A program made the translations under genes and the position numbers. Of a stretch of 56,211 nucleotides of DNA, positions 1-56,211 are shown piece after piece. The stretch is from positions 1-56,211 of IMG/VR virus record IMGVR_UViG_3300010354_000111; one strand, 5' to 3'. Source of the DNA: a virus. The notes beneath the pieces are model-generated. The model saw only the letters and a program-made list of their open reading frames with translations, was not told where the DNA came from and did not search any database. Numbering within the stretch: position 1 is the first letter of the stretch; every line of letters begins with the position of its first letter.

Positions 1-159
1 AATGACTTCAGAGATGTTATCATTAGCGAACCATCTAGGATTACCAGAATGATTCTTTAATCTATCTCTAATTACTTCGCTCATAGGGCGACCAAATACC
101 GCCCCCTCATAACCAGGATGATATGGAGCATCCTCAACTAATTTTTTACTCGTAGTCAT
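1..159 (-). CDS. Probable GTP cyclohydrolase I (FolE), N-terminal part, cut by window edge
   Basis: An open frame starts with ATG at 159 and runs off the window, giving 53 residues. The segment reads RWFANDNISEVI near its visible end, which resembles the region just before the first helix of phage and bacterial GTP cyclohydrolase I (FolE), often written as ANDNIS-[EF]. FolE converts GTP to dihydroneopterin triphosphate, the first step of both folate and 7-deazaguanine synthesis. The gene lies two genes downstream of QueE on the same strand, which fits a 7-deazaguanine pathway. The catalytic zinc and histidine residues lie outside the window, so the call rests on a short N-terminal match and on context. 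Its start overlaps the preceding small gene by 14 bases. Confidence 0.45.
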   Translation of the reverse strand, partial: MTTSKKLVEDAPYHPGYEGAVFGRPMSEVIRDRLKNHSGNPRWFANDNISEVI

Positions 160-346
160 TTAATACCTTCGCCAATTTTTTCATTTCATCTTTATTCATA
201 AAAAATTCATAAGTATTTTTTAGAATCAAGTCTTCTTGTTGATTATATTCTTCCCGAATAAAATGTATAACCTTTACATCACTCGGGGATTTACATTCAC
301 CAATAGTTATAAACATTTTGAAATCATCTCTATCAATAATTTTCAT
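146..346 (-). CDS. Small hypothetical protein (66 aa)
   Basis: I do not recognise this protein. The chosen start is the ATG at 346, whose A overlaps the QueE stop codon (TAATG), a typical coupled arrangement. An upstream in-frame ATG at 358 would add four residues inside QueE and is less likely. The product begins MKIIDRDDFKMF, is charged, has no membrane segment, and has a KNTYEFFMNKDEMKKLAKVL helix-like C-terminal half. It sits between QueE and the probable FolE start in a tightly packed minus-strand run, so it is co-transcribed with them. That does not show a shared function. Confidence 0.6.
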   Translation of the reverse strand: MKIIDRDDFKMFITIGECKSPSDVKVIHFIREEYNQQEDLILKNTYEFFMNKDEMKKLAKVLNDYE

Positions 347-1191
347 TAAGTTCCCCAAGCATTTTTAAATAAAGGTATTTGGAGTCTATCAGAATACCTA
401 TATCCTTTTTTCATTGCCAAATCTGCTACTAAAGTATTAGTTAAAGAATATCCTTCAGATGTGCCACCACATGGCATCAAATATACAGGACCAGTGAAAC
501 CTGCATTTCTATAAACTTCAACAGCTTTAGTTGCTTCCTCGGCATCGTCTTCTGATGCGATAACAAATTTTAGATATACATATCCATGTTCTTGATACTG
601 TCTAATAATTTCCGGACAAATGGCCTCATCCCAATTTTCCCCACTGACACTTAATTTTGGACTTACACTAAAGGTCAATTTATCCCAACCTTTTCTCCAA
701 TGTGTTTTTAAGTATTCACTAAAATTTGCAGAAAGTTCTTGTGTGCCATTAGTTTCAAATGTCATTTCTTGTAAGCCTAACATAGCAGGATGGCTTAGTA
801 ATTCTGGGTATGATTTTTGCCATCCCAATAATGGTTCGCCTCCAGTAATGACGAGATGCTCACTTTCCCACTTGCGATTAGGTAACATACTAATAATGGC
901 ATGAGCAAGAACAGTAGTATCAAGAACAGGAGACAAATGCTTAAAACGAGGATCCCAGCTTGCATAGCTATCACAACCAGTATGAACGAGAGGAAGATCC
1001 TTATACTCATTGTAATTTTTGATATTAGAAGCAATAACATCTCTTTCATCACTAACCTCGCCCCTCGGCATACCGAAACCACTACATGTAAAGTTGCAAC
1101 CAAAAGTTCTTAAGAACACTGAAGGTACGCCCATATAGCGACCTTCCCCTTGAATAGAATAAAATAATTCTGATACTTTAATTTTTGCCAT
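346..1191 (-). CDS. queE: QueE-type 7-carboxy-7-deazaguanine synthase (radical SAM)
   Basis: QueE uses S-adenosylmethionine and a 4Fe-4S cluster to contract 6-carboxy-tetrahydropterin to 7-carboxy-7-deazaguanine, the committed step to preQ0, queuosine and phage 7-deaza DNA bases. The N-terminus reads ELFYSIQGEGRYMGVPSVFLR, the classic QueE substrate loop, and GGEP (about residues 114-117) is the radical-SAM SAM-binding motif. The cluster motif is odd: C32 and C36 have the normal CxxxC spacing, but residue 39 is Phe. The best third ligand is C73, in GCDSYASW, which matches the CD-[ST]-x-YA that normally follows directly. This leaves 36 residues between the second and third cysteines instead of two. 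At 281 residues it is longer than usual bacterial QueE (about 210-225), as the insertion predicts. A ribosome site, GAGGTGAT, precedes the start. Its neighbours are gp55 upstream and a probable FolE downstream. Confidence 0.85.
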   Translation of the reverse strand: MAKIKVSELFYSIQGEGRYMGVPSVFLRTFGCNFTCSGFGMPRGEVSDERDVIASNIKNYNEYKDLPLVHTGCDSYASWDPRFKHLSPVLDTTVLAHAIISMLPNRKWESEHLVITGGEPLLGWQKSYPELLSHPAMLGLQEMTFETNGTQELSANFSEYLKTHWRKGWDKLTFSVSPKLSVSGENWDEAICPEIIRQYQEHGYVYLKFVIASEDDAEEATKAVEVYRNAGFTGPVYLMPCGGTSEGYSLTNTLVADLAMKKGYRYSDRLQIPLFKNAWGT

Positions 1192-1225
1192 AGATCACCT
1201 CGTAAATAACATATTATATAGTAAA

Positions 1226-1846
1226 CTAATCATCTAAATCAAGTGGATTACGTACTTCTTCTTCAGCTAATTTGTTCTTTTTAGGTAAATGAACTACTCT
1301 TTTTTCTATATCTACCTGATCTAATTGCTTTTTAACATAATCCATAATTTGATTATTAAATTCTTCACTGCCATGTTCCTGAGAAATAATTTGATCAATA
1401 TCCAAATTTTCTATCATTTTATATTTAGTTGCCTGTATTTTCTTTTCTTTTTGTATTCTTCGTATAAAAGCAAAGTATACAATCTGAGTGTAATAGGCAA
1501 AAGGATTAGATGATTTTGATGGATCAAATTTAGCAACAGCAGTTAAACAATTTTCAATACCATCACTTATCATATCATCTTTAAATGTATAATTTATAAA
1601 ATTTGATTTATACGATAAATGTGTAGCAATCTTGATAAAACATTCACCTATATAATTAGGTACCTGGGGCTGAGGCTTACCATTAGATAATGCGTCATCT
1701 ACTAATAATCTATAATCTATTAATGCTTGTAGAAATTTTTTATTATCTACATAATGTGATGATACAGGTATATCAATGGACTGATCTATTTCCGGCGACA
1801 AGGATTCGTTTGTCCCCTTCACTTTCTTCGTTTGTTTCTTCATCAT
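1226..1846 (-). CDS. gp55: Late-transcription sigma factor gp55
   Basis: T4 gp55 is a minimal sigma-like subunit that lets host RNA polymerase recognise late promoters (TATAAATA) together with the sliding clamp and gp33. This 206-residue protein (T4: 185) has the family's hallmark block, VPNYIGECFIKIATHLS followed by FINYTFKDDMISDGIENC and NPFAYYTQIVYFAFIRRIQKEKK, which corresponds to the sigma region 2 core. The first codons (MMKKQTKK) overlap the end of the preceding gene by 74 bases in another frame, so its N-terminal 25 residues are double-coded. A later start would remove little conserved sequence. TATAAATA elements elsewhere in the window and a gp33 gene at 53.8 kb show that the full late switch is present. 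Confidence 0.92.
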   Translation of the reverse strand: MMKKQTKKVKGTNESLSPEIDQSIDIPVSSHYVDNKKFLQALIDYRLLVDDALSNGKPQPQVPNYIGECFIKIATHLSYKSNFINYTFKDDMISDGIENCLTAVAKFDPSKSSNPFAYYTQIVYFAFIRRIQKEKKIQATKYKMIENLDIDQIISQEHGSEEFNNQIMDYVKKQLDQVDIEKRVVHLPKKNKLAEEEVRNPLDLDD

Positions 1847-2219
1847 TTTTCATACTTTTCATAAGATTGGACAAAAACTCTTCTTCTAATGATCCATTAT
1901 CCTTGATAGGCTTAGGCTCATTAGTGTGCTCAATAAAACTTTTATAGTTATCTCTAAAATGTTCTTTGACATCAGTCGCTACAATAATTTGTTGTGTAGG
2001 AATTTCATATACTGTTTCATCACTTATGGAAATCCAAGGAGTCAAAACATATGTCTCAGCAATTTGGGATCCTCTCGGTATTCTAACAGGAGTTACTAAA
2101 ACAGGATCCAAAATATGAATAGATATTTTGCTTTTTAAATTTTGGCAATCATCATCAGTAGCACATACAATATTTTCACCATTACTAAGTTTTAAAAATT
2201 TGTAGTGTAAATTGTTCAT
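1773..2219 (-). CDS. Conserved hypothetical protein between UvsW and gp55
   Basis: This 148-residue protein has a compact N-terminal domain rich in beta strands (YKFLKLSNGENIVCAT, then PVRIPRG, then YVLTPWISISDE, then IIVATDV). The pattern resembles the small LSm-like proteins encoded next to uvsW and gp55 in marine T4-like phages. The C-terminal third is acidic and looks disordered (NDEETNEESEGDK). Its ATG at 2219 overlaps the UvsW stop (ATGA), and its tail overlaps the gp55 start by 74 bases. The conserved position suggests a role linked to transcription or recombination, but no function is established. The LSm resemblance is a judgement by eye. Confidence 0.75.
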   Translation of the reverse strand: MNNLHYKFLKLSNGENIVCATDDDCQNLKSKISIHILDPVLVTPVRIPRGSQIAETYVLTPWISISDETVYEIPTQQIIVATDVKEHFRDNYKSFIEHTNEPKPIKDNGSLEEEFLSNLMKSMKNDEETNEESEGDKRILVAGNRSVH

Positions 2220-3700
2220 TTGATAGGAACCTTTATTAGTTTATATTCAAAATGTTCATCATTATAAATTTTAATTCTTTCTATCATATGAAGTAGTGTG
2301 TAATTCTTTTTAGATTTCCAAGAGAGATCGTCTCCTATATCATAAAGATTACACTGATCTTTTTCTTCGCTTGTTCTCAATCCTCTTCCTATTGACTGAA
2401 GATTTCTTACTCTAGATTTTGAGGGAGAAGCAAAAATAATATTATGCAACTTTTTGATATTTATTCCTGTAGAAAAAGTGCCATATGAAGCCACTATTAT
2501 AGCATCATTTTCTTTTTCTGTCAATAGCCTTACTTGTTCTCGTTGTTCTGTATCTGTGCCACCATATACAAAAAAGACTTGCCTATTTTCACACTTAGCA
2601 CATATCATATCGTAAAGTAATTTACCATGCTTTTCAACATACTGAAAAAGAACAAGGGTGTTCCCCTTTTGATCTATAGCTAAGTTACGTATGAACTTAT
2701 TTCTTTCATTGTATGTTACTATAAAATCCATCTCTTGTTGGTAGTCAAATCCTTTTGCATTTTTTCTTATCTCATCAGGATACTCTAATATAATATTATA
2801 GATCTGAAGATTTGCTAATGTTTTATCTGTTATTAATTTTTTAGTTGTTGTAACTTTATAGACAGAACCAAACAATCCCTCTAATACTAATTTGTGAGTT
2901 TTAGTTCCATCTAAAGTGCCAGTTGTTCCTATACGATAAGGAGTAGTTGTACATTTATTTAAAATACCTGTTAAAGATTTTGCCTTGAATAGATGTGCCT
3001 CATCTCCATAAATTGTTTGAAACTCAGCAAAAAAATTTTTCGGTAGTTTATATAATGACTGCCATGTACTTATCACAACGTTGAATTGATTTGATTTTTC
3101 ATGCCCGCCATAAATTCTATGACAATTTTCAGATGTTTTCCATTCATTCAATCCTGAGTAATCTTGGAAATCTGAGTACATCTGTTCCACAAGGCTTGTT
3201 GTAGGGACAAGAATGAGTTGTCGTCTTCCGAATTTTTGATGCCAGCGTATGAGGCAGTAAATAATAAGAGATTTTCCCGAACCAGTTGGCGATAATAAAA
3301 GGCGTCTTCCGTTGACAATTGCTTGATAGACTGCATCGATTTGATACTCTCTAATTTGTATTGATTGACCTTTTGATGAAATTTTTAAAGATTCACAAAA
3401 ACTTTTAACTTCTTCTATGGTTACCTCATCATGAGATTTTCTATAATTACTTTCATCAACAGAGTATTCTCTCTCTTCTGCAAATTTTTTTACATAATCT
3501 AAAAGACCAATGTAAAGTTCTTTCGTGAACATTGAAAAAAGTCTTACTTTCCCATCCCACATACGAGACTTATATAATGGATGAAATTTTGCACCAGGAA
3601 CATCAAACGAAAAATGGTCATTTAATTCTTGAGCAATAGATGCATCACTATCAATAAGTAAATGCACTTCATTCTTTTTTCTTATACTAATATCCGCCAT
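2216..3700 (-). CDS. uvsW: UvsW-type DNA/RNA helicase
   Basis: UvsW is an SF2 helicase that unwinds branched DNA and R-loops, switching T4 replication from origin-dependent to recombination-dependent mode. The 494-residue length matches T4 UvsW (about 500). An N-terminal domain of about 110 residues holds the conserved FHPLYKSRMWDGKVRLF substrate-binding segment. The Walker A motif SPTGSGKS is at residues 137-144, the DEAH box is in IYGDEAHLF (about residue 233), motif III is GTTGTLDG, and motif VI is QSIGRGLR near the C-terminus. It lies directly downstream of UvsY (ATG overlapping the UvsY stop at 3700) and upstream of the small conserved gene, an arrangement typical of this phage group. 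Confidence 0.95.
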   Translation of the reverse strand: MADISIRKKNEVHLLIDSDASIAQELNDHFSFDVPGAKFHPLYKSRMWDGKVRLFSMFTKELYIGLLDYVKKFAEEREYSVDESNYRKSHDEVTIEEVKSFCESLKISSKGQSIQIREYQIDAVYQAIVNGRRLLLSPTGSGKSLIIYCLIRWHQKFGRRQLILVPTTSLVEQMYSDFQDYSGLNEWKTSENCHRIYGGHEKSNQFNVVISTWQSLYKLPKNFFAEFQTIYGDEAHLFKAKSLTGILNKCTTTPYRIGTTGTLDGTKTHKLVLEGLFGSVYKVTTTKKLITDKTLANLQIYNIILEYPDEIRKNAKGFDYQQEMDFIVTYNERNKFIRNLAIDQKGNTLVLFQYVEKHGKLLYDMICAKCENRQVFFVYGGTDTEQREQVRLLTEKENDAIIVASYGTFSTGINIKKLHNIIFASPSKSRVRNLQSIGRGLRTSEEKDQCNLYDIGDDLSWKSKKNYTLLHMIERIKIYNDEHFEYKLIKVPIK

Positions 3701-4140
3701 TACATCATTCCATTAGTAAACTTCGTCCATTCTATAGTATTTTTTATATCCCAAGTTCTACTATTTAAAGATCTGATAATAGCATCAAGCTGATATAGAA
3801 CGGTTTTGAAGTATTCTATTTTATCTTGTAATGCTACAAGTTCTGCATCCCCTTGTAGAAATTCATCTATTTCATTTTTTAGAGGTTTTGTGCCTTGCCA
3901 TTGATTCCAACCTTCTTCCTCTAATTCTACACGAGACATCTCTCCCCTATAATAACGATACTTCTTTCTTCTACAATTTAGATAATCTGATTCTGCTTTT
4001 CTTAGATTAAGTCTTGTAGAAGAAAGATAGTTAATATATTTAGCATGAAGTATAGGAGTGCGAGCTGATTCTTTACCAAGATTAGTTTCATCTATCCTGC
4101 AATCTTCAGCCCACATTTCCTGAAGATCACTTAATTTCAT
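3700..4140 (-). CDS. uvsY: Recombination mediator UvsY
   Basis: UvsY loads the UvsX recombinase onto gp32-coated single-stranded DNA. The 146-residue product (T4: 137) begins MKLSDLQEMWAEDCRID and continues with SARTPILHAKYINYLSSTR, a strongly family-specific pattern. It then shows YLNCRRKKYRYYRGEMS and a C-terminal helical segment ending in RTWDIKNTIEWTKFTNG. It is all-helical with basic clusters, as expected for a DNA-binding hexamer. It precedes UvsW in the same operon with overlapping ends. The partner gp32 is encoded at 51.9 kb; UvsX is not in the window. Confidence 0.93.
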   Translation of the reverse strand: MKLSDLQEMWAEDCRIDETNLGKESARTPILHAKYINYLSSTRLNLRKAESDYLNCRRKKYRYYRGEMSRVELEEEGWNQWQGTKPLKNEIDEFLQGDAELVALQDKIEYFKTVLYQLDAIIRSLNSRTWDIKNTIEWTKFTNGMM

Positions 4141-4146
4141 AAAGTA

Positions 4147-5046
4147 TTAAGGTTGTTGAATTTGAATAATTTGTTGAGGGTTGCCCATAAAGTTAAATGT
4201 GCCATAGTGGTTCAACGAAATTGTTGGATCAAGCCAAATTTCTCCACCAATATCTTGCCATCTACGACTAAAAGTATAATCCTCAGATAAGTATCGTTTA
4301 TCTTTTGGATCGATCATTGTATCAAACATTGCATAAAAATAATCCTGTAGTTCAGGACCAGTATTAAGATCATTATTATACTTAAGTTCTGGATATGCAG
4401 CAATCATTTTGTCGATTGCTTCGCGTTTGATCATCATAAAACCTGTTGCGCCATCGTGTAATCTAATCAAACCATTTTCAATAGCTATTTGTTTTAGATC
4501 TCTATTAACAAACTTAAAATTGATTGCATAGTCTGAACCAAAGGCCGCTACTTGTTGACTGTTATAGTTTTCACTATTAGAACGAACCGAATCTTTGATT
4601 CTTTCCCAATTCACTCCCTTTTTAGGGTACGCGCCAACAACAACTTCTTTATTATGAGCAATTAACTTTAGAACATCTTCAACTTGGAATTCAATGTCCG
4701 CATCAATAAACATCAAGCGGGTAAAATTACTTTGTAGAAAATATGCTAGTAATACATTTCTAGCTCTAGTTACCAATGACTCATTAGCAATAGTTCCAAA
4801 TGCAAGGGGAATATTATGCTGATTGCAAAAGGTTAATAATTTAATACACGATCTGAAGTATGCCTCGTTAAGCATACCACCATAACAAGGAGTAGCAACG
4901 AAAATTCTTTCGTTGTTTCGCAGATCATCTAACTTGATTTCTAGACGACCTTGTTGCGCTTCTAAACTAGGTACTTGTGGTTCGGGAGGTTGTGCAACTT
5001 TCACAGTAGATGGTGAAATTGCTGTTGGATCCAATTTTATTGCCAT
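4147..5046 (-). CDS. Glycosyltransferase-like protein (GT-A fold)
   Basis: The 299-residue protein opens its folded part with RIFVATPCYGGMLNEAYFRS, then has a long helix-strand pattern and a DxD motif in RLMFIDADIEF (about residues 112-122), followed by EVVVGAYPKK. This is the layout of GT-A nucleotide-sugar transferases. The C-terminal half contains YLSEDYTFSRRWQDIGGEIWLDP, a usual acceptor-side motif of family 2-like enzymes. The first 30 residues are Pro/Gln-rich and probably disordered. It could decorate phage DNA, a virion protein or host surface sugars; the sequence does not decide. It sits between a tail-tube-like gene and UvsY with short gaps, so it may be expressed from the late promoter at 5663. 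Confidence 0.7.
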   Translation of the reverse strand: MAIKLDPTAISPSTVKVAQPPEPQVPSLEAQQGRLEIKLDDLRNNERIFVATPCYGGMLNEAYFRSCIKLLTFCNQHNIPLAFGTIANESLVTRARNVLLAYFLQSNFTRLMFIDADIEFQVEDVLKLIAHNKEVVVGAYPKKGVNWERIKDSVRSNSENYNSQQVAAFGSDYAINFKFVNRDLKQIAIENGLIRLHDGATGFMMIKREAIDKMIAAYPELKYNNDLNTGPELQDYFYAMFDTMIDPKDKRYLSEDYTFSRRWQDIGGEIWLDPTISLNHYGTFNFMGNPQQIIQIQQP

Positions 5047-5061
5047 AATAACTCCAAAATA

Positions 5062-5646
5062 TTAAAGTTGTTCTACTTCAAATAATTTATATTTGAATGC
5101 TGCTATTGCTGTAAAGTATTCTACGGTTGATGATGCTATTTCAAAATCTAATGCTTCTAAGGAAATTGGGAACAAGTCTTTGAATATTATATTTGTTTTA
5201 GGATTGTTTGTCGAGTCTAAAATAGTCAAAGTACCGTCCGAGTATGCCAAAGCTTCAGATTGGCCTGCTTGGTTTAAAACAAAAGGAAATCTATTTTGTC
5301 TGCCCTTAATGAATTGTGAAAATTGAGTATATTCTTTTGGAAACCCTAAAGCAGTTATCCATGAATACAATTCTAAATAATTTGACATATCTTCCGATAT
5401 CAAAAATCGTATTACAAAATCACCAAATTGCATTTTATCTCCTATTACTGGTCTATCTAAAAAAGGAGTAGGTTGAACAGCATGACCTATAGCAATAGCT
5501 GGTAAATTTGCAGACTGGCAGGTATATGAAGCATTTGGTAAATCTTTTATAGTAAATCTAAAAGCATTAGGCCTAAGAAAATCGTAGGTAGTAGGTCTAC
5601 TTGCTTCATAGTTTGCTTTTACTATATTAAGATTTGCTGTATACAT
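5062..5646 (-). CDS. Tail-tube-like virion protein (gp19 family paralogue)
   Basis: The 194-residue protein has the pattern of a phage tail-tube fold: NAFRFTIKDLPNASYTCQSANLPAIAIG, then a TP-[FL]-DRPVIGDKMQFGDFVIRFLISEDMSNYLELYSWI segment, then PISLEALDFEIASSTVEYFTAIAAFKY near the end. Similar segments occur in gp19 (11202-11780) and in the protein at 48069-48698. It therefore probably forms a ring or cap in the tail or baseplate. It has its own TATAAATA promoter (5663-5670) and a strong ribosome site, AGGAGGG, in a very short leader. T4 itself has tube-fold proteins beyond gp19 (gp48, gp54), so a specialised ring is a reasonable inference. The exact role is unknown. Confidence 0.7.
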   Translation of the reverse strand: MYTANLNIVKANYEASRPTTYDFLRPNAFRFTIKDLPNASYTCQSANLPAIAIGHAVQPTPFLDRPVIGDKMQFGDFVIRFLISEDMSNYLELYSWITALGFPKEYTQFSQFIKGRQNRFPFVLNQAGQSEALAYSDGTLTILDSTNNPKTNIIFKDLFPISLEALDFEIASSTVEYFTAIAAFKYKLFEVEQL

Positions 5647-5662
5647 TTACACCCTCCTGCAT

Positions 5663-5670
5663 TATTTATA
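5663..5670 (-). promoter_or_regulatory. T4-type late promoter upstream of tube paralogue
   Basis: The minus strand reads TATAAATA exactly, the T4 late promoter consensus recognised by gp55. It lies 17 bases upstream of the ATG at 5646, leaving a leader only large enough for the AGGAGGG ribosome site, and directly downstream of the gp23 terminator. This places a fresh start right after the strongest expected late gene. Confidence 0.8.
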
Positions 5671-5675
5671 AAGAC

Positions 5676-5702
5676 AAAAAAGGGGGAATTTCTTCCCCCT
5701 TA
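5676..5702 (-). terminator. Rho-independent terminator after gp23
   Basis: On the minus strand AAGGGGGAA, a four-base loop GAAA, and TTCCCCCTT form a perfect 9-bp stem (5680-5688 with 5693-5701) followed by a T run (the A run at 5676-5681 on the plus strand). It is 26 bases past the gp23 stop. A second small inverted repeat, CCGA/TCGG (5703-5719 region), lies between the gp23 stop and this stem. A terminator here matches the need to insulate very strong gp23 transcription. Confidence 0.88.
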
Positions 5703-5727
5703 AGTCCGATCTGGGTCGGCTCAATAA

Positions 5728-7023
5728 TTACATTAAATTGATAACACGTGTCTTGCGATAGTACTGATTGCGGTTAGCTGTGAAGCTATCTGCATCGTTA
5801 GCACCAGCAGATGTTGTTACATATGGATTAGCAATTAGACCATAACGTGTCTTAAAGCCAATCTTTGGTTGGAAGCTATCAGGATCAATAGCACGAACCA
5901 TTTGTAGTGGTACATATGGGCAATAGAATAGACCAGCATCATATGGGCTAGCACCCTTGTATCCTACTACGTAGAACTGATTAGCAGCGCCTAGGTTTCC
6001 TGTATATGGATCGATATAAACACGATAACGTCCATTTAGAACACCTGCAAAAGTGTTGCCTGTATCATCTACATTCAAGCTAGCATTTGTTGACAATGCT
6101 GGAGCATAGTCAAGAACGCCAGACATTGCTAATGCAGAAGCTACATCAGCTGAACATACGATGAAGTTACCCTTTCCTCTACGAGTATCTTGAGCAATGT
6201 GATTAGCATCGCGTTCGATATTGAATAGAAGACCCTTGAAACGTTCTACAGACCAACGTCCATTTGAATCAATGTCTAAGTCAAATGTTCCTGCGGATGC
6301 TGTGGCTGGTGATCCGACCTTAGCAACGCTATAGATTAAGCGAACGATTTCGCGATTAATCTCAAACATAAACTCTTGAGATAAAATATTTGAAAGCTCA
6401 GCTTCAGCATCAAGACCATGAATAGCTTTCAAGTCTTGTGCTAATTCAACTGTATATTCAGCTTTCAAAGCACGTGACTTAGCAGTTACTGTTGTCTTGT
6501 CGATTGCGAAAGACATTTCGTTGAAAGTAGAAGAACCTTCAACTGCTGCTAATGTATTAGCTGCGCCAATACCGATGGTTGCTAAAATATTAGCTACTGA
6601 ACCGTTATGACCAGTAGCACCAGAGAAGCTTGTATTTGCTTCGTTGTATAGAGCTTCAACACGAGTACTTGTGTTAGAACGAGTATCGTTAGAACCACCA
6701 TACATAGCACGCATTGCAAAAATCAAGCCTGTTGGGCCTGTCATTGGCTGGACACCGCAAATATCATATGCCATTAGATTAGGCATAGCACGACGTACTA
6801 AACCAATCATAATTGGATCATATTTTTGAATTGCTGCTGTGTCTTGAGCAATGTTGTTTGTATGAACTTCAAACAACGCACTACGCTCTTCACGTAATGC
6901 TTTCTCTTGATTCTCTAAAAGAACGGTAGTAACTGTTCTTTTATAAGCATCTTTAATTTGTGGAAGATCTGGATGATCTAGAATCTTTCCCCACTTTTGT
7001 TGTAAATTTTCGGTTAAAAACAT
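5728..7023 (-). CDS. gp23: Major capsid protein gp23
   Basis: This is the precursor of the main shell subunit of the T4-like head. The 431-residue product (T4: 521) begins with the usual helical pro-region, then PIMIGLVRRAMPNLMAYDICGVQPMTGPTG, the most conserved gp23 block. Later come TAKSRALKAEYTVELAQDLKAIHGLDAE, FIVCSADVASALAMSG and GLFYCPYVPLQMVRAIDP, all characteristic of gp23. The gp21 protease in T4 cuts after (L/I)xE; here LFE at residues 50-52 and LLE at 35-37 are candidate sites, the first giving a mature protein of about 379 residues. A strong ribosome site (AAGGAGAAC) precedes the ATG. It follows the scaffold gene gp22 and is followed by a terminator. Confidence 0.97.
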   Translation of the reverse strand: MFLTENLQQKWGKILDHPDLPQIKDAYKRTVTTVLLENQEKALREERSALFEVHTNNIAQDTAAIQKYDPIMIGLVRRAMPNLMAYDICGVQPMTGPTGLIFAMRAMYGGSNDTRSNTSTRVEALYNEANTSFSGATGHNGSVANILATIGIGAANTLAAVEGSSTFNEMSFAIDKTTVTAKSRALKAEYTVELAQDLKAIHGLDAEAELSNILSQEFMFEINREIVRLIYSVAKVGSPATASAGTFDLDIDSNGRWSVERFKGLLFNIERDANHIAQDTRRGKGNFIVCSADVASALAMSGVLDYAPALSTNASLNVDDTGNTFAGVLNGRYRVYIDPYTGNLGAANQFYVVGYKGASPYDAGLFYCPYVPLQMVRAIDPDSFQPKIGFKTRYGLIANPYVTTSAGANDADSFTANRNQYYRKTRVINLM

Positions 7024-7059
7024 TTAGTTCTCCTTGAACGTAACCTTTAATTATTATGT

Positions 7060-8196
7060 TTAAGCACGTTTTACTGATCTAGAAAGTGCTTGTGCATAAG
7101 CGTCTACAGTGCTGTTCGTAAAATCGAACGACTGGCTAGCTTCAGATGTATCCTCAACTAAAGTTTGTTGTGAGCTAGTTGGTATGCTGACAGACTGTTT
7201 AGGGAAATAATTTTCCTTAATAACAGTAATCTTGTCAAAATATACATCCTCGCTATCAAAAGATATGCCTTCAACTAATTTAGTAAGCTTAGCTACTTCA
7301 GTATCGGCCATGTCTTTTGTAACACTTTCAAGAACTGCCTGGCGCTTAAGTTCAACGATTTCACTATTCAATTCAACGTTTGTATTGATAGCTTCGTTTA
7401 ACTTGTCTTCTAGTTCTTCTGCTTTAGTTTGTAGTTCACCGATTACATCATATTTTTCATCAGGAACTTCTACGTAATGTTCCTTGAATAGAGTCTTTAG
7501 GCCACTTATGAAATCTTCAGCGATTTCTGTGCGTAACCCGTTCTCTAATGCTAATTCATTTTCTTGCATCCATTGTTCAACAACATAATTGAGATAAGAA
7601 TCAATCTTTTCAACCATGCCTTCTTTTAATTCTACAATTTCCTGCTCGAATTTTTCTTCAAGAGAAGCTGCTACTTTCTCCATTTCAAAATTTACTCGGG
7701 CAATAACTGCAGCTTCAAAAATTGCTGTAGCTTTCTGCTTGAATTCTTCTGAAAGTCCTTCGCCGAAGATTGGAGACAAGTCAATAGCTTGTACTTCAGC
7801 TGGAGTATCTTCTTCAGTTTCTTCTTGATCAGATACTTCTACTTCCTCTTCCATCTGAGGCTTATTGCCTGTTGGATTTTTTCCTGTAGCTGAAGCTGTT
7901 AAATCTGCTACAGTTGAGAAATTAGGTGCAGCACCTGGACCCTTAGCTTGAGGTGGAGATGATTTAGGAGTAGAACTGGATGCTTTAGCACCTTGATTCT
8001 CGTCTGTTTCATCTCTAGTTTCAAAGGATGCTTTTTCTGAACTGCCTTGCATAGGATTAGAAGCATCTCCTGAATTAGCAGGACTCAGAGTGGTATCCTT
8101 TTTAACGGTATCTGCACCCATTTTATCAGCTTCGTCAAGAGCTGCTTTAGCTTCTACTTTGCTAAGCAATTCTTTAATTTTGCTTTCTACTGACAT
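7060..8196 (-). CDS. gp22: Prohead core scaffold protein gp22
   Basis: gp22 is the main internal scaffold around which the gp23 prohead assembles; gp21 later digests it. The 378-residue product (T4: 269) has a Ser/Pro/Gln/Glu-rich N-terminal third that looks disordered, an acidic stretch (EEEVEVSDQEETEED), and then long alpha-helical coiled-coil segments (about 150-290) rich in Glu/Lys. The extra N-terminal length is seen in marine relatives. The gene has a late promoter at 8227-8234 and ribosome site AGGAGAC, and it lies between gp21 and gp23 in the standard T4 order. Assignment rests on position and composition. Confidence 0.85.
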   Translation of the reverse strand: MSVESKIKELLSKVEAKAALDEADKMGADTVKKDTTLSPANSGDASNPMQGSSEKASFETRDETDENQGAKASSSTPKSSPPQAKGPGAAPNFSTVADLTASATGKNPTGNKPQMEEEVEVSDQEETEEDTPAEVQAIDLSPIFGEGLSEEFKQKATAIFEAAVIARVNFEMEKVAASLEEKFEQEIVELKEGMVEKIDSYLNYVVEQWMQENELALENGLRTEIAEDFISGLKTLFKEHYVEVPDEKYDVIGELQTKAEELEDKLNEAINTNVELNSEIVELKRQAVLESVTKDMADTEVAKLTKLVEGISFDSEDVYFDKITVIKENYFPKQSVSIPTSSQQTLVEDTSEASQSFDFTNSTVDAYAQALSRSVKRA

Positions 8197-8226
8197 TTAC
8201 TTGTCTCCTAAATGGAATTTATCTAT

Positions 8227-8234
8227 TATTTATA
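8227..8234 (-). promoter_or_regulatory. T4-type late promoter upstream of gp22
   Basis: The minus strand reads TATAAATA 31 bases before the gp22 start, overlapping the end of gp21 at 8236. The leader that follows holds the AGGAGAC ribosome site. It would drive gp22 and probably gp23 at late times. Confidence 0.78.
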
Positions 8235-8235
8235 A

Positions 8236-8886
8236 TTATGGTTGCCTAGACAAGGCACTCATGAATTTTTCAAATAGTTGTATTTTCATTTCGTCTAAAT
8301 CTTTAGATTTAGTTTCCTTGATTTGCTTTTTTGCATCATCTATTTGTTTAGATTTCCAAACACCATTTTCGCAAATCCATTCTACATTTTCCATAATGCC
8401 TTGAACAAAAGCATCTGGGGCAGATGGGTCAGCTACTATGTCTACTGTAGCTAAATGGAAATCATCTTGTACTTCCATGACACCATTCTTTTCTTTTAGA
8501 GATCCTAAACCTCTAGAAGATACACCTAGGCTCACACCTTCTTCAATAAAATTCTTAGCAATCTTTCCCATAGGCGTATCCAATATCTTGGCCTTGCCTA
8601 TTACATCTGATCCTTCCATTTTTAGATTAGTAATCAGATGTGAAACTAAATTAAGATTTATTGTAGGATTTGGTGGATGTCCTAATTCGCCTAAAGAACG
8701 TTTACTTTCAATTAGATCTTGATATCTAACTATTTCCTTTTCCATTACAGATAATGGATATATTCTGCCATTGCGATTTTGTTTATCCGCTTGCATAAAT
8801 ATACCTTCAATGAAAACATTCTTTTTACCATTGACTTCTTCAGTCAAATAGTTTAGATTTTGTGTAACTTCTGTTATTAATTTCAT
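8236..8886 (-). CDS. gp21: Prohead core protein and protease gp21
   Basis: gp21 is the serine protease that matures the T4-like head by cutting gp22, gp23 and core proteins. The chosen start at 8886 (MKLITEV) gives 216 residues, close to T4 (212); an upstream in-frame start at 8937 would add 17 residues overlapping the previous gene and is not favoured. The family pattern is clear: IEGIFMQADKQNRNGRIYP, GELGHPPNP (H70) and SLGVSSRGLGSL (S123/S124), which supply the catalytic His and Ser of the U35-like herpesvirus-type fold. The C-terminal tail after about residue 165 is charged and probably self-cleaved. Confidence 0.94.
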   Translation of the reverse strand: MKLITEVTQNLNYLTEEVNGKKNVFIEGIFMQADKQNRNGRIYPLSVMEKEIVRYQDLIESKRSLGELGHPPNPTINLNLVSHLITNLKMEGSDVIGKAKILDTPMGKIAKNFIEEGVSLGVSSRGLGSLKEKNGVMEVQDDFHLATVDIVADPSAPDAFVQGIMENVEWICENGVWKSKQIDDAKKQIKETKSKDLDEMKIQLFEKFMSALSRQP

Positions 8887-8887
8887 T

Positions 8888-9292
8888 TTAGATCTTCTGA
8901 TAGTCTTTAAGTTCTTGATTATTATTTGCTGTTTCAAAACCCGCTACTTTAGTTAAACCAAAATAAATTGTTCCACCAGGTGTTGGAATAGTAACAGCAA
9001 TGTTTCCATTATTGTTTGCACTTTCAACAAATCCCATCATCTGTGAAAAAGACCAGTTATCGTTACCGTTTAATATCATTACATTAGATCCATTTCTACT
9101 AACTACAATAGGAGTGGCAGCTCCATTAGTAAAAATGACAGAATTAATATTCATTCTGCAATTACCTGCTCCTCCATATACTTCGTCAGATAATAATGCA
9201 TCATGAAAATCTATATTAGCAGTACCATCCCCAACCAGTTTAACTATAGCTTGTTGACGTACTTTCTTAAGGACAACTTTGGTTATAGCCAT
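8888..9292 (-). CDS. Conserved virion-region protein next to gp21 (134 aa)
   Basis: The product starts MAITKVVLKKVRQQAIVKLVGDGTANIDF and is rich in beta-strand patterns with GNDNWSFSQMMGFVES and PGGTIYFGLTKVAGFE. Small proteins of this type are commonly found between gp68/gp67 and gp21 in marine T4-like phages, and a head-associated role is likely from position. It has no membrane segment or enzyme motif. It ends one base before the gp21 start at 8886, so translation is likely coupled. I know of no established function. Confidence 0.75.
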   Translation of the reverse strand: MAITKVVLKKVRQQAIVKLVGDGTANIDFHDALLSDEVYGGAGNCRMNINSVIFTNGAATPIVVSRNGSNVMILNGNDNWSFSQMMGFVESANNNGNIAVTIPTPGGTIYFGLTKVAGFETANNNQELKDYQKI

Positions 9293-9295
9293 TTA

Positions 9296-9487
9296 TTAAT
9301 CCTTTTTACTCTTGCGCATAGCCCCATACTTAGCACCCAAAGCCATACGAATTCGTTCTTTTTTACTTTTTCCAGCAAACTTAGGATTGTCACTATGTAC
9401 GAAATCACTAATATATTTGCCAGTAGGATCAGATGCTTTTAACTTTTCTAGTAAAGCATCCTCTCTTAAAGTGTTAAACGTCTTCAT
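9296..9487 (-). CDS. Small basic prohead-core-region protein (63 aa)
   Basis: The product is helical and very basic at its end (NPKFAGKSKKERIRMALGAKYGAMRKSKKD). The motif NPKFxGKSKxERIRMAL occurs in small proteins of many T4-like phages in this neighbourhood. T4 has gp67 and gp68 core proteins between gp20 and gp21; this gene holds the gp68 position, but sequence identity to gp68 is not evident. A basic peptide packaged in the head would fit. The start overlaps the upstream gp67-like gene by 14 bases. Confidence 0.65.
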   Translation of the reverse strand: MKTFNTLREDALLEKLKASDPTGKYISDFVHSDNPKFAGKSKKERIRMALGAKYGAMRKSKKD

Positions 9488-9653
9488 TCTCTGTGTTACC
9501 TTTATAAATTGTACTAGCTATTTTTTGTTTTTGTGAATCTATAGCATCACTAACTCTAGCTGCCATTAAGGAACTAAATTTTTCCATAGCATCATTACTT
9601 CTATCCATAAGAATATCATTCACCATACTATTGATTACTTCAGATTGTTCCAT
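9474..9653 (-). CDS. gp67: gp67-like prohead core protein (59 aa)
   Basis: A short open frame fills the gap between gp20 and the small basic gene. It starts at ATG 9653 behind an excellent ribosome site (AGGAGAACTT), ends with TAA at 9474, and encodes 59 residues. The protein has MVNDILMDRSNDAMEKFSSL followed by AARVSDAIDSQKQKIASTIY, the pattern of gp67-type core proteins seen after portal genes in marine T4-like phages. gp67 is an internal scaffold component cleaved by gp21. Length (T4: 80) and position agree. It overlaps the next gene by 14 bases. Confidence 0.72.
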   Translation of the reverse strand: MEQSEVINSMVNDILMDRSNDAMEKFSSLMAARVSDAIDSQKQKIASTIYKGNTENEDV

Positions 9654-9661
9654 AAGTTCTC

Positions 9662-11194
9662 CTAAGGGGCTGTATTATTTATTTGCGGCGCACCATCCAT
9701 TGGCTGAGGCTGAGGGTCAGAACTTATTTCTGTTTGTATTCTCTCTATATCCTCATCAGTCATTCTTAAAATATTTTTCATAACATATTTTTGGCTAAAG
9801 TACATACCCACAAATGGTTGAATCTGTGTTAGGACATCTACCTTATTTCTCAAATTTTCTATTTCTTTAAGTTCAGAAAAATACTTATCTTGTGCAAATC
9901 TAAACTGTATATTCGTATTTACTTCGTTCCAATCATTTTCAGTCATTACACCTTTTAGCAAAAGATTGGTTTTAAGGATATCAAAAAACAATTCAGCAAA
10001 TTTTTTTCTTAATCTAGAAACAAATTTAGCAAATTTTAATTCGTCTCTAGTAATCTCTTCCGCTCTGCCAAACTGAAATCCAGTTTGAGGTTGCATTCTA
10101 GAAATAGGCACATTCAATGCTTGATATACTTTCTGCTGGAAATAATTAATATCATCTATCTGCCCTAAATTTTCTCCACCTGGTAGAGTAGTAATTTCTG
10201 TACCTCTACCTCCTTCTCTTCTAGGCAACCAAAAATCTTCTAGCATAGACATCATTTTACGATCGTCTCTTATTTCACCGGTAGCAGAATCATAAACTAT
10301 TTTATTTCTATATCTTGCCATTACATCTTTTAAATATTGCTCAGCTTTTATCTTTGGCAAGTTTCCAACATCAATATAAAATATTCTTCTTTCAGGCGCT
10401 CTAGACAGTCTATATATAACCAAACCATCTTCCATCATTTTTAATTGATTTATTGGTTTAATAGCCTTATGTAGGTAACTCAATACAACATTTTTTTCTA
10501 AATCCATTAAACCTGACGTAACAAATGATATCGAATCAGTTGAAAGTTTCACGCCTTGATTTGTAGTAGTGGACATTGAATATTGAGGATTGTAATTAAT
10601 ACCTTTTTCATTATAGATGAAAAATTCCTCAACTCTTTTAATTAAATCCACTCCTGTTTTCTGATCCTTTTCCTTATCTATTTTTCGAACTTTACGAATT
10701 TTTCTAGGATCAATATTTCTTACTTCTAAGATACCTCTCTTAGAATTTTTTACATCTATTACTTTTTGATAGTAAATTCTACCATCAATATACCATTGTC
10801 TAAATATATCATATCCTTTAGAATTAAAATTTAATAGTTTTAATACTTCATCAAATTCCTCACGTATTCTCACCTTTATACTATCAGGTAAATCTACGTT
10901 ATCTAGATTTATAACTATAGATTTTTCATTGTCAGTAGAAGCTATAGCCTCAGTTACAATTTCATCGACTGCGGTCGATGCATCAGAATACATCGCAGCT
11001 TCTCTATACCTAGTAATAAGTTCTGCCTCAGATTTAGAAGAGGCATCCAAATCTACATAAGTACCATAGTAACCTGCGCCTGATACTGTCGCCGCCCCAT
11101 CCTCCGCTTCCGGAGGAATAAAGGACTTTGCTCTAGTACCTAATTCATTAACCTCATTACGAGAAATAGTGAAACCAAATAATGATATAGCCAT
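9662..11194 (-). CDS. gp20: Portal protein gp20
   Basis: gp20 forms the dodecameric head-to-tail portal and initiates prohead assembly. The 510-residue product (T4: 524) shows the family blocks YREAAMYSDASTAVDEIVTEAI, RQWYIDGRIYYQKVID, IRKVRKI, and the most conserved stretch YRLSRAPERRIFYIDVGNLPKIKAEQYL followed by WLPRREGGRGTEITTLPGG. These blocks are also the ones used for environmental surveys of marine T4-like phages. It is separated by seven bases from gp19 and precedes the gp67-like gene. Confidence 0.97.
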   Translation of the reverse strand: MAISLFGFTISRNEVNELGTRAKSFIPPEAEDGAATVSGAGYYGTYVDLDASSKSEAELITRYREAAMYSDASTAVDEIVTEAIASTDNEKSIVINLDNVDLPDSIKVRIREEFDEVLKLLNFNSKGYDIFRQWYIDGRIYYQKVIDVKNSKRGILEVRNIDPRKIRKVRKIDKEKDQKTGVDLIKRVEEFFIYNEKGINYNPQYSMSTTTNQGVKLSTDSISFVTSGLMDLEKNVVLSYLHKAIKPINQLKMMEDGLVIYRLSRAPERRIFYIDVGNLPKIKAEQYLKDVMARYRNKIVYDSATGEIRDDRKMMSMLEDFWLPRREGGRGTEITTLPGGENLGQIDDINYFQQKVYQALNVPISRMQPQTGFQFGRAEEITRDELKFAKFVSRLRKKFAELFFDILKTNLLLKGVMTENDWNEVNTNIQFRFAQDKYFSELKEIENLRNKVDVLTQIQPFVGMYFSQKYVMKNILRMTDEDIERIQTEISSDPQPQPMDGAPQINNTAP

Positions 11195-11201
11195 ATTTTA
11201 T

Positions 11202-11780
11202 TTAAGCATTAAATGTTGTAGTAAAATCAATAATAGTATTCAGCGGATTATTAGTAACGGTGAATGTCTGATATTCAAAACTAACTGTAAAGTCAGATAT
11301 TTGATCATTAGAACCAAAGTTCAAAGGAACGGGTCCTAAATCTCTAGGGAAGGCACTTAATAGTTTATATTCCTTTAATATCTTTCCATTTCTGTCTAGT
11401 TGATAAACATTGACGTCTCTTTGATATTCTGCAGGAACTAATCTACCTGTCTTATTAATTAAATTATCTAAACCATTCATCCATTGCTCTATAGCTGATC
11501 TGATAGAGAAGTCAGAATCGTTTATAACATTAACAGTAAATGGTGCAAAAACTCTATCACCAGCTAATTTAACTTCTCTACCCCTATAAAAGGTAGAGGT
11601 TAATCCTACAGTTTGTCCCGGTAATTCTGCAGCTGTTACTAAGAATGGAGCCCTAGCTACTGCTAAGGCCTGTGATGTAACATACGTAGGGAAACTTAGT
11701 TGGACAGCAAACTGATTAGGTCTAGCGCCACCATTAGTTAACGCTGCCTTAAATCTATCTACATTAAATGCGGTTGACAT
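11202..11780 (-). CDS. gp19: Tail tube protein gp19
   Basis: gp19 polymerises into the inner tail tube through which DNA passes. The 192-residue product (T4: 163) has FNVDRFKAALTNGGARPNQFAVQLSFPTYV at the N-terminus, PFLVTAAELPGQTVG, VNVINDSDFSIRSAIEQWMNGL and FPRDLGPVPLNFGSNDQISDFTVSFEYQTF, all tail-tube hallmarks. It directly follows gp18 in transcription order, as in T4, with ribosome site AGGAGAG. Two other proteins in the window share the fold (5062-5646 and 48069-48698), but position and similarity make this one the main tube subunit. Confidence 0.96.
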   Translation of the reverse strand: MSTAFNVDRFKAALTNGGARPNQFAVQLSFPTYVTSQALAVARAPFLVTAAELPGQTVGLTSTFYRGREVKLAGDRVFAPFTVNVINDSDFSIRSAIEQWMNGLDNLINKTGRLVPAEYQRDVNVYQLDRNGKILKEYKLLSAFPRDLGPVPLNFGSNDQISDFTVSFEYQTFTVTNNPLNTIIDFTTTFNA

Positions 11781-11795
11781 TTATTACTCTCCTAA

Positions 11796-13445
11796 TTACG
11801 CGCCAACTTCTTCAAAAGAAATGCCTGATCTTGTAGCAATAAAATTCAATTGAATAAAGTTGATAGATCTTGCAGGTTTAATATAAATGTCTGCTACAAA
11901 ATTATTAGTATCTATTACTTCAGCTGTATTATTTGTTTCATCGCAAACTACTCTGAAGTCTGTTATGCCTCGTCTACCTTGCACATCTCTTAGATATGGT
12001 TCCACAAGATTTCTAAATTGAGCTCTTGTAAAAGCGTCATTAAATTCAAATAATTGAAACTTAGCCGCAGTAGCTATAGCTTTTTCTAAAACTATAAACA
12101 ATCTACGAACATTAATTCTATCAAATGCGCTAGGCTTAGTTAATAAAGTCTTATCACCGAAAAGTACTGTGCCTTGACCTGGGAACGTAACAACAGGATT
12201 AACTCCTGCACGATAAAGTGTATCTCTATCTGTTTTCGCTGGAGAGTATGCTAACTTAACTACATTCTTTACACCGCCTCTATTAAATCCAGCAGGTGAA
12301 AACCAAGGATCTGCCACAAAATCAGACCTAGCTGTTAGACCAGCAACGTCACCATTAAGAGGTAACCAACGATATACGTCATTGTATCTATCATATTGAT
12401 ACTTCCAACCAGAGTCGCAAACAGCATATGATGTGCTTCGTAAATTATTTCTAAAAGTGACAACATTAGTTACAGCAACAGTATTGTTTACAACATCAGT
12501 ATATGCTGGTGAACAGAATACCATGCAATCTTTTCTAACTTCAGCAATATTATCTATCACATAATTTACCACAGTTGCATTAGCATCACCTGTAGGAATT
12601 AGGCTTACATCATATAGTTCATCGTTAGCAAATGTATCCCAACCTAATAATAAGTTAGATCCTGATTCTGCAACAACTGCATTTGCTAACAATGTCGTAA
12701 CATTAGAAGCTATATTAGCAAATGAAGTATTTAAGGCAACATTACCCCAATTGGTACCTGATGAAGTATGATTACCCCATCTAATATATGCAGAAGTTCT
12801 ATTAATCACCTCTGCATAATAATTGGAAGAACCATCCAATGACTTAGCATCACTGGCCTTAGATACAAATGAAAATTTTTCTAAAATAGTATTAGCTGTT
12901 CCAGTCCAAGTTCCATCACTATCTAAAACTACAATATGCATTTCGTCATTAGTGCCGCCCTGAGATACTGCATAACTTGATGTAGTTGGTGTGCTATTAA
13001 AACTTGATCTGTATGCCCAGGTACTATAACCTGCACCGTCTGCCATGGAAACTCTTAATTTGTTTCCTAAGAGTCCTGGATATCTAGCTATCCATTCTCC
13101 AGCAGTTGTTTTTGACACTGTATCATAATGATCGTCGTTCTTAACTAAAAGTCCAGCAGAACCCGCAGTAGCATTTCTAGCACTTGTTGGAACTACTCTT
13201 ATCAATTTTAAATTATTACCATACGACAGAAAATTAGCTGCCGTAAAAAATGAAAGGTATGTGTTACCATTAGGTTTACCAAATAACGATACTAGATTTT
13301 TTTCAGAATCTACCAAAGTAACTTGCTCGACTGGGCCCCATTGAAAATGACCAACAAAAGCTCCGGCAGTTGTGGAAACGCTTGGAACACTAAGTGTATC
13401 GTCTCTTTCAGTTACTAGTACACCTGGTGAAAGCTGAAATGCCAT
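11796..13445 (-). CDS. gp18: Contractile tail sheath protein gp18
   Basis: gp18 forms the contractile sheath. The 549-residue product (T4: 659) starts MAFQLSPGVLVTERDDTLSVPSV and GAFVGHFQWGPVEQV, then has a variable exposed insertion region (about 100-300), and the conserved C-terminal sheath domain: DPWFSPAGFNRGGVKNVVKLAYSP, INVRRLFIVLEKAIATAAKF and DIYIKPARSINFIQLNF. The N-terminal strand and the C-terminal domain are the interlocking parts in contractile tails. A late promoter and a 12-bp palindrome lie in its leader. Confidence 0.97.
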   Translation of the reverse strand: MAFQLSPGVLVTERDDTLSVPSVSTTAGAFVGHFQWGPVEQVTLVDSEKNLVSLFGKPNGNTYLSFFTAANFLSYGNNLKLIRVVPTSARNATAGSAGLLVKNDDHYDTVSKTTAGEWIARYPGLLGNKLRVSMADGAGYSTWAYRSSFNSTPTTSSYAVSQGGTNDEMHIVVLDSDGTWTGTANTILEKFSFVSKASDAKSLDGSSNYYAEVINRTSAYIRWGNHTSSGTNWGNVALNTSFANIASNVTTLLANAVVAESGSNLLLGWDTFANDELYDVSLIPTGDANATVVNYVIDNIAEVRKDCMVFCSPAYTDVVNNTVAVTNVVTFRNNLRSTSYAVCDSGWKYQYDRYNDVYRWLPLNGDVAGLTARSDFVADPWFSPAGFNRGGVKNVVKLAYSPAKTDRDTLYRAGVNPVVTFPGQGTVLFGDKTLLTKPSAFDRINVRRLFIVLEKAIATAAKFQLFEFNDAFTRAQFRNLVEPYLRDVQGRRGITDFRVVCDETNNTAEVIDTNNFVADIYIKPARSINFIQLNFIATRSGISFEEVGA

Positions 13446-13467
13446 CTTAATCTCCTAGTGATTATAG

Positions 13468-13479
13468 TGTCATATGACA
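13468..13479. repeat. 12-bp perfect palindrome in gp18 leader
   Basis: TGTCATATGACA is a perfect inverted repeat 22 bases upstream of the gp18 start, between the late promoter and the ribosome site. It could be a weak mRNA hairpin or a protein site, or chance in AT-rich DNA. Confidence 0.4.
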
Positions 13480-13493
13480 ACTTGATTACTGAT

Positions 13494-13501
13494 TATTTAT
13501 A
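13494..13501 (-). promoter_or_regulatory. T4-type late promoter upstream of gp18
   Basis: The minus strand reads TATAAATA 49 bases before the gp18 ATG, in the only sizeable gap (67 bases) between gp17 and gp18. The surrounding TATTTATAAATA is symmetric, so the plus strand also contains TATAAATA (13498-13505), but that would read antisense into gp17. Confidence 0.78.
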
Positions 13502-13512
13502 AATAACCAAAT

Positions 13513-15210
13513 TTAGACATTTTCCATCATCTTTTGTTTTAGCTTTTCCATAGCTTCTGCAGGATTAAGATTGAACCATAAATCGTCCCCTATCTTTTCT
13601 GGAGGGGCAGCATCCGGGACTCCAGTATTTACTACACCAAAAGGTGTTAAGTTTTCTTCGATTTGCTTAGTTTGTTGTTCATAAAGTGCCATTCTCAGAT
13701 TAGAATTAGTTAATTCTTTGAAATACAATTCATTTGTTGCCCATGAGAATATAATTAAAGACATTACCAAATCATCATGGTATCCTTCATCTGCTTTAAA
13801 GGATCCTTTTTGTTCAGTGAATGTGGATATCTCAGAAATTATATCCTTATCTGTGATAATTAATTTTTGTGTTTCTACTAGATTTTTGAACAAAGAACAA
13901 CCAAGTCTTTTGACTTGTGTAGTAGTTCTAAGTCCAAGCATAGTCCCTGTACCGAATCCTCCTGACAAAAATTGTCTTGATTTGCCACTAGCAGTAGAAA
14001 ATATGTTTTCATATTCAAGATCAGTGTATAATGAGTCCACAACTTGTTGCCCTATATCGTTAGTTTCAACTAGGCAAAAAGCATCATTATAATCTCTAGC
14101 AACTTTGTATATTACTGTGGCATATAGAATAGGACTAATCTTATTATTTCTATATTTGGCTACTATTCTAAAAGGATATTCAGTTACATCCATTACTGTA
14201 AACGCAGAATAATCTCCACCGACGCCTCTAGAAGTATCCGCAGAAAGTACATAAGTATGTGGTTTTCTAATTAGTTCACCCTTGTCATTGAAAGCCCCTA
14301 GAATTGGCTCTTCAATAACATCTAAACCTTCATTTTCAAACACATACGGCAAGGGAGACATTCTCGAGATAGCATCTGGAGAAATAAGTGTGTTAGATGA
14401 ACCAAGAAATCTACAAAGTACTTCTTGATTAAACTTAAGTTCTCCAAGTAATGCTTTCTGTTGTGCCGCCCATTCTTCTGTTCTACCAGGTATTTTCCAA
14501 TAAGGAATGAATAGAGATTTAAATCCGTTTAGTCCTTGTTCAGCATCATTCCAGAATTTCCAGAAATGATTATAACCAAAAGGTGTAGATGTAAGGAGTA
14601 TCTTAGTTGTTTCGCCCGCAGAAATTGTCGGATAAACAGATGTGAAAAATTCTTCTGCAACATTGTTTGGAATGATTGCCGCCTCATCAATGTACAACCA
14701 GTTTACAGATTTACCTCGAATACCAGACATACTAGTAGCTGCTGTAAAAACTCGTGAACCGTTTTCTAATTCAATATCACCTTTGTTGAAAGTCTTTACC
14801 CCCTGCTGCATCCATAATGGTAAAGCTTCATACATTACCTGATATCTATGTAAAACTTCTCTAGCAGCAGATGATTTGTTAGCTAAAATGGCAACAGTTT
14901 TTGATTCTTGAAATAAAGTATACCATAGAATACAAGCGGCAGCAGTGATTGTTTTACCCTGTTGGCGCCCTTCCATTAAAATAACTTTACGATTGTTTAA
15001 AATAATATCTACTTTCTCTCTCTGACAATCATATAGTTTGAATGGAACCAATCCTTGATCTAGAGAAACAATCATACAATACGTTTCTATAAAATAGATA
15101 GGGTCTCTTGTACACTTTATTATTTCTTGTACTTGTTCTGGGGTATAATTGATCACTGTCCCAATCTGTTTTAGATTAGGATTACCATTATAAGATATTC
15201 GTTTATTCAT
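13513..15210 (-). CDS. gp17: Terminase large subunit gp17
   Basis: gp17 is the ATP-driven DNA packaging motor and headful nuclease. The 565-residue product (T4: 610) carries Walker A GRQQGKT (residues 81-87), Walker B WLYIDEAAI (DE at 175-176), a coupling motif in LTSTPFG, and the RNase H-like nuclease domain with SADTSRGVGGDYSAF (about 334) and GYHDDLVMSLIIFSW near residue 490. The C-terminal 70 residues are variable. Its start overlaps gp16 by 8 bases, the standard small-large terminase arrangement. Confidence 0.97.
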   Translation of the reverse strand: MNKRISYNGNPNLKQIGTVINYTPEQVQEIIKCTRDPIYFIETYCMIVSLDQGLVPFKLYDCQREKVDIILNNRKVILMEGRQQGKTITAAACILWYTLFQESKTVAILANKSSAAREVLHRYQVMYEALPLWMQQGVKTFNKGDIELENGSRVFTAATSMSGIRGKSVNWLYIDEAAIIPNNVAEEFFTSVYPTISAGETTKILLTSTPFGYNHFWKFWNDAEQGLNGFKSLFIPYWKIPGRTEEWAAQQKALLGELKFNQEVLCRFLGSSNTLISPDAISRMSPLPYVFENEGLDVIEEPILGAFNDKGELIRKPHTYVLSADTSRGVGGDYSAFTVMDVTEYPFRIVAKYRNNKISPILYATVIYKVARDYNDAFCLVETNDIGQQVVDSLYTDLEYENIFSTASGKSRQFLSGGFGTGTMLGLRTTTQVKRLGCSLFKNLVETQKLIITDKDIISEISTFTEQKGSFKADEGYHDDLVMSLIIFSWATNELYFKELTNSNLRMALYEQQTKQIEENLTPFGVVNTGVPDAAPPEKIGDDLWFNLNPAEAMEKLKQKMMENV

Positions 15211-15613
15211 TATCTATAATTTTAGGTTGATTTTTTAGCAACTTCATTAATTCAGATGTAGAACCAGCAAACACTACATTGTTTTGTGTACCTATAGATG
15301 GAGATTGAGAATCATCTTTTAGATCTTTTACCTGTTGTTGCAATCCTATCAAATCTTTCGCTACGTCAGACATAGTTTTAATTAGTTGACCAGCAACTTC
15401 ATATGTTCTAGGATGTTCTGAATTTTTAGCTAGATTAATCATTTCATCTAATGTGTCCTCGCCCTTTATTATTAATTTTCTCAAAGTTGCTCGAGCTAAT
15501 TGATAATCATCATCTCTGTCTGCTTCTATAGATTTTTCAGGCATTACCATAGGTAATTTTTCCTGTTTGGTTTCTATACCAAACAGTTTATCTAATTCAG
15601 GTATATTTTTCAT
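15203..15613 (-). CDS. gp16: Terminase small subunit gp16
   Basis: gp16 recognises DNA and regulates gp17. The 136-residue product (T4: 164) has a central two-helix segment (DDDYQLARATLRKLIIKGEDTLDEMINLAKNSEHPRTYEVAGQLIKTMSDVAKDLIGLQQQVKDL) whose helical oligomerisation pattern is typical of gp16. It is followed by a disordered tail with VVFAGSTSELMKLLK, a conserved C-terminal motif. It overlaps gp17 by 8 bases and gp15 by one. Confidence 0.92.
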   Translation of the reverse strand: MKNIPELDKLFGIETKQEKLPMVMPEKSIEADRDDDYQLARATLRKLIIKGEDTLDEMINLAKNSEHPRTYEVAGQLIKTMSDVAKDLIGLQQQVKDLKDDSQSPSIGTQNNVVFAGSTSELMKLLKNQPKIIDNE

Positions 15614-16365
15614 TAAAAATCTTCAAAAGTTTCTATAAAGTCAATATCATCGCCGGGCTTGGCCGTATTAGGGGATACCTCTACAGTATAAGTCTGTTGC
15701 CTATCACTTAATGCTTTATCATTATACGTCTTTGCAGTAGCTTTTCTAATAATACCTTGTTTGCTTACAGGACCATAGAAATTTAATTTCATTATAAAAC
15801 TTAGTGTCCAAATAATAGATCTTCTAGAAGCGAAATCTCCCTCATACTGATCTTCGTATGATATATTTTCTAAAAGAATAGGTAAATCATTTTTAATATC
15901 TAGTAATGGAACAGCCTTTAAAGTTAAATTATAATCAGGATTGAAGTATGGCAATATCTGTTCAATAATTTGTAATCCATCATCTTGATTTTTAGAATAA
16001 ACATACAAACTTACATTTATGTTGTAAGGAGAAGGTGCGTATTGACCATTCACTGATGTAGTAGTTGTATTTATATTTCTATTTTGAGTAATTGGACTTA
16101 TTTTTCTATTAGGATCATGATATATCCCTGTCATCTCAAAAGACATTCTAGGTAATACTACCTGTATTTTATTTTCTTCCAATACAGGTTGTTGTACTAT
16201 TCTTTGAATAAATTTTTGTTTAGGAGCGTAAGATAACGGAACCTTTATTGTTTGTATTGTACTACCAGAAGAATTTCTTCTTTCTATATAGATGTCGTTA
16301 AACATATTTCCAAAAGCAACGATGGATTTTCTAATGGTCCCCCAATAAAAAGTTTGATTCAACAT
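15613..16365 (-). CDS. gp15: Tail sheath stabiliser / completion protein gp15
   Basis: gp15 caps the tail after sheath assembly and connects it to the neck. The 250-residue product (T4: 272) starts with FYWGTIRKSIVAFGNMFNDIYIERR, then VPLSYAPKQKFIQR and VVLPRMSFEMTGIYHDPNRKISP, the family signature. It continues with YNINVSLYVYSKNQDDGLQIIEQILPYFNPDYNLTLK. It lies between gp16 and gp14 as in T4, with overlapping starts and stops. Confidence 0.95.
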   Translation of the reverse strand: MLNQTFYWGTIRKSIVAFGNMFNDIYIERRNSSGSTIQTIKVPLSYAPKQKFIQRIVQQPVLEENKIQVVLPRMSFEMTGIYHDPNRKISPITQNRNINTTTTSVNGQYAPSPYNINVSLYVYSKNQDDGLQIIEQILPYFNPDYNLTLKAVPLLDIKNDLPILLENISYEDQYEGDFASRRSIIWTLSFIMKLNFYGPVSKQGIIRKATAKTYNDKALSDRQQTYTVEVSPNTAKPGDDIDFIETFEDF

Positions 16366-17114
16366 TACCTGTAAACCTCACCAAATGGATTTCTTTCAGT
16401 AAAATCTAAAATATCATCTATGTTAGTATTAAAATCTTCATTATCCGCAGCTGGATCTTTAGATTGTACTGTATATGATTCTAATACTAATGATGATTCA
16501 GATGTGTATTCTAATAGTAAAGGATCTCCATCCTCTTTGTGAAATTCATATAATTCCAAATCTAATCTTTGATCGTCTAATTGATTATCTATTTCAGCTA
16601 TACCAGTATCAATTCTTTCATCTGAGAATTGATACAATTCGCAATCTAATTTAAATACAAATAATTTTCCTATTTGAAAGAAAGGATCTTCTGCAATAAC
16701 TTTTCTTACTTCAAAAAAAGATTTAGTCATTGGAAAATATAAAAGATCTCCTTCAGCAGGTCTCAATTCTAAAATAGTATTGCCATATCTGCCAACAGAC
16801 TCTAACCATCTTTTTCTAGCAACCACAAATCTGGCAGTATCTCTTAATTCTACACCAAACTTAGATAGTAGTTCACCCTCTCCTTCAAACCCCATAACAT
16901 TTTCCATATACATTTCTATTGGATAAGCATGCTCAAAGGTATTCAAAGGATCCTCACCCAAAACAATATCTTCGTTGAATGTCTTTCTAGGAATATAGTA
17001 TGTTTCAAAACCATAAATTTTCAAACATTCTATAATCAAATCTTCATATAGGTTATGCTCCGACCTTCTACCAATCGGTATACCTGAATGAAAATAATGA
17101 TTAACTGTAGGCAT
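16365..17114 (-). CDS. gp14: Neck protein gp14
   Basis: gp14 joins gp13 to complete the head neck after packaging. The 249-residue product (T4: 256) begins NHYFHSGIPIGRRSEHNLYEDLIIECLKIYGFETYYIPR, then LGEDPLNTFEHAYPIEMYMENVMGFEGEGELLSKFGVE and DTARFVVARKRW, the most conserved gp14 blocks. The acidic C-terminal part ends in ILDFTERNPFGEV. It is followed by gp15 with a one-base overlap and preceded by a 58-base gap in which I see no clear promoter. Confidence 0.96.
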   Translation of the reverse strand: MPTVNHYFHSGIPIGRRSEHNLYEDLIIECLKIYGFETYYIPRKTFNEDIVLGEDPLNTFEHAYPIEMYMENVMGFEGEGELLSKFGVELRDTARFVVARKRWLESVGRYGNTILELRPAEGDLLYFPMTKSFFEVRKVIAEDPFFQIGKLFVFKLDCELYQFSDERIDTGIAEIDNQLDDQRLDLELYEFHKEDGDPLLLEYTSESSLVLESYTVQSKDPAADNEDFNTNIDDILDFTERNPFGEVYR

Positions 17115-17172
17115 TTTCTTATTGACTTTCTATAGACAAGGTGTTAGTATTTGCTTTAAGCCTAGATGATAA

Positions 17173-17916
17173 TTAGCCTACAAACATATCAACAGGTAAT
17201 TCAAATCTACTTTGCATCATATCTTCAATCTGTTTTATTTCAGCTATGGCTTCTTGGTATATTGTGTCACCATTAAGAAGAACTCCACCAGGTAATTGTA
17301 CACCAGAGAATTTCTTTAAGTTAGTTCCCCATTGTCTTTTAAACAAAGCAGTCGTATACATTTTTAAAAAATAATCATCATATACGTCTGTATATGAATC
17401 TGGATCTAATATCCTGTAACACTCAATAATAGCATAGTCTCCTGCTGACACATCAGCAGTCCAATCCCAATCTATATACAGCCTATTCATGTGTCGATTA
17501 AATCTAACCGGTTTAGTACCTACCAATAACTGATTTATTAATTCTAATTCAGTTTTAACTTGATAGTAATAAATCAAATCTGTAGACATTAAAGAATAAA
17601 GATCGTTAACTAATATCTGGTAACGAATGTCAAACATGTTTAATCCTCTTGTTCTATTAGTAAGAGGAAGAATACGATTCACACCAACTACCAAATCGTT
17701 TGTTGTAATGTATCTGTCACTAATATTATTAGCTGTAAATTGGTGTTGTAAATATACCATTTCTACAGCGTCGTAATGATATTCCCTGTAAAACTGAAAG
17801 GCATCATCTATTCTATCTTCTAATTGATCGTCATCCACATTTATTTCAATAACAGGTTTGCCTAAATTTCTTAGACAATATTCCTTTAAATCTTCTCTAG
17901 TGGTTATTTTTGCCAT
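17173..17916 (-). CDS. gp13: Neck protein gp13
   Basis: gp13 binds the portal and forms the first neck ring. The 247-residue product (T4: 309) opens with TTREDLKEYCLRNLGKPVIEINVDDDQLEDRIDDAFQFYREYHYDA, the family's strongest motif, and shows FDIRYQILVNDLYSL, then LYIDWDW and the YDDYFLKMYTTALFKRQWGTNLKKFSGVQLPGG block. It sits upstream of gp14 and directly after the fibre gene at 17922. Confidence 0.95.
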   Translation of the reverse strand: MAKITTREDLKEYCLRNLGKPVIEINVDDDQLEDRIDDAFQFYREYHYDAVEMVYLQHQFTANNISDRYITTNDLVVGVNRILPLTNRTRGLNMFDIRYQILVNDLYSLMSTDLIYYYQVKTELELINQLLVGTKPVRFNRHMNRLYIDWDWTADVSAGDYAIIECYRILDPDSYTDVYDDYFLKMYTTALFKRQWGTNLKKFSGVQLPGGVLLNGDTIYQEAIAEIKQIEDMMQSRFELPVDMFVG

Positions 17917-17921
17917 TTATT

Positions 17922-19163
17922 TTACCAGGTTAAAAGGTTAGCTCTTTTCCATGTGTTAGCAGATATACAGATATATATGTAATCATTATCATATCTTATA
18001 TCACCAGGATTGCCACTATCACCTGCAGTTGTAGGTGCGGATAATGATGTTATGCTATTAGCAACTCCATTAGCTGAATAATAAGGTAAACCATTAATGT
18101 ATAGTAATGAATTTTGCACCGAAAGATATCTATTTACACCAAAGAAAACGTTGGCGTTGGATGATAACCAGACATTAAAGAAAGGAGCTGAAGATAACCC
18201 CAAAGTATAAATGTTTGGCGCACTTGGTGCTACATGCGATGTGACATTGGCAATTACAGCAGATACTCTTGTATTGGTAAAATACAGATTAGTTAATTCT
18301 ATGACATTAGATGTAGTTAAATCTACTCTATTAGCTCTTAGATTAATATTTGTAGTTATATTAGCAATGTTGGCATTAAAGCTAGTTAATAAAGCATAAT
18401 TACTTAAAGCTGCTAAATTAGCCTTTAGATCTATATTAGATTGATATACCGTAGTTCTTACATAATTATTAAGATCACTTATGTTAGCCTTAAGTATAAG
18501 ATTAGCATTAATTATATTCACATTGCTAACAAAATCGGCATTAGTCGCATACAAAGATAAATCTGATATATTAGCTTTTAAAATAAGATTAGTATTAATA
18601 CTAGTTACATTTGCTTGTAGTTCTGGTCTTGTTACATACGCAGTTAAATTACTCAAATCAGATACATTAGCTTTCAAATCTAATAAGGGAGATATATTTG
18701 CATATACTCTTGAATTAGTAAAATATAGATTGGAAAGATTTTCTGATATATTTGCTGTAGTTAAATTCAAATTTGCTACAGCTGAATTGACAAGTGTAAT
18801 AATATAACTGCCTGCAGTTGAAGGAATACCTGTTGCCATGGCAGCTGAAATGACAGTAACTGACCCCTCAGCTATTCTTACCACATTGGCACCAATATTT
18901 GCATCTAGACGATACACATATCTTCCTCCTGATAAATTAGCAGTATCTGTAGCTGTAAGATTAAGTCTTACGTTTCCATTACCAGCATCGATGAGAGTCG
19001 CATTAAAAATGGCAGAGGCATTTACGCTATCATATGATTTTTGCATTTGTGCATAAACAGTGTATCCATTTAAAGGCACTATATTTTTATCTTGATCTTT
19101 ATAAACAAAATATTCATTAAAAGTAGTGCCTTGATCTATAACTAAATTTTTTGTTGTTACCAT
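17922..19163 (-). CDS. Fibre-type protein with BppU-like N-domain and coiled repeats
   Basis: The first 105 residues (LVIDQGTTFNEYFVYKD, then TVYAQMQKSYDS, then GRYVYRLDANIG, then VRIAEGSVTV) resemble the immunoglobulin-like N-domain of baseplate upper protein BppU and other tail appendage proteins. Residues 140-310 hold irregular repeats of LKANISDLSNY and NVTSINTNLI type, predicted as a trimeric coiled or beta-helical shaft. The C-terminal end (APSAPNIYTLGLSSAPFFNVWLSSNANVFFG and GDSGNPGDIRYDNDYIYICISANTWKR) looks like a distal fibre head motif found in many marine phage fibres. A role as an accessory tail or neck fibre is inferred from these parts and from its place between gp13 and the giant fibres. 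Confidence 0.65.
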   Translation of the reverse strand: MVTTKNLVIDQGTTFNEYFVYKDQDKNIVPLNGYTVYAQMQKSYDSVNASAIFNATLIDAGNGNVRLNLTATDTANLSGGRYVYRLDANIGANVVRIAEGSVTVISAAMATGIPSTAGSYIITLVNSAVANLNLTTANISENLSNLYFTNSRVYANISPLLDLKANVSDLSNLTAYVTRPELQANVTSINTNLILKANISDLSLYATNADFVSNVNIINANLILKANISDLNNYVRTTVYQSNIDLKANLAALSNYALLTSFNANIANITTNINLRANRVDLTTSNVIELTNLYFTNTRVSAVIANVTSHVAPSAPNIYTLGLSSAPFFNVWLSSNANVFFGVNRYLSVQNSLLYINGLPYYSANGVANSITSLSAPTTAGDSGNPGDIRYDNDYIYICISANTWKRANLLTW

Positions 19164-19166
19164 TTT

Positions 19167-22100
19167 TTATCCGCAGTGATATGTACAGGCTATTGTTTTA
19201 ACTTCTGTTGGTGATGAAAAAGTTACCGCCTCTCTAGCTTTAGCTACAGTATAATTCTTTAAATTCTCATCATTTTGATTCATACCCTTACCTCTCATCG
19301 AGGATGTTGTAATATAATCACCTATTTCTATATCTCCACCCTCACCGCAAACATTTATTTGACCTTCACCTAATGAATTAAAAATAACTAATCTATTATT
19401 ATTATAAGCACTTACAAATTCTGCCTTGACCGATCTAGTTATTTTAGAATCATTGTTTGCTGACGGAACTTGTGTAGTTTCGACTTCATTTATTTGTACT
19501 GTTATAGATTCACTATTGTTGTTAACAGTAAAATCAGATAACGCAGCGGGGATATGATCTGATTTATCTATATCATTACAAATAACTCCGACCACCGCCT
19601 TTTGTCTAGGTAAGTGGGATAATCCCACTTTAGTAATAACATCACTTATAGATTTTTTAGATACAACCTCTATATCTATAACTATATCCCCAAATGTGAA
19701 TTCTTCGTTATAATCTAATAATCCATCGTGTGATCCGGTAAATGGACCTACGCCTGCTGGTGCTCCTGTACCATCCCAATAGATAGCATAAGCACCTGTT
19801 GTAGCTAATTGAACTACATTTATGGCAGTATTAGTTGAATCTAAATATGCAAAATAACCTGCAAAACTAGAATGACCTATTTCTGCATAAGTTTTTATTT
19901 GATCTACGCCTGGATATTTAAAATAGAAACCTCCTGCTATATTGTTACCACCTAATAAAGTTTGAGTATTCCAAAATTGATTTTCTCGATTACTATCCCA
20001 AGCAACAAATTCTCCTGCAAAATTAGCACTACACGCTCCAAAGAATTTAGAACCCCTGTTAGGTGAAAAGGTTCCTGGATAATAATAACCATACGCTGAA
20101 TATTGTTGCGATCCTAAATGAAAAGTTGTTCTTAAAGTATTTAAGGCTGTATAAAAACTGTTCAGTTGTACAACACCATTACTGTTCAAAATTGAAGTAC
20201 TTTCCCAATTTCCATCAATATTATTAGTTCTTCCTCTCAATCCTACGATAGCAGCAGATGAATTTAATCCTCCGAAACTTGCTACTCCATAACCATTGTT
20301 ATTAGATATGTTTCTACTTACAACAGCTAAACCAATAGAATCATTCACATTAGATTCAAATACTCCAACTGCTTGCATAACACCACCAGTAGTAGTGTTT
20401 ACAACTTGTGTGCCTGTACCAAGCGAAAAAGTTCTACCGCTTGTTGTTGCTACTGTGCCTGTAGTTAACTTATTAACAGCTAATGTACCATCTACTATTA
20501 CAGTTCCACTCAAACCAGAAGCCGTAATCTTAGAATCTGTTATTTGCCCCGCAGCAATTTTATTTGTTGTAACTGAGTCAACAGCTAATTGTGTGGCGGT
20601 TACTGTTCCATCTACTAGTAATCCCCCATTAATGTAAGAAGTAAATTGTATCCATGTGCCAGTACTAGTGTTCCAATATCTAGTTTCGGAAAATTTAGCA
20701 GCGGAATTATAAAGTGTTACCTCATCTCTATTTACTCTATTTGTAGGAGAGGAACCACCAAAAATTTCAGTGATAGCTAGATTAGCAGTATCGTTATTCC
20801 AAGATGTTCCAGCTATAGATTTAGCAACAGAATAATTGCCTCTACTACCTGAGGATCCGTTAGTTCCATTAGTACCGTTTGATCCTTGTGCACCTTTTTC
20901 TACAAATACCACATATGAACTATTTGCTAATTTAATGTAAGAATTGCCATCTGTTAACTTTATAACATTGTTTACTACAGCACCTGCTGAATTAGCAGCT
21001 GCAAATGAGGAAAAAGAACCACCGGCGCCTGGACCATTTAAAAATGTTATTGGATTGGATCCTGTTGCAGTGGACAACTGATCCAGTGTTTTAGTGTTAC
21101 CTGTGGAATCAGTAATAGTGATAGTTCTAGCTAATGAACCTGAACCAAATAAAATATTACCACCAGAGTCTCTAATAGCTAGACCTCTGCTATCAATCAT
21201 AGAAGCAGTAATAACATTTGCACCAATGTGTTTTGCTGTGATTGCATTAGTAGCTATTTGTAAAGTAGTTACAGCGTTAGCAACTATATTATTAGCTTCT
21301 ACAACATTGGCTTGTAATGCTCTAGCATAAACAGAATTAGCAGCTAATTGAACTGCAGTAATCGCATTTGCAGCAATGTTATTAGCTTCTACAACATTTG
21401 CTTGTAAAGCTCTAGCATAAACTGAATTAGCTGCTAATTGAACGGCAGTGACCGCATTGGCCGCTATATTATTCGCCTCCACTACATTTGCTTGTAAAGC
21501 TCCCGCATAGATAGATAAGGCAGCTATTTTTACTGCAGTTACAGCATTTGCTTGTATTTTGGCTGAAGTTACAGCGTTGGCTTCTATAGCTCCAGCATAA
21601 ACTGAATTCGCTGCTAATTTATTTGCATCAATAGAATTAGCAGCAATTTTATCCGTAGTTACAGCATTTGTGGCAATAGCATTAGCAGTTACAGAATTCG
21701 CCGCGAATACATTGGCAGTTAAGGACCCTGCTGCTATTTCTGTAGCACTTATGGCACCTGCTGCAATTTTACCTGCAACTACAGCATTTACTGCTAATAA
21801 ATCTGAATTAATTGCACCAGCTTCAATTTGTTCTGTCTTTACTGCTCCAGCAGCTATTTTTCCAGCAGTTACTGCGTTTGCTAATATTTTATTTGCAGTT
21901 ACAGCATTAGCAGCTAATTCTGTAGCACTAACAGCTCCTGCTGCAATAGTTCCAGCAACAACTGATCCAGAAGCTAATTTTGCAGATGTAATGGCTCCTG
22001 CTTGTATAGCAGCAGAATTTATAGAATTAGCACCTACAATAGGAGTACCAGAACCAGTAATATAACTATTGTAACTATTCCATGCACCGCCTATATTAAT

Positions 22101-22910
22101 GTATAGATTACTATCTACAGTCCAAAACACCGTCCTTCCATCAAACAATGTTGTATTTGGTAAATTATATGGATCAGTCCAAATGCCTACACTTGCTAGG
22201 GAATTAGCTGTTGGTGTATATGCTGCTGAAGGTGATATCCAATTACCTTCATTATATACGTATAAAGTATTACTTAATAATACTTGGCGACCATTAAAAT
22301 TATTTGTAGAGGGCAGGGTTCCAACTACTTGAACGGATGCTATAGTGTTAGCGTTCGGAGTCAGAGCACTAGCATTTATCCAAGATGTACCATTCCAAGC
22401 ATATAATTTGTTATCAGTAGTATTGAAAACTATCTGTCCATTAGTGGTACCTGGCGAAGCTATACTATTTACTAAACCTACAGGAGAAGGCGTATTAGCA
22501 CTAATATTAGCTATCAAGTTAGTTAAATTAATTATAGAAATTAAATTGATATTTGCTAATGCGTTTCCTAAATTAGATAAATTTACTATTTGTATATTAG
22601 CTAAGGCGTTGTTTAGATTGTTTAAATTGACAGCATATACAGTATTAATAGCATTATTAAGATTCGTAAGATTTACAGCATATACTGAATTTAATGCATT
22701 ATTAAGATTTGTAAGATTTACGGCGGCAACACTATCTACATAAGCTATAGTTGCATATCCATTCCCTCCACCTCCGCCACCGCCTGTAATAGCTATGGCA
22801 TAAACATTAGCAATATTTTTATTAATTTTATCAAAGGCTGTGCGAATGGGATCGCCTGTCCCATCATTAGCACTACTACCAATATTTACGTTACTTATTG
22901 TATATGGCAT
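19167..22910 (-). CDS. Giant tail fibre protein, paralogue A (1247 aa)
   Basis: The N-terminus (ISNVNIGSSANDGTGDPIRTAFDKINKNIANVYA) is almost the same as that of the adjacent 1926-residue protein and is common at the base of marine phage fibres. It is followed by NLNNALNSVYAVNL-type heptad-like repeats, a domain with NSLASVGIW and FDGRTVFW, and then about 18 short repeats of the kind ANAVTAVQLAANSVYARAL (nucleotides about 21200-22020). Next come a short collagen-like Gly-X-Y stretch (GSNGTNGTNGSSGSRG), a globular region, and a C-terminal domain of about 200 residues (GPFTGSHDGLLDYNEEFTFGD; GEGQINVCGEGGDIEIGDYITTSS). The layout is that of a trimeric fibre with a distal head. It ends TIACTYHCG. 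Host receptor binding is inferred. Confidence 0.82.
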   Translation of the reverse strand: MPYTISNVNIGSSANDGTGDPIRTAFDKINKNIANVYAIAITGGGGGGGNGYATIAYVDSVAAVNLTNLNNALNSVYAVNLTNLNNAINTVYAVNLNNLNNALANIQIVNLSNLGNALANINLISIINLTNLIANISANTPSPVGLVNSIASPGTTNGQIVFNTTDNKLYAWNGTSWINASALTPNANTIASVQVVGTLPSTNNFNGRQVLLSNTLYVYNEGNWISPSAAYTPTANSLASVGIWTDPYNLPNTTLFDGRTVFWTVDSNLYINIGGAWNSYNSYITGSGTPIVGANSINSAAIQAGAITSAKLASGSVVAGTIAAGAVSATELAANAVTANKILANAVTAGKIAAGAVKTEQIEAGAINSDLLAVNAVVAGKIAAGAISATEIAAGSLTANVFAANSVTANAIATNAVTTDKIAANSIDANKLAANSVYAGAIEANAVTSAKIQANAVTAVKIAALSIYAGALQANVVEANNIAANAVTAVQLAANSVYARALQANVVEANNIAANAITAVQLAANSVYARALQANVVEANNIVANAVTTLQIATNAITAKHIGANVITASMIDSRGLAIRDSGGNILFGSGSLARTITITDSTGNTKTLDQLSTATGSNPITFLNGPGAGGSFSSFAAANSAGAVVNNVIKLTDGNSYIKLANSSYVVFVEKGAQGSNGTNGTNGSSGSRGNYSVAKSIAGTSWNNDTANLAITEIFGGSSPTNRVNRDEVTLYNSAAKFSETRYWNTSTGTWIQFTSYINGGLLVDGTVTATQLAVDSVTTNKIAAGQITDSKITASGLSGTVIVDGTLAVNKLTTGTVATTSGRTFSLGTGTQVVNTTTGGVMQAVGVFESNVNDSIGLAVVSRNISNNNGYGVASFGGLNSSAAIVGLRGRTNNIDGNWESTSILNSNGVVQLNSFYTALNTLRTTFHLGSQQYSAYGYYYPGTFSPNRGSKFFGACSANFAGEFVAWDSNRENQFWNTQTLLGGNNIAGGFYFKYPGVDQIKTYAEIGHSSFAGYFAYLDSTNTAINVVQLATTGAYAIYWDGTGAPAGVGPFTGSHDGLLDYNEEFTFGDIVIDIEVVSKKSISDVITKVGLSHLPRQKAVVGVICNDIDKSDHIPAALSDFTVNNNSESITVQINEVETTQVPSANNDSKITRSVKAEFVSAYNNNRLVIFNSLGEGQINVCGEGGDIEIGDYITTSSMRGKGMNQNDENLKNYTVAKAREAVTFSSPTEVKTIACTYHCG

Positions 22911-22913
22911 TTA

Positions 22914-25900
22914 TTATCCAGCGTGATAAATACAAGCTATTGTTTTAACTTCTGTTGGTGAGGAAAATGTTACTGCTTCTCTAGATTTGGCTACAGTATA
23001 ATTTCGGAAAAGATCATCAGCTTGTTTCATACCTTTGCCTCTCATAGAAGATGTAGTAATAAAATCTCCAATTTCTATGTCTCCGCCTTCGCCGCAAACA
23101 TTTATTTGACCCTCGCCTAAAGCATTGAAGGTAATTAATCTGTTGTTTTCTAATATTGCTTGATACTGAGGTTTGACTTTGAATACAGGAGTATTTACTT
23201 CTTTAGATTTAACTGTTGGTGTGGTAATTCCAGTTGCCTCATTATATGTATCTTCTATTTCTATAGTATTAGTATCTTCCTCAAACTCTCCTAAAGCAGC
23301 AGGTATATGTGTGGTTAAGTCAACATCTGAACTAATTACACCCACGGCTGCCTTTTGATTAGGCGCACTTGATAAAGAAACTTTAGTTATAGTATCACTT
23401 ATACCATGCCTTGCCACAACTTCTACATCAACTACTATATCTCCAAATTCAAAAGTTTCACTATAATCCAATAATGCATCATGGCCTCCTGTAAATGGAC
23501 CTACACCTGCTCCGGTCCCAGAAGTACCAACCCAATAAAGAGCGTAGCTACCAGTTGTAGCAGTTTGGGCAATTTGTACAGTATTTATAGCAGTGCCAGA
23601 TGTGTTCCTTGACTGAAAATAACCAGCCACAGCATTACCTGCAATTTCTGCGTATGATTTAATAACACTAGAGCCAGAATGAAAGAAGTATGTGCCAATA
23701 CCAAACGAAACACCTGCTAAAAGTGTTTGTGTTCTTACAGAATTTGGATTAGTAGCCGCCCATCTGAAAAATTCACCCGCATAATTTGCAGAACATAAAT
23801 CGAAACTTTGCACAATTCCTGCTGCACCACTAGTTGAATATGTACCGGTAGCAGCTCTACTTACCAACCCATAACCAAAAGTAGACGCAAGATTATTTAA
23901 ACCATGATTGAAATTGGAAGCACACGCCTCATTAACTGTGTTTAAAATGACGGCATTTACCCAATTTCCATCTATAGAATTGGTTCTACCCTTTAAACCA
24001 GCATAAGAAGCAGCCCCATTTAATCCAGCAAATCCTGCAAAACAATAACCATTATTATTAGAGATACTTCTAGCTATCGCCGTTACCCCTATAGAATCAT
24101 TTGTAGAAGTTTCAAATACAGAGACTGCAGGCATTGCTGTGCCAGTTGTTACATTAATAACTTGTGTGCCTGCACCAAGTGAAAAAGTTCTACCAGTGCT
24201 AGTACTTACACTACCACTTGCTAATCTATCCACTGCTAAAGTACCGGTTGAAATAACTGTTCCGTTGATACCAGAAGCAGATATTCTATCTGTCGTAATT
24301 GAACCTGTAGCAATCTTAGCTGTGGTTACCGCGCCAGCGGCAATTTGATCAGCAGAAACGGTTCCATTTACTAGTAATCCTCCATTTATATAAGCAGTGA
24401 ATTGTATCCATGTGCCAGTTGTACTATTCCAATACCTAGTTTGAGAAAAATTAGCAGAAGTATTATATAACGTCACCTCATCTCTATTTACTCTATTTGA
24501 AGGAGAAGAACCACCTACAATATCAGTAATAGCTTGATTTGCTTCAGCATCAGACCAAGCAGATCCAGCAATAGCTTTTGCAATTTTAAGATTTCCTCTA
24601 GCACCAGGAGAGCCATTTGTTCCGTTAGTACCATTAGTACCATTAGTACCATTTGTTCCGTTAGTTCCGTTAGTTCCACTTGTCCCTGCAAATCCTAAAG
24701 AATATGCTGTAGTTGAACTCCATGTTATAGTATTAGTGGCAGCCGAATCTGTATCTGAATAGGTTTGAGATACTCCCCATAATGTAGTCCCTGCTACAGC
24801 TGCTGGCGGTGTAGTAGACCATCCATTCAATGTAGCAGGTGCGGTGAAAGCACCAGTTGCCCATGTATATGAACTTGTACCTCCAGGAAATGTTGTAGGA
24901 ATAACAGCACTCCATCTATACATTTCTATTTCAGCAGTTCTTCTACCAGGAGAGCCATTTGTTCCGTTAGTACCATTTGTTCCATTGGTGCCATTAGTAC
25001 CACTAGTGCCATTGGTGCCATTAGTACCGTTAGTACCATTAGTACCATTAGCACCAGAAGAAGCAATAAGTGCCCAATAAGCGGATCCAGTAGGCGCCGG
25101 GGTTTGATTAGAAAAACTTACTGGAGATAAGAAACCTAAACCAAGACTTGTGCCAGCAGTAGTGCCTACTGCTGCGCCCCCTAAAGTTTCACTTAAGGTA
25201 AATGTGGTACTGCCGTTAGTGGCAGTAATATAATAAGTATTACCTTCGTAAGTATTTGCATAATTTGTTATGGCACCTGTTCCTGCTCTTATGCCTTCTA
25301 CTTTCATTCCAAAACCAACTACTAACGTATTAGCAGGAGCAGCTGCTCCCAAACTAAAGGTGCCACTAGCTCCTATCGTTACAGTTCCAATACTTTGTGA
25401 ATTTGACCTACCATAGGTTGCTAAATAACTATTACCTTGATATATTACAGCATCATTATTATTGTAAGAAGCACTTGCAGAATAAGTCCCTCTCCAATTA
25501 ACAGAAACTCCCCTAAAGGCTTTGGATATTGAAAATCTTCTAGTAATACTGGCATAACCAGATCTTGAAGCAGTTATATCAACAAAACCTACATTTGCTC
25601 CTAAACTTGTAACAGTTTGTGTCCTGCTAGTTACTGCTTGACTAGTAATAACATTAGTTTTTACAGCATTGAAAGTCCAATTTCCACTATCATCTGCACC
25701 ACCGTTTAAGACAGTTATAGTGGTATTAGCGCCAGCATAACTCAATACAGTACCAAAACCGTCACATGGTAGGGTTATAGAATCGTTATCTAAATATGCT
25801 ACGACACCATTTGTTCCATTAGTACCATTCGTTCCGTTAGTACCATTTGTTCCATTAGTACCGGTACTACCTCTTTCCAAAAATAAGTTCCAACTACCAG

Positions 25901-28694
25901 TAGATAATTTTACGTATGAGTTGCCATCTAATAATCTAACAACATTATTAGTAACTGCTCCTGCTGCATCTGCCGCTGCTGTACTATTATAACTACCATC
26001 TGGATTTGGGCCAGATTTAAATGTAACAGGCTGAGCACCGGATGCTGATGCTATTTGATCTAGTGTTCTAGTTACACCTAAAGAATCAGTTATACTTACA
26101 GTTCTAGCTATAGAACCAGAACTTAAAATTACATTACCAGTGGAGTCTCTTATAATTAAACCATTACTATTAATCATACCTGCAGTAATAACATTTGCCC
26201 CTACATGCTTGGCAGTTATTACATTTACACCCAAGGAATCCGTAGTGACAGAATTAGCTTGCAAAGCTCCAGCATAAATTGATAATGCAGCTATCTTAGC
26301 AGCGGTAATGGCATTTGCTTGAATTTTATCTGCAGATATAGAATTAGATTCTATAGCATTAGCTGTGACAGCATTAGCTGCTATTGTTAAAGCCGTAACA
26401 GCATTAGCAGCTATGGCGTTAGCTGTTACTGCGAATGCTTGAATGGCATTAGCATATACCGTATTAGCAGCTAATTGTACAGCTGTAATAGAATTAGCCG
26501 CTATTGTATTAGCGGTAACCGAATTAGCTTGCAATGCACCAGCATACACAGATAAGGCTGCTAATTGTACAGCTGTAATAGAATTGGCTGCTATTTTGTC
26601 TGACGTAATAGCATTAGATAATATAGCATTTGCATATACAGAATTAGCCGCTAATTGTACAGCTGTGATTGAATTAGCTGCTATATTATTTGCTGATACT
26701 GAATTAGCTTGTAAAGCGCCAGCATAAACGGACAATGCTGCAATTGTAACGGCAGTAACAGCATTAGCTGCTATCTTTCCTGCGGTTACTGCGCCAGCAG
26801 CTAAAGCATTGGCGTTGACCTCACCTGCTGCAATTGTAACAGCTGTAACTGCGTTAGCTGCTATCTTTCCTGCGGTTACAGCTCCCGCTGCTAGAGCATT
26901 CGCATTTACCTCACCTGCTGCTATTGTAACAGCTGTAACTGCGTTAGCGGCAATTTTACCAGCAGTTATAGCAAAAGCAGCTATACTATTAGCATCAACT
27001 GCACCAGCAGCTATAGTTGCAGTTGTAACAGCATTAGCTGCTATCTTTCCTGCAGTAACAGCAAGTGCAGATATTGCATTTGCATCTACTGCCCCTGCTA
27101 GTATTTTTACGGATGTGATAGAATTCGCTGCAATGGCATTAGCAGTTACAGCGTTGGCCTCTATAGCTAATGCTGTAACCGAATTAGCAGCTAATTTATT
27201 TGCAGTAATAGCAGAAGCTGCTATTTCGTTAGCTCCAATAGTACCAGCTTGTATTTTACCAGCTACTACAGAATTAGCTGCTAATAAATTAGCAGTAATT
27301 GCTCCTGCAGCTATTTCTGCTGATGTGATAGCTGCAGCAGCTATTTTTCCTGCAACAATTGCATTTGCGGCCACTTTATCAGATGTTACAGCATCTGCTG
27401 CTAACTCAGTTGTTCTTATAGCTCCAGCAGCTATTTTACCTATTATAATCGCGTTAGCTACAATTTTATCTGAAGTAATAATACCACTTTGTAAAGCAGC
27501 TGAATTTATTGTATTGGCAGCAAGTATAACATTACCTGATCCTGCTATGTAACTATTGAAACTATTCCATGCATTACCAACACTAATATACATTCCATTA
27601 TCACCACCTGTCCATAAAACAACACGACCATCAAAAAGATTAGCGGTAGGTAAAACGTTAGCTGATATTAATTGAATAGAGGCAATAGAATTTGCGGTGG
27701 GAGTAAAAGCAGATTGAGGATTCACCCAATCAGTTCCGTTCCATACGTATACTTGATTGTTGTAGTAAACTTGTCTACCAGTAAAATTATTTGTGGCAGG
27801 CAGAGAGTCTACAATCTGTACTGACGCTACAGAATTAGCATTCGGTGTAAATGCAGCAGTAGCTGTTATCCATGCAGTACCATTCCAAACATAAAGTCCA
27901 TTATCTGATTGATTAACTACAGTTTGACCAGTGACTGTTCCATTTGACTGTAGATTCGCTACTAAAGGAAGCGGGCCCGGAGTATTAGCAGATAAACTTG
28001 TAATTACAGTTGTGAAATTTGAAAGTGCAGTAACATTTACATTGGCTAACGCGTTGGATAAATTGCTTTGATCTAAAAGCTGAGCATTAGCTAAGGCATT
28101 ACTTAATGCTGATAAATTAACAGCGTTGACATTCGCTAAAGCATTATTTAAGGAACTGAGATTGACTGCATTAACATTTGCTAAAGCATTATTCAAAGCT
28201 GATAAATTAACGGCAGAAACATTGGCTAAAGCATTATTAAGTGCAGACAAATTAACAGCATTTACATTAGCTAACGCATTGTCTAGAGACGATAAATTCA
28301 CAGCAGCGACATTAGCTATAGCATTATTCAAAGCATTTAGATTCACTGCATTAACATTAGCTAACGCGTTGCTAAGATTAGAAAGATCTACGCCTATTAC
28401 TTGAGCAATTCTTAAATTAGTATAAGCGTTAGTTGCATCAAATTTTGAATCTAAAGTTGCAATAAACGCATTAGAAACACCTACATTAGATACGGCATTG
28501 TCCACATATGCTGTGGTAGCATACCCGGCAATTGTTATATTACCTACGTTACCACTAACTCCCCCTGCTAATAAGGCTAAAGCATAAACATTAGAAAAGT
28601 TTTGATTAATCTTATTAAATGCAGTGCGAATAGGATCGCCGGTGCCGTCATTTGCATAGGCACCTATATTAATATTGCTAATTGATAATGGCAT
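22914..28694 (-). CDS. Giant tail fibre protein, paralogue B (1926 aa)
   Basis: This is the longest gene in the window. It shares its N-terminus, repeat style and C-terminal domain with paralogue A, so the two are tandem duplicates. In order it has: the NINIGAYANDGTGDPIRTAF base; eight or so 15-residue repeats of NLSALNNALANVNAV type (about 28040-28385); WNGTAW-type modules; about 25 ANAVTAxxIAANSV-type units (26220-27520); three Gly-Thr-Asn collagen-like tracts (nucleotides 25809-25862, 24957-25055, 24615-24686) separated by folded domains, one of them Ig-like (residue stretch FKGVSVNWRGTYSASASYNNN); and the shared C-terminal domain with GPFTGGHDALLDYSETFEFGD. It is a likely long receptor-binding fibre. 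The C-terminal domain could be a trimerisation or folding aid, but I see no cleavage motif that proves it. Confidence 0.85.
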   Translation of the reverse strand: MPLSISNINIGAYANDGTGDPIRTAFNKINQNFSNVYALALLAGGVSGNVGNITIAGYATTAYVDNAVSNVGVSNAFIATLDSKFDATNAYTNLRIAQVIGVDLSNLSNALANVNAVNLNALNNAIANVAAVNLSSLDNALANVNAVNLSALNNALANVSAVNLSALNNALANVNAVNLSSLNNALANVNAVNLSALSNALANAQLLDQSNLSNALANVNVTALSNFTTVITSLSANTPGPLPLVANLQSNGTVTGQTVVNQSDNGLYVWNGTAWITATAAFTPNANSVASVQIVDSLPATNNFTGRQVYYNNQVYVWNGTDWVNPQSAFTPTANSIASIQLISANVLPTANLFDGRVVLWTGGDNGMYISVGNAWNSFNSYIAGSGNVILAANTINSAALQSGIITSDKIVANAIIIGKIAAGAIRTTELAADAVTSDKVAANAIVAGKIAAAAITSAEIAAGAITANLLAANSVVAGKIQAGTIGANEIAASAITANKLAANSVTALAIEANAVTANAIAANSITSVKILAGAVDANAISALAVTAGKIAANAVTTATIAAGAVDANSIAAFAITAGKIAANAVTAVTIAAGEVNANALAAGAVTAGKIAANAVTAVTIAAGEVNANALAAGAVTAGKIAANAVTAVTIAALSVYAGALQANSVSANNIAANSITAVQLAANSVYANAILSNAITSDKIAANSITAVQLAALSVYAGALQANSVTANTIAANSITAVQLAANTVYANAIQAFAVTANAIAANAVTALTIAANAVTANAIESNSISADKIQANAITAAKIAALSIYAGALQANSVTTDSLGVNVITAKHVGANVITAGMINSNGLIIRDSTGNVILSSGSIARTVSITDSLGVTRTLDQIASASGAQPVTFKSGPNPDGSYNSTAAADAAGAVTNNVVRLLDGNSYVKLSTGSWNLFLERGSTGTNGTNGTNGTNGTNGTNGVVAYLDNDSITLPCDGFGTVLSYAGANTTITVLNGGADDSGNWTFNAVKTNVITSQAVTSRTQTVTSLGANVGFVDITASRSGYASITRRFSISKAFRGVSVNWRGTYSASASYNNNDAVIYQGNSYLATYGRSNSQSIGTVTIGASGTFSLGAAAPANTLVVGFGMKVEGIRAGTGAITNYANTYEGNTYYITATNGSTTFTLSETLGGAAVGTTAGTSLGLGFLSPVSFSNQTPAPTGSAYWALIASSGANGTNGTNGTNGTNGTSGTNGTNGTNGTNGTNGSPGRRTAEIEMYRWSAVIPTTFPGGTSSYTWATGAFTAPATLNGWSTTPPAAVAGTTLWGVSQTYSDTDSAATNTITWSSTTAYSLGFAGTSGTNGTNGTNGTNGTNGTNGTNGSPGARGNLKIAKAIAGSAWSDAEANQAITDIVGGSSPSNRVNRDEVTLYNTSANFSQTRYWNSTTGTWIQFTAYINGGLLVNGTVSADQIAAGAVTTAKIATGSITTDRISASGINGTVISTGTLAVDRLASGSVSTSTGRTFSLGAGTQVINVTTGTAMPAVSVFETSTNDSIGVTAIARSISNNNGYCFAGFAGLNGAASYAGLKGRTNSIDGNWVNAVILNTVNEACASNFNHGLNNLASTFGYGLVSRAATGTYSTSGAAGIVQSFDLCSANYAGEFFRWAATNPNSVRTQTLLAGVSFGIGTYFFHSGSSVIKSYAEIAGNAVAGYFQSRNTSGTAINTVQIAQTATTGSYALYWVGTSGTGAGVGPFTGGHDALLDYSETFEFGDIVVDVEVVARHGISDTITKVSLSSAPNQKAAVGVISSDVDLTTHIPAALGEFEEDTNTIEIEDTYNEATGITTPTVKSKEVNTPVFKVKPQYQAILENNRLITFNALGEGQINVCGEGGDIEIGDFITTSSMRGKGMKQADDLFRNYTVAKSREAVTFSSPTEVKTIACIYHAG
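24615..24686. repeat. Eight 9-bp collagen-type repeats (fibre B, third tract)
   Basis: Direct 9-bp units such as ATTAGTACC and GTTAGTTCC encode Gly-Thr-Asn on the minus strand. Near-identical neighbours suggest recent expansion by slippage. The tract ends in GSPGARG. Confidence 0.85.
24957..25055. repeat. Eleven 9-bp collagen-type repeats (fibre B, second tract)
   Basis: Eleven tandem 9-bp units (ATTGGTGCC, ATTAGTACC, ACTAGTGCC and variants) encode Gly-Thr-Asn/Ser. All keep the 9-bp register, so length changes stay in frame. Confidence 0.85.
25809..25862. repeat. Six 9-bp collagen-type repeats (fibre B, first tract)
   Basis: Six tandem 9-bp units alternate ATTTGTTCC and ATTAGTACC, so an 18-bp higher-order unit is repeated. 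They encode Gly-Thr-Asn on the minus strand. Confidence 0.85.
26220..27520. repeat. Long array of degenerate repeats in fibre B shaft
   Basis: Roughly 48-base units on the minus strand encode ANAVTAxxIAA-type modules. Some adjacent units are nearly identical in DNA (for example around 26750-26950), while most differ at third positions, so the array mixes recent duplications with old diverged units. Confidence 0.75.
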
Positions 28695-28913
28695 TTACTT
28701 TTCTTTAGAATTAACCAATTGAATTAGTAAAGATTTTATATCAGATATATCTGATTTCATATTATTTATTTGATCAGATAAATCATCCACTCTGTTAGAA
28801 ATTAGTTTTCTGTTTTTGTGTTCTGCAAGTGATGCCCTATCTGTATTAAGTAAGGCATTGGAAATCAAGTCCTTTTTGAAACTTTTTTCATCTTCTATAG
28901 GTAGTAATATCAT
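28695..28913 (-). CDS. Small coiled-coil protein next to fibres (72 aa)
   Basis: The product has an N-terminal segment LISNALLNTDRASLAEHKNRK and a heptad-like C-terminal coiled coil (VDDLSDQINNMKSDISDIKSLLIQLV). Small proteins of this form occur beside tail genes in marine T4-like phages; T4 has no obvious equivalent. The start codon overlaps the stop of the 28910 gene (ATGA). It may be a trimeric connector or fibre-assembly factor, which is only an inference from the coiled coil and position. Confidence 0.75.
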   Translation of the reverse strand: MILLPIEDEKSFKKDLISNALLNTDRASLAEHKNRKLISNRVDDLSDQINNMKSDISDIKSLLIQLVNSKEK

Positions 28914-30658
28914 ACTAGAGCTGTCGCTATAAGATTTTTAACTTTTGGATAAAGTGTGGTTGCAGAATCGCCGAAATAAACAATTTTTATTTGAAATTTA
29001 TTGAAATCATTAAAGGTTGTAATTTGCCCTCCAACATTTGATGAGTATGTTAGATTAGCAATACCATTATTTAAAATATTATCAGTATTCGTTATTCTAT
29101 AGGTTTCAGATATATAGGCAGTTTCACTACTACCGACGTATCGTTTTGGTGCAGAAATTACCGAATAACTAGAAGAATTAGAACTATTATATAATGGCAT
29201 AATTCTCCACGGCAGTTTATCTATAGATGAATCTATACCTGCATCGTTTTTACTCATAACTCTACAATAGACATCTATGTCTGTGCCATTTTTTCTATTA
29301 ACATCTAATTTTACTTCTAAACCAGTAGAATCAAAATCCGGGGCTAAACTAACTATTTTACTAATGTATTTAGAAAAAGCTATACCATTTCCTGGAGCTA
29401 TTTCAGATCCTCGTACATTCTCACTATAATTATCTATTAATGTATTTTGAGTAGAAACTGATAAGGTCGCCAAATCTAGAACAGGTGAAATATCTTTATT
29501 TTTATTTGTTAGTGTGAATCTTATTTTCAAATCACCTGCATCTCTCACTCTTCTTTTTGTAGTAAATTTAGTCTTGCCGAAATTAGGAATGTATTGATAA
29601 CTAGTAGCTCCAGAAGTAACGTCAAATGTTTGAGCTTCGTAAGATATAAAAGCATCTTCTCCAAAAATTTTATTATTAATTCTTAGATTTAAACTATCTA
29701 TTTCAAAAGTATTAGGTAATTTTAAATTTTCTCTAACAAAGGATTTAGTGCCTGTCTCAAATATAGCCTTATTAAATTTTACACAGATAGATTTACTAGG
29801 TTCTTCAATCTGACTACCAGTAGTAGACATTTTGAATAGTTTTCCCATGCCTGGTTGTTTAGCAGAAGTAGCTAATGCAATTCTTGCACCTCCTATTGTA
29901 CCTAATCCAGACAAAGCACCAGTCGTATCTATTTCTGCTCCTGTTTTATTAGCATATATAGTGTAATTTTCATCTGGTGCTATTACACATAATGCAAATT
30001 CTTTTCCTGGAGTCAACCATATAGGATAAGCAAATGAGAATTTGGTGGATCCACCAAGACCTTCAGCAGGATTGGCAGGAACATTTATATCCGCTGCATT
30101 TCTTGTTGCTTGTGACCCTGCTATTATTTGATCGTTAGGAATACCTTCACTTGTTTCTCTTAGTTCTATACGAACCGGTGTATTGTTAGAAGTAGATTTG
30201 GTTGCAAAGAAAACTTCAACTGAACTAATAAAAATACCATCCTTATATTTGGCTTGATCTATCACAAAAGTTTGTGCTAGTGGAGCAACTATGCCAGTAA
30301 CAGTTGTAGTAGGTGCAGTTGTAGATGTTCTTGTAGCTTGCCCAGGAGCTACTATAGCTATATCGCCAGATGCTACCACTCGTTGATATGCTGCAGTTGA
30401 AGGAGTGGCTGGTACGTCTATAACAAAATCTATTCTAACTTTTCCAAGTGAAGATAGATAATTGGTGGCAGGTGTATCATATATAACTATGATTCCTTCT
30501 GCCGTGCCTGTGCTATCTGTTACTAAAGGATCGCCGAATTTTTTATTCAAAGGAGCAACTAGAGATGAATAATCTAGATTGCCTATTTTAACCTTGATAA
30601 GTTGCCCAGGTGCATTTGACGTTAACTTAAAAGTTTGTTCAATTAGTACTGTTGCCAT
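28910..30658 (-). CDS. Virion structural protein, baseplate-fibre connector type (582 aa)
   Basis: The product opens with TVLIEQTFKLTSNAPGQLIKV and has PLAQTFVIDQAKYKDGIFISSVEVFFATKS followed by TPVRIELRETSEGIPN, a module repeatedly seen in large baseplate-peripheral proteins of marine T4-like phages. Later blocks (FNKAIFETGTKSFVRENLKLPNTFEIDSLNLRIN and SEIAPGNGIAFSKYISKIVSLAPDFDSTGLEVKLD) are typical beta-rich structural segments. It lies between fibre and DUF4815 genes, so it may bind fibres to the baseplate, a role filled in T4 by gp9-gp11. No direct T4 homologue is evident to me. Confidence 0.7.
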   Translation of the reverse strand: MATVLIEQTFKLTSNAPGQLIKVKIGNLDYSSLVAPLNKKFGDPLVTDSTGTAEGIIVIYDTPATNYLSSLGKVRIDFVIDVPATPSTAAYQRVVASGDIAIVAPGQATRTSTTAPTTTVTGIVAPLAQTFVIDQAKYKDGIFISSVEVFFATKSTSNNTPVRIELRETSEGIPNDQIIAGSQATRNAADINVPANPAEGLGGSTKFSFAYPIWLTPGKEFALCVIAPDENYTIYANKTGAEIDTTGALSGLGTIGGARIALATSAKQPGMGKLFKMSTTGSQIEEPSKSICVKFNKAIFETGTKSFVRENLKLPNTFEIDSLNLRINNKIFGEDAFISYEAQTFDVTSGATSYQYIPNFGKTKFTTKRRVRDAGDLKIRFTLTNKNKDISPVLDLATLSVSTQNTLIDNYSENVRGSEIAPGNGIAFSKYISKIVSLAPDFDSTGLEVKLDVNRKNGTDIDVYCRVMSKNDAGIDSSIDKLPWRIMPLYNSSNSSSYSVISAPKRYVGSSETAYISETYRITNTDNILNNGIANLTYSSNVGGQITTFNDFNKFQIKIVYFGDSATTLYPKVKNLIATALV

Positions 30659-30667
30659 TTATTTTCC

Positions 30668-31324
30668 TTAGGGTTTTCCATCACCGAACACTACAACACC
30701 TCTTTTATTGTTAGCAAAAGAAAACTCCACCGCTCCTTCTATTGAATCAGTTAATGCAGAACTATTAAAAGTATTACTATCATATGGTGTACTAGTTAAA
30801 TAATTGTTAGCTAATGCAAATTCTACGCCAGTTGTTATGTTTAATCTAGTAAAAACGTTATTAGAATTAAGTCTAGTGTCTATCCAGTTAGACAATGATA
30901 AAGCATTTTGACTATCTGTGCTTGATGAACCATATAATGTATTAGCTGTAGCAAAATTTTTCTCATGGACTAATATTTCAAAACTACTACTTACTCTACT
31001 ATTGGCGCCTACATTATCTTGGAATATATTCCAAGGTTCTAGTACTGAAGCAGATACGTAGTTATTTCCCGTATTATAAATTATACTATTGGCAGCATAT
31101 CTTATTGCAGGAACACTATCTAAACCTAATAATTTATATCTATCTGCTACTAAAATTTCTGAAATCGATGACATAGAATTAGCTAACCAATTTTTAGTTT
31201 CATTAAATACATTACCGTTAGGTGCGCTGTTCTGTTCCTCTCTAAGAAGTTGTCCAGTCAAATCTATATAAGCCTGGGATATAACATTCGATCTAAGAGC
31301 TTCTAAAATTGGTGAAATAGGCAT
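30668..31324 (-). CDS. Tail/baseplate-region structural protein (218 aa)
   Basis: I do not recognise this protein with certainty. It has a helical N-terminus (PISPILEALRSNVISQAYIDLTGQLLREEQ) and a C-terminal part with SFEILVHEKNFATANTLYGSSS and GAVEFSFANNKRGVVVFGDGKP. No signal peptide or enzyme motif is present. Its place between the DUF4815 protein and the connector-type protein, with ten-base gaps, makes a virion role likely. Confidence 0.6.
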   Translation of the reverse strand: MPISPILEALRSNVISQAYIDLTGQLLREEQNSAPNGNVFNETKNWLANSMSSISEILVADRYKLLGLDSVPAIRYAANSIIYNTGNNYVSASVLEPWNIFQDNVGANSRVSSSFEILVHEKNFATANTLYGSSSTDSQNALSLSNWIDTRLNSNNVFTRLNITTGVEFALANNYLTSTPYDSNTFNSSALTDSIEGAVEFSFANNKRGVVVFGDGKP

Positions 31325-31333
31325 ATCTGATCC

Positions 31334-34300
31334 TTATTTTCTATTTAACAGCATATCAAAATAATTTTTAAGTTTCATACTATCATATGTATTAGCTAAC
31401 TTATTAGTAATATACCATAAATACATATCCATTTTTTGACCTTGAATAACTGCACTTAAAATTTCTAAAGCTTCTTCTGTAGTAATAATTTTTTCATTTA
31501 TCCCCCTAAATAAAGCTCCACCGTCTCCCCATATGGACGAAGTTCCAAAATTATTAACTTGATAGGTACCATCGCCATCTACAAATAGGTTGAAAACGTC
31601 CTTATTTTGTACTAAAGATTTTTTATATACACTTAAAGGTTTAACATTTTTTATCCAAGGCATTTTTCTTGGAATTTCGTTTGGTTCATAACTATAATAT
31701 TCACCATTTATAATCAACGGATGATTTATTGTCCCGAATGGTTTTGTCTTATTTGGACTAACTAATTCGCCTGTGAATACTGATTTAACTTTAAATTTTA
31801 CAGTATTAATTTTAGTACCATCATGATTTAAAATTTTGTCCCCTACCTTTATATCTTTGATAGCTTTTTTCCTGCCATTCGCTAAAGTAATTTTACTATT
31901 TTCTTCAAAACACAATCCAAAAAGTACTGCTGTTAAAAACGCTGCTCCTTCTACTATACCTGCCCAGGCAGCAGCTGCAAAACTAGTTTCAGCTACGGCT
32001 ACTGCTCCATACGCTACAGAAAACTCAGAAGCTGCTGCTATAGCAGCTGCCTCCGCTGCAGTTAATGAAACTCCTAATAATGCATAATCTGCCGTTGCTG
32101 CAAGAGCAGCTGCACTTGCATCGAAAGCAACACCTCCTGCATTAAATGGGTCTAATACACCTCCTGGTTGGCTTAGCGTTAGCTCTGCCTGTGCGGCAGC
32201 TTCAGCAGATCTATCAACTATTTGAACTCCGTCTGCGGAATCCTTACCAAAAATTAAACCTTTACCAAATTCATACCCTCTGTATAATCCGCTAGCTAAT
32301 AATACTGGATTTGAATATGCAACTACTCCTGGAGGTTGTACTCCACCGGGATTAGGTGTCACTCTATCGGGTCCTCCGCCTGCAGACGTTACAGTATTTT
32401 CAACCTGTTGAATAAAAGTTTCTTCTCCTGTTTGATTAAATGTTAAAAGATCAGTTTTAATACTAAAATCAGGCGCACTAGTTGAATATAAACTGAATGC
32501 TGCAGCAGAAAAAGCTGGTAACAATTCTCCTTGTGTAGGTATACAAGTCGAGAAAGGATTTCTTATATCATTTGAAGCATACCCTGTAAAATCATCAACT
32601 AAAATACCAGTTTTAAAATAAAGATTGGCCTGGCTTCCCCCTTCAAACACTTGATTATTTAAAGCTATGATATCTAAACCTTGTTTCTTAACTCTTCTCT
32701 CTAATGACCCCAATCTAGTATCTAGATTCTCTATTTTTTTCATAGTATATCTAGGGGAATCATTGTAATAAATTTTGATATCAAAAGCAGACTGTGTAAA
32801 GGGTGGAACTACGAGAGTCGCTATAAGCTGCTGATCTCTACCAGAAATATCTTTTGAGGCATTAGGTACTAAAGAGGGTACCCCTTTATCTAAATAAAAA
32901 TTATATCCGTCACGATCTTTGGACACTGCTCTATTTTGAACATATAATCTATCTATTCTAGGCACATAATAATCATAATCTACTTGTAGGGCATTAGGTA
33001 GAACAGGATTGGGTCTAGGTGTATTAATACCATTATACATTAAACTAGCATTACTTGTATTATTTTTGATTGGTCTAAAATCTAAATAATTCCTCATATT
33101 ATAAACTGCACCATTAAGCGCAGATCTAAAATAAGGAATATTATTTTGTATACTAGCAGGATATGATGTAAAATCCACAACACCGGTTCTATTACTATTG
33201 AAATAATCTAGTATAACTACAACATTACCTGGATTATATGTGTTAATATTACCTTTATATGTTAAACTTCCTGTAACTATGTATGCGTCATATTGCCCAT
33301 TAAATGTGTCGTATAGTAAAGAATTTTCCTTAGGTATTTTAAACCAAACACTAGTATTAGATACAGGAACATTCGTTGAACCTGACAGAGCTTGATATAC
33401 AAGACCATTACTAACAACTATGTCATTGGTAACATAACTATTTGTAGTAGTATATGATCCATGATAAGTATTAGATCCAATCTTATAGATACCATTGAAT
33501 CTATAGATATCAGCTATGTATAAATCTATTGGAGTATTAGATCCTATTATTTCTGCCTTAACTGGAGTATTCGTCACTAATGTTTTAGTGGATCTAGGAA
33601 ACTCACTATTGTAAATGACAGCATTTACATCTACTGATCCAGTAACTAAAAGTGTTGAAAAAGTCAATGTTAACTGCTTCTTAGTTGCATCCAAATCCAT
33701 AATAATATTATCTACATCTACTGGTTGGCCTGCTGACAAGGTTCCCGAACTAGATGATCTTACTATAATCATGTAATATTGTCTTTTAACAGCATTTGAC
33801 AAAGTACCTGAACCTACAAATTCCTCATCACCAGTCAAAGTAATAGTAACCGTACTAGCAGATACTGTCCTATTTTCATAGGTTTTATTATAGTAAATCC
33901 TAATATTATTTACGTCTTTCAAATAATTAGAAGTTATAGGATAAAAAGCCTGTTCTTTAGTTCCTGCATCGTAGACTTTTAAAAGATTATTAGCATCTAA
34001 CCCAAAAGTAGTATTAACATTAGCAAAAAATGTAGGAGTAGAATATGTTCCTAAATTATTTTCTGCCGAGGTAAAAGGACTATTGACTCCTATTAAAGAT
34101 TTTACATTTTTCCAATCTCTGTTAGCTTCAAGATAAGTATAATACCAATATAGTCTATATCTTCTATTGTTTCCTTCCCCCCCATCGTAAACTATATGTT
34201 TAACAATAACACCACCAACTCTTGTAGAAGTACTCATAGCAGTTCTATCAGTAGTACTATGTGCTTCTAATGTATCATATAGTCTAATAGATGATTGGTC

Positions 34301-35671
34301 CACAAATCCAAATGAAGGATGATTAATTAAAGCATAATTATTTTCTGTAGTATCTAGAAATTGATCTTCTATAGATAAAAAATCTTTAGATTTAGGGACT
34401 AAAATTTCAGTTGGCCCTACAGTTTCTATTACTTGTCCACCTATTACGACCTTACCAGGCAAAATATCAAATTTAGCATACGCATCATCAAAAGTAGATC
34501 CCTTTGCTGATAATCTAAAAGGTAAGATATCATAATTTCCTGATTCATCAAAAGTTCTTTCAGCTAGTATTTCTCTTAATTTAATAGGTAAAGTATCTCT
34601 TGCCTGTTCTACAAATTCTTTAATCCCCTTATCAAATCTAACGATTTCAATATGATCATCAGTAGTATCTGGTAATTTACTAGTATTTAAATCTACAACT
34701 GCAATTTCAAGAGTAACTTTTAATCTATCGGCACCTGGGGCTAAGTAATTTGAACTATAGAACGCAGGGTCCAATAAAGTTTCGTCGTCATTATAATCTA
34801 TTAAAGTTTCCACATATTTTAATATAACTGACTTAGTTGGATATGCAGTATACTTATCAGGTACTATAGACTGTTCATTTAAATCTATAAAATATCCTTT
34901 CTTGTAATAAGTACCATTTGTAACAGTAACAATATTGGTAGGAGTAGTATTTTTTCTATAAAATGATAAAGTTGTTGAAGAAGCTAAAACATCGCCTATA
35001 TTTTTATTTAATCTTATAAGAGTATCAGATACAATTTCAGTAACAACCAGCCCTTGTGTAAAGTTTGAAGACATAGATAATAATTGATCTCCTACTTTAA
35101 TAGCAGCAGATTTAGATGCTAAAAGTATTTCATTATCTTCAGCTCCAGCTGTTCCAGTACCAAAAACTATAACATCTGCCGCAGCTATTTCGGATGCAAT
35201 GAAACTAGCATTTTTTGCTATAGCGTCCGTAATGTTATTATAAAAGTACAAAGTTTCACTAGAGCCAAAATCCACAGGGCCATCTATTCTCTCCAAAGTC
35301 ATAACTAAGGTAGGAGGATCACCAACTGCAGGATCATCTGCATTGTATGTAAATTTTACTTTTCCTACAGTATTACTAGTTGCTCCTGTAATGTAAGTAT
35401 TAGCATAAGTTGTAATATTAGCACCAAGACCAGATAATTTTACTGATCTTACTTCATCATTTATTACGAAACTTATAGGATCATTAGTGACTCTACTTCC
35501 TTCACCTACAACACTATCGCCTAATCTAGTAAACTGATTATGAGTTATAGATTGAACTTGGTTAAGTTCCCTTGATTGGATAGCAACACCAGGTTTATAC
35601 AATATTCTTTGAAAATTCTTTTTGCTATCATAGTCATCATAATAGGGAAAACTTTGTAAATTGACAGTCAT
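31334..35671 (-). CDS. DUF4815 tail protein with C-terminal Hint domain (1445 aa)
   Basis: The N-terminus (NLQSFPYYDDYDSKKNFQRILYKPGVAIQSRELNQVQSI) is the DUF4815 signature of large baseplate proteins in marine T4-like phages. A long beta-rich body follows, then an Ala-rich hydrophobic stretch (about 1190-1253). At C1254 a Hint (hedgehog/intein) fold begins: CFEENSKITLANGRKKAIKDIKVGDKIL (block A), TINHPLIING (block B His) and VFNLFVDGDGTYQVNNFGTSS (block F/G). The usual terminal Asn and following Cys/Ser/Thr splice junction is absent; GTSSIWGDGG and about 65 more residues follow. So it may perform only N-S acyl shift and cleavage at C1254, or be inactive. The known class suggests self-cleavage or crosslinking, but this is not shown here. 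Confidence 0.85.
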   Translation of the reverse strand: MTVNLQSFPYYDDYDSKKNFQRILYKPGVAIQSRELNQVQSITHNQFTRLGDSVVGEGSRVTNDPISFVINDEVRSVKLSGLGANITTYANTYITGATSNTVGKVKFTYNADDPAVGDPPTLVMTLERIDGPVDFGSSETLYFYNNITDAIAKNASFIASEIAAADVIVFGTGTAGAEDNEILLASKSAAIKVGDQLLSMSSNFTQGLVVTEIVSDTLIRLNKNIGDVLASSTTLSFYRKNTTPTNIVTVTNGTYYKKGYFIDLNEQSIVPDKYTAYPTKSVILKYVETLIDYNDDETLLDPAFYSSNYLAPGADRLKVTLEIAVVDLNTSKLPDTTDDHIEIVRFDKGIKEFVEQARDTLPIKLREILAERTFDESGNYDILPFRLSAKGSTFDDAYAKFDILPGKVVIGGQVIETVGPTEILVPKSKDFLSIEDQFLDTTENNYALINHPSFGFVDQSSIRLYDTLEAHSTTDRTAMSTSTRVGGVIVKHIVYDGGEGNNRRYRLYWYYTYLEANRDWKNVKSLIGVNSPFTSAENNLGTYSTPTFFANVNTTFGLDANNLLKVYDAGTKEQAFYPITSNYLKDVNNIRIYYNKTYENRTVSASTVTITLTGDEEFVGSGTLSNAVKRQYYMIIVRSSSSGTLSAGQPVDVDNIIMDLDATKKQLTLTFSTLLVTGSVDVNAVIYNSEFPRSTKTLVTNTPVKAEIIGSNTPIDLYIADIYRFNGIYKIGSNTYHGSYTTTNSYVTNDIVVSNGLVYQALSGSTNVPVSNTSVWFKIPKENSLLYDTFNGQYDAYIVTGSLTYKGNINTYNPGNVVVILDYFNSNRTGVVDFTSYPASIQNNIPYFRSALNGAVYNMRNYLDFRPIKNNTSNASLMYNGINTPRPNPVLPNALQVDYDYYVPRIDRLYVQNRAVSKDRDGYNFYLDKGVPSLVPNASKDISGRDQQLIATLVVPPFTQSAFDIKIYYNDSPRYTMKKIENLDTRLGSLERRVKKQGLDIIALNNQVFEGGSQANLYFKTGILVDDFTGYASNDIRNPFSTCIPTQGELLPAFSAAAFSLYSTSAPDFSIKTDLLTFNQTGEETFIQQVENTVTSAGGGPDRVTPNPGGVQPPGVVAYSNPVLLASGLYRGYEFGKGLIFGKDSADGVQIVDRSAEAAAQAELTLSQPGGVLDPFNAGGVAFDASAAALAATADYALLGVSLTAAEAAAIAAASEFSVAYGAVAVAETSFAAAAWAGIVEGAAFLTAVLFGLCFEENSKITLANGRKKAIKDIKVGDKILNHDGTKINTVKFKVKSVFTGELVSPNKTKPFGTINHPLIINGEYYSYEPNEIPRKMPWIKNVKPLSVYKKSLVQNKDVFNLFVDGDGTYQVNNFGTSSIWGDGGALFRGINEKIITTEEALEILSAVIQGQKMDMYLWYITNKLANTYDSMKLKNYFDMLLNRK

Positions 35672-35685
35672 TTTTTATCCTACTG

Positions 35686-37341
35686 TTAAAATTCTATAAC
35701 TATATGAATGTTTTCTGCTTGATCGTTGGAACGGGAAATTTTACTACGATTTTCTATGTACAAAATTTTTCCCGTATCCTTTGATACCTCAGGTTGAGAT
35801 ATACTTAAAATTCTTCCAGATGCTCCGGATTTAACACCTGTTATTCTCTCGCCTACACAAAAATCAGTATTTCCAGTTAATACTTGAGGAGGTAGCACAT
35901 ATCTAACAATAACGTTAGGCGATTGGACATTTGCACTTAAAACATAAGCATTACTGAAACCTATATTACCAGTGATTCTTTCATCATTTACAAATGTGCC
36001 TGCTAATAATTGGCAATTTACTGTATATGCCGCATCCAAAGTAATAGTATTAGCAACTAAACCATTTGGTGTTTTTGGATTTTTTATTAATCCTATTTTT
36101 CTATAATCATTAACTACAGGGAAATCGCCTCCTCCCTCCGCATAATTTAATCTACTGTTAATCATTACATATCGAGCACCTAATGTTTCATAAAGATCTC
36201 TTCCATGTCCTAATACTGGACTAAGTATTGGGACTAGGTTAGCATTGAATCCCCCACCCGATACTATGGCTTTAGCATTAGTATATCCGACACCTGCTGT
36301 AATTATATTAACACCTGTTATAGCATTAGAAACTACTATAGGCGTACCTGAAAATCCCGTACCATCACCCAATATTTGTAATGTTGCATTTTCAGGATAA
36401 CCTGCACCAGCATCTGCTATATCAAAACTATTGATTGTACCACCGATAGCATTATTAAAAACATCATTATCTATAGATACTGGCATATATTCTAGTGTTA
36501 AGAACTTTAATATATCTGCATCACTTAAGGAATAGATATATTTCCATTTATATCCATCAGATGTTTGAAATATATTTATGGATGTGCCACCGGGTTTAGA
36601 TGTTGATATTGCTCCATTATTATTATCAATACAAAGATAAACTTGATATTGTGGTAAAACTAGAACATAAAACGGATGATTAAGAAGATTGGCATTTTTA
36701 TCACTATATCTCGAATATGCTGTACCTGTTGCCCAATCATATCTTGGAACAACTAGTTTAACATCCCCTGGACTTATTTTTTTCATGGCAATCATTTCTT
36801 GCCATGCTTCTTTTTCTGCAGCAGAACAATTTATAATGTCTGGAATATCATAAGTAGCAGGATCATCTGAAGTAACAGTGACAGTATATGTTCTTATATT
36901 ACTACCTACATAACTATTAGCTGACGTAAAAGCTATAGTGTAGGTATATGTGCCCTCGTATATAAAAAATTGATTAGTATCCGTATTGGATCCGAGAGAA
37001 TCTAATCTATAAATGTCAGTTTGAGGATCTGGAGAAAATGCGCCTATAGGTCCAGTTTTTGTAACTGTCACATTAGAATTAGGTGGGCCACCAGTCACTC
37101 TCACTCGTATATCATTAAATGGGGCTATTGAATAGACGCCTCTACCTGTAGTAATCGGATTAACTACAGGATCAAATAAATTACCAGAGGGAACACTTAC
37201 GTCAGTATTTTGAATTGCTGGCCAAGTAAGAGACCTACCAACAAAGGCATAAATTTTGGTATTTGCTTCATCAACAACCGAATTGACAAACTCTTGTGCT
37301 GTTGCTACTCTAAAATTAGTTGTTAATAATTGTTGAGCCAT
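35686..37341 (-). CDS. gp8: Baseplate wedge protein gp8
   Basis: gp8 is part of the T4 baseplate wedge. The 551-residue product is longer than T4 gp8 (334), as in marine relatives. It starts LTTNFRVATAQEFVNSVVDEANTKIYAFVGRSLTWP, then has an inserted Ig-like segment (TGPIGAFSPDP, YTITVTSDD), the conserved YQVYLCIDNNNGAISTSKPGGTSINIFQTSDGYKWKYIYSLSDADILKFLT block, and the RYVMINSRLNYAEGGGDFPVVNDYRKIGLIKNP block, which are the gp8 hallmarks. The middle insert is the main difference from T4. Confidence 0.88.
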   Translation of the reverse strand: MAQQLLTTNFRVATAQEFVNSVVDEANTKIYAFVGRSLTWPAIQNTDVSVPSGNLFDPVVNPITTGRGVYSIAPFNDIRVRVTGGPPNSNVTVTKTGPIGAFSPDPQTDIYRLDSLGSNTDTNQFFIYEGTYTYTIAFTSANSYVGSNIRTYTVTVTSDDPATYDIPDIINCSAAEKEAWQEMIAMKKISPGDVKLVVPRYDWATGTAYSRYSDKNANLLNHPFYVLVLPQYQVYLCIDNNNGAISTSKPGGTSINIFQTSDGYKWKYIYSLSDADILKFLTLEYMPVSIDNDVFNNAIGGTINSFDIADAGAGYPENATLQILGDGTGFSGTPIVVSNAITGVNIITAGVGYTNAKAIVSGGGFNANLVPILSPVLGHGRDLYETLGARYVMINSRLNYAEGGGDFPVVNDYRKIGLIKNPKTPNGLVANTITLDAAYTVNCQLLAGTFVNDERITGNIGFSNAYVLSANVQSPNVIVRYVLPPQVLTGNTDFCVGERITGVKSGASGRILSISQPEVSKDTGKILYIENRSKISRSNDQAENIHIVIEF

Positions 37342-37364
37342 GTATTTTCCAGTATTATCAATAT

Positions 37365-38972
37365 TTATAGGGTATTGAATATGATCATTACTGTATCAGT
37401 AGTGAAGGGATAAGTGAACCCTAATTTGGAAAAGAAAATACTTTCACGATCAATAGAATATTCTGCAAGATCTACATCTGCAGTCAATCCAAAGTAATCA
37501 TAAACTTCAGATTTTCCAGTAGTATTCGCCCTAATAGATTTAGTGGTATCAATAAGTATTTCACCGAAAACTTCAAAGGAAGCTGGATGAATTGTAGACC
37601 TTAAAGGATTTCTCCAGTTATCCACAGTAACCGGAGATTTTATAACATAAGAAAATGGTTGATAGTATAGTAACTGAGGATCGTTGCTATCAGGTAAGGC
37701 ACCTTGAATGTAATATGACCCTGAAGGTTGACCCTTATTTTTTACATAAAATCCTTCAGAAGTTCTGACTATACCAAGTATAGCTTGAATGTTTGCATAA
37801 CCAGCATAACTTAAATTGGCTTTTAATGAAGTATTAGCAACACCATTTAATACAAATCTAAATCTATTATCATCTAGTACGGAAGAAACAACTAATGAAT
37901 TTGAAGTATTATTGACAGCACTTGTCACATTCCCATAAAGATAAACCTGAGCATTTTTAAATCTAGATAATCCGTGTTCTGTAGTAGATGAAAATGTAGC
38001 AACATTGGATACTACAGTTACATTGCCTGTAATGATTTTCGAGGGATTAGATAATACAACAGAAGTAAGTGATGTAAATGTTGGATTAGTAGTAGTGAAT
38101 CCAGGATAATAACCACTATTAAGTATTTTAAAACTTCTTAATCCACCTGTTTTATCTACATTAGTTATATTAACCTTAGCACCAAAAAATGAAATTGTAT
38201 CTGATGTTTGATAACCTACACCTTTATCAACTATATTTAATCTTACCAATTGATATTGACTATTGGTAAAACTTTTAGAATCTATGGACGATACTATACG
38301 TTCACGTCTAAAAGTTCCCACTACATTTTCTATATAAAGTTCATAAACATCCTCTGTAACAGGAGATATAGTACCATTAACTACATCTTCTCTGTCATTT
38401 GGATTTATTTTAAGAACATTATTTACTATAGCAGTGGCCTTGGAACTTATTCCAAGTATTTTTGTATTTACATAACTATAAACATTTGTACCATTTTCTG
38501 GAGTGACTAAAATTGTTGTATATTTTTTCCAAACTCCGTCAGATGGTTTAATAATATAATCGCCCGGATAAAAGAAGTCTATTTCTACATCATACAATGC
38601 TCTAAAAAATAATTTAGCAGCTTCTTCTGATCCTTTAGTTTTATAAAGATCTCTGAATCTTTTTAGAAAAAATCTATCATTGGTAGCTAAGTTTCTAGGT
38701 ATATCGTATCCATAATTTCTATAAAAAGTTTCTATTAAAGAAAAATTATCATTATCAATTGTCAAATCGATATCTGAATACTTTTTAGCATTTTGTAAAA
38801 CTTCTACAGGCCTTGTTTCTTGTTCTAAAAACTTATAAAACGCTTCAATAAAGTTTATGAATTTTTTATAGGTAGGAGTTTCTTGATTAGAAGAGGAAAC
38901 GTAATCTCCTCTTATGAAATCTGGTAATTGACTTACTACTAATGAGGAAACGTTACTTTCTAATTTAGGCAT
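37365..38972 (-). CDS. Conserved baseplate wedge-type protein (535 aa)
   Basis: The first 140 residues form a helical domain (PTYKKFINFIEAFYKFLEQETRPVEVLQNAKKYSDIDLT, then FRDLYKTKGSEEAAKLFFRALYDVEIDFFYPGDYIIKPSDGVWKK) that is widely conserved in marine T4-like phages at this position between gp6 and gp8. The rest is beta-rich. T4 has gp7 between gp6 and gp8; this protein holds the same place but is half the length of gp7 (1032) and not clearly homologous by eye. It may be the functional gp7 counterpart. It overlaps gp6 by 8 bases. Confidence 0.75.
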   Translation of the reverse strand: MPKLESNVSSLVVSQLPDFIRGDYVSSSNQETPTYKKFINFIEAFYKFLEQETRPVEVLQNAKKYSDIDLTIDNDNFSLIETFYRNYGYDIPRNLATNDRFFLKRFRDLYKTKGSEEAAKLFFRALYDVEIDFFYPGDYIIKPSDGVWKKYTTILVTPENGTNVYSYVNTKILGISSKATAIVNNVLKINPNDREDVVNGTISPVTEDVYELYIENVVGTFRRERIVSSIDSKSFTNSQYQLVRLNIVDKGVGYQTSDTISFFGAKVNITNVDKTGGLRSFKILNSGYYPGFTTTNPTFTSLTSVVLSNPSKIITGNVTVVSNVATFSSTTEHGLSRFKNAQVYLYGNVTSAVNNTSNSLVVSSVLDDNRFRFVLNGVANTSLKANLSYAGYANIQAILGIVRTSEGFYVKNKGQPSGSYYIQGALPDSNDPQLLYYQPFSYVIKSPVTVDNWRNPLRSTIHPASFEVFGEILIDTTKSIRANTTGKSEVYDYFGLTADVDLAEYSIDRESIFFSKLGFTYPFTTDTVMIIFNTL

Positions 38973-40833
38973 TTACTGGATACACGTTGACATCTAGCCC
39001 TTTTGTCCTATTTACTATTGGATTTGATGTACTATCATCAAGTAACAGAATTTGATTTCTGTTGACAGTAACATCTAAATAAGAATTTTGAGGGGCTACC
39101 ATAATTCTTAAATCCGTAGAATCATCATAAAAACCTGTAACATTTAAGGTGGGAATTGAAACAGTTCCTGCACCATAATCTATAGTTCCAAAACTATCTT
39201 TAACAACTGCATTTGTAATTGGATTTATTAATTTTATTATGCCTGCACCTGAATAATTTGGAAGACTATCAGTAGGATAATCCTTCATTATTACAGGATA
39301 AACTACATTTTCTATAGTAATAGCAAATCTCGTACTTTCTAAACTACCAGGTAATAATCCAACATAAAATTTTAATGAATCATCATCGCTAAAAATTAAA
39401 TCTGTAGACAGAGCAGGAATTATTCTTTTTTGTATTTTAAGAGAAATAAGATTCCCTACTATAGAATCCTCAGATTCATCTATTAGTTTAGATAATTTTG
39501 AAAAGACAAAGTCTTGGTCAAATCTTTTTAAATTATTGTTAAAATAGTTGTTTATGGATTCCAATACTAGTTGTTTTATATCATCTGATGTTAATGAAGT
39601 AAGTTTAAAATTATATTTCACATTAACCATCAAATTAATATAGAAATACTCTGGATCTACATATTCTGGTGTCACAGACAATATTTTCTTTTGCTTCAAG
39701 TAATTAGAGATATTATTTTTAATATCCTCAGTGATAGTGAATCCAGTAGCAGGACTTAAAGCAATAATTACTTTACCGTATTTTTTCGGAATATTTTCCT
39801 CCCCACCCCAAACTGAAATAGAATCAATAAGAGCAGGATAATACGTATCTATTAGTACTTTATAATCATCTGCTGTAACAGCTCTATTTTGAGAAGAATT
39901 AAACTTTGGAGCATTAAATTTTATTTCAGTTATCGTCTCTCTATTAGCTCCGTAATTTGAATTAATAGATGTAACTATATTAGTAATCCCACCGCCACCA
40001 ACCGTTGCAGAGGTTGTAAAATTTTGTGTAATAAGACTGGAAACATTACAATCAGATCCATTACTTATTAGATATTGTACCTTGACCAGATTACCGTTAA
40101 CTAATTTTTTCCCTAAAACGCCATCGCCAAAAATTAATTGAAATTTCCCTGTAGGGGATTCTTCGATATAATATACTTTAGAATCTCCATTAATATCAAC
40201 CACGTCATCTGCGAATTCAAATGTGGTAGTAGTTGTATCAGTATTAGAATTTTGTACTGTTACAACTAATGAAGTTGTATCTATATTCTCATTGGGAATT
40301 TCGTATTTTTCCCCTGGACCAGGATTATTGACTCTAAAGATGTATTCTAAAGGTATTCCTTCCAATATTTCTACATCATTAAATTCATAAACTCCAGACA
40401 CTGGTACAATAGTTTTAGGTTGTACATTTACAAAAGTATATGATACATTGTTAATTATAGTATTAAAAGCGGTATACTTATCTAGTGTAAGGGAAGTTGG
40501 ATTTCCTGACGGAGCACTAACAGTGAACCCTATAGTAGCTCTCGCACTTCTTACTGATCTAGGTGTATATCCGAGATGTTTAGCAATGGACACTGCTGAT
40601 TCTCTTTTAACTGCAGAATCTAAAAACATTTCATTCATTAGCATATTGGCATAATAACCATTATAATGCGTATTATATGCAAGTAAATCTAATAGAACAG
40701 ATAAAGCAGAGCCGCTAAAATCATAATCTGTAAATACTAGATCTCCATTACTGTCCCTATAATTCTTCAGAAAGGTTTTTAGATTTTCTTTAATACTATC
40801 GAAATCTAAATCTGAAATCTTAAGATTGGCCAT
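38965..40833 (-). CDS. gp6: Baseplate wedge protein gp6
   Basis: gp6 forms the ring that links wedges in the T4 baseplate. The 622-residue product (T4: 660) begins DLDFDSIKENLKTFLKNYRDSNGDLVFTDYDFSGSALSVLLDLLAYNTHYNGYYANMLMNEMFLDSAVKRESAVSIAKHLGYTPRSVRSA, an unmistakable gp6 block. Later come QLIFGDGVLGKKLVNGNLVKVQYLISNGSDCN and NRAVTADDYKVLIDTYYPALIDSISVWGGEE, the baseplate-J-like core. It is co-directional with gp25, which it follows by a one-base overlap. Confidence 0.96.
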   Translation of the reverse strand: MANLKISDLDFDSIKENLKTFLKNYRDSNGDLVFTDYDFSGSALSVLLDLLAYNTHYNGYYANMLMNEMFLDSAVKRESAVSIAKHLGYTPRSVRSARATIGFTVSAPSGNPTSLTLDKYTAFNTIINNVSYTFVNVQPKTIVPVSGVYEFNDVEILEGIPLEYIFRVNNPGPGEKYEIPNENIDTTSLVVTVQNSNTDTTTTTFEFADDVVDINGDSKVYYIEESPTGKFQLIFGDGVLGKKLVNGNLVKVQYLISNGSDCNVSSLITQNFTTSATVGGGGITNIVTSINSNYGANRETITEIKFNAPKFNSSQNRAVTADDYKVLIDTYYPALIDSISVWGGEENIPKKYGKVIIALSPATGFTITEDIKNNISNYLKQKKILSVTPEYVDPEYFYINLMVNVKYNFKLTSLTSDDIKQLVLESINNYFNNNLKRFDQDFVFSKLSKLIDESEDSIVGNLISLKIQKRIIPALSTDLIFSDDDSLKFYVGLLPGSLESTRFAITIENVVYPVIMKDYPTDSLPNYSGAGIIKLINPITNAVVKDSFGTIDYGAGTVSIPTLNVTGFYDDSTDLRIMVAPQNSYLDVTVNRNQILLLDDSTSNPIVNRTKGLDVNVYPVNA

Positions 40834-41234
40834 TATCTTGCTCTACTTAATGTTGTTAATACAGTTATGGGCAAATCTATATTTCTAGGAGTAAAAATTA
40901 TTTCTACACTTAATCCGTTTTCATCTACACTTTCGAAAACATTTACTGATATAATTCTAACTCTAGGTTCAAATCTTTCTATAACATTTCTGACTGTTCT
41001 TTCAGCAGCAGCTTTGACAGCAGGAGAAAAGTTTTCAAATAATAATGAATAAATTTGGCATCCAAGTTCTGGTTGAAAAGGTCTTTCATAGTTCTTAGTC
41101 AAAACTAGATTTCTTACGGAAGCTTTTATAGCTTCAAAATCAAAGTTTCTATTCACATCTTTAGTATAAGGATGCGATTCAAATAATAAATCTAAATCAG
41201 AATATTCCCTAGATTTTCTATTTACAGTTGCCAT
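40833..41234 (-). CDS. gp25: Baseplate wedge protein gp25 (GPW/gp25 family)
   Basis: gp25 starts sheath polymerisation and is part of the core of every contractile baseplate. The 133-residue product (T4: 132) shows EYSDLDLLFESHPYTKDVNRNFDFEAIKASVRNLVLTKNYERPFQPELGCQIYSLLFE, the EPR-like core motif typical of the family, then AERTVRNVIERFEPRVRIISVNV. Although called lysozyme-like in older databases, no catalytic residues are expected. A variant late promoter may lie at 41247. Confidence 0.96.
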   Translation of the reverse strand: MATVNRKSREYSDLDLLFESHPYTKDVNRNFDFEAIKASVRNLVLTKNYERPFQPELGCQIYSLLFENFSPAVKAAAERTVRNVIERFEPRVRIISVNVFESVDENGLSVEIIFTPRNIDLPITVLTTLSRAR

Positions 41235-41246
41235 TTGAGCCCTAAT

Positions 41247-41254
41247 TATTTATT
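41247..41254 (-). promoter_or_regulatory. Possible late promoter upstream of gp25 (one mismatch)
   Basis: The minus strand reads AATAAATA, one base from the T4 late consensus, 13 bases from the gp25 ATG and in the 18-base gap after gp5. In AT-rich DNA this may be chance. Confidence 0.35.
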
Positions 41255-43904
41255 ATGCTTGATTTGCGAGTTGATTTCTATGAGTAACCACATGATTCAT
41301 CAATGTTCCTACTCGCATAGCTCTTGTTTTATTAGATTTATCAAAAGCGATATGTATCCAAGATATAACTATAGTACCTCTTCTTTCATATTCAAGTAAT
41401 AACTGTGCATGAGGTATATTCTTTTCAATCCATTTAGCTACTTCAAAATATTGAGGATAGCTCCTAGAATTGAATTGCATATCCGCTGCCATACCTCTAG
41501 CGTGATCCTCTTCTCTAACTACAATTTCCCTTCCGTTCCTATCTTTAATTTTTCTGCCGTCTACTCTAAAACAACTAGTAACAATCATATCTGCATATTT
41601 TGCCTTTATAGGTTCTAGACAAACCTCAGCTAGATATTTCATATTACATAATATTTCTCCTCGAGAAATACCCTTTTGCGCTACAAGAGTGTTTTTAAAT
41701 AGTAAAGACGATAAAGTATAATTTTTAGATAAAATTATAGATGAAGGAAAATTATTTTGCCTATCAAACTCTAAAAAATCATTACAACTGAAATTTCTTG
41801 TATTTCTCTGTGGACTTGTTGCAGCAGATGTTTCACTAACATAGATAGAGGTGTCATTTATAATTTCTTGTATTAATCTATCTGTTCTATAACTAACTGC
41901 TTCAGGAGAAGTAGACGTAATAGGATCATCATTCAAAAAGGTTTTTTCGTCTGTTTCGTTCTTCACTTTATCTGGTTTGTCAACAATAGTAGGAAATTCT
42001 TTACTTGGAGGAGTAGAAACAGGCAAGTTAATTTCTGAAATAGCTGTAGCCCCCATTTTTGTTTTTATTACAGATGCATCCATCCTTAACTCGAAACCAC
42101 CATTTATACTAGTGCTATCTAATGATTGCATCGCTAGTTTTCTTTTAGATTTTATTGTCACATCATTACTGCTTGAATATAGATTAAGATCTTTGCCCTG
42201 CAGTTTAGTGTTTCCACCTGATGTCATATTCAATGCAGTCTTACCAGAAATATTCACTACATCTGCTACTAAATCTAATGACTCAGCCGCTTGTACACTC
42301 ATACTACCATTGCTAATTACAGTAGCAGTTCCTAATACTTGTATATCAGCATTGTTTTTAACAAGCAGTTTACTAGAACCATCTACTGTAATATTTTGCC
42401 CACCTCTTATATAAGTATAACTATTGTTATCTACTAATTCAAAAGAATCACCTATAGTTTTTCTTACCGATGTGCCATTTACATCTAATTCTATAAAAGT
42501 ACCAGACTTATGATATAGATTTATTCTTTCATGCCCTGGCGTATTATCAAACTCTAGTAAATGCCCGGCTTCAGTTTCAACTACGTGGTTATAAGGATAC
42601 TTAGCAGAGTAGGGAGATTTTGGTTGTTCCCATACTTTACTAGAATTTGCTAAATTCACATCAGTTGATCTATACCATTCTTTATTCACTAATGAAGGAT
42701 GTGTCAATCCTCTTGCTAACTTATTTGTGTCAGGTGATCCATAATAATCCAAGGTAGGATACACTTTATTTGGATCAGCAAATCCTTGTCTATCTAACAA
42801 TTCTTTATTGGTAGCAACTGTAGATTCAGATGATCCTGTATCAGTTTCGGATTGGGGTTCTTCACCACTTCCTCCTACTGCTCGACTAGCTGCAGTATAA
42901 AATTTTGATCTTGGAGTACCGTTTCCGTCAACACTATCTAAACCCCTTGCTAAATTTACGGCTGCCCCTGCACCACCGTTATGAGCAGCAGCTAATAAAC
43001 CCGCTACTTTTTCTGCAGTATCAGATGTTGTGATAATACCTTTACTTTTCAGTATATTATAATTTCTTTCCAATAACTGAAACATTATTGATTCTTGAGC
43101 AGTGCCATTATTAATATAGGCGTCTAAAGAATTTAGACCATTTTTATTTTCCCAATTAGAAGCCTTTAAAAGATTAGTATTATCATAATTTTGTCTTTTA
43201 TTGCCTAAATTTTTAACATACCCTAAATCTATTAATGCTGCATATCCAAATTGATACTTACCCCAATAATTTGAAGAATTATATGCTCCATAAAATTGAG
43301 AAGAATTAGCATCGCTTCTTGATAATATATCTTTATAATTTAATTTAGTATAAACTGCTGTTCCTGTTCCAGAAGAAGATTCTATTTTAGCGATAGCATT
43401 CATCATACTTTTTATCTGACTTGGAGTCAAAGGAGGTAAACTATTTCTAATAGTGTCCTTTGTTGCGCTGTCATTATTTTTAGATGTTTCAATTACAATC
43501 GGTTCGTTACTAGAATCTCTGACGATTTCGCCGTCTTGCGATCGTAAATAACTATCATTCTGAGCTTTTGATTCCTCAATTTTTCTAGTTTCAGTCGCAC
43601 CCTTTGTCTTATTTTTGCCTGCTATAGTTCCCATCATTATGGGCTGCTGCATATCCTCGCCATCTAAAAACCAACCTACGACCCAAGTACCTTCTAATGG
43701 ACCTATAGGTGTGGATCCTTTACCTGATATAGCAGCAGATGTGATAGGTTGTAAAGGTAAAGCCCAAGGTAAATCTTTTGTAGGCAACTCTACAGGATCC
43801 TCAGTATGATAACCAAAGATCCTTACTTTACATCTACCGAGTTGTTCAGGATCATCTCTGTCCTCTACAACTCCTATCCACCATGTACCCTTATGTCCAA
43901 TCAT
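41253..43904 (-). CDS. gp5: Baseplate hub spike gp5 with lysozyme-type and M15 peptidase domains
   Basis: gp5 is the membrane-piercing hub spike that also opens the cell wall. The 883-residue product has an N-terminal OB-fold (WWIGVVEDRDDPEQLGRCKVRIFGYHT to about 97). Residues 155-345 look like a transglycosylase/lysozyme-type domain (candidate catalytic E175 in IAKIESSSG; YWGKYQFGYAALIDLGYV; AGLLAAAHNGGAGAAVN). A triple-stranded beta-helix needle follows (about 440-640). The C-terminal domain carries M15 D-Ala-D-Ala carboxypeptidase/VanY-type zinc motifs: SCFRVDG, HARGMAAD (H801, D808) and WIHIAF (H851). T4 gp5 has only one lysozyme domain and no M15 domain. It overlaps the gp27-like gene by 14 bases. 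Confidence 0.9.
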   Translation of the reverse strand: MIGHKGTWWIGVVEDRDDPEQLGRCKVRIFGYHTEDPVELPTKDLPWALPLQPITSAAISGKGSTPIGPLEGTWVVGWFLDGEDMQQPIMMGTIAGKNKTKGATETRKIEESKAQNDSYLRSQDGEIVRDSSNEPIVIETSKNNDSATKDTIRNSLPPLTPSQIKSMMNAIAKIESSSGTGTAVYTKLNYKDILSRSDANSSQFYGAYNSSNYWGKYQFGYAALIDLGYVKNLGNKRQNYDNTNLLKASNWENKNGLNSLDAYINNGTAQESIMFQLLERNYNILKSKGIITTSDTAEKVAGLLAAAHNGGAGAAVNLARGLDSVDGNGTPRSKFYTAASRAVGGSGEEPQSETDTGSSESTVATNKELLDRQGFADPNKVYPTLDYYGSPDTNKLARGLTHPSLVNKEWYRSTDVNLANSSKVWEQPKSPYSAKYPYNHVVETEAGHLLEFDNTPGHERINLYHKSGTFIELDVNGTSVRKTIGDSFELVDNNSYTYIRGGQNITVDGSSKLLVKNNADIQVLGTATVISNGSMSVQAAESLDLVADVVNISGKTALNMTSGGNTKLQGKDLNLYSSSNDVTIKSKRKLAMQSLDSTSINGGFELRMDASVIKTKMGATAISEINLPVSTPPSKEFPTIVDKPDKVKNETDEKTFLNDDPITSTSPEAVSYRTDRLIQEIINDTSIYVSETSAATSPQRNTRNFSCNDFLEFDRQNNFPSSIILSKNYTLSSLLFKNTLVAQKGISRGEILCNMKYLAEVCLEPIKAKYADMIVTSCFRVDGRKIKDRNGREIVVREEDHARGMAADMQFNSRSYPQYFEVAKWIEKNIPHAQLLLEYERRGTIVISWIHIAFDKSNKTRAMRVGTLMNHVVTHRNQLANQA

Positions 43905-45267
43905 CTGTTGAATCTAATCCAGTGTATGAATCTTTAGCTATTTCTAACAGCATACTATGCTTTTGAGATATAGCATTAATCTTATGATGAATTTTAGTAA
44001 TTAAAAACATACCAGAATATACTGCATCTACTTTATCATTAGCTATATCCTCGTCATCGACAGGCGATGTATCAGGAATATCTACTTCTATCATTGAACC
44101 AACTTCTACATCCGTTCTGCCTGGTATAGCTATTTCTATTTTATAATTTTTAAGTTCATGTAAATTAGATAATCTATTACCATATATTTCAGGCATTTTT
44201 TCATTTACATTGTCAGTTACGCCAGTAAATAAATTAGATTGAACTGTATAAACCTTTACATTATTTTTTGGGTTAGTAAACAATCCCGAATATAACGGTT
44301 TAGCATTATTGTTGTTGCTACCACTTGTATGATTATATTGATCAAACTTATCTAAATGATAATAATCGTTATATTGATAATCCTTATTCATGATATCTAA
44401 TGCGACCATTCTATTACTAAGGTATCCATTTCTCGCACCAGATAAAGTATCCATTATTTTGCTCATTTTAATATCTTCAATTCTATACATTCTATCTGTT
44501 AGATTGTCTATGGATAATGGACCTGGGGGAAAAAATTTATATCTTCCTATAGACATATTAGGATTAGTGTGGGAAATTTCAAATATCTTCTCTATAGGAC
44601 CGAAGTAAAATTGTTTATTAGATTCCCAAAACAAAAAATTACAAGCTTTTCCTTTGGCAGGAATAGCTTTCGATGCTAACCATTGTATACATTTTATAGG
44701 TGACCAACCTGGACTTACAAATTTTACACTATTTTCTGTTTCATCTAATATAAGTAAAGAAGTTTTTTCAACCTCTTCTGTAACTTTATTTGTTGCAGGA
44801 TCAACAGTTAAGTTTCTAGTCATGCTTAGATGTTGATCAAAAATGTCCCCAACTACCTCACTAATCTTACCCTCAAATGAACTAAAAAGATTATTAATAG
44901 TATCACGTATGGCTTCATAGGATATAAAATTCAAAATCATTTGTGTAGTGGACTGATCTATTATAGCTCTATCAGTTATAGAATAAACCTTAAAGGTTTT
45001 CCTGATAGAATTATCACTATCGAAATTAGGTGTTCGAAATTGAATAACTATGTATTCTTCACCACAAATACCTAAAGTTTTGAATAAGTTTTTGCTATCA
45101 GAAATTAAAATGGACCCAGACATAACAGGTGAGTATATGCTTTCGTATATACTCAGTTCTATCATAAATCCTCTAAGGTCAACAGGAATACCTTCGGCAG
45201 AAACCAAATAAAGTTGATCAATAACAACTTCACCTGTTCTTTGAAGTTGTTCAGAGACAATACTCAT
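43891..45267 (-). CDS. Baseplate hub protein, gp27-like
   Basis: The 458-residue product has the beta-barrel-type pattern of hub proteins: VDLRGFMIELSIYESIYSPVMSGSILISDSKNLF, IVIQFRTPNFDSDNSIRKTFKVYSITDRAI, FISYEAIRDTINNLFSSFEGKISEVV, PGWSPIKCIQWLASKAIP and IEIAIPGRTDVEVGSMIEVDIP. T4 gp27 (391) forms the torus on which gp5 sits. The gene is immediately upstream of gp5 and shares its overlap, the expected partner position. It is not close enough in my reading to assign gp27 with full certainty. Confidence 0.8.
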   Translation of the reverse strand: MSIVSEQLQRTGEVVIDQLYLVSAEGIPVDLRGFMIELSIYESIYSPVMSGSILISDSKNLFKTLGICGEEYIVIQFRTPNFDSDNSIRKTFKVYSITDRAIIDQSTTQMILNFISYEAIRDTINNLFSSFEGKISEVVGDIFDQHLSMTRNLTVDPATNKVTEEVEKTSLLILDETENSVKFVSPGWSPIKCIQWLASKAIPAKGKACNFLFWESNKQFYFGPIEKIFEISHTNPNMSIGRYKFFPPGPLSIDNLTDRMYRIEDIKMSKIMDTLSGARNGYLSNRMVALDIMNKDYQYNDYYHLDKFDQYNHTSGSNNNNAKPLYSGLFTNPKNNVKVYTVQSNLFTGVTDNVNEKMPEIYGNRLSNLHELKNYKIEIAIPGRTDVEVGSMIEVDIPDTSPVDDEDIANDKVDAVYSGMFLITKIHHKINAISQKHSMLLEIAKDSYTGLDSTDDWT

Positions 45268-45851
45268 CTAGATATTATTCTTCCAAAGTCCTTAACTATC
45301 TCACTAACAACTTCAGGCTTAAGAATTTTTATTCTTCTTTTTGATTCATTTATTGCTGTTTCATATTCTAATCTGGATACTGGATATAGAGTAAATGGAG
45401 GATCTACAAGTAATAATGATGTGGTATCTTCTAATACTAGATATATCTCTTCTCCTGCAGCATTTGGTGAGTCCTCAGATAGGGGATTGTATCCATTAAC
45501 TACGTAAGATTTATCATTAGTGTATAATTTAGTCTTATAAATTTCAGTTTCGCCCCCATACTTGGTGATGCAAAATTCATATAAATTTTCCTGTGATAAT
45601 GGCCAATCAAATCTCGGATCAATTAATGAATTAGCTTGTAGAATTACCCAATAGTAAATTGGTGATCCATAATATACGTCTGATAGAATTTCAGGAGTCT
45701 CACCATCCTTTATATCGTGTAAATCATAAAAGGCACTATTCTTAATATACTCTTCCTTAACTATTGTTCTTCTCATTATATCGGTCACAACTTGTCCTGT
45801 ACGCCCTTCATCTAATGAATAAAGAATTTTAGGAAAATAGTTAAAATACAT
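45264..45851 (-). CDS. gp53: Baseplate wedge protein gp53
   Basis: gp53 is a wedge component that allows wedges to associate around the hub. The 195-residue product (T4: 196) begins YFNYFPKILYSLDEGRTGQVVTDIMRRTIVKEEYIKNSAFYDLHDIKDGETPEILSDVYYGSPIYYWVILQANSLIDPRFDWPLSQENLYEFC, a very strong gp53 signature. It contains a LysM-like small domain in T4. It sits between gp48-like and gp27-like genes with overlaps of 1 and 4 bases. Confidence 0.96.
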   Translation of the reverse strand: MYFNYFPKILYSLDEGRTGQVVTDIMRRTIVKEEYIKNSAFYDLHDIKDGETPEILSDVYYGSPIYYWVILQANSLIDPRFDWPLSQENLYEFCITKYGGETEIYKTKLYTNDKSYVVNGYNPLSEDSPNAAGEEIYLVLEDTTSLLLVDPPFTLYPVSRLEYETAINESKRRIKILKPEVVSEIVKDFGRIISR

Positions 45852-46996
45852 TAGAAGCCTCTTTGCATTTCTCGTTTAGTTAAAAGTTCTACTTCTCTAA
45901 ATGTCAATGTTAAATTAACTTGTGTTGGAGCCCCGTTAGAAAAAGTAGAAAAACTATCACCACCATATTCTACACCCATATCAGTCAAAACACAATTACC
46001 TATTCTATGAAAATAAACGTTTTCTTTAGTATCACCCTTTTCATCGACAAAATAATATACTATATCAAATTCTGAAGGATAGATATAGAAAAATCCACTA
46101 GATGTAAGTTCTGGATGCATGTGTTCCTTAAACTTATCTATTATGTTTTTTACGTTTCTAGTTTCTTTTTCGCTTTTAGGAAAGAATCTATATCTAAAAC
46201 TAAATGTTCTGTAGTCTATTGATTCAAAAAGAACTTCATTATATGGATTTATTTGAACTCCGGCAGCTGCACCTAACAAGTCTGCTAATGTAGCTCCCCC
46301 TATAGCATTAGGAATCTTAGCTGCTTGTGCTAATCCTAAAGCTGCAGCTTCTCCTATATTATTTTTAAATGTATCCTTAGCAGAAGCAGTTGAAGCAGCG
46401 AATCCTGCTAGAATACCTAAACTTTTATTATTGTATTTTACACCATATTTTACTGAAGGTCTATCCTCTACATGTAATGTTACTACATCCTTCAATCTTT
46501 TGAATTTTGTTGGACTTAATACGGGAAGTCTTTTAATAGCTTCAGTAGCAATATAAGCTGTGGATAATGCTGTTATTCCGCCAGTAAACAAAAAAGAACT
46601 TGTATTTTTTAAAGTTTGTGCTGCAGATTTCCCCTTTAATCTTACAGCAGAATCTTTAAGAGTCTTTATTCCTACAGCAGTTGCTGCAGTTGTTAATGCG
46701 GTGCTAGTGACCAATGCTGTAGACCAGGCATTGCCATTCTTTCTTTGAGTTGCACTTATTACTGGAACTTCATTTTCAGATAATAATTCATTTTTAGGTT
46801 GTAATCTAGATTTATCCCTGACATTAATATAAAATGCTACAAAGTGCCTAAGATCGGGGGCAGTACCCAAATTTTCTGGATACTGAAAATTACCGACACT
46901 GACGTTATATTTAGAAAGATCGTAGCTCTTGTTTCTACGTTTTTCGTATTCCTCTAAATCGTCTTTTATTGTGGGTTGAGCTTGATTGTCGGCCAT
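45851..46996 (-). CDS. Baseplate tail tube cap protein, gp48-like
   Basis: T4 gp48 (364) and gp54 start the tail tube on the hub. This 381-residue product has a tube-type frame at both ends (NVSVGNFQYPENLGTAPDLRHFVAFYINVRDKSR; YRTFSFRYRFFPKSEKETRNVKNIIDKFKEHMHPEL; YPSEFDIVYYF; NCVLTDMGVEYGGDSFSTFSNGAPTQVNLTLTFREVELLTK) and an Ala-rich helical region between them (about 90-250). This matches the marine gp48 type. Its late promoter is at 47033, and it heads the minus-strand baseplate run. Confidence 0.8.
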   Translation of the reverse strand: MADNQAQPTIKDDLEEYEKRRNKSYDLSKYNVSVGNFQYPENLGTAPDLRHFVAFYINVRDKSRLQPKNELLSENEVPVISATQRKNGNAWSTALVTSTALTTAATAVGIKTLKDSAVRLKGKSAAQTLKNTSSFLFTGGITALSTAYIATEAIKRLPVLSPTKFKRLKDVVTLHVEDRPSVKYGVKYNNKSLGILAGFAASTASAKDTFKNNIGEAAALGLAQAAKIPNAIGGATLADLLGAAAGVQINPYNEVLFESIDYRTFSFRYRFFPKSEKETRNVKNIIDKFKEHMHPELTSSGFFYIYPSEFDIVYYFVDEKGDTKENVYFHRIGNCVLTDMGVEYGGDSFSTFSNGAPTQVNLTLTFREVELLTKREMQRGF

Positions 46997-47003
46997 TCTT
47001 TGA

Positions 47004-47011
47004 AATAAATA
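47004..47011 (+). promoter_or_regulatory. Possible late promoter for gp4 and plus-strand block (one mismatch)
   Basis: The plus strand reads AATAAATA, one base from consensus, 36 bases before the gp4 start, in the divergent 50-base gap. The plus block must start nearby because gp4 is its first gene; this is the best candidate I see. Confidence 0.45.
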
Positions 47012-47032
47012 ATAGGGGTAAGTGTTATTTAT

Positions 47033-47040
47033 TATTTATA
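47033..47040 (-). promoter_or_regulatory. T4-type late promoter upstream of gp48-like
   Basis: The minus strand reads TATAAATA 37 bases before the gp48-like ATG at 46996, so it drives the minus-strand baseplate operon. It lies a few bases before the plus-strand gp4 start, and its reach overlaps the candidate plus promoter. Confidence 0.75.
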
Positions 47041-47046
47041 TTCAAA

Positions 47047-47505
47047 ATGTATACAAAAACCTACAAGGGACGATTTAAACCATTAAATCCTAGTAAATAC
47101 AAAGGTGACGTTTTAAACGTCATCTATAGATCCCTATGGGAACTAAGATTTATGAAATGGTGTGACGGAAATACTTCAGTAATAGAATGGGGATCTGAAA
47201 CAGTAATTATTCCCTATTTGTCACCCGTAGATAATAGAGTTCATAGGTATTTTGTGGATTTTTATATTAAAGTTAGAAACTCTAATAACGTGGTACAAAA
47301 ATATTTAATTGAAATAAAACCAGAAAAATTCACAAAACCACCAGAGATCCCAGTAAAGAAAACTAAAAAATTTATAGATGAAGTTTACCAATATGGGATT
47401 AATCAAGCTAAATGGAAAGCTGCATTTGAATTTTGCCAAGACAGAAAAATGAAATTTATGATACTAACAGAAAAGGATTTAGGACTTACACCAAAAAATG
47501 GCTAG
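47047..47505 (+). CDS. gp4: Head completion protein gp4
   Basis: gp4 (genes 50/65 in T4) is needed to complete the packaged head. The ATG at 47047 gives 152 residues, near T4 (150); an upstream in-frame start at 46969 would run through the promoter region and is rejected. The sequence YTKTYKGRFKPLNPSKYKGDVLNVIYRSLWELRFMKWCD, then YLSPVDNRVHRYFVDFYIKV and YLIEIKPEKFTKPP is typical. The motif set (WELRFMKWCD; E, D and ExK spacing) resembles TnsA-type nucleases, to which gp4 is related. It starts the plus-strand block. Confidence 0.94.
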   Translation: MYTKTYKGRFKPLNPSKYKGDVLNVIYRSLWELRFMKWCDGNTSVIEWGSETVIIPYLSPVDNRVHRYFVDFYIKVRNSNNVVQKYLIEIKPEKFTKPPEIPVKKTKKFIDEVYQYGINQAKWKAAFEFCQDRKMKFMILTEKDLGLTPKNG

Positions 47506-48061
47506 TATATTTGACACTATAAAAGTAAATCAAGAGGATACGCAAAAATCCTATAGATGGTTTCAAAGCCAAGTTAAACAACTTGGCAGCAAAGTTAATC
47601 AAAATAATTTGATGCAAAATTCCAGGCAGATGAAAAATAATATCCTACCTGGAGAAATGTATCTTTTTTACTATGATCCAAAGCACAAGGAAACTCTACC
47701 GTATTACGACACTTTTCCACTAGTATTACCATTTAGAAAAGTTGAAGATGGATTTTATGGTATTAATCTACACTATATGCCTTATTTGATGAGATTTAAG
47801 TTATTAAAAGCTTTATCAGAAAATGCAACAGATACTAACTATAATCAAAATACCAAAATAAGAATATCGTGGAGAATACTAGTTAGTTTTTCATCCATAG
47901 CATCAATCAATGGCTCAGTTAAACACTATTTAGATAATCATGTTAAATCTAGATTTTTAAAGATAAATTATCCCGATTGGATCACAGCATCTCAATTACC
48001 TATTGAACAATTTGAAAAAGCTAGTAAAACTAAAGTCTGGAGAGAAGCTAGTAATAGGTAA
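47498..48061 (+). CDS. Conserved T4-like protein after gp4 (187 aa)
   Basis: The product has LPGEMYLFYYDPKHKETLPYYDTFPLVLPFRKVEDGFYGINLHYMPYLMRFKLLKAL followed by SWRILVSFSSIASINGSVKHYLDNHVKSRFLKI, a pattern common in marine T4-like phages at this position. In T4 the gene next to 4/50 is gene 2, the DNA-end protector (274). This could be its counterpart by position, but the shorter length and lack of a match I can vouch for leave it unassigned. It overlaps gp4 by 8 bases. Confidence 0.75.
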   Translation: MASIFDTIKVNQEDTQKSYRWFQSQVKQLGSKVNQNNLMQNSRQMKNNILPGEMYLFYYDPKHKETLPYYDTFPLVLPFRKVEDGFYGINLHYMPYLMRFKLLKALSENATDTNYNQNTKIRISWRILVSFSSIASINGSVKHYLDNHVKSRFLKINYPDWITASQLPIEQFEKASKTKVWREASNR

Positions 48062-48068
48062 GGATTAA

Positions 48069-48698
48069 ATGGCAAATTTTAATTTAAATAATTTCAAAAC
48101 AGCAGTACTAACTCAAGGTATTGCTAAACCTAATAGATTTGAAGTATTAATTACTGTGCCTACGGTGATGCAACCATATGTTAATGATGCTAGATTAGTA
48201 AGTCTATTTTGTGAGAGTGCAAATCTTCCTCAATTAAATCTAGGAATAGCACCACAAAGAATTTATGGTCCTAATTATCAAAATCCTTTAACTATAGAAT
48301 ATGGTGGCGAATCAATACCTATGTCTTTTTTGGTAGATCAAAAACTTGTAGTGAAAAAATTCTTTGATACTTGGATACACAAAATAGTAGATCCTGTTTC
48401 CTTTCATGTGGGATATAGAAATAGTCCAGCAACAGGTTATACTTCTAAAATTATAATACATCAATTAAATGAAAGAGACGATCCTGTTTATTCAGTAGAA
48501 CTTGTTGATGCTTTTCCTAGAAACATCGGGATACTAGATTTGAATATGGCGTCACAAAATACCCCACATAAATTGAATGTTACGTTCACATATAGGCGTT
48601 GGAAAATTTACAATGAAACCGAAAGAGCATTAGCAGGTTCAATTTACTTAAATAAGAAAAACGAGGACGGAACATTTAGACAAATAGATTTTCAATAA
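48069..48698 (+). CDS. Tail-tube-fold protein, possible gp54-type
   Basis: The 209-residue product reads FNLNNFKTAVLTQGIAKPNRFEVLITVPTVMQ, VSLFCESANLPQLNLG, PLTIEYGGESIPMSFLVDQKLVVKKFFDTWIHKIV and YSVELVDAFPRNIGILDLNMASQNTPHKLNVTFTYRRWKIY, each matching the tail-tube (gp19) fold in order. It is clearly related to the gp19 at 11202. T4 gp54 is a tube-fold initiator of the tail tube and is encoded next to other hub genes, so this may be that protein. Its context (gp4, gp26) agrees. T4 gp54 is longer (320). Confidence 0.75.
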   Translation: MANFNLNNFKTAVLTQGIAKPNRFEVLITVPTVMQPYVNDARLVSLFCESANLPQLNLGIAPQRIYGPNYQNPLTIEYGGESIPMSFLVDQKLVVKKFFDTWIHKIVDPVSFHVGYRNSPATGYTSKIIIHQLNERDDPVYSVELVDAFPRNIGILDLNMASQNTPHKLNVTFTYRRWKIYNETERALAGSIYLNKKNEDGTFRQIDFQ

Positions 48699-48707
48699 AG
48701 GAATATT

Positions 48708-49403
48708 ATGGCTTTGCCTATTTTAGAAACACCTACCTATGAATTGATATTACCATCCAATGGTAAAAAAATCAAATATAGACCTTTTCTAGTTAAAGAA
48801 TTTAAAATTTTACTTACAGCTATCGAATCTGATGCAGAAGAAATTACTAGAATTTTAACAGATCTTGTAGATAATTGTACATTTAATAAACTAGATATTG
48901 ATGCTCTTGCTCATTTTGATATAGAATTTATTTTTATTAATCTTAGAGCCAAATCAATAGGTGAAATAACCGATTTAGTTTACAAATGTGAATGTGAATA
49001 TGATAATAAGTTTACTATAAATTTGTTAGACTTAAAGGTGAATAAAAAAGAGAACTTCAATAACAAGATTATGATAACTAAAGATATAGGAGTTATACTA
49101 AGATATCCTAAATTCAATGAAATGATAGATATATATGAAAATCTAAATTCTACTAATATCATAGAACTAATTTGTAATTGTATAGAAAAAATATTTACTA
49201 AGGATCAAGTATATCAAACTAAAGATCAGGAAAAACAAGATATAATTACATTCTTAGAATCATTTACAAAAGAACAGTTTGAAAAAATAGAAAAATTTTT
49301 CTTGGATATGCCAAGAATTATACATGATGTAGAGCATACATGTGATGGGTGTAAAAAAGTAAATAATATAAAATTGGAGGGCCTGCAAAATTTTTTCGTC
49401 TAA
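48708..49403 (+). CDS. gp26: Baseplate hub assembly protein gp26 (0-frame product)
   Basis: The 231-residue protein (T4 gp26: 208) shows MALPILETPTYELILPSNGKKIKYRPFLVKEFKILLTAIES, then ALAHFDIEFIFINLRAKSIGEITDLVYKCECEY, then EKIEKFFLDMPRIIHDVEHTCDGCKKVN, the T4 hub protein family pattern. Two CxC/CxxC pairs (about 105-107 and 216-219) may bind metal. T4 gp26 is needed for hub assembly. The stop is at 49401, just after a slippery run, and the alternative -1 product is described separately. Confidence 0.9.
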   Translation: MALPILETPTYELILPSNGKKIKYRPFLVKEFKILLTAIESDAEEITRILTDLVDNCTFNKLDIDALAHFDIEFIFINLRAKSIGEITDLVYKCECEYDNKFTINLLDLKVNKKENFNNKIMITKDIGVILRYPKFNEMIDIYENLNSTNIIELICNCIEKIFTKDQVYQTKDQEKQDIITFLESFTKEQFEKIEKFFLDMPRIIHDVEHTCDGCKKVNNIKLEGLQNFFV

Positions 49404-49591
49404 CTCTTTCCCATGAGACCCTCGTAAATTTCTATAAGTTAAACTTTTCGTTAATGCATCACCATAAATACTCATTAACGGAATTAGAAAATATGCTTCC
49501 ATGGGAAAGAGAGATTTATGTTAGTATGTTGACGGCACATATTCGCGATGAAAATGAAAAAATAAAATTAAAAAACGCAAGGGGAATATGA
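48708..49591 (+). CDS. gp26 frameshift fusion (gpG/gpGT-like, -1 at 49388-49397)
   Basis: If ribosomes slip back one base at 49388-49397, the 230 codons up to Phe continue into a second frame that stays open to TGA at 49589-49591, giving about 294 residues. The extension of 64 residues reads RLTLSHETLVNFYKLNFSL, then MHHHKYSLTELENMLPWERE, then IYVSMLTAHIRDENEKIKL. The LPWERE segment resembles the extensions of tail assembly chaperones (lambda gpGT type). The extension's stop overlaps the next gene's ATG (ATATGATG), so the frame is genetically fixed. The only internal ATG (49454) has no ribosome site. Two canonical slippery heptamers and a stem support this. Coordinates span the whole fusion; the reused base is 49394 or 49397. 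Confidence 0.8.
49388..49511 (+). other. Slippery site and stimulatory RNA structure for -1 frameshift
   Basis: In the gp26 frame A_AAT_TTT (49388-49394) and T_TTT_TTC (49391-49397) are both canonical X_XXY_YYZ heptamers. After a spacer of 6-9 bases, CTCTTTCCCATG (49404-49415) pairs perfectly with CATGGGAAAGAG (49500-49511), 12 bp. Inside that loop, CGTTAATG (49449-49456) pairs perfectly with CATTAACG (49473-49480), 8 bp with a 16-base loop. This nested two-stem structure lies inside coding sequence, where random 12-bp complementarity is unlikely. Confidence 0.82.
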
Positions 49592-50151
49592 TGTTCGGAA
49601 TCAAAAAATCTGATAAGCCAGAAGAAGAAATAAAGGAAGAAGAAAAACCTGTTGAAGCTAATAAAGAAGATTGGATGACCAAAAAATGGCGTCCAATGAT
49701 GGCAATGATGTACATGTTATGTTGCCTTGCTGACTTCGCGATTTTTCCTATTATGTTTACTATTGTGCAGTTCTGGGAAACACAAGCAGCAAATGATGCC
49801 TTTAGGCAATGGGTGCCAATAACACTTCAAGGTGGTGGTTTATTCCATGTAGCAATGGGTGCTGTTTTAGGTGTTAGTGCGTTTGGTCGTACGCAAGAAA
49901 AAATTGCAGGTGCAGCTGGAGGTGTTCCAACTCCAACACTAAGTTCAGAACCACCTAAATTTAATCCAAGTATGAATATGCCTAATAATCAGTATAATCC
50001 ACAACCCTCGATGATGCAAAGTAGTTATACTCCACCTCAGTCATACAATTATAATTCTCAGGAATCCAATATGAATTACGGTGGTAGTAATGTAACAAGA
50101 CCTGATCCAAATGCTGAAGGATTTAGACCTACAGTGAGAAGACCTGTCTAA
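49588..50151 (+). CDS. Holin-like membrane protein (GTA-holin type)
   Basis: The 187-residue product has a charged, Glu/Lys-rich N-terminus, then WMTKKWRPMMAMMYMLCCLADFAIFPIMFTIVQFW (TM1, about 37-61), then QWVPITLQGGGLFHVAMGAVLGVSAFGRTQEKI (a second hydrophobic segment, about 80-98). The RPMMA-to-QEKI spacing matches the 3-TM GTA-holin family, used for lysis or gene-transfer agent release. The C-terminal 80 residues are Gln/Asn/Ser/Pro-rich and probably disordered. It starts at ATG 49588 behind AAGGGG, overlapping the frameshift stop, and its stop overlaps the next start. It may instead be a virion-associated membrane protein; the link to lysis is inferred. Confidence 0.65.
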   Translation: MMFGIKKSDKPEEEIKEEEKPVEANKEDWMTKKWRPMMAMMYMLCCLADFAIFPIMFTIVQFWETQAANDAFRQWVPITLQGGGLFHVAMGAVLGVSAFGRTQEKIAGAAGGVPTPTLSSEPPKFNPSMNMPNNQYNPQPSMMQSSYTPPQSYNYNSQESNMNYGGSNVTRPDPNAEGFRPTVRRPV

Positions 50152-51650
50152 TGGAAAAAAGACTTCCATTTCTTTTAGGGGGTAGACCTGATGGCACTAC
50201 ATGGTCTCCTCCTTCCACTGATAGACTAATAACAAATTTTTCTAATCAACAAGATGTAAAGATCCAAAATAAAATATTTGAAGAGATACAACTTTTAAGA
50301 AAAATTTCTGCAAATAATGCTCAATCTAATCAAAGAACAAGCAATGCTCAATTAACGGTTAAAACTATTAAAGCTGATTCTAATCAAAATAGAATAAAAG
50401 AACAGCAGACTGCTAGAGAGACTAAACCTGCTGAAGAAGCTAAACCTGCTGCAGCTATGATAGATTCTAAACAATTCTATTCTGATTTTACAGAATTAAT
50501 AGTATTACTTAGAAGATCTGAAGGCGAAAGGAAAAGAGAAAGAAAAGAAAGTTATAATCTTAAAGATGATATGAAGGCTTTTGTAAAACAAAACAATACT
50601 TTTATGAAAGAGATGAGTGCTCTGTTTAATAAAAAACAAGAGGCAGCTACGGCAGGGGGTGTCCAAGTTAACACTGTGGATGCTAATAGAGAACTTTTAG
50701 CTACAGCTATAGCAGATAAAATGGTTTCAGGGCTAGGTCCATACTTTGATGCGTTATTGAATAAATTAGATAACGTAACGGGTGGGCCAGATATAGACAT
50801 TAATAGAAGACCTAAAACAGTTCCATCCGGTCCAATACCTGGAGGTGGACCTGCAGGAGGACCTAGTAAAGATGGAGGCAAGAATCCTAAAAAGGGGCCT
50901 ACGGGAGGGAAAAAACCACCAACACAAGTTCCCGGTGTTATGGGATTTTTAACTAGATTAAACTTATTAGTTACTGCTGGATTGATAGGATATAACGTAT
51001 ATGAGGGTCAAGGGGATGAAGCTACTAGAGAAAATTTTGATTTAGAAGAAAACCAAATACCTACTACAGCACAAAAAGCTACATCTGGAGTTGCTAATGC
51101 TATATCTGGGCTAACTTTCGGAATAGCTGATACAAAGAAAACTGCTCAATACTTAGGCAAAGTATTTGGTGTAGAATCTACAGCTCCATCTGTTACTGTG
51201 GGTTCAGTTGAACCGATGCCTACTGGAAATGATAGACAAAGTTATAATAGAAGAAAAGAATGGATGGAAAAATATGGCAATACTCATAATCCAGATGGAT
51301 CACCAAAGAGCAATAAACTAACATTACCTGGGGCACAACCTATACCCCCAGGTACTAGTACTGCTGGAGGAGGGCGAGGAGATATGGGTTATCCTCTTGC
51401 AGTTGCTGAGGAAGGAGTTGAAGTTATTTCTTCACCTTCTACTTTAACTGAAAGATTAGAAAATGTGGAAGAAGAATTTGATTCTTTATTAGATGAATTA
51501 GAAAAATCTAGCAAAGTAGTTTCAAAATCTGAAATTTCAACAAATATCATATCTAATAATGATATTAAGTATTTGCCTGCAAGAGCTACACCAAATAATA
51601 GTGAGGATAGTTTAGAAAAATGGTTAGAAGGTAGATCGGTATATGGTTAA
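50151..51650 (+). CDS. Structural protein, possible tape-measure/hub type (499 aa)
   Basis: I do not recognise a domain with certainty. The N-terminus (EKRLPFLLGGRPDGTTWSPPSTDRLITN) is followed by helical, Lys/Glu-rich coiled-coil stretches (about 35-165), a Gly/Pro/Lys-rich linker (about 220-260) and a hydrophobic segment GFLTRLNLLVTAGLIGYNVY (about 264-283). Next come a Gly/Ala-rich helical segment SGVANAISGLTFGIADTKKTAQYLGKVFGVE and an acidic, coiled-coil-like tail. Coiled coils plus one hydrophobic stretch, directly after a tail-chaperone-like frameshift gene, fit a tape-measure protein such as T4 gp29 (590). Otherwise no gp29 is visible in the window. A terminator closes the block. Confidence 0.5.
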   Translation: MEKRLPFLLGGRPDGTTWSPPSTDRLITNFSNQQDVKIQNKIFEEIQLLRKISANNAQSNQRTSNAQLTVKTIKADSNQNRIKEQQTARETKPAEEAKPAAAMIDSKQFYSDFTELIVLLRRSEGERKRERKESYNLKDDMKAFVKQNNTFMKEMSALFNKKQEAATAGGVQVNTVDANRELLATAIADKMVSGLGPYFDALLNKLDNVTGGPDIDINRRPKTVPSGPIPGGGPAGGPSKDGGKNPKKGPTGGKKPPTQVPGVMGFLTRLNLLVTAGLIGYNVYEGQGDEATRENFDLEENQIPTTAQKATSGVANAISGLTFGIADTKKTAQYLGKVFGVESTAPSVTVGSVEPMPTGNDRQSYNRRKEWMEKYGNTHNPDGSPKSNKLTLPGAQPIPPGTSTAGGGRGDMGYPLAVAEEGVEVISSPSTLTERLENVEEEFDSLLDELEKSSKVVSKSEISTNIISNNDIKYLPARATPNNSEDSLEKWLEGRSVYG

Positions 51651-51675
51651 AAAAGGGGCTTTAGGCCCCTTTTTT
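51649..51675. terminator. Bidirectional Rho-independent terminator
   Basis: A6, GGGGC, a short loop, GCCCC and T6 form a 5-6 bp GC stem with a T run on both strands. It ends the plus-strand block (gene to 51650) and the minus-strand gene starting at 51902, whose stop is at 51681. The convergent arrangement needs exactly this. Confidence 0.92.
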
Positions 51676-51680
51676 GTTGA

Positions 51681-51902
51681 TTACTTCTTTGCCGGTTCTG
51701 CAGGCTTTTTAGCATCATCCACAGGTTTACCATCTTTGCCAACAGGCTTAACTTTTGGCTTTACTGGTTCTTCTTTCTTAGGCTCTTCCTTCTTGGCTTC
51801 TGCCTTGGGTGCATCTTTCTTTGGTTCTTCTTTCTTAGCTTCGGCGGCATAGCCAGTTGCTAGAAAACCAAAAGTTGCAAATAAAGCGATTAAAAACTTC
51901 AT
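51681..51902 (-). CDS. Small exported Lys/Glu/Pro/Ala-rich protein (73 aa)
   Basis: MKFLIALFATFGFLATGYA is a clear signal peptide with likely cleavage near the A-A-E, followed by a low-complexity body of AEAKKEEPKKDAPK-type repeats with no fold. The codon usage is richer in GCC/GCT and GAA/AAG runs than the neighbours. A highly charged, exported, unfolded peptide might bind the cell envelope or nucleic acid outside the inner membrane. I know of no such gene in T4. It follows gp32 by a few bases and could be transcribed with it; a host-derived origin is possible. Confidence 0.75.
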   Translation of the reverse strand: MKFLIALFATFGFLATGYAAEAKKEEPKKDAPKAEAKKEEPKKEEPVKPKVKPVGKDGKPVDDAKKPAEPAKK

Positions 51903-51904
51903 AT

Positions 51905-52822
51905 TTACTCCTCGTTAGCTAACTTAGCGAAATAAGACAACGATTCATCATCGTCATCAAAGTCTACTTCTTTAGGTGGCACAGCCTTAGAAGCGGGTTT
52001 AGATACTACTTGTGCCTTTGGTGCTCCTAGAGGTTCCTCATCTAAAGAAACTTCTTCTGCACGTTTAGTTGTACTTGAACCATGTAAAACCATTTGTAGC
52101 TTTTTCTTAAGCTCATCATATGATTTAAAATGCTTTGGATCAAGAAACTGTTGTAAGGAATGCTGAGAATTCCAAATAGTTTCAAGTTTTTCTGAATCTT
52201 CAGATAATGCGCTAGGAGATTCAAATTCAGACTTATCATAATTACGATACCCTTCAACATTACGAATCTTCAACTTAAAATTGGCACCAGTATCAAAATC
52301 GTAAATATTTACAGGTTTCTCATCCTCGAATTGAGGACTCATCAAATCTTTAATTTTATCAAAAATTTTCTTACCATATCTAAAAAGATATACTTTACCT
52401 TCATTCTCAGGATTAGCTGGATCCTTGATAACAAGAATGTTAGAAATATAGGTTAACTTACGTTTCTGTTTACGAGCAATTTCTTTATTTGCCTCCGATC
52501 CAGAATTCCATAGTTCAGTATTTAGTTCAGATACAGGATCAGATTTTCCAATTGTCGTAAGCGAATTTTCAATATACCATTTACCGCTTGGGCCTTGAAA
52601 TCCATGATTCCAAATTCTAATGAAAGGGAAATCTTCATTTGGGGATGCAGGCAAAAAACGAATTACAGCATAACCATTGCCTGACTTGTCTACTGCAGGT
52701 TGCCAGAAGCGATCATCAGTTGTTTTTTCTGCTTGGGGATTAGCAATTTTTTCAACCTCTTTCATTAGAGTTTCAAAACCGCCACGTGACTTGCGAAGCT
52801 CGGATAGTGATGTGAAAGCCAT
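51905..52822 (-). CDS. gp32: Single-stranded DNA-binding protein gp32 (zinc-free)
   Basis: gp32 coats single-stranded DNA in replication, recombination and repair. The 305-residue product (T4: 301) has SLSELRKSRGGFETLMKEVEKI (the basic self-association segment), FWQPAVDKSGNGYAVIRFLP, FIRIWNHGFQGPSGKWYIENSLTTIG, then KRKLTYISNILVIKDPANPENEGKVYLFRYGKKIFDKI, and an acidic tail (DFDDDDESLSYFAKLANEE), the domain that contacts partners such as gp59 and gp33. T4 gp32 binds zinc through three Cys and one His; this protein has no cysteine at all, so the zinc subdomain is replaced by NTELWNSGSEANKEIARKQ. Confidence 0.95.
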   Translation of the reverse strand: MAFTSLSELRKSRGGFETLMKEVEKIANPQAEKTTDDRFWQPAVDKSGNGYAVIRFLPASPNEDFPFIRIWNHGFQGPSGKWYIENSLTTIGKSDPVSELNTELWNSGSEANKEIARKQKRKLTYISNILVIKDPANPENEGKVYLFRYGKKIFDKIKDLMSPQFEDEKPVNIYDFDTGANFKLKIRNVEGYRNYDKSEFESPSALSEDSEKLETIWNSQHSLQQFLDPKHFKSYDELKKKLQMVLHGSSTTKRAEEVSLDEEPLGAPKAQVVSKPASKAVPPKEVDFDDDDESLSYFAKLANEE

Positions 52823-52858
52823 TTAATTTACTCCGTATTTGCGTTGTATAAAGTTGTA

Positions 52859-53047
52859 TTAACGTCGTTTGATTTTATTGTTAAAGGCATAATCTAAGTA
52901 ATCATCAAACGCATCATCTTCTGTATTTTTAGATGATGCATAATTATATATTATCTTTCGATGCTTGTCTATCTTATTTTTACCCTTTTCTACACGATGT
53001 ATTCTTTTTTCTCTATCAAAAGAATCAAATGTTTTCGTCTTGCTCAT
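52859..53047 (-). CDS. Small basic hypothetical protein (62 aa)
   Basis: A very basic, helical, single-domain product: EKRIHRVEKGKNKIDKHRKIIYNYASSKNTEDDAFDDYLDYAFNNKIKRR. It resembles no family I can name. It lies between the coiled-coil gene and gp32 with a 36-base gap before gp32, so it is likely part of the replication operon. Nucleic-acid binding would fit its charge, but nothing proves it. Confidence 0.6.
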   Translation of the reverse strand: MSKTKTFDSFDREKRIHRVEKGKNKIDKHRKIIYNYASSKNTEDDAFDDYLDYAFNNKIKRR

Positions 53048-53050
53048 TTT

Positions 53051-53275
53051 TTAGACAGCATCTCCTTCGTTAGTGGTGTCCACAACTATGTATGGCCATT
53101 GTGTAATTCTCTTAGTAAGTTCTTGTTGATTACGAGCTAATTTAATTAAATATCTTTGTGTTTCTTTCAAAGATTCGGAAAGTTCACGAATATTTTCTTG
53201 ATGAAATGTGAGCATATTTTCTAAATCTTTAATTCTTTGTTTAGTCGAGTCCAAATCTTGTTCGAAGCAATCCAT
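53051..53275 (-). CDS. Coiled-coil hypothetical protein (74 aa)
   Basis: The start ATG at 53275 (MDCFEQDLDSTKQRI) is preferred because the longer frame would start with TTG. The protein is one long heptad pattern (STKQRIKDLENMLTFHQENIRELSESLKETQRYLIKLARNQQELTKRI) ending in PYIVVDTTNEGDAV. It overlaps gp59 by 35 bases. A role in replisome assembly is inferred only from its place between gp59 and gp32. Confidence 0.6.
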   Translation of the reverse strand: MDCFEQDLDSTKQRIKDLENMLTFHQENIRELSESLKETQRYLIKLARNQQELTKRITQWPYIVVDTTNEGDAV

Positions 53276-53852
53276 TAAATTTTTCCGTATCAAATTTTAG
53301 AAATGGTTTATATTTTTTAACTAATCTAGAAATGTCAGGATATAAAACTGTATCTTCAACTGCAGCATCATACTTTTCTATTAATCCTAACAAATTATCT
53401 AGAATAACTAATGTTTCAATACTTATAGACTTTCTTAAGTATGCTTTTATTATATATGGATGAGTATTTTTAGAAATCAAAAATAAATCGTCAAAAGATA
53501 GATTGTTTTGCTCCATTTCTAAAATTAGATTGTCCAAATCCTTAGTAAAAATATAACTTAGGCTTTCTATTCTTTTTTTCCAAGATAAATATGTTTCTCT
53601 GGCATCTGCATCAAATACCCCGCCCCATCTATCACCTGAAACAAAATTTGCTATCAGAAAATTAGCAACTTCTTCATCTGAATAATTTTTTGCTATCTTG
53701 TTAATGGAAAATAAATCTGATCTTTTTGCAAATGCTTGTCTACTTGCTCTTACTTTACCTCTTTGTTTTATCACATCATATTTGTCTGTTGTGAAATGTA
53801 GTTTTAATGCTAAATAATACTTATAAACTTGAAAAGCGTCCATTGTTATCAT
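53241..53852 (-). CDS. gp59: Helicase loader gp59
   Basis: gp59 loads the gp41 replicative helicase at forks and interacts with gp32. The 203-residue product (T4: 217) shows MDAFQVYKYYLALKLHFTTDKYDVIKQRGKVRASRQAFAKRSDLFSINKIAKNYSDEEVANFLIANFVSGDRWGGVFDADARETY, the classic gp59 N-domain, and a C-terminal helical domain ending in KPFLKFDTEKFNGLLRTRFG. Its ATG overlaps the gp33 stop. gp41 is not in the window. Confidence 0.95.
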   Translation of the reverse strand: MITMDAFQVYKYYLALKLHFTTDKYDVIKQRGKVRASRQAFAKRSDLFSINKIAKNYSDEEVANFLIANFVSGDRWGGVFDADARETYLSWKKRIESLSYIFTKDLDNLILEMEQNNLSFDDLFLISKNTHPYIIKAYLRKSISIETLVILDNLLGLIEKYDAAVEDTVLYPDISRLVKKYKPFLKFDTEKFNGLLRTRFGLD

Positions 53853-54115
53853 ATAGGGAGTTTGCCTCTTTTAATTCTCAAAAAATTTTGTTCTTCCGCC
53901 TCAATTTGAATTTTGTCTTTAAGAGTTTGATTAATTAATTTTGCTATTGATTCCACATCTATATCAATTTCATTACAGTATTGTATCACTGCATCCATAT
54001 ATCCAATTTTATTAATTTGTACTCTTTCTTCAATGTATAATGAAAATTCATTCGGTGATCTAAATCTTTTAGTAATGATAATGGAATCAGTTAATTCTTT
54101 TTTTAGTTCATCCAT
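53849..54115 (-). CDS. gp33: Late-transcription coactivator gp33
   Basis: gp33 links host RNA polymerase to the sliding clamp and with gp55 activates late promoters. The start at 54115 (MDELKKELTDSI) gives 88 residues (T4: 112); an earlier ATG at 54145 would extend into the bilin reductase frame and has no ribosome site. The block SPNEFSLYIEERVQINKIGYMDAVIQYCNEIDIDVESIAKLINQTLKDKIQIEAEEQNFL is the conserved gp33 core. It is followed by gp59 with a 4-base overlap. Confidence 0.9.
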   Translation of the reverse strand: MDELKKELTDSIIITKRFRSPNEFSLYIEERVQINKIGYMDAVIQYCNEIDIDVESIAKLINQTLKDKIQIEAEEQNFLRIKRGKLPI

Positions 54116-54797
54116 TGCGGTTGTTTCTTTCTGGAAATAAAACACTGTCCATGTATCCTTGAAATAAATTTTTATTCACTCCCAAACTATGCATCATGTG
54201 CGGTGTTCTAGGATTCTGTTTTTGATAATAACAATAACGATCTTGAGAAACTGAATAATCTTTAGTTGAGTCTCTAGATGATCCAACATTATCTAAATAA
54301 TATTTAAAAGTATTATAATATACTTTGGATGCTAGATCAAATTCATTTTTATCCAAATTACCTGCAGCAATCATACTATTAGAAAATATTTGAAATGCCC
54401 ATTCAGGCAATTCTCTTTTCTTATTAGGATAATAAGTACTGGAAATTTCTTTAAACTCGTTCAGCATAAAATGCTTCGAAGATCCTGATACAGAATAATC
54501 ATGAAACAACCCTGTAATTTTGTCCTTACCACATACTATATCAAATCCAAAGATTGGAGAAGGATCATCATAATGTGGAAAAATACAAAAGTGCATGATC
54601 CAAATTTTCTTTAATTCCCTAGCATCTACCACTTCTACATGAGCTCTTCTAAATTTTTCACTTTGAAAAATATAATTTTCCCATTTAAAATCATATTGAT
54701 TATGATCGAAGGTGTATGGAATAAATTTTGCTTTTCTTAATAAACTACCTAAAGTATAAGAAGCTAATTCTTCTGCTCTGTCCCAAATATCAAGCAT
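54108..54797 (-). CDS. Ferredoxin-dependent bilin reductase (PcyA/PcyX-like)
   Basis: These enzymes reduce biliverdin with ferredoxin electrons to phycobilins. The 229-residue product has FRRAHVEVVDARELKKIWIMHFCIFPHYDDPSPIFGFDIVCG with the PcyA catalytic residues at matching spacing: E55 (PcyA E76), H69 (H88) and D86 (D105), except that two residues are added between E55 and H69. D58 nearby could play the role of the Asp seen in PcyX. The C-terminus carries QNPRTPHMMHSLG, a family block. PebS, PebA and PebB lack the His. So the enzyme is of the PcyA/PcyX lineage, not PebS. Whether it makes phycocyanobilin (PcyA) or phycoerythrobilin (PcyX) is not decided by the sequence. Its start overlaps the heme oxygenase stop (TAATG). 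No ferredoxin is encoded here. Confidence 0.88.
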   Translation of the reverse strand: MLDIWDRAEELASYTLGSLLRKAKFIPYTFDHNQYDFKWENYIFQSEKFRRAHVEVVDARELKKIWIMHFCIFPHYDDPSPIFGFDIVCGKDKITGLFHDYSVSGSSKHFMLNEFKEISSTYYPNKKRELPEWAFQIFSNSMIAAGNLDKNEFDLASKVYYNTFKYYLDNVGSSRDSTKDYSVSQDRYCYYQKQNPRTPHMMHSLGVNKNLFQGYMDSVLFPERNNRNG

Positions 54798-55321
54798 TAA
54801 TTAAAATCCCTAATAATGGAAATATTATAATCAAATGCAATATTGGCTTCTTCTGCTAGATCAGGTCCGCACCTTTTTCTCATTTCAACAATTAAGGCAG
54901 GTATGTTATCAAATTGATACATAGTGCCAGAACCTGGTACTAATTTTTTAAGTTGTTGTCCACCAAATAAATCTCCCATATGCCTAACATAGATATGAGC
55001 CATAAGTTTATCTTTGTCACTACTTATTGTTTGAATATACTTACAGTATTTGTCTGTAGAAAGATTTATAATATTTCTATAATTACTACTACCAACTAAT
55101 TCCAAGAAGTCTTTCAAGACATGTTTATGCCTTTTCATATCTTCTATACCCTTGAATAGAGTATCGCCACTATGTTCTAGTTGATAATACACATGATACA
55201 GCTGATACAAATAATCAGTATATTTTTTTGCATCAACTTGATTGCTGAAAATACTTTTAATAAAGGGTTGGGACTCTGCTAATAAATGTTTTTCTTTTGT
55301 AAATTCTTTTAATGTACTCAT
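54797..55321 (-). CDS. ho1: Heme oxygenase
   Basis: Heme oxygenase splits heme to biliverdin, iron and CO, supplying the substrate of the bilin reductase next door. The 174-residue product has FTKEKHLLAESQPFIKSIF (H12 is the likely proximal heme ligand), a YLYQLYHVYYQLE helix and the distal-helix motif GDLFGGQQLKKLVPGSG (116-131). It is shorter than cyanobacterial HO1 (about 240), being trimmed at the C-terminus. It is coupled by overlap to the bilin reductase and to the preceding membrane protein (ATGA). Biliverdin production during infection is the direct expectation. Confidence 0.92.
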   Translation of the reverse strand: MSTLKEFTKEKHLLAESQPFIKSIFSNQVDAKKYTDYLYQLYHVYYQLEHSGDTLFKGIEDMKRHKHVLKDFLELVGSSNYRNIINLSTDKYCKYIQTISSDKDKLMAHIYVRHMGDLFGGQQLKKLVPGSGTMYQFDNIPALIVEMRKRCGPDLAEEANIAFDYNISIIRDFN

Positions 55322-55653
55322 TTGAATAATATTAATGCAAGAATAGTTGCGTGAATGATAAATCCAAATCCAATAGTTACAATATTAAGCATATCTTTAA
55401 GAATAGTTGCTCTAACAAATAGAAGGGATAATCCTGCCCAAATAAACAATACTAAATCTATTGGCGGCATCTTTTCTGTTAGACCTGACATAATAGCTAA
55501 CATGGTTGGAATAGTTGCAGCATGAATAACTATAACAGCTATCCATGCTATAGTTTCGGCAGTAGCCGCAGTTAGTTTAGTCCTACAGAATTCACTTATC
55601 TTTTGAATATCTAATGTAGGCATTTTTAGATTTGGCGATTTAATTTTAATCAT
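55318..55653 (-). CDS. Three-helix membrane protein (111 aa)
   Basis: After a short charged N-terminus come three hydrophobic segments: ETIAWIAVIVIHAATIPTMLAI, VLFIWAGLSLLFVRATI and IVTIGFGFIIHATILALILF. I cannot name it. It sits between the SleB-type hydrolase (2-base gap) and heme oxygenase (4-base overlap). Small membrane proteins beside wall hydrolases are often lysis helpers, so a second holin is one possibility; a role with bilin or heme handling is another. Neither is proven. Confidence 0.7.
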   Translation of the reverse strand: MIKIKSPNLKMPTLDIQKISEFCRTKLTAATAETIAWIAVIVIHAATIPTMLAIMSGLTEKMPPIDLVLFIWAGLSLLFVRATILKDMLNIVTIGFGFIIHATILALILFK

Positions 55654-55655
55654 TT

Positions 55656-56195
55656 CTATTTGTAAAAAATATGATTGCCGATTTTAGCTATTTTCTCCTT
55701 ACCCCATCCTGGAGAAACATAGGTTGCGTGATAATACATAGCTTCAGTCAAACCTTCTAGTCTAAATCCTTCAAGTAAAACTTTCTTAGCAACTGCCATA
55801 CATTCATCATATGCTTCTTTATGCATTGGTTTAAATTTTGATGCAGTTTCACAATACCAGGAAAATTGGCATACTACTTTTTCCATAAAGATATTCTTCT
55901 GGTATACTACCTTACAAATATCCGTAGGAAATTTTCCAGATTCAGTTCTGTTAATTGTTACTTGAGCTACTGCGACTTTACCTTCGAAAGGTTCTTTAGC
56001 TGCTTCAAAATAAATGTTTTTGGCTAAACAATCAAGTTGTTGTTGTCTTTTCTCAAGCGTTTGTGTACTAAACACTGTAGGTTTAGTCGATTCTTGTTTT
56101 AGATGGTCAAATTTATAATCAATAATCTTCATTAGAATATTACCAACTAAAACAGCAGCTAGGCATACTAAAAAATATTTCACTAGCTTTTCCAT
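55656..56195 (-). CDS. SleB-type cell-wall hydrolase with N-terminal membrane anchor
   Basis: The family (Hydrolase_2, SleB/CwlJ) cleaves peptidoglycan and includes phage endolysins. The 179-residue product has an N-terminal hydrophobic segment (about 5-24), then CLAKNIYFEAAKEPFEGKVAVAQVTINR with catalytic E64, DICKVVYQK, VVCQFSWYC and LEGLTEAMYYHATYVSPGWGKEKIAKIGNHIFYK, all family motifs. The N-terminal anchor is like signal-arrest-release endolysins. It has an excellent ribosome site (TAGGAGAACC) at the window end. Lysis is the likely role, alongside the holin-like gene at 49.6 kb. Confidence 0.88.
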   Translation of the reverse strand: MEKLVKYFLVCLAAVLVGNILMKIIDYKFDHLKQESTKPTVFSTQTLEKRQQQLDCLAKNIYFEAAKEPFEGKVAVAQVTINRTESGKFPTDICKVVYQKNIFMEKVVCQFSWYCETASKFKPMHKEAYDECMAVAKKVLLEGFRLEGLTEAMYYHATYVSPGWGKEKIAKIGNHIFYK

Positions 56196-56211
56196 TTGGT
56201 TCTCCTATAGG

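Follow-up and report, generated by a model that had tools for sequence, protein, structure and literature searches.

The gene order around gp26

The window analysed here is the whole 56,211-nt stretch of IMG/VR record IMGVR_UViG_3300010354_000111 (positions 1 to 56,211), the source virus of which is a T4-like phage. The end of its gene 26 raises the question of whether one gene gives rise to two tail assembly chaperones by a programmed −1 frameshift. In systems of the phage lambda type, short and long chaperones form a coat on the tape measure protein and recruit the subunits of the tube, and T4 was named in 2016 as an exception to tail-chaperone frameshifting (PMC5009743). The original prediction, made from the sequence of the window, proposed a counterpart of the lambda gpG/gpGT switch at the end of gp26.

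Gene 26 belongs to a block of genes on the plus strand that includes those for the head completion protein gp4 (46969-47505), the DNA end protector gp2 (47498-48061), and, directly 5′ of gp26, a protein assigned by its profile match to the tail tube family (48069-48698). The 231-residue gp26 (48708-49403, plus strand), the putative short tail assembly chaperone (TAC-N), matches PF12322 (E = 6.3e-59) and phrog_150 (E = 1.2e-63) in profile searches, and T4 gp26 in a BLASTP comparison (E = 1e-16). The structure of gp26 has been modeled confidently (pLDDT 85.8), and the viral fold matches of the model are mostly gp26-family proteins. A fold search of the PDB with the gp26 model gave no significant match to any solved structure, tail assembly chaperones included; the HK97 chaperone 2ob9 was among the top matches, with an E-value of 1.0 that is below significance.

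Downstream of gp26, on the same strand, is a 187-residue holin-like ORF with three transmembrane segments (49588-50151; PF11351, E = 8.8e-7), the start of which has an SD energy of −7.6 kcal/mol. It separates gp26 from the presumed tape measure gene in the window and in about 25 related contigs, and is absent in other relatives. The subsequent 499-residue ORF (50151-51650, plus strand) occupies the place of the tape measure gene and is assigned from position alone. It has no significant match among the PF and phrog profiles and no phage match; weak phmmer matches connect it to long ORFs that occupy this place in a small number of related viral contigs. The syntenic ORFs that follow the extension of gp26 in S-PM2 and XZ1 belong to the tape measure families phrog_9570 (E = 5.3e-21) and phrog_58 (E = 1.4e-6), respectively. 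The gene order includes a tail-tube-family gene directly 5′ of gp26, and a tape measure match on the 3′ side only in these two relatives.

Slippery site and reading frames at the end of gp26

The gp26 frame ends with the TAA stop codon at 49401-49403 and is preceded by the sequence AAATTTTTTC at 49388-49397. The end of the gene is read in frame as CAA AAT TTT TTC GTC TAA, and AAATTTTTTC therefore holds two overlapping heptamers in the phase of gp26: A AAT TTT (49388-49394, plus strand) and T TTT TTC (49391-49397, plus strand), the second of which is a canonical −1 heptamer just 5′ of the stop. Reading after a slip would continue from 49397 as CGT CTA ACT and so on, for 64 codons up to the TGA codon at 49589-49591, which overlaps the ATG (49588-49590) of the holin-like ORF. 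The positions and codon count of the original prediction were correct in this respect. The extension (49397-49591, plus strand) is the counterpart of the domain at the C-terminus of T4 gp51 (TAC-C), and the predicted fusion of gp26 with the extension has approximately 294 residues.

The extension is related to the C-terminal domain of gp51

In profile searches, the extension was assigned to phrog_634 (‘baseplate hub assembly catalyst’, gp51; E = 2.7e-28) and also aligned to the C-terminus of phrog_150, the N-terminal part of which is gp26. It aligns to residues 200-244 of T4 gp51 (E = 3e-6; profile E = 3e-5). The 249-residue T4 gp51 is itself composed of a gp26-like PF12322 domain (residues 1-201, E = 3.9e-52) and a C-terminal domain that matches the extension; T4 gp26 is formed by the PF12322 domain alone. 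The structure model of the extension contains four helices (mean pLDDT 79.5), which agrees with the compact helical segment that had been anticipated, and a fold search with this model gave no significant match. Among solved structures, the sole homology matches to the extension were weak ones to an HIV gp41 helix, and these were dismissed as chance.

The extension frame contains no stop codon in any of 101 dereplicated relatives, compared to 711 and 678 stops in the other two frames. Its median pairwise dN/dS is 0.18, compared to 0.39 for gp26, and the part before the first common methionine has a dN/dS of 0.25. As judged from these substitution rates, the extension is under purifying selection. 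The extension is AT-rich and short, as a frame that is open by chance might be; however, the lack of stops, the dN/dS, and the match to phrog_634 have already refuted this explanation, to which practically no probability can be given. The expectation that the frame is beyond chance was also borne out by the neighboring plus-strand genes, in which −1-frame runs of at least 62 codons are found at 0.5% of positions.

Conservation of the slippery heptamer

Searches of viral contigs with gp26 and with the extension yielded 160 loci. Among the 158 that contain gp26 as well as the extension, 157 have the latter in the −1 frame relative to gp26; the sole exception, L102, has a normal junction, but its gp26 frame is broken further upstream. 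All 103 dereplicated loci contain T TTT TT[C/T] in the phase of gp26, and none of them has the extension frame without a slippery site, which would have spoken against the original prediction. The junction is formed by a codon ending with T, TTT, and then TTC (96 loci) or TTT (7 loci). Codons ending with T and TTT are each used at a background level of about 80% in the same genes, and the joint per-genome probability of the invariant T TTT in the 103 loci is about 1e-23 if their kinship is ignored. Dual coding accounts for part of the constraint on the C of TTC, which is also the first base of an arginine codon in the −1 frame; it does not apply to the T TTT ahead of it. The overlapping heptamer A AAT TTT is poorly kept, with 35 of 101 relatives containing it, and was rejected as an essential site; the comparison suggests that it is probably dispensable for the slip. 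Of the two heptamers, T TTT TTC alone is kept, which refines the original prediction.

All 15 examined isolate genomes with gp26 followed by the extension contain T TTT TTN. They include P-SSM2, S-PM2, S-CAM8, S-CRM01, DSL-LC03, S-PRM1, Mosig, and Melnitz-1 from the family Kyanoviridae, phiM9 and AF3 from the Pootjesviridae, XZ1 and 1.081 from the genus Schizotequatrovirus, PX29 from Angelvirus, and phages DLP_6 and Milchi. The heptamer of phiM9 and AF3 (loci L167 and L173, near position 1500) is T TTT TTG, a natural variant in which the A-site codon encodes leucine and not phenylalanine.

Alternative origins of the extension

Many public records present gp51 as a separate small gene with an internal start, for example the ATG at 49454 of the window. 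Separate gp51 coding sequences are annotated in the records of P-SSM2, phiM9, Mosig, and S-PM2, and an in-frame ATG is located 21 codons past the slip in most relatives. However, the annotated starts vary from record to record, or gp51 is omitted. An independent start of gp51 is unlikely, because the first common methionine of the extension lacks an SD sequence: the mean anti-SD energy is +0.56 kcal/mol, none of 84 relatives reaches −5 kcal/mol, and the value at the ATG of the window is −1.0 kcal/mol. A strong ribosome start for the extension, which would have spoken against the original prediction, was thus looked for and not found. Moreover, selection already acts 5′ of this methionine, and the 19 residues ahead of it align with T4 gp51. 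The first ATG of the −1 frame was rejected as an independent start, and there is only a slim chance that gp51 is a separate gene, which would leave the invariant in-phase heptamer and the SD-like element upstream of it unexplained.

Even less probable is that the fusion is produced by transcriptional slippage on the T run, although a run of six T’s is present in all relatives with this layout. Bacterial transcriptional slippage has been described for runs of about nine A’s or T’s (PMC5009743), whereas the run at the end of gp26 is mostly six T’s followed by C (96 of 103 loci), and both the codon-phased heptamer and the SD-like element at a spacing characteristic of −1 slippage point to the ribosome. 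Homopolymers are prone to errors, and an indel from sequencing or assembly could have split one continuous ORF; however, 157 of 158 contigs share one frame relation with the 15 isolate genomes, which come from various laboratories and lineages. This has already refuted the explanation, the probability of which is negligible.

Putative stimulators of the proposed frameshift

The sequence GGAGGG (49376-49381, plus strand), located 9 nt 5′ of the heptamer T TTT TTC, is an SD-like element that is proposed to act as a 5′ stimulator of ribosomal frameshifting. The energy of its duplex with the anti-SD sequence is −9.8 kcal/mol, compared to −5.6 kcal/mol at the start of gp26. Most relatives contain a purine-rich SD-like element about 8-10 nt 5′ of the heptamer, and the mean best anti-SD energy in 102 relatives is −5.7 kcal/mol, compared to −5.5 kcal/mol for the gp26 starts and −1.4 kcal/mol for the background. 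Shuffling of synonymous codons upstream of the heptamer, with the codon use of each gene retained, resulted in a mean of −4.5 kcal/mol (standard deviation 0.13; z = −9.1, which is somewhat inflated by the kinship of the loci). Because the shuffled sequences fall short of the observed energy, the element is selected beyond the requirement for the conserved Glu-Gly-Leu residues that it encodes.

In the dnaX gene of Escherichia coli, the slippery heptamer is preceded by an SD-like element at a distance of about 10 nt. The element of the window is similarly within about 9-11 nt of its heptamer, a spacing that suits SD-stimulated −1 shifting, and it probably promotes the slip much as that of dnaX does. 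By contrast, the heptamer of dnaX is A AAA AAG and is followed by a strong stem-loop, whereas the window contains a weak stem alone 3′ of the heptamer (z about −1), and no consensus structure was found 3′ of the heptamer in the clade of the window. A strong 13-bp hairpin 3′ of the heptamer is confined to marine relatives, many of which have it; 89% of its cells are paired, and four of its pairs have changes on both sides. A general role of motifs resembling ribosome-binding sites in frameshifting is stated in PMC10885494.

These comparisons make it fairly likely that the conserved SD-like element, by pairing with 16S rRNA, drives the frameshifting of T4-like chaperones, that 3′ hairpins have been gained and lost by lineage, and that the slippery codons are lacking in T4-group phages with a separate gene for the long form. 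The SD-like element is a simple candidate for the stimulator of the slip, and if the SD-driven reading is true, control of the dnaX type would set the ratio of short to long chaperone. The element and the lineage-specific hairpins may be new details of the system.

The two-gene arrangement of T4

The same two protein domains are present in the window phage and in T4. However, the long form of T4 is an uninterrupted separate gene: T4 genes 26 and 51 are apart, on opposite strands, and gene 26 is without the slippery run. Phages IME13 (Tulanevirus), Mineola (Jiaodavirus), and UP87 (Biquartavirus) have a separate full-length gp51 like that of T4, and the run of six T’s is absent from the end of gene 26 in all four genomes. 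The Phe-Phe pair is retained in gp26 of T4 and Mineola, in which it is written TTC TTT. The absence of the run where gp51 is its own gene fits the pattern expected if the run serves the slip. The two products that T4 makes from two genes would, in the window phage, both come from a single gene through slippage.

Proposed mechanism and relation to described systems

It is highly probable that a programmed −1 slip at T TTT TTC of gp26 gives rise to short (gp26) and long (gp26-gp51C) tail assembly chaperones, with the slip likely aided by the SD-like element. Such a programmed frameshift agrees with all of the comparative tests. Its support, as shown by comparison, includes the phase and conservation of the heptamer, the selection on the extension, its domain identity with T4 gp51, and the lack of an independent ribosome-binding site. 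The efficiency of the frameshift and its stimulation by the SD-like element are inferred, as is the action of the chaperones on the tape measure and tube, for which the position, domain identity, and layout of the genes argue.

In the proposed mechanism, a minority of ribosomes would move back by one base on T TTT TTC near the end of gp26, with tRNA-Phe re-pairing from TTT-TTC to TTT-TTT. The slip would probably be aided by base pairing between GGAGGG and the tail of 16S rRNA. The slipped ribosomes would miss the stop codon of gp26 and add 64 residues, which would result in the long chaperone gp26-gp51C. Like lambda gpG/gpGT, both chaperones would cover the tape measure protein, bring in tail tube subunits, and then leave the tail. 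Lambda combines a short chaperone with a rare −1 fusion near the tape measure gene, and the window phage would do so near its presumed tape measure gene; the extension of the window, which is under selection and without its own start, resembles the G/GT type. However, lambda slips on G GGA AAG, a site that differs from that of the window, and lambda gpG/gpGT have no detectable sequence or fold homology to the window proteins.

In the study of Vladimirov, Gautam and Davidson (Virology 2022, 566:9-15), gp26 and gp51 were reportedly identified as the tail assembly chaperones of T4, with conserved frameshifting in several T4-like groups. The novelty implied by the original prediction was mistaken, since the frameshift of T4-like phages had already been described in this study, as cited in PMC12846349 and PMC10885494. 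In the latter, the study is cited for T4-like phages that carry a separate fusion gene instead. The systems of Vladimirov et al. 2022 reportedly share with the window phage the gp26-family short form, the gp51-type C-terminal domain, and the poly-T slippery site, with T4 itself having two genes; the window phage differs in nothing essential and appears to be another member. The comparisons identify it as a well-supported further example of the described switch, for which the mechanism stands and the novelty does not. Data from many lineages support the view that the exception to tail-chaperone frameshifting ascribed to T4 holds for the T4 group alone. The ‘gp51’ annotations in the genomes of cyanophages and related phages are most likely the ends of gp26 fusions, which calls for their re-annotation.

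Other features of the window

Several other genes of the window, all on the minus strand, were recorded. Two very long fiber-like ORFs of 1247 and 1926 residues (19167-28694) contain repeats of the ‘NAVTAxxIAAN’ type and have similar C-termini, apparently because of duplication. A 1445-residue DUF4815 protein (31334-35671) includes a C-terminal Hint-like stretch at residues ~1250-1320, with matches to Hint, Hom_end_hint, and Vint that are below the cut-offs, and resembles a remnant of an intein or self-processing domain. Adjacent genes for a heme oxygenase (PF01126, E = 7.8e-22) and a ferredoxin-dependent bilin reductase (PF05996, E = 2.5e-19) at 54108-55321 form a pair of the bilin-synthesis kind known from marine phages. 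A QueE-like radical SAM gene at 346-1191 (phrog_2076, E = 2.4e-52) suggests a 7-deazaguanine pathway.
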